From contig JAGLGN010000011.1 of the NCBI GenBank assembly GCA_023144005.1, forward strand, positions 1 through 14,483: a stretch of 14,483 nt of DNA, written 5' to 3'. Positions 1 to 14,483 of this stretch are shown one piece after another (the first letter of the stretch is position 1; each line of letters begins with the position of its first letter). Origin of the DNA: a bacterium. GTDB lineage: Bacteria; AUK180. The notes under the pieces were generated by a model. The model was not told the DNA's origin and ran no database searches. It saw only the letters and a program-made list of their open reading frames with translations. Both the position numbers and the translations under genes were made by a program.

Positions 1-152
1 TGCATTTCTTCTTTACAGGGCTTATGTCCATTAGCAGGACAATCAGGCTTTCCACCATTTCCGCAGAACTGGGGATCTTCTGAACAAAGTGCACAAAGAG
101 TGATCTCTTGGTCAGCAGCTTTTTTTCTTTCGGGTGTTGTGATAAATTTCAT
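1..152 (-). CDS. Cys-rich putative RiPP precursor peptide (second copy, 3' end cut by window edge)
   Basis: This small peptide gene runs off the start of the window; 50 codons are visible. The start ATG (152-150) has an AGGAG ribosome binding site six bases upstream. It begins M-K-F-I-T-T-P-E-R-K-K, closely matching the complete upstream copy (M-K-Y-I-N-T-P-E-K-M-K). Visible cysteines are C20, C23, C30, C38 and C46, in the same pattern C-x2-C-x6-C-x7-C-x7-C apart from one extra residue in each of the last two loops or none. The central C-A-L-C-S-E-D-P-Q-F-C-G is identical to the other copy. It lies 20 nt downstream of that copy, so both are probably on one transcript. By analogy a further C-A-L-C-S-E-D-P unit probably follows beyond the edge. 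The role as a modified-peptide precursor is inferred from the neighbouring radical SAM and ATP-grasp genes. A small metal-binding protein is the main alternative. Confidence 0.8.
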   Translation of the reverse strand, partial: MKFITTPERKKAADQEITLCALCSEDPQFCGNGGKPDCPANGHKPCKEEM

Positions 153-326
153 TATTATCTCCTATTATTGATTTAGAATAAATCGCCAGGACCGCAGAAT
201 CTAGGATCCTCTGAGCAAAGCGCGCAAAGTGTGTGCATTTCTTCTTTACAGGGCTTATTTCCATTCGCAGGACAATCATTTCCACCATTTCCGCAGAACT
301 GGGGATCTTCTGAGCAAAGCGCGCAA
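1..326. repeat. Direct DNA repeat underlying the duplicated Cys-rich peptide genes
   Basis: Bases 1-96 and 234-326 are near-identical copies; the first 24 bases of each match exactly and there is one 3-nt indel. A third, partial copy (about 190-233) repeats the segment encoding C-A-L-C-S-E-D-P-x-F-C-G within the complete gene. The pattern shows gene-level duplication layered on an intragenic motif duplication, with substitutions mostly at synonymous positions inside the core. Confidence 0.85.
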
Positions 327-382
327 TCTGTTTGCGGCTGTGTGTTAGCTTTCATCTTTTCTGGTGTGTTAATGTATTTCAT
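173..382 (-). CDS. Cys-rich putative RiPP precursor peptide (complete copy, 69 aa)
   Basis: This gene encodes 69 residues with eight cysteines: C20, C23, C30, C37, C45, C53, C56 and C63. A short Cys-free leader-like segment (1-19, starting M-K-Y-I-N-T-P-E-K) precedes a core that carries the motif C-A-L-C-S-E-D-P-x-F-C-G twice, at 20-31 and 53-64. These flank a G/N-rich linker with D-C-P-A-N-G and K-P-C-K-E-E-M-H. The ATG at 382-380 is chosen over an in-frame TTG further upstream because a perfect AAGGAGG (396-390) lies seven bases before the ATG and would sit inside the longer reading. A consensus promoter precedes it. I infer a substrate for the divergent radical SAM/SPASM and ATP-grasp enzymes. 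The conserved acidic residues beside the Cys pairs (S-E-D-P) and the Lys could be crosslink partners. The opening residues recall, from memory and unverified, Cys-rich peptides paired with clostridial radical SAM maturases. I do not recognise an exact family. Confidence 0.85.
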   Translation of the reverse strand: MKYINTPEKMKANTQPQTDCALCSEDPQFCGNGGNDCPANGNKPCKEEMHTLCALCSEDPRFCGPGDLF

Positions 383-389
383 TAAAACT

Positions 390-396
390 CCTCCTT
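390..396 (-). promoter_or_regulatory. Ribosome binding site of complete Cys-rich peptide gene
   Basis: The minus strand reads AAGGAGG, a perfect anti-16S match, followed by a 7-nt spacer to the ATG at 382-380. It fixes the start of the peptide and predicts strong translation. Confidence 0.85.
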
Positions 397-411
397 CCAA
401 ATTGTTGCGAC

Positions 412-440
412 ATTATATCAGAACAGATTCCCCATGTCAA
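412..440 (-). promoter_or_regulatory. Perfect consensus sigma-70 promoter for the Cys-rich peptide operon
   Basis: The minus strand reads TTGACA (440-435), a 17-nt spacer, then TATAAT (417-412). Both hexamers and the spacing match the housekeeping consensus exactly. Initiation would fall near 405, giving a leader of roughly 20 nt that contains only the ribosome binding site. High-level expression of the peptides is expected unless repressed. Confidence 0.85.
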
Positions 441-480
441 GAGCAAAATGAAAAAAACCCGTAATATATGCATCTTTTTT

Positions 481-552
481 TCCCGCAAAAATGACGCCAC
501 GCTCTTATTGGGGCTATATTGGGATATATTAGAGTATTAAATATTTGCGGGA
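481..552. promoter_or_regulatory. Separated inverted repeat between the divergent promoters
   Basis: TCCCGCAAA at 481-489 is matched in inverted orientation by TTTGCGGGA at 544-552, a 9-bp perfect inverted repeat with arms 54 bp apart. It lies between the two divergent promoters. Two half-sites this far apart could bind a looping or dimeric regulator. No regulator gene is visible in the window, and chance occurrence in AT-rich DNA is possible although the arms are GC-containing. Confidence 0.35.
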
Positions 553-555
553 TTG

Positions 556-569
556 TGAAATATATTTCA
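556..569. promoter_or_regulatory. 14-bp palindrome, candidate operator of the maturation operon
   Basis: TGAAATATATTTCA is a perfect dyad about 47 bp upstream of the -35 element of the plus-strand operon. The size and symmetry are typical of a dimeric helix-turn-helix regulator site. The AT-rich centre makes coincidence possible. Confidence 0.35.
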
Positions 570-616
570 AAGTTTTATCGTATTACATCAGAAATCTATA
601 CATTTCTTTCATTTGA

Positions 617-645
617 TTGACAATCGTTTGCATATTTGCTAAAAT
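617..645 (+). promoter_or_regulatory. Promoter of the ATP-grasp / radical SAM operon
   Basis: TTGACA (617-622), a 17-nt spacer and TAAAAT (640-645) form a near-consensus housekeeping promoter. Transcription would start near 652, only about 13 nt before the ATG at 665. That leaves room for just a short AGGG (657-660) as ribosome binding site, so translation of the first enzyme should be weaker than that of the peptides. Confidence 0.8.
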
Positions 646-664
646 CCGTACATCTTAGGGAAAT

Positions 665-1585
665 ATGAGAATTGGTATAATAGGGAGGCGTAGAACTCCC
701 AGCAGTGAATCATTAATCAAATTTCTTTCCGATAAGGGAGAGAAGGTCAGGTTTTTTGAGATCTCGCCGAAGTGCGAGGATCAGAAGATCGCCATAGATG
801 AATCCGGTATATTTATTACTACGGGGAATAGTGATGCGAATGGAGAGAACCTCTTTGACCTTGATCGTATCGTTTTTGACAATGCGACTTATTTCTGGTC
901 ACACCTTCAGCTTCGTAAATACTCCCGTGAATTCTGGAATGAGATCAAAGATACCTGGGATGAAGAGATCGCGAGCTTTCGTGAAAGTGAATCCGTGAGA
1001 TTCTCGGTATTCAGCATATTGAGCGAAGCGGTATCAGTTATCAATCCGATGAAGCTTTTTATGATGGCAGAATACAAACCGCTGTTTTTCAGATCCCTTC
1101 AGATGCACGGGATCAAGGTGTCGCCTTTTATCGTTTCAAATAGAAAACAGGAATTGATCGACTTCGGCGAAAAATACAGCACAGAAAGGATTACTCTGGC
1201 GCAGCAGTATATCGCTCCCGACTCCGACTGGCTCCGACAGATCAAGGATGCCGGAGAGAATATGGATATGCCTTTTTTTATTCAGAAGGTTCCTGCAGAT
1301 GGCCTGATGAAAATAGTTTTGACCGCAAATGAAGTTTTCCCAGTTGATGGACAGCAAAACGAGAAATTTTCGGATGCCGCGAGAAATATCACGGAATATA
1401 TTTCCAAAGCGATCGGAACTAACGATTATTTTATTGAACTTGAGGGGTATGAGGAAAACAAAGAGTTGTATATCACTCAAATGACGCCGGCACCCGATCT
1501 GAGAAACTATAGCACAGAAATCACTAATGGAATATATGAACTTATCACAAAACCTGGAGGAAGGGATGAAGGAATCAAGATATAA
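665..1585 (+). CDS. Degenerate ATP-grasp-fold protein of the putative RiPP operon
   Basis: This 306-residue protein resembles the intact ATP-grasp at the end of the same operon. Its N-terminus (M-R-I-G-I-I-G) is a pre-ATP-grasp-type strand. Residues 127-158 (I-N-P-M-K ... K138 ... G-I-K-V-S-P-F) align with the ATP-binding Lys region of the partner around K131. F-I-Q-K at 205-208 aligns with its I-L-Q-R. At the end, Y-I-T-Q-M-T-P-A-P (269-277) replaces Y-L-L-E-A-N-S-S-P: the metal-binding Glu becomes Q272 and the Asn becomes T274. The second basic loop (G-K-A-L-Y-K) has no clear counterpart. I infer a pseudoenzyme, perhaps a peptide-recognition or scaffold subunit for the active ligase, or a much-diverged ligase. 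It is the first gene of the operon, and its last 20 bases overlap the radical SAM gene. Only a weak AGGG ribosome binding site precedes it. Confidence 0.75.
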   Translation: MRIGIIGRRRTPSSESLIKFLSDKGEKVRFFEISPKCEDQKIAIDESGIFITTGNSDANGENLFDLDRIVFDNATYFWSHLQLRKYSREFWNEIKDTWDEEIASFRESESVRFSVFSILSEAVSVINPMKLFMMAEYKPLFFRSLQMHGIKVSPFIVSNRKQELIDFGEKYSTERITLAQQYIAPDSDWLRQIKDAGENMDMPFFIQKVPADGLMKIVLTANEVFPVDGQQNEKFSDAARNITEYISKAIGTNDYFIELEGYEENKELYITQMTPAPDLRNYSTEITNGIYELITKPGGRDEGIKI

Positions 1586-2942
1586 TTTCTTTTTTGAAAA
1601 AGGAGACGGCAATTATCTGGCATATAATGCTTTCACGAACGCCTTTGCCGAAGTAAGCGCAGAAGAATATGAGATCATCACTGAAATGCTGGAGGATCCC
1701 GGCAACTATGAATACAAGAGCAAGGATAAGGAGACCATTAAAGAAGAACTCACCTATGGCGGTTATCTGATAGATGACGATCTTGACGAATTGGATGCGC
1801 TGCGGCTTGAATATTACAGCGACAGATTCAATGACAAGTATCTGAACCTCACGATCGCGCCCACAATGCGATGCAATTTCAGATGTGAATATTGCTATGA
1901 AGAGCATCTGAAGGTAGATATGTCAAAAGAGATCCAGGATTCTATCGTAAAATTACTTGAAAATTCAGCCGGAAGGCTCAGTAATTTCAATGTTACATGG
2001 TTCGGCGGCGAGCCCACACTGAAGATGGACATCATTGAGGATATGACCGCGAGATTTAAAAAGATCTGCAAAGAGAACAATATCGCTTATTCGGCCACCA
2101 TCGTATCCAATGGATACATTCTTGATAAGAAAATGGCACAAAAACTCAAAGACCTCGATGTGATCATCGCCCAGATAACACTTGACGGGCCGAAAGAGAT
2201 ACATGATGTAAGACGGCCCGTTGTAGGCGGTGCCGGGTCCTTTGACAAGATCATCGATAATTTGAAGGAGATCTCAGATATCCTCAAGGTGCACCTTAGG
2301 ATAAATGTTGATAAAAATAATTACAAGGAAACAGAAGACCTCTTTGACTATCTTGAAGAAGTCGGACTTAAGAACAAGGTACTGCCGTACTTCGGGATAG
2401 TTACAGCATATACTGATACCTGTTCGAATATCGCGGAATCCTGTTTCGATCTGCAGGAATATTCGGATATCGAGATCACCATGTATGAGAAGGCGGTTGC
2501 CAAAGGATATAATATGGCAAAATATCCTCAGCGTATAAGCGGCGGATATTGCACGGCGGACAGAGTATCAAGTATGGCTATCGCTCCGAACGGACTGGTT
2601 TTCAATTGCTGGAACCATATGTCCTCCGAAAAAGATGATGCGGTCGGAAGTCTTACCGGAGAGAAATACGACAAATTTCTCTACAACTATCAGAAATGGA
2701 TGGGACATAATGTCTTTGAGAAAGAAAAATGCCGCGAGTGCAAAGTGCTTCCGATATGTATGGGCGGCTGCCCTTATGAGAATATGAAACTTACCGGAGA
2801 CGCGACGATCTGCAATCCCATGAAATTCAATATTACGAAGATCCTTCAGATCTATTATGACGCATCTAAGAAAATTCAGGGCAAGAATCACGGCAAGGCA
2901 AGAGAATTTGAGCAAAAGAGGGAAGAGCAGAACAAAAAATGA
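1566..2942 (+). CDS. Radical SAM/SPASM domain peptide maturase
   Basis: This 458-residue enzyme has the radical SAM cluster motif C103-x3-C107-x2-C110, followed by Y-E-E-H. W-F-G-G-E-P (145-150) is the SAM-binding G-G-E-P, and I-V-S-N-G-Y at 179-184 is also typical. The C-terminal SPASM domain is complete: C329, C348, then C389-x2-C392-x5-C398-x3-C402 and C416, enough for two auxiliary 4Fe-4S clusters. Residues 1-95 form a peptide-recognition-like N-terminal region (N-F-F-F ... L-A-Y-N-A-F-T-N-A). The start at 1566 is preferred to an in-frame ATG at 1527 because GGAGG (1556-1560) lies five bases ahead and family alignment begins at this point. SPASM enzymes typically install thioether or C-C crosslinks on ribosomal peptides using SAM. 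The likely substrates here are the divergent Cys-rich peptides, which is inference from position. An ATGA overlap couples it to the next gene. Confidence 0.92.
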   Translation: MKESRYNFFFEKGDGNYLAYNAFTNAFAEVSAEEYEIITEMLEDPGNYEYKSKDKETIKEELTYGGYLIDDDLDELDALRLEYYSDRFNDKYLNLTIAPTMRCNFRCEYCYEEHLKVDMSKEIQDSIVKLLENSAGRLSNFNVTWFGGEPTLKMDIIEDMTARFKKICKENNIAYSATIVSNGYILDKKMAQKLKDLDVIIAQITLDGPKEIHDVRRPVVGGAGSFDKIIDNLKEISDILKVHLRINVDKNNYKETEDLFDYLEEVGLKNKVLPYFGIVTAYTDTCSNIAESCFDLQEYSDIEITMYEKAVAKGYNMAKYPQRISGGYCTADRVSSMAIAPNGLVFNCWNHMSSEKDDAVGSLTGEKYDKFLYNYQKWMGHNVFEKEKCRECKVLPICMGGCPYENMKLTGDATICNPMKFNITKILQIYYDASKKIQGKNHGKAREFEQKREEQNKK

Positions 2943-3877
2943 AGACAGTAGGCATTTTCGGAAAAAAGGACAATAAAGAGGTATTGGCCGTTAAGGGGAA
3001 ACTCGCAGAACTCGGGGCTAAGACCGAAATACTGGACCTGACCGATTATCCCGCCGACCCGCGTCCATTTATGACCGATGAGGATATGATGATCGGAGAT
3101 GTCAATGCCGATTCACTTTATTCCGTATATGTCAACTCTCTCTGTCTCAGAGGATATCCCTTCCTGCACACTCCGAAAGATAAATGGAATGAATACTATG
3201 CAAGCTATATTCACTATGTTTCCAGAGAGAAGGAGAATTCCTCTTTCAGGTATTCATATATAAATTATCTCATTATGAAGGGGTGCCTGGTACTTAATGC
3301 CCCGTCAACCTACAATTACCACGCGATGAAGGTCTATGAATACTTCAGATTGGAAAAGCGCGGCTACAAGGTACCCGAGACCATCTCAGGCAGTGATCCC
3401 GAACGATTGAAGGCATTCATCCGGAGAATGGGCGGCAAGGCCCTCTACAAGGCAAATGTCGGAGGGTATCTTCATACGGTCCTCGTTGATGAGGCAGTCA
3501 TTGATGATGTAGCCGAATCCCTTACCGTAAGGCCGGTGATACTACAGAGATACATCAAGGGTTATAATATAAGGTGTTTCGTTCTGGAAGACAACTTCCT
3601 CGGCGCGGCAAAGATCATACAGACGGATGAGTTCGTCGACTCCCGTGTCGACAGCAAAGGCCTTGAGGTTGTTGAAATGCCTGAGGAGATCCAGAAAACA
3701 GCCATCAATGCCGTCCGGGATCAGGGCTTGATCTTCTCAGGGCTTGACTTTATGGTATCTGAAGAAGACGGTGAATATTATCTTCTGGAAGCCAATTCTT
3801 CTCCGATGTTCGCGAATTACGAGAACATGACCGGCCTGGATATCGCCGGCCCCATCGCCAAACGACTGGTTGAATAG
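2939..3877 (+). CDS. RimK-like ATP-grasp ligase of the putative RiPP operon
   Basis: This 312-residue protein has a pre-ATP-grasp N-terminus (M-K-T-V-G-I-F-G, about 1-115) and an ATP-grasp domain with its key residues in place. These are K131 in H-A-M-K, the K167/K171 loop with its Gly-rich end (G-K-A-L-Y-K-A-N-V-G-G), I-L-Q-R-Y-I-K-G at 201-208, R212, D270 in G-L-D-F, and the metal ligands E284 and N286 in Y-L-L-E-A-N-S-S-P. ATP-grasp enzymes of this kind activate a carboxylate as acyl phosphate and form an amide or ester. In RiPP pathways they make side-chain lactams or lactones, or add amino acids. It overlaps the radical SAM gene by ATGA and ends the operon. No clear hairpin-plus-U-tract terminator follows. 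The substrate is not shown by the sequence; the Asp/Glu- and Lys-bearing Cys-rich peptides are the obvious candidates. Confidence 0.88.
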   Translation: MKTVGIFGKKDNKEVLAVKGKLAELGAKTEILDLTDYPADPRPFMTDEDMMIGDVNADSLYSVYVNSLCLRGYPFLHTPKDKWNEYYASYIHYVSREKENSSFRYSYINYLIMKGCLVLNAPSTYNYHAMKVYEYFRLEKRGYKVPETISGSDPERLKAFIRRMGGKALYKANVGGYLHTVLVDEAVIDDVAESLTVRPVILQRYIKGYNIRCFVLEDNFLGAAKIIQTDEFVDSRVDSKGLEVVEMPEEIQKTAINAVRDQGLIFSGLDFMVSEEDGEYYLLEANSSPMFANYENMTGLDIAGPIAKRLVE

Positions 3878-3984
3878 TATTTTTGTCTTGTTTTAATCTT
3901 AATATTTTTGTTAACTTTGTGAACCACCGTCCCCATTGTTCTACGATTATTCTCAACCTGTGAACTTTTGAACACTTCTCAATA

Positions 3985-4018
3985 ATTGTTCATTGTCAAT
4001 TGTACATTGTTCATTGTC
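3985..4018. repeat. Short intergenic direct repeat (ATTGTTCATTGTC x2)
   Basis: The 13-bp word ATTGTTCATTGTC occurs at 3985-3997 and again at 4006-4018, a 21-bp period, with a CAATTG dyad between. It lies just downstream of the tRNA-Leu 3' end and of the radical SAM operon. No T-tract hairpin makes it a convincing terminator. Similar low-complexity repeats are common in intergenic DNA of uncultivated bacteria. Confidence 0.5.
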
Positions 4019-4023
4019 TTCAG

Positions 4024-4110
4024 TGGTGCCGGAGGTGGGACTTGAACCCACACATCCCAAAGGACACTGGATTTTGAATCCAGCGCGTCTGCCAATTCCG
4101 CCACTCCGGC
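4024..4110 (-). tRNA. trnL: tRNA-Leu(CAA)
   Basis: The minus strand folds as a class II tRNA. The acceptor stem is GCCGGAG/CTCCGGC with discriminator A and an encoded CCA (4026-4024). The anticodon stem is CTGGA/TCCAG around loop TTCAAAA, giving anticodon CAA (4076-4074), which reads UUG. The variable arm is long, as expected for Leu, and the T-arm contains GTTCAAGTC. The length is 87 nt including CCA. Confidence 0.97.
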
Positions 4111-4155
4111 ATTATTTAATGATCTGAAAAAGATCAAGGGCATTTACAGGTACAG

Positions 4156-4183
4156 ATTATACAGAATTATCGGCAAAAATCAA
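4156..4183 (-). promoter_or_regulatory. Promoter of tRNA-Leu
   Basis: The minus strand reads TTGATT (4183-4178), a 16-nt spacer and TATAAT (4161-4156), about 45 nt upstream of the tRNA. The -35 overlaps the stop codon of the last gene of the long operon, so the tRNA can be expressed both from its own promoter and by read-through. Confidence 0.65.
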
Positions 4184-4788
4184 AATATTGAAGTGATTTT
4201 CTCAAAGAAGATATTAATCACCTCAATGAGAAGCGATATCCTGCCCATAATGGTATAACCGAAGGACGCGCCGAAGCCGAGCATCATAAAAAATATTCCT
4301 ATATTCGCGATGAGTTTTTCCGCGGGGCGGTCGCGTCGCAGGACAAAAAGGAAATAATACATAGTAGTAAGCAAAGCGATCAGTATGATGATGTAATTAA
4401 TGACCTGCCCTGCAGACATCCCGCTGAAATTCACCGCCGTGGCATTGATCTGTCGCAGAATGGAGGTTTCGATACGCGGGCCTATCTCCAGACCTACACC
4501 GGTGCCAAGGAGGAATGCCAATGGATATTTTGCGAGGAAGTTCCATCTTTTGGAAAAGGTAAAAAAGAACATCATTCCCAGAAGCCCGGGGATGATGACC
4601 CAGTATTGCCCCTCTTGAAAAAGCGGTATCCAGAATTTTTTGATAAAGCCGTCATCAAAGAGCTTAAGAAATCCATATCCTGCCGAGATACCGACGATAA
4701 GGCGTTCGGTGAATTTGAAGAACGGATTATCTCCCATCAGGAATGATAATACGAAAAGCATCAGGATCAGGGTGATTATCTCAACCAT
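4180..4788 (-). CDS. Multi-pass membrane protein of unknown function (last gene of membrane module)
   Basis: This 202-residue, very hydrophobic protein has about six predicted membrane segments: roughly 1-18, 28-44, 61-78, 85-102, 128-149 and 160-183. It has no recognisable catalytic motif. A conserved-looking loop R-P-A-E-K-L-I-A-N-I-G precedes a Gly-rich segment (G-F-G-A-S-F-G-Y). The gene overlaps the preceding gene by 8 nt and is the last of four tightly packed membrane-protein genes, so a shared complex is likely. I do not recognise the function. Confidence 0.8.
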   Translation of the reverse strand: MVEIITLILMLFVLSFLMGDNPFFKFTERLIVGISAGYGFLKLFDDGFIKKFWIPLFQEGQYWVIIPGLLGMMFFFTFSKRWNFLAKYPLAFLLGTGVGLEIGPRIETSILRQINATAVNFSGMSAGQVINYIIILIALLTTMYYFLFVLRRDRPAEKLIANIGIFFMMLGFGASFGYTIMGRISLLIEVINIFFEKITSIF

Positions 4789-5584
4789 TTTTCCTCTTTG
4801 ACATGAAGTACTCGATATTCCCCATGAGAACCAGCAGCATGATCAGGATATGCGCAAGTGTCTGAGCAGCCATTCCGCGCCTTGCGCGGCCGGAAACATT
4901 GAGAAGCGTTTCATACTCCGCAGCACCGCGAAGGCCTCCGAGAAGCCCTTTTAACTGCCCTGATTCGAGATACGGATAATATTCCGATGCCATGACTGCG
5001 GTGACACCCGCCGCCATCGGCACATCATATTTTGTGCTAAGGTATGTCAGAAGATCAACCGTGGAATTGCCGTCTGCAAGATCGATCAGGAGCTTGACAT
5101 CCCGTAAATTCTTTACATCTTCATATAATTTGGTGGAATTCAATTTAACGCCGTGCATACTGGCGGGATAAACGCTGTAAAGGTCTTCTCCCAATTTCTG
5201 ATAGACCGCCTTATCACCGGGAACAAATCCCAGATAATACCAGTCGCTATTCTCGATCTTACCGTTCTTTGAGGCAATATCGGAGATCACCGAGAAACCA
5301 AGGTCAGAGATATTGATATTCTGCGGATTCAGGAAGATCACATTCAGGCCGTTTTCGAATATATTTTCCGTCAATGCCTTGAGCATCGGCACCAACTCCG
5401 CCTTTGTCGATGGGTCAAAGGATAATGTGACCGCGATGTAATCCCCAGGAGATAATTCGGCGACAGAATCAAAAAAAGTCATTACGGGCTTGGTCGGTTT
5501 CACCTTAAAGGTAAGGCCGAAAAGCATGGGGACAAGAATAAAGGCCAGAAGTAAGAAATACACCAACCTTCGATGCAATTTCAT
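4781..5584 (-). CDS. Membrane-anchored hypothetical protein with large extracytoplasmic domain
   Basis: This 267-residue protein has an N-terminal membrane anchor (7-25), a soluble region of about 210 residues and a C-terminal membrane segment (about 240-260) ending in K-R-K-N-G. By the positive-inside rule the soluble domain probably faces the periplasm. The start ATG at 5584-5582 overlaps the stop of the preceding gene (ATGA), with a GGGGTGG ribosome binding site. An in-frame reading extending to 5701 is rejected because it would run through the neighbour's coding sequence and has a basic, non-membrane N-terminus. The soluble part alternates strands and helices (for example N-V-I-F-L-N at 81-86 and K-L-L-I-D-L-A-D at 164-171), suggestive of an alpha/beta fold. 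The function is unknown. Confidence 0.8.
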   Translation of the reverse strand: MKLHRRLVYFLLLAFILVPMLFGLTFKVKPTKPVMTFFDSVAELSPGDYIAVTLSFDPSTKAELVPMLKALTENIFENGLNVIFLNPQNINISDLGFSVISDIASKNGKIENSDWYYLGFVPGDKAVYQKLGEDLYSVYPASMHGVKLNSTKLYEDVKNLRDVKLLIDLADGNSTVDLLTYLSTKYDVPMAAGVTAVMASEYYPYLESGQLKGLLGGLRGAAEYETLLNVSGRARRGMAAQTLAHILIMLLVLMGNIEYFMSKRKNG

Positions 5585-6237
5585 TTCAGCCACCCCCTTT
5601 CTATGCCCAATATAACCTTCAACGAGGTGGAAACGATGCCGAGAGTGATACCGAAAATAAACGCTCTTTTTATACCGACATTTGGAACGGTGAGGATCCA
5701 TCGTGTCCAGCCGGGGAAATCAAGGATCGCAAAATCCTTTCCTGAAATACTTATCGTAGTCCATGTGGCGATCAGATCTCCCAGAGGGATCCTCCCCATG
5801 ACAACGATCATCGCGGCGATCAGCAAGACCGTGGATGAGAAGTTCTTCGCCCTGAACGCCCTGTATGCGGCGGATGAGATATAAAAAGCGAGAAGTGAAA
5901 ATATTGTTGCCTGCAGCGGCACAAGAAAATTATTATAAATGAAATTCACCGGGCTGCCCTGCTTGAGCCCGAAAAATATACCCAGGAGAACGACCGCGAA
6001 AAATGAGATCAATGTCGTCAGGGGATATACGGGATGCTCCGTTTTTTGCCTGAAATTCTTCCATTGCCTTTCTATGAGCGACTTAACTGCGATGACGAGA
6101 GCAAAAACAGCTATCACCATATGCCAGTCAAGCACTCCTTTATAAATATTATTCAATAGCGGAATATCAATATAATACTGAAAGGTCATCAGCATACCGC
6201 CGATAAAGACAATGAGAAGCGGTACCATTATCTTCAT
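5581..6237 (-). CDS. Multi-pass membrane protein of unknown function
   Basis: This 218-residue protein has about six predicted membrane segments, near 3-20, 37-52, 72-90, 106-125, 134-151 and 190-208. A motif-like stretch I-S-S-A-A-Y-R-A-F-R-A-K lies after segment four, at a cytoplasmic-type basic loop. The gene is joined by ATGA overlaps to both neighbours, so stoichiometric production with the DUF6754-like protein upstream and the anchored protein downstream is likely. I do not recognise a named family. From memory it resembles proteins found beside DUF6754 genes in other lineages, which I could not verify. Confidence 0.82.
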   Translation of the reverse strand: MKIMVPLLIVFIGGMLMTFQYYIDIPLLNNIYKGVLDWHMVIAVFALVIAVKSLIERQWKNFRQKTEHPVYPLTTLISFFAVVLLGIFFGLKQGSPVNFIYNNFLVPLQATIFSLLAFYISSAAYRAFRAKNFSSTVLLIAAMIVVMGRIPLGDLIATWTTISISGKDFAILDFPGWTRWILTVPNVGIKRAFIFGITLGIVSTSLKVILGIERGWLK

Positions 6238-7025
6238 AGATTCACCACGAATATCTTGATCAGAATATAAGCGATCGTTGCCGCTTTGGCAAGATCCAGC
6301 ATAAATATCGATCTTAATGATGCCTCGTCATTCTGTATGTAAGCGCTGGCGGCAAAAAGCTCCTCTCCCATCAAGAGATAATCACAGGTTGTAATAAAAA
6401 ACGGTATTTGCGCCACCGAATCGGTACCTGCTATCTGAATAGCGCCCGTGTTCTGGCCATGCTCCGTAAGAATGAGGGATTCGGCATAAAAGGTTCCCAT
6501 ATAAAAGATGGCGCCGGGACGGACTTTCGAGGTAAGAGCGTTTATACCCGCCGCATACGGAAATTGTGAGTCGGTTAGATAAAAGATGCTGCAGTCCCGA
6601 AAGAGCTCCTCATTATTGGCGCTTCGCAGGCCTTCCTTGATCTCTTCCGTGGCAGCAATCATCGTAATGGAATTATTATGAGGAGATACAATGGGGGTGC
6701 CGTATCTTGCGGCGAGCTTCGCTATCCTTCCCAGAACATTCATACCGGCAACGGCGGAAACAGACGGTACCGGCTTGGTCCCGGAAATAAAAAGGATGGG
6801 CTTGCCCATCTCGGTAGAGCGGCCTATCGCCTCCTCAAGGGCTTTTATCCCCGCGATCTCTCTTGTCTTTAGTGAGGGGATCTTTGGCGATCGGAATAGA
6901 ATAAAAAGTATGAGAAAGGCAAAGAAGTACAGCATTCCCTCAAGTCCCGCTCCGCTCGAAGCGCCCTTGAGCTCAAACGAAATGAGCAGAAGGGAGAGAA
7001 TTGATGCAGTTTTACCGATCTTCAA
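6234..7025 (-). CDS. DUF6754-like membrane protein
   Basis: This 263-residue protein has an N-terminal hydrophobic stretch (6-18), a membrane segment at about 28-44 and a C-terminal one at about 245-262. The soluble domain between contains G-K-P-I-L-F-I-S-G-T (73-82), F-Y-L-T-D-S-Q-F (149-156) and G-A-I-Q-I-A-G-T (194-201). The overall layout fits what I recall of DUF6754, a family of unknown function; the assignment is from memory. The start codon is TTG (7025-7023), five bases after the upstream stop and without a clear ribosome binding site, so translation probably depends on coupling to the lipoprotein gene before it. It is the first of the four-gene membrane module. Confidence 0.75.
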   Translation of the reverse strand: MKIGKTASILSLLLISFELKGASSGAGLEGMLYFFAFLILFILFRSPKIPSLKTREIAGIKALEEAIGRSTEMGKPILFISGTKPVPSVSAVAGMNVLGRIAKLAARYGTPIVSPHNNSITMIAATEEIKEGLRSANNEELFRDCSIFYLTDSQFPYAAGINALTSKVRPGAIFYMGTFYAESLILTEHGQNTGAIQIAGTDSVAQIPFFITTCDYLLMGEELFAASAYIQNDEASLRSIFMLDLAKAATIAYILIKIFVVNL

Positions 7026-7030
7026 ATTTG

Positions 7031-8038
7031 TTACTGTACGGCTTTTGCGTGGGTGTCAGATTCAAGAGCCTGCTGAACGGCTGTCATATCACCGCGTACA
7101 AGCGCTTCTAAATTCTTGAGCATCATTTGCCGTTTAAACGGCTTCAAGAGCTTTTCTTTTACCGGATTGTTCAGGCGGCTGACCATATTATCATAATACT
7201 GTTCCTTGATAAAATCATATCTGTCTTCCAGTTTATGTACATCCGCAACATAGATGATCACCCAGCCCTCGGCCGAACGGAATGGCTTTGAATAGGTTTT
7301 GGCTTTCATTTTCTGCATATTGTAATCGAATACACGGGAATGGTCACCCAGATCAACCCAGCCCAAAGCGCCGGCCGATGAGACCCATTGGGGATTGCCT
7401 TCGGTATATAGGCGGGATATCTTAAGAAAGTCCTCACCTTTTTGCAAAAGCTCATATGCCTTGAAGATCTTTTTGCGCGCCGCCTCAACCTCGGCCTCCG
7501 AGCTGTTCTCGAAACATTGTGTTAATATTACATAGACCGCGTACCTGTCAAGTTCTCCCTGATGCTCTTTGTAGTATTTCTTGATGGAAGCGGGAGTCAT
7601 AGAGATACTTTTTTCCACTTCCACAGAGATCAATTTCTTTACAAGATTGAATTCCGCTTTATTCTCATACTGCTTTTTCAGGCGCTGCATTGCCCGCAAA
7701 AAATCTACTTCGCGGTCATATCCTCTTTTCTTGGCAAGATATACACCTATCTTCTGTTCAAGTATGCGTTCGACCAATTTCTCCATTTCATTTCTATCGG
7801 TAAGTATTATGGTCTTTTTTCCGGAATAATAAAGATCTATCCAATCATATACATCCTGAGCTGAGACCGTGATGCCTTCCGGAGTTCTGGCAACGATCAC
7901 CTCCGTCTTAATATCTTCCTTGGTCGGATAGTCACTAAGCGCTAAGCGGGAATCAGAGGGTTTGGCATCCTCGTTATCCCTGCATCCCGCAAAAGCTATT
8001 AAGAAAACCATAAGCACTATGATAAGAATATTTTTCAT
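7031..8038 (-). CDS. PpiC-type (parvulin) peptidyl-prolyl isomerase lipoprotein
   Basis: This 335-residue protein starts at an ATG (8038-8036) that overlaps the previous stop by ATGA and is preceded by GGAGG. The first 18 residues are a lipoprotein signal ending F-A-G before C19, so lipid anchoring at C19 is likely, though Phe at -3 is slightly unusual. Residues about 60-160 form a SurA-N-like helical chaperone region. Residues 165-268 form a parvulin domain with Y-V-I-L, G-E-D-F (201-204), the hallmark A-G-A-L-G-W-V (222-228), Y-S-K-P-F (249-253) and G-W-V-I-I-Y-V (258-264). It probably assists folding of exported or outer-membrane proteins. Its position directly before the membrane module suggests it may serve that complex. 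Confidence 0.87.
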   Translation of the reverse strand: MKNILIIVLMVFLIAFAGCRDNEDAKPSDSRLALSDYPTKEDIKTEVIVARTPEGITVSAQDVYDWIDLYYSGKKTIILTDRNEMEKLVERILEQKIGVYLAKKRGYDREVDFLRAMQRLKKQYENKAEFNLVKKLISVEVEKSISMTPASIKKYYKEHQGELDRYAVYVILTQCFENSSEAEVEAARKKIFKAYELLQKGEDFLKISRLYTEGNPQWVSSAGALGWVDLGDHSRVFDYNMQKMKAKTYSKPFRSAEGWVIIYVADVHKLEDRYDFIKEQYYDNMVSRLNNPVKEKLLKPFKRQMMLKNLEALVRGDMTAVQQALESDTHAKAVQ

Positions 8039-9585
8039 TTGGATTCCTCCTTTATATAAATACTGATCCGATTCCTGCCCTCTTCTTTGGATAAATAGAG
8101 AGCTTGATCGCATTTTTCTATTATTTCGATAACACTTTCACCACCGCCGTTATATTCATTCACTCCGCCTGAAATCCGGACATTGATCTTCCGGTCGTCA
8201 TCCAGAATAAAGTCATTTTTCACCATTTTTTTTCTAACTCTTTCCGCTATATTGAATGCTGCTTTCATATCTGCGCCGACCAATACAACAGCAAATTCTT
8301 CGCCGCCGTAACGGGCAATAATATCCTTTACATTCAAACGGATATTATCCCGCAGCAATTGAGAAAAATCTATAAGCACCGAATCACCAGCAAGATGGCC
8401 GTAATTGTCATTGACCGCCTTGAAGTGGTCCAGATCGAAAATGATCAGCGAGAATTGCTCATCCATATCGATCAGTTCCTTCATCATATTCTTAAGATAT
8501 GCCTGATGGTAAAAGCCTGTCATACCGTCCGAATTCGCTCTTTTGTACAATAAGGCGTTATTTACAAAGATACCCGCCTGAGCGAGAAAGGAATTGGACA
8601 GCGCCTCCTTTTTCATAGAGAGCTCCGGCATCTTCGTGATCTTGAAGTACCCCTGCTGGGTAAATACATCATTGAGGGGAAATATATTGGGATCGCCGGC
8701 ATCTCCCGGAGGGGGACCCAATTTCAATTTCACCATCCCGGTACCGGTCAATTTCTTGAATTTTTCACTGATGAGGGTGGATAACTTATCAAGATCTAGA
8801 ACGCCCGAAAGTTCTTTCACCATCTCATTGATCCTGTAGAGGTCTCCCAGAATCGGGTCTTCTCCAACCAGAGTACGAACATCTTCATCTACAAAATTGC
8901 ATATTACTCTGAAGTCACAAAACCGGCAATGACTGCCTGGAGAAGCGTCGTATCCCTTGAGTTTTGAGCGCGACAGGTCTCTTTTAAATCCCTTGATCAA
9001 GTCCCTAATGGCGTCATATGTCAATAGCTTTTCTCTGGGAACCTCTATCTGTTTATTCAATACGACATTTTCCCACATTATCCTCTTTACGGGCTGGCCG
9101 TATTTTTCTTCGGTAAGCACCCTGTACAGCCCCATTTGAATGTCGGCAATCAACTCGTCGTCAGATGGCAGATATTTGCCCGTTTTATAATCCGTAATGG
9201 TGAGCATGCCGTCCTTGTCGCGATCCAGGCGGTCGATCTTTACGAAGAAATCATCCCCGAGCCAACGGACCTTCAAGGTAACATCGTTCTCTACGACCGG
9301 ATCATTCGAGAAGGTGTTCTCAATGTATTTATGTATCACTTCCCTGGCACGTGTGATCAGGGAATTGTCTGTCAATCCGAGTTCCAATGCCGCTTTGGAG
9401 ATCAATCTGTTGATATCCGTTTCCTGATCAGCGAAATATTCAAAGAGAGAGGAATGGACGAGATTGGAAAAATTCAAGGCAACACTTTCTGAAGAATATG
9501 CTTTGCCAAGGCCCTGCACATAATGATATTTATATTTCATGGGGCATTGAAGGTATGTTTTCAGCCTGAAGGCGGATATATTCAT
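8035..9585 (-). CDS. PD-(D/E)XK nuclease - GAF - GGDEF fusion protein
   Basis: This 516-residue protein has three recognisable parts. Residues 1-235 look like a RecB/Cas4-type PD-(D/E)XK nuclease: H44, D118 (K-I-D-R-L-D), D132-Y-K134 (T-D-Y-K-T-G) and Q150, with four cysteines C14, C220, C223 and C229 placed as in Fe-S-bearing members of that family. Residues about 245-348 have the pattern of a GAF sensor domain. Residues about 350-512 are a GGDEF diguanylate cyclase: D-G-M-T-G-F, the metal-site F-D-L-D-H-F (383-388) and an active-type G-G-E-E-F (427-431). The usual inhibitory RxxD site is N-V-K-D here, so product inhibition may be lost. It overlaps both neighbours by ATGA. I infer a c-di-GMP synthase whose activity could respond to DNA or to the Fe-S state, or a nuclease-fold domain reused as a sensor. 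Confidence 0.88.
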   Translation of the reverse strand: MNISAFRLKTYLQCPMKYKYHYVQGLGKAYSSESVALNFSNLVHSSLFEYFADQETDINRLISKAALELGLTDNSLITRAREVIHKYIENTFSNDPVVENDVTLKVRWLGDDFFVKIDRLDRDKDGMLTITDYKTGKYLPSDDELIADIQMGLYRVLTEEKYGQPVKRIMWENVVLNKQIEVPREKLLTYDAIRDLIKGFKRDLSRSKLKGYDASPGSHCRFCDFRVICNFVDEDVRTLVGEDPILGDLYRINEMVKELSGVLDLDKLSTLISEKFKKLTGTGMVKLKLGPPPGDAGDPNIFPLNDVFTQQGYFKITKMPELSMKKEALSNSFLAQAGIFVNNALLYKRANSDGMTGFYHQAYLKNMMKELIDMDEQFSLIIFDLDHFKAVNDNYGHLAGDSVLIDFSQLLRDNIRLNVKDIIARYGGEEFAVVLVGADMKAAFNIAERVRKKMVKNDFILDDDRKINVRISGGVNEYNGGGESVIEIIEKCDQALYLSKEEGRNRISIYIKEESK

Positions 9586-10385
9586 TTTTTAAATACTATC
9601 CCGCAATAAGCTACGACTTCCTGACTATCTCCGGTCACCTCTCCGCTATTGGTATATTCAACGACCTCGGCCTTTAATTGCATGAGAGAGGAAGTCTTTA
9701 TCAAGACATAGACCGCTTCCGCTCCGCAGATGCTTATCTTCTCGTTACGCACCGCATTCAGAAAACCTGGACCATCACCTTTCAAAATATTCTCAATGGC
9801 GATATGATCCTTTCTGGCGGCTTCGGCTGCGGATTCATAATGAGTAAAATCGCTTGAAATGATCAGTCCCCAGTCGGAATTCTCTTTTAAAAACTCATAG
9901 ATGGAGATCGCAAGTTTGTCAAGCACATCCAGCGGTGAATGAAAGAGTGAAATCGGGCAGAATTCAATATCTCCTTTTGACATTTCGATAAGAAACGGCA
10001 ATTGCACCTCGATGGAATGTTCCCGCGAATGAGCAAGGGCATCTTCCGAGATCATATTTCCCATTGACTCGAGAAAGAAATCGTTGACATGGGCCGAGAC
10101 CAAAGCTTTTCCATTAGGCAATTGCCAAACACCGTTCTTTGGGAAAAGCGCCATCCGACCGCCAAACCCTCTATGATTAGGGCCCAGAATAATGAAGCCC
10201 TTCATGGGCGGGAAACGGCAAAGAGTCTTAAGCGCGGTTCTGCCCGAATATATCCATCCGGCATGCGGGACCACTACCGCTCTTGCTTGTGAATCTGTTG
10301 AAAATTCCTGAGAGCCAACGAACTCTCTTATGATATGCGGATCATCTTCATAAAAAGTTCCCGCGACAACGGGCGGCCTCAGCAT
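9582..10385 (-). CDS. amrB: MEMO-family protein (AmmeMemoRadiSam system protein B)
   Basis: This 267-residue protein is full length for the MEMO family. It begins R-P-P-V-V-A-G-T-F-Y and carries V-P-H41-A-G-W-I-Y-S-G, G-P-N-H71-R-G, R-E-H-S-I-E-V-Q-L-P-F-L (121-132), S-S-D-F-T-H182-Y and I-C220-G-A-E-A. H41, H71, H182 and C220 correspond to the metal-binding set described for human MEMO1. In many microbes MEMO occurs with an AMMECR1 protein and a radical SAM enzyme; neither is adjacent here. The only radical SAM in the window belongs to the unrelated SPASM type. The biochemical role of bacterial MEMO is not settled. It lies in the long operon, six nt after the CheC-like gene and overlapping the nuclease-GGDEF fusion gene. 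Confidence 0.93.
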   Translation of the reverse strand: MLRPPVVAGTFYEDDPHIIREFVGSQEFSTDSQARAVVVPHAGWIYSGRTALKTLCRFPPMKGFIILGPNHRGFGGRMALFPKNGVWQLPNGKALVSAHVNDFFLESMGNMISEDALAHSREHSIEVQLPFLIEMSKGDIEFCPISLFHSPLDVLDKLAISIYEFLKENSDWGLIISSDFTHYESAAEAARKDHIAIENILKGDGPGFLNAVRNEKISICGAEAVYVLIKTSSLMQLKAEVVEYTNSGEVTGDSQEVVAYCGIVFKK

Positions 10386-10391
10386 TGGGTC

Positions 10392-11000
10392 TTATACCTT
10401 CATCATCTCAAAGATGGTTTTCAGACTTTGCTCGTCCGGGAATAAGAAGAAATCACCGGAGATACGCGTTTTGTTCGCGCGCAGCTCGGTCTCTATCCAT
10501 AGAGCGTTCTGAACAACATCCTTGAATCGAATAGAAAAATATGACAGGACACCGGCCAGGGTATCAATGGAAATATGAGGGACGGAGGGAAGGAGAATCC
10601 CGTCAACGACCTGAGAGATCGCATTAAGATAAGAAGATGCAAGGATATTCCCCACTTCCTTCAAAGCCGATTCTTCAACCTCGGAGATCTTATGTATTGT
10701 TCCCAGATCTTTTCTTAAAAGGATCTCGGTCAAGGTCATCGCATTCTTATATTCAAAGAATATGAGGATCTTGCCATTGATCTTGCCGTACATATCCATG
10801 TAGATCGAGATGCCCGGTATATCATTGAATTTCTTTGATTTCTCAATTTGCGCCTTTCTCACAAATGTAACCTTGGGCACAGACATTTCAATCGTCTGGC
10901 CAATCATCTGCGAAAGGGCGGTTGCGGCATGGGCGGCGCCGATATTGCCCAGTTCCTTCAAAGCATCTTTTTGTTTGTCATCTAAATTTTCGATCTTCAT
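10392..11000 (-). CDS. cheC: CheC-like phosphatase
   Basis: This 202-residue protein has the duplicated CheC helix motif. E16-L-G-N19 (in D-A-L-K-E-L-G-N-I-G) and E115-V-G-N118 (in S-A-L-K-E-V-G-N-I-L) retain both Glu and Asn, so two active phosphatase sites are expected. CheC proteins dephosphorylate CheY-P or related response regulators. No other chemotaxis or flagellar gene is present in the window, so it may act on a response regulator of another pathway, possibly one linked to the diguanylate cyclase two genes downstream; this last point is inference. The start overlaps the stop of the SurA-like gene by ATGA. Confidence 0.88.
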   Translation of the reverse strand: MKIENLDDKQKDALKELGNIGAAHAATALSQMIGQTIEMSVPKVTFVRKAQIEKSKKFNDIPGISIYMDMYGKINGKILIFFEYKNAMTLTEILLRKDLGTIHKISEVEESALKEVGNILASSYLNAISQVVDGILLPSVPHISIDTLAGVLSYFSIRFKDVVQNALWIETELRANKTRISGDFFLFPDEQSLKTIFEMMKV

Positions 11001-12175
11001 TTGTACACCTGTATAAAATTCTCTGCCCTGGCTTCTGCGATCAGGTCTTTCAGTAGAACAGAGAACTTCTCTTCATATTTTTCATTGTATATTCTTGTAT
11101 AAACAGTGCCAATATCGCTATATTCACTCTCAAGAATATCATTTAAACGGATAACATATGCCCCCAAGCGGCCTTGAAGAGAATGCAATTCTCCGGGTTT
11201 TAGAGAAATTACCGTTTTTTCGATACCAAGAGTGTTCAAATTATCCACCGTAAGCTGAGGCTCAGTGAAATAATTATCTTGATCCGGATCTTCTTTGCTC
11301 TTATATTCATTGAAAGAGGCGCCTTTGGTGATCTCTGACTGTATTCCCTGTGCACTCTCCAAAGCGGCCTTCATACTGCTTTTGGTCGTGGTACTCGGGA
11401 TGAGATAATACTTAACGGACGGGGTTTCAGCATCATACTTGACGACCTTATAGAATGACAATCCCTTTTCAGAAAGAAGTGAATCGGTATATCCTGATTT
11501 TTTCCCGATTAGGATCTTCTTCTGATCTTCCGTCAAATACTCGATATACAGCTTCTTGAACTCCTTGACCTCGACAGCCTTGGGAACCTTGCCGGTCTTT
11601 CTGATCTTTCTATAGATATTCTGCATCGCTTTTATATCAACGGCAGAAATATAGATGGAAGATATATCATATCTGAGCGGAGCACTTTTAAATTTCTCCC
11701 TGTTCTCTTTGTAATACTCCTCTACCTCATCGGTAGAGATCGAGATCTTTTTTCTGATCTTATCTTCGATTATCATTTCCTTCAGATACTGATTTTTTAT
11801 CTGCTTGCGATAATTCTCTTTCAATGCAGAAAGCGTAAGGCCTTCCCTCTTCAACGCCTCTTTAAAAGCATCATCTGAAGGATATTGCGAACGCTGATTT
11901 GCAATAGACTGATCGATATTGTAATCGATCTCTTGATCGCTGATCTCATATTCCCTATCCTTTGCCGATGCGATGACCAGCTGATCCTCTACGAGTTTAT
12001 TAAGAACTTCACCGTATTCCAATGTCCCTCTTCTGTCAAATAAAATGATCAGCTGGACATCAAAATCGGTAATGATCTGATCATTGACCCGTGCAACTAT
12101 TTTGTTTATTATCTCGGACCGCGGTGTGGTTATCGCGATCAAGGCAATAAGCAGAACAAAGATAACTTTCTTCAT
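10997..12175 (-). CDS. SurA-like periplasmic chaperone with degenerate parvulin domains
   Basis: This 392-residue protein has an N-terminal signal peptide (1 to about 20, K-K followed by a hydrophobic stretch). The SurA N-domain opening follows: N-K-I-V-A-R-V-N-D-Q-I-I-T (24-36). Helical segments run to about 155. The remainder fits two diverged parvulin-like modules, about 165-250 and 255-365, that lack the usual catalytic signature, so chaperone rather than isomerase activity is more likely. In diderm bacteria SurA escorts outer-membrane proteins across the periplasm. A GGAG site precedes the ATG, which lies 11 nt after the phosphofructokinase stop. Confidence 0.83.
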   Translation of the reverse strand: MKKVIFVLLIALIAITTPRSEIINKIVARVNDQIITDFDVQLIILFDRRGTLEYGEVLNKLVEDQLVIASAKDREYEISDQEIDYNIDQSIANQRSQYPSDDAFKEALKREGLTLSALKENYRKQIKNQYLKEMIIEDKIRKKISISTDEVEEYYKENREKFKSAPLRYDISSIYISAVDIKAMQNIYRKIRKTGKVPKAVEVKEFKKLYIEYLTEDQKKILIGKKSGYTDSLLSEKGLSFYKVVKYDAETPSVKYYLIPSTTTKSSMKAALESAQGIQSEITKGASFNEYKSKEDPDQDNYFTEPQLTVDNLNTLGIEKTVISLKPGELHSLQGRLGAYVIRLNDILESEYSDIGTVYTRIYNEKYEEKFSVLLKDLIAEARAENFIQVYK

Positions 12176-12186
12176 ATATTCTCCGG

Positions 12187-13227
12187 TTATCCAAAAAAGA
12201 TACTTGCGTCATTATATCTTTCTTCGGTAACATGTTTTAATGTCGTGATGGCATCCGCTAAGGGTGACGTGCCTATAGTCGATCCCTTCAGGGCGACCAT
12301 TTTACCCCAATTTTTCTCTTTGACCAATTCCGCCGCCTTCACGCCGAATCTGGTTCCCAGAACACGGTCAAATGCGCTTGGATTCCCGCCGCGCTGAAGA
12401 TGGCCCAATACTACTGCCCTGGTCTCAAGGCCGGTACGGTCACCTATTTCTTTCGCGAGGACCTCTCCGATCCCTATGCCGGACCAGAGCTGGGCATGGC
12501 CAAATTCATCTTTTTCCGCGGAATGCATGATATGCGCGCGCAATTTTGGGTCGTCCGCGCCCTCCGCCACCGCGATGATGAGATAATTATTTTTCTTGTA
12601 GGCGATTTGAACTTCTTTCGCGAAATCATCAATATCAAAATCCATCTCCGGGATCAGGATAAAGTGCGCGCCGCCGGCAATCCCGCCATGGAGAGTGATC
12701 CATCCCGCGGTACGGCCCATGATCTCCACGACCATGACCCTTCTGTGTGCCTTTGTGGTCGTATGAAGCCAGTCTAATGTTTCCATAACCCTGTTTATCG
12801 CGGTATCAAAACCAAATGTGTAATCCGTGGCATTGACATCATTGTCTATCGTCTTAGGAACCCCGATCACATTCAAGCCGTCATCAGAAAGCTTACTCGC
12901 CACTCCAAGGGTATCATCGCCGCCGACTGCTATGAGGGCCTGCAAGCCGGTCTCTTTATAAGCCTGCTTCACCAGCTCAACACCGTTCTCTCTTTTGTAA
13001 ACATTGGTTCGCGAACTCCCTAAAATGGTACCGCCCTGCCTATGTATATCATTGACCCTTTCAAGCGTCAATACTTCGTAATCCTGTTCCAATATGCCCT
13101 TCCAGCCCAAATGGAAGCCGATTACCTCGAAACCTGCTTGAATTAAGGGATATGTAACCCCTCTGATAACTGCGTTAAGGCCCGGGGCGTCTCCACCACC
13201 GGTGAGAATGCCGATTCTTTTAGTCAT
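12187..13227 (-). CDS. pfkA: Phosphofructokinase, residues predict PPi dependence
   Basis: This 346-residue enzyme of the PfkA superfamily phosphorylates fructose 6-phosphate in glycolysis, or does the reverse if PPi-linked. G-G-G-D-A-P-G-L-N-A (10-19) is the N-terminal signature, G-G-D-D-T (102-106) the phosphoryl-donor loop, P-K-T-I-D-N-D (124-130) the catalytic loop with D128, and M-G-R (170-172) the substrate site. Residues D105 and K125 correspond to E. coli Gly104 and Gly124. Asp and Lys at those places are the pair associated with PPi-using enzymes of the long group, whereas ATP enzymes have Gly at the first site. The start ATG follows GGAGGAG with a 6-nt spacer. It is the first gene of the ten-gene operon. 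Donor specificity is inference and needs an assay. Confidence 0.93.
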   Translation of the reverse strand: MTKRIGILTGGGDAPGLNAVIRGVTYPLIQAGFEVIGFHLGWKGILEQDYEVLTLERVNDIHRQGGTILGSSRTNVYKRENGVELVKQAYKETGLQALIAVGGDDTLGVASKLSDDGLNVIGVPKTIDNDVNATDYTFGFDTAINRVMETLDWLHTTTKAHRRVMVVEIMGRTAGWITLHGGIAGGAHFILIPEMDFDIDDFAKEVQIAYKKNNYLIIAVAEGADDPKLRAHIMHSAEKDEFGHAQLWSGIGIGEVLAKEIGDRTGLETRAVVLGHLQRGGNPSAFDRVLGTRFGVKAAELVKEKNWGKMVALKGSTIGTSPLADAITTLKHVTEERYNDASIFFG

Positions 13228-13251
13228 AGCGGACTCCTCCGAATATTTATT

Positions 13252-13280
13252 ATTTTAATGGTTTTTGGTCTATATGTCAA
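13252..13280 (-). promoter_or_regulatory. Promoter of the phosphofructokinase-led operon
   Basis: The minus strand reads TTGACA (13280-13275), a 17-nt spacer and TAAAAT (13257-13252). The predicted start near 13245 gives a leader of about 18 nt that contains the GGAGGAG site. No other strong promoter was noticed by eye inside the operon. Confidence 0.78.
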
Positions 13281-13332
13281 GCGGAAGAGACAAAGTTGAG
13301 TAGGGCAGGAGATAGTTCCTGAGAGGATTTTC

Positions 13333-13411
13333 AATGGTGGGCGAAACTGGACTCGAACCAGCGACCTCATGGGTGTAAACCATGCGTTCTAGCCAACTGA
13401 ACTATTCGCCC
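13333..13411 (-). tRNA. trnV: tRNA-Val(UAC)
   Basis: The minus strand folds as a class I tRNA: acceptor GGGCGAA/TTCGCCC with discriminator A and an encoded CCA (13335-13333). The anticodon stem is CATGG/CCATG with loop TTTACAC, giving anticodon TAC, which reads GUA. The T-arm contains GGTTCGAGTCC. The D-arm is GTTC/GAAC. The 5' boundary is certain to within about two bases. Confidence 0.96.
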
Positions 13412-13424
13412 TCATTGAAAGGGT

Positions 13425-13452
13425 ATTATACGGATTTCTGCAAAAATGTCAA
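13425..13452 (-). promoter_or_regulatory. Promoter of tRNA-Val
   Basis: The minus strand reads TTGACA (13452-13447), a 16-nt spacer and TATAAT (13430-13425). Both hexamers match the consensus, and transcription would begin only a few bases before the tRNA 5' end. Confidence 0.8.
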
Positions 13453-13465
13453 ATCCGATCTTTAT

Positions 13466-13494
13466 TTGATTTTTTACAGAAATTTCTGTAATAT
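13466..13494 (+). promoter_or_regulatory. Candidate promoter giving a leaderless transcript
   Basis: TTGATT (13466-13471), a 17-nt spacer and TAATAT (13489-13494) face the small membrane-protein gene. Initiation seven bases after the -10 would fall at about 13501, the A of the second of two tandem ATG codons. The gene has no Shine-Dalgarno sequence, which fits leaderless translation. Confidence 0.45.
13474..13491. promoter_or_regulatory. 18-bp perfect palindrome overlapping a promoter
   Basis: TTACAGAAATTTCTGTAA is a perfect dyad that spans the -35/-10 spacer and part of the -10 of the plus-strand candidate promoter. It also lies upstream of the divergent tRNA-Val promoter. The position suits a repressor-type operator. 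It has no T-tract or loop to act as a terminator. Confidence 0.5.
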
Positions 13495-13497
13495 TCT

Positions 13498-14088
13498 ATG
13501 ATGAAGGCAATAAAATATGTCCTGCTCGCAATAATTTCGCTGATTCTGGCAGGATACTTTCTGAATTTTCCCGATCTATTAGGCATCAGCCTGATCATTG
13601 CGGCTTTCATCATTCAGCTCATCACGATCATAATGGACAGGAGAATAGAGCAGCGCAGCACGGCTCATATCTGCACGCTTAAGACATTCGCAAAAAGGGT
13701 GAAAAAACTCTCGCCCGAAACTATGGGCCTACTCTATATTGAGATCTTGAGCGCAAAGGAGTACCAAAGGAAATTCGGCCAAGCGGCTTACAATGGCTAT
13801 AAGCATCATCTTCTGAAGATCGCCCTGAATATGCTCCGGGGGCCCGATTTCGTTATTAATCTTTCCCCTAATACCTTTCTGATCATGATCGACGGCATTA
13901 TGCAGAAACATATAACCGCAAGAGTAAAGACCATTATACATAAACTGAAGGATGAAACTGTCATGAAATACAGGTTCTTCGTAAAACACCTGGAATCACC
14001 TGATACAGATTCTCTTACATTTCATGCGATTAACTTTAGTGATGTGATGGTTCCGCTCTCCGACAACGAACTCCAGATAATAATGTAG
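13498..14088 (+). CDS. Membrane protein with degenerate GGDEF-like domain
   Basis: This 196-residue protein has two N-terminal membrane segments (about 5-22 and 28-46), then a cytoplasmic domain of about 145 residues. Residues 77-133 follow the pattern of a GGDEF fold: a strand G-L-L-Y-I-E-I, then A-K-E-Y-Q-R-K-F-G-Q-A-A-Y-N-G-Y, a helix, R-G-P-D, and a strand-turn-strand with S-P-N-T-F (123-127) where G-G-D/E-E-F should be. The metal and product residues are therefore lost, and cyclase activity is not expected. It might bind c-di-GMP or partner proteins. The gene starts with two tandem ATGs (13498 and 13501) and no visible ribosome binding site. The GGDEF resemblance is my own pattern reading and needs a profile search. 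Confidence 0.75.
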   Translation: MMKAIKYVLLAIISLILAGYFLNFPDLLGISLIIAAFIIQLITIIMDRRIEQRSTAHICTLKTFAKRVKKLSPETMGLLYIEILSAKEYQRKFGQAAYNGYKHHLLKIALNMLRGPDFVINLSPNTFLIMIDGIMQKHITARVKTIIHKLKDETVMKYRFFVKHLESPDTDSLTFHAINFSDVMVPLSDNELQIIM

Positions 14089-14154
14089 TGTTTCATAATT
14101 AGCTTGACAATGGAATGTTTAGATTTGAGTCAATTCCAACGATAAATGCAGTCT

Positions 14155-14240
14155 GAAGTGTGAAGTGTGAGGTGTAAAGTGGGAACCGGGATGAAATAAA
14201 ACTGGATCCCACGGTCACCAACTCCCTCTGGATGACACTT
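14155..14240. repeat. 7-bp tandem repeat with distal inverted partner
   Basis: GAAGTGT, GAAGTGT, GAGGTGT and AAAGTGG follow in tandem at 14155-14182. CACTTTCCACTTC at 14228-14240 is their approximate inverse complement. The arms enclose GGATCCCACGGTC...GGATGAC. The unit could fold into an imperfect stem, as in dispersed palindromic intergenic elements. Confidence 0.5.
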
Positions 14241-14280
14241 TCCACTTCTTTATTTTCCTTCCCGCATCCGCTCACCGGGA

Positions 14281-14297
14281 GCCCGGCAGCGCCGGGC
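14281..14297. repeat. GC-rich hairpin
   Basis: GCCCGGC (14281-14287), loop AGC and GCCGGGC (14291-14297) form a perfect 7-bp stem. An alternative stem CCGGG/CCCGG (14275-14286) overlaps it. No T-tract follows on either strand, so it is not a standard intrinsic terminator. Confidence 0.55.
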
Positions 14298-14483
14298 GAC
14301 CAACCCAAAAGAGTTTTGAACCGTTTAAGCGACATTGACATTTTTAACGGCAGGAATGAATGGTGGCGAAGCCGAAAATATCCAATTGTCTGAGTGAGCG
14401 AAAGCTAACGAGTTTTGGGATTTTAATGAATGACGGCCGTGGTGAGTATCGGTGCAAAAAATGACATGAGAGCAAAGACGGAT

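Follow-up and report, generated by a model that had tools for sequence, protein, structure and literature searches.

On balance we regard the first 3,877 bases of the stretch of DNA analysed here (the window: 14,483 nucleotides, contig C3, positions 1-14483) as part of a RiPP cluster, whose likely product is an exported, multiply cross-linked Cys-rich peptide. That this is a RiPP locus, as the initial annotation had proposed, is well supported, because precursors and enzymes are co-distributed among genomes, the precursors share a leader motif, the genes are under purifying selection, and exporter and peptidase-candidate genes accompany them. As judged from sequence comparisons, the system would combine the workings of a Clo7bot-type radical SAM peptide system with those of a graspetide ligase.

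Layout of the cluster and the contig break

Two tandem genes for Cys-rich peptides on the reverse strand are divergent from three overlapping enzyme genes on the forward strand:

3-152, reverse strand: precursor peptide 2, leader MKFITTP, truncated by the contig and window end after ...KPCKEEM
60-95, reverse strand: motif in peptide 2, CALCSEDPQFCG
173-382, reverse strand: precursor peptide 1 (69 aa with 8 Cys; leader MKYINTP)
191-226, reverse strand: motif copy 2 in peptide 1, CALCSEDPRFCG
290-325, reverse strand: motif copy 1 in peptide 1, CALCSEDPQFCG
440-412, reverse strand: promoter-like site of the peptide array, TTGACA-17-TATAAT with TG (12/12), conserved in the sister genome
617-645, forward strand: promoter-like site of the enzyme operon, TTGACA-17-TAAAAT with TG (11/12), conserved in the sister genome
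665-1585, forward strand: first ATP-grasp, a degenerate homologue aligned to ligase 2 by hhalign, active-site columns lost
1566-2942, forward strand: radical SAM/SPASM peptide maturase, Clo7bot-like, 458 aa, with a CxxxCxxC motif and all Cys of the SPASM set
2939-3877, forward strand: ATP-grasp ligase 2, graspetide-synthetase-like, active-site residues intact

The coordinates bear out the arrangement first noticed, tandem Cys-rich peptides facing away from a coupled ATP-grasp-like/radical SAM/ATP-grasp operon, and neighbouring enzyme genes share 20 and then 4 bases at their junctions. The divergent units are separated by a 282-base spacer with two outward-facing, near-consensus promoters, and a good ribosome-binding site, GGAAGGAGGAG, precedes peptide 1. 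This peptide indeed has the 69 residues, the 8 Cys and the two copies of C-A-L-C-S-E-D-P-x-F-C-G described initially. It is 78% identical to peptide 2 across 49 aa, peptide 2 being incomplete at the contig end. Between the two sister genomes dN/dS is 0.03-0.20, which supports coding; the values for the enzymes (0.06-0.12) and for the peptides (0.10-0.19, with 0.13 for peptide 2) indicate purifying selection. Beyond the cluster, the window carries a tRNA-Leu and then unrelated genes. At 8035-9585, a 516-aa protein fuses a PD-(D/E)XK nuclease domain (PF12705) to a GGDEF diguanylate cyclase domain.

The peptide array is interrupted by an assembly break at base 1 of the window. At the end of another contig, C2, lies a further, distinct precursor (precursor 3) that lacks its start, FITTPERKKADDAVVTLCALCSEDPNFCGDNGDQGGSGNGTCPWYGCRSKFLHL. 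The C2 and C3 ends carry 25-base exact repeats of peptide-gene sequence that recur inside the window, and these repeats account for the halt of the assembler at both ends. The adjacency of C2 and C3 is thus inferred from contig ends that both lie within peptide-gene repeats. We set aside the reading of C2 and C3 as unrelated contigs, given these repeats and the fact that the contigs of the sister genome G001 (JAGLWT010000043) end at the same region, with the same gene sets at two contig ends. A separate, dispersed repeat, whose frames read ...GTFTSGQTNA(Y/C)GVRHVPYL, occurs at several sites in both sister genomes (L006 9083-9232, L009 4270-4419 and L023 4577-4765).

Adjoining precursor 3 on C2, and convergent with it, is an operon for an ABC exporter, an HlyD-like adaptor, a carboxymuconolactone decarboxylase (CMD)/AhpD-like protein with CxxCxxxH, and a peptidase candidate:

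L006 12465-13685: HExxxH zinc peptidase candidate, 406 aa, with HEFFGH and SEGIA

A strong terminator-like hairpin lies between the peptidase gene and the precursor array. The remark that neither protease nor exporter was visible therefore holds for the window itself, and it reflects the assembly break: the exporter and peptidase-candidate genes are at the C2 end. In the candidate, HExxGH and the downstream SEGIA are conserved across three homologues. It had no match in Pfam or among PDB sequences, and its structure model (pLDDT 59) had no Foldseek match at E ≤ 0.001. VIA-align of the model over the HExxxH region returned oligoendopeptidase F, DUF885 and M1 aminopeptidases (Z 6.5-7.4) mixed with unrelated helical rows, and we claim no family assignment.

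The radical SAM enzyme and the leader of the precursors

Comparison with relatives places the start of the radical SAM gene at 1566 and not at 1527. The CxxxCxxC motif reads CNFRCEYC, the seven-Cys SPASM pattern is C329-x13-G-x4-C348, C389-x2-C-x5-C-x3-C402, C416, and the Cys residues of both are invariant wherever a homologue covers them. The best NCBIfam models are TIGR04334 (Clo7bot; 357.5 bits, cut-off 600) and TIGR04463 (320 bits, cut-off 525). On TIGR04334, the homologue in genome G006 scores 358 bits and a true Clo7bot enzyme 775. In a tree built from 29 relatives, the window's class contributes four enzymes, which group together (100/99); closest to this group are two from other lineages (97/95), and the two true Clo7bot enzymes are separate. 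By these comparisons the enzyme belongs to the Clo7bot/TIGR04463 superfamily, in a clade of its own below the cut-offs. In this tree, loci L082 and L083 form the group nearest to the window enzyme, and at L082 7264-11569 (G665:C10) three radical SAM genes surround a 35-aa peptide, MEYLVKPNSGDTKSGCPTVCTEVIYIISTCPPNRH.

The likeness to Clo7bot (TIGR04333 peptide, TIGR04334 CtpM maturase) extends to the whole system: the enzyme is alignable end to end (357 bits) and is 39% identical to the Paraclostridium enzyme, and both systems have tandem Cys-rich precursors with the leader MK[YF]IxxP and a neighbouring ABC exporter. The differences are the score below the TIGR04334 cut-off and the separate clade. 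Likewise, with TIGR04333 (cut-off 31 bits) the precursors of genome G005 reach 13 bits and those of the window are unmatched, when ten peptides of the control genome G299 score 36-51. In the open-access literature we found no paper on Clo7bot, TIGR04334, TIGR04463 or CefB, a weak absence.

All window-class precursors with an intact start conform to the leader M-x-[YFW]-[ILVM]-x-x-P. With these precursors excluded, 25 of 1,828 small ORFs in the neighbourhoods of 25 radical SAM relatives have this leader, against 2 of 1,826 in shuffled DNA, counts that are descriptive and not a test since the motif was picked after the peptides had been seen. At least 3 Cys are found in 21 of these 25 ORFs. Cys-rich precursors with this leader close to the maturase, the mark of the Clo7bot-like superfamily, are thus present in the window. 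The initial view that no recognised family matched has to be amended, as both the radical SAM enzyme and the leader fall in the TIGR04334/TIGR04463 superfamily, though below cut-offs. Short Cys peptides starting with M-x-[YW]-[IVLM]-x-x-P also adjoin Clo7bot/TIGR04463-like enzymes at L086 9022-9126, L087 3483-3824 and L083 3936-4046.

The 8 Cys per peptide and their CxxC spacing would also suit metal-binding mini-proteins or metallophores (for Fe, Cu or Zn) that are matured or trimmed and then exported, cross-linking being secondary. Weak zinc-finger-like matches point the same way, but they are far under the cut-offs, on which ground we rejected a zinc finger; moreover, the radical SAM maturases of the superfamily adjoin Cys-rich precursors with the same leader. 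We therefore consider metal binding as the main function to be distinctly unlikely.

Ranthipeptides (PapB, PMC9413430) resemble the window system in combining motifs of Cys and Asp/Glu with a SPASM maturase, but the spacing in the window is Cys-X2-Asp or Cys-X5-Asp, and the window enzyme reaches 153 bits with the PapB model, short of its cut-off of 340.

An intact and a degenerate ATP-grasp protein

Of the two ATP-grasp enzymes proposed initially, one stands as such and the other looks catalytically dead. The best solved relative of ligase 2 is 7DRM (E 3e-22, 83 bits), which we take to be PsnB; its record reads ATP-grasp domain-containing protein. Ligase 2 retains K171, R212, D234, R236, D270, E284 and N286, so that it shares with graspetide synthetases (PsnB/plesiocin, CdnC, MdnB/C) the conserved K, R, D, E and N of the active site. 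It is an ATP-grasp protein related to characterised synthetases with its active site intact, as expected of a graspetide ligase; its score is far under the cut-off of every RiPP ATP-grasp family. Unlike in these systems, the window operon also includes a paired, degenerate ATP-grasp and a Clo7bot-like radical SAM gene, and the precursor core is Cys-rich.

An alternative is that the ATP-grasp pair adds amino acids to the peptide of a Clo7bot-like radical SAM system, for example by RimK-like glutamate or other tailing of an acidic C-terminal end, and makes no cross-links. The RimK Pfam model does match ligase 2, RimK-type glutamate ligases are its next-best solved relatives, and several precursors have acidic residues at the C-terminal end. 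Against this, the best glutamate ligase scores 45 bits compared with 83 for 7DRM, and the best NCBIfam model is TIGR04187 (RiPP ATP-grasp subfamily, 78.9 bits), though rimK_fam is close (78.4 bits). We judge tailing unlikely, and retain cross-linking as the preferred role of ligase 2.

The first ATP-grasp has no significant family match, its two weak NCBIfam matches (E ~0.06) being both to RiPP ATP-grasps. Aligned to ligase 2 by hhalign, it scores 42.2 over 259 columns, against at most 19.3 in 60 column shuffles and 12.0 and 18.8 for unrelated profiles; by this profile evidence it is a full-length homologue of ligase 2. The ATP-binding Lys segment is lost, and the metal residues D/E/N are replaced by E/Q/T in G000 and by D/D/I in G006, with the proviso that single columns may be misplaced in an alignment of such distant homologues. 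We dropped its structure model (pLDDT 41). The protein is probably a non-catalytic partner of ligase 2.

In microviridin biosynthesis, MdnB and MdnC are two ligases making two different bonds. By analogy, the first ATP-grasp could be active with unusual residues, each ligase forming its own bond; its purifying selection (dN/dS 0.12) and its overlap with the next operon gene are in keeping with this. The missing Lys segment and the replaced metal residues, misplaced columns allowed for, argue to the contrary, and we hold a second active ligase to be very unlikely.

The profile of the presumed non-catalytic partner also finds (E 4e-13) an intact ATP-grasp of another lineage, at locus L106 of genome G535. 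There, two ATP-grasp genes lie in tandem near a radical SAM gene; one is intact and the other shows similar losses, so that an intact/degenerate pair is seen twice. L106 may be a second peptide cluster in which a dead ATP-grasp serves as partner. Its region (219-7534, G535:C62) has a PqqD-like/radical SAM gene, a thymidylate-kinase-like gene, several nucleotidyltransferase-like genes and an HlyD protein. No paper on an inactive ATP-grasp partner was found in the open-access literature, a weak absence, and 25 Clo7bot-like neighbourhoods yielded no homologue of the window ATP-grasp proteins.

Clusters with both ATP-grasp and SPASM proteins have been described in other groups (PMC8939145, PMC13097080), as the initial annotation noted. 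The grasp-with-SPASM systems (TIGR04192/TIGR04193; graspetide branch 5 / group 14) share this pairing, but ligase 2 has 27 bits on TIGR04192 (cut-off 230), TIGR04193 has no match to the window radical SAM gene, and precursors and lineage differ. In rosaritide, the graspetide synthetase requires a co-purifying PpiC-type partner protein (PMC13097080); dependence on a partner would be common to both systems, the proposed partner in the window being a degenerate ATP-grasp. Since SPASM plus ATP-grasp clusters and partner-dependent graspetides were already described, the cluster is a variation on established modified-peptide families and not wholly new.

Distribution of the cluster and its proposed product

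Profile searches covered 386 genomes, including 7 of the window's class. Precursors, radical SAM enzyme and ligase 2 co-occur in the same 4 of the 386, all from one small class: the window genome, its sister G001, and G005 and G006 from another family of that class. The two enzymes score >670 bits (radical SAM) and >570 bits (ligase 2) in the four carriers. Beyond these, the precursor profile gave only one weak match among the 386 genomes (E 0.006, two internal stops). Three same-family genomes have no precursor, radical SAM enzyme or ligase 2 at the limits used, the precursor had no tblastn match in plasmids, and the radical SAM enzyme had none in viral contigs.

The degenerate ATP-grasp is found in 3 of the four carriers, the G005 contig ending before its position. 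The order ABC-HlyD-CMD-peptidase is retained in G005, and ATPgrasp-rSAM-ATPgrasp in G006. Beside the exporter operon of G006 lie a single precursor and the last part of a second one; no peptidase candidate turned up in this genome (72% complete), a point against the cluster reading. Another such point comes from the G005 precursors:

L032 3738-4451 (G005:C275): a tandem of three precursors that has its own TTGACA promoter-like site

Their contig has no maturation enzymes and unrelated neighbours; linkage between precursors and enzymes is therefore not obligatory. As G005, G006 and the window genome differ in the number and placement of precursors, array composition varies, while the block T-[LM]-C-A-L-C-S-E-D-P-x-F-C is invariant across precursors. 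The motif copy kept by the other-family precursors (G005, G006) is the C-terminal one (191-226 in peptide 1). Downstream of ligase 2 in G005 (L018 234-1101, G005:C320), genes read by eye encode a receiver-like protein of 98 aa and one resembling a nitroreductase, a pair not seen, again by eye, in the other genomes.

The most likely product, by comparison with relatives, is a peptide cross-linked through thioethers and lactams/lactones and then exported. The Clo7bot-like enzyme would bind the precursors through their short leader at the N-terminus, M-K-[YF]-I-x-T-P, and form Cys thioethers in the CxxCSEDPxFC block, most likely from Cys to Asp/Glu as in ranthipeptides, the linked residues being a guess. 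Ligase 2 would then activate an Asp/Glu side chain with ATP and close a lactone or lactam with Ser, Thr or Lys, with the degenerate ATP-grasp as a non-catalytic partner holding substrate or leader. Finally, in this putative order, the HExxxH peptidase candidate would trim the peptide and the ABC exporter with its HlyD-like adaptor would send it out; the AhpD/CMD-like CxxC protein may maintain the thiol redox state. We tentatively propose, as possible if short of probable, a hybrid class of RiPPs: a single Cys-rich core would carry both radical SAM thioethers and graspetide lactone/lactam links, the latter from a heteromeric synthetase with a working ATP-grasp subunit and a degenerate one that would be the leader or substrate receptor.

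The cluster places the Clo7bot-like maturase superfamily, with its common short leader, in this bacterial lineage, and the leader signature offers a simple route to unannotated precursors beside Clo7bot-like enzymes. If the proposed pathway is true, a small core cross-linked by both a radical SAM enzyme and an ATP-grasp ligase would be very rigid, and the use of a dead ATP-grasp subunit as partner would be a new way of controlling graspetide ligases.
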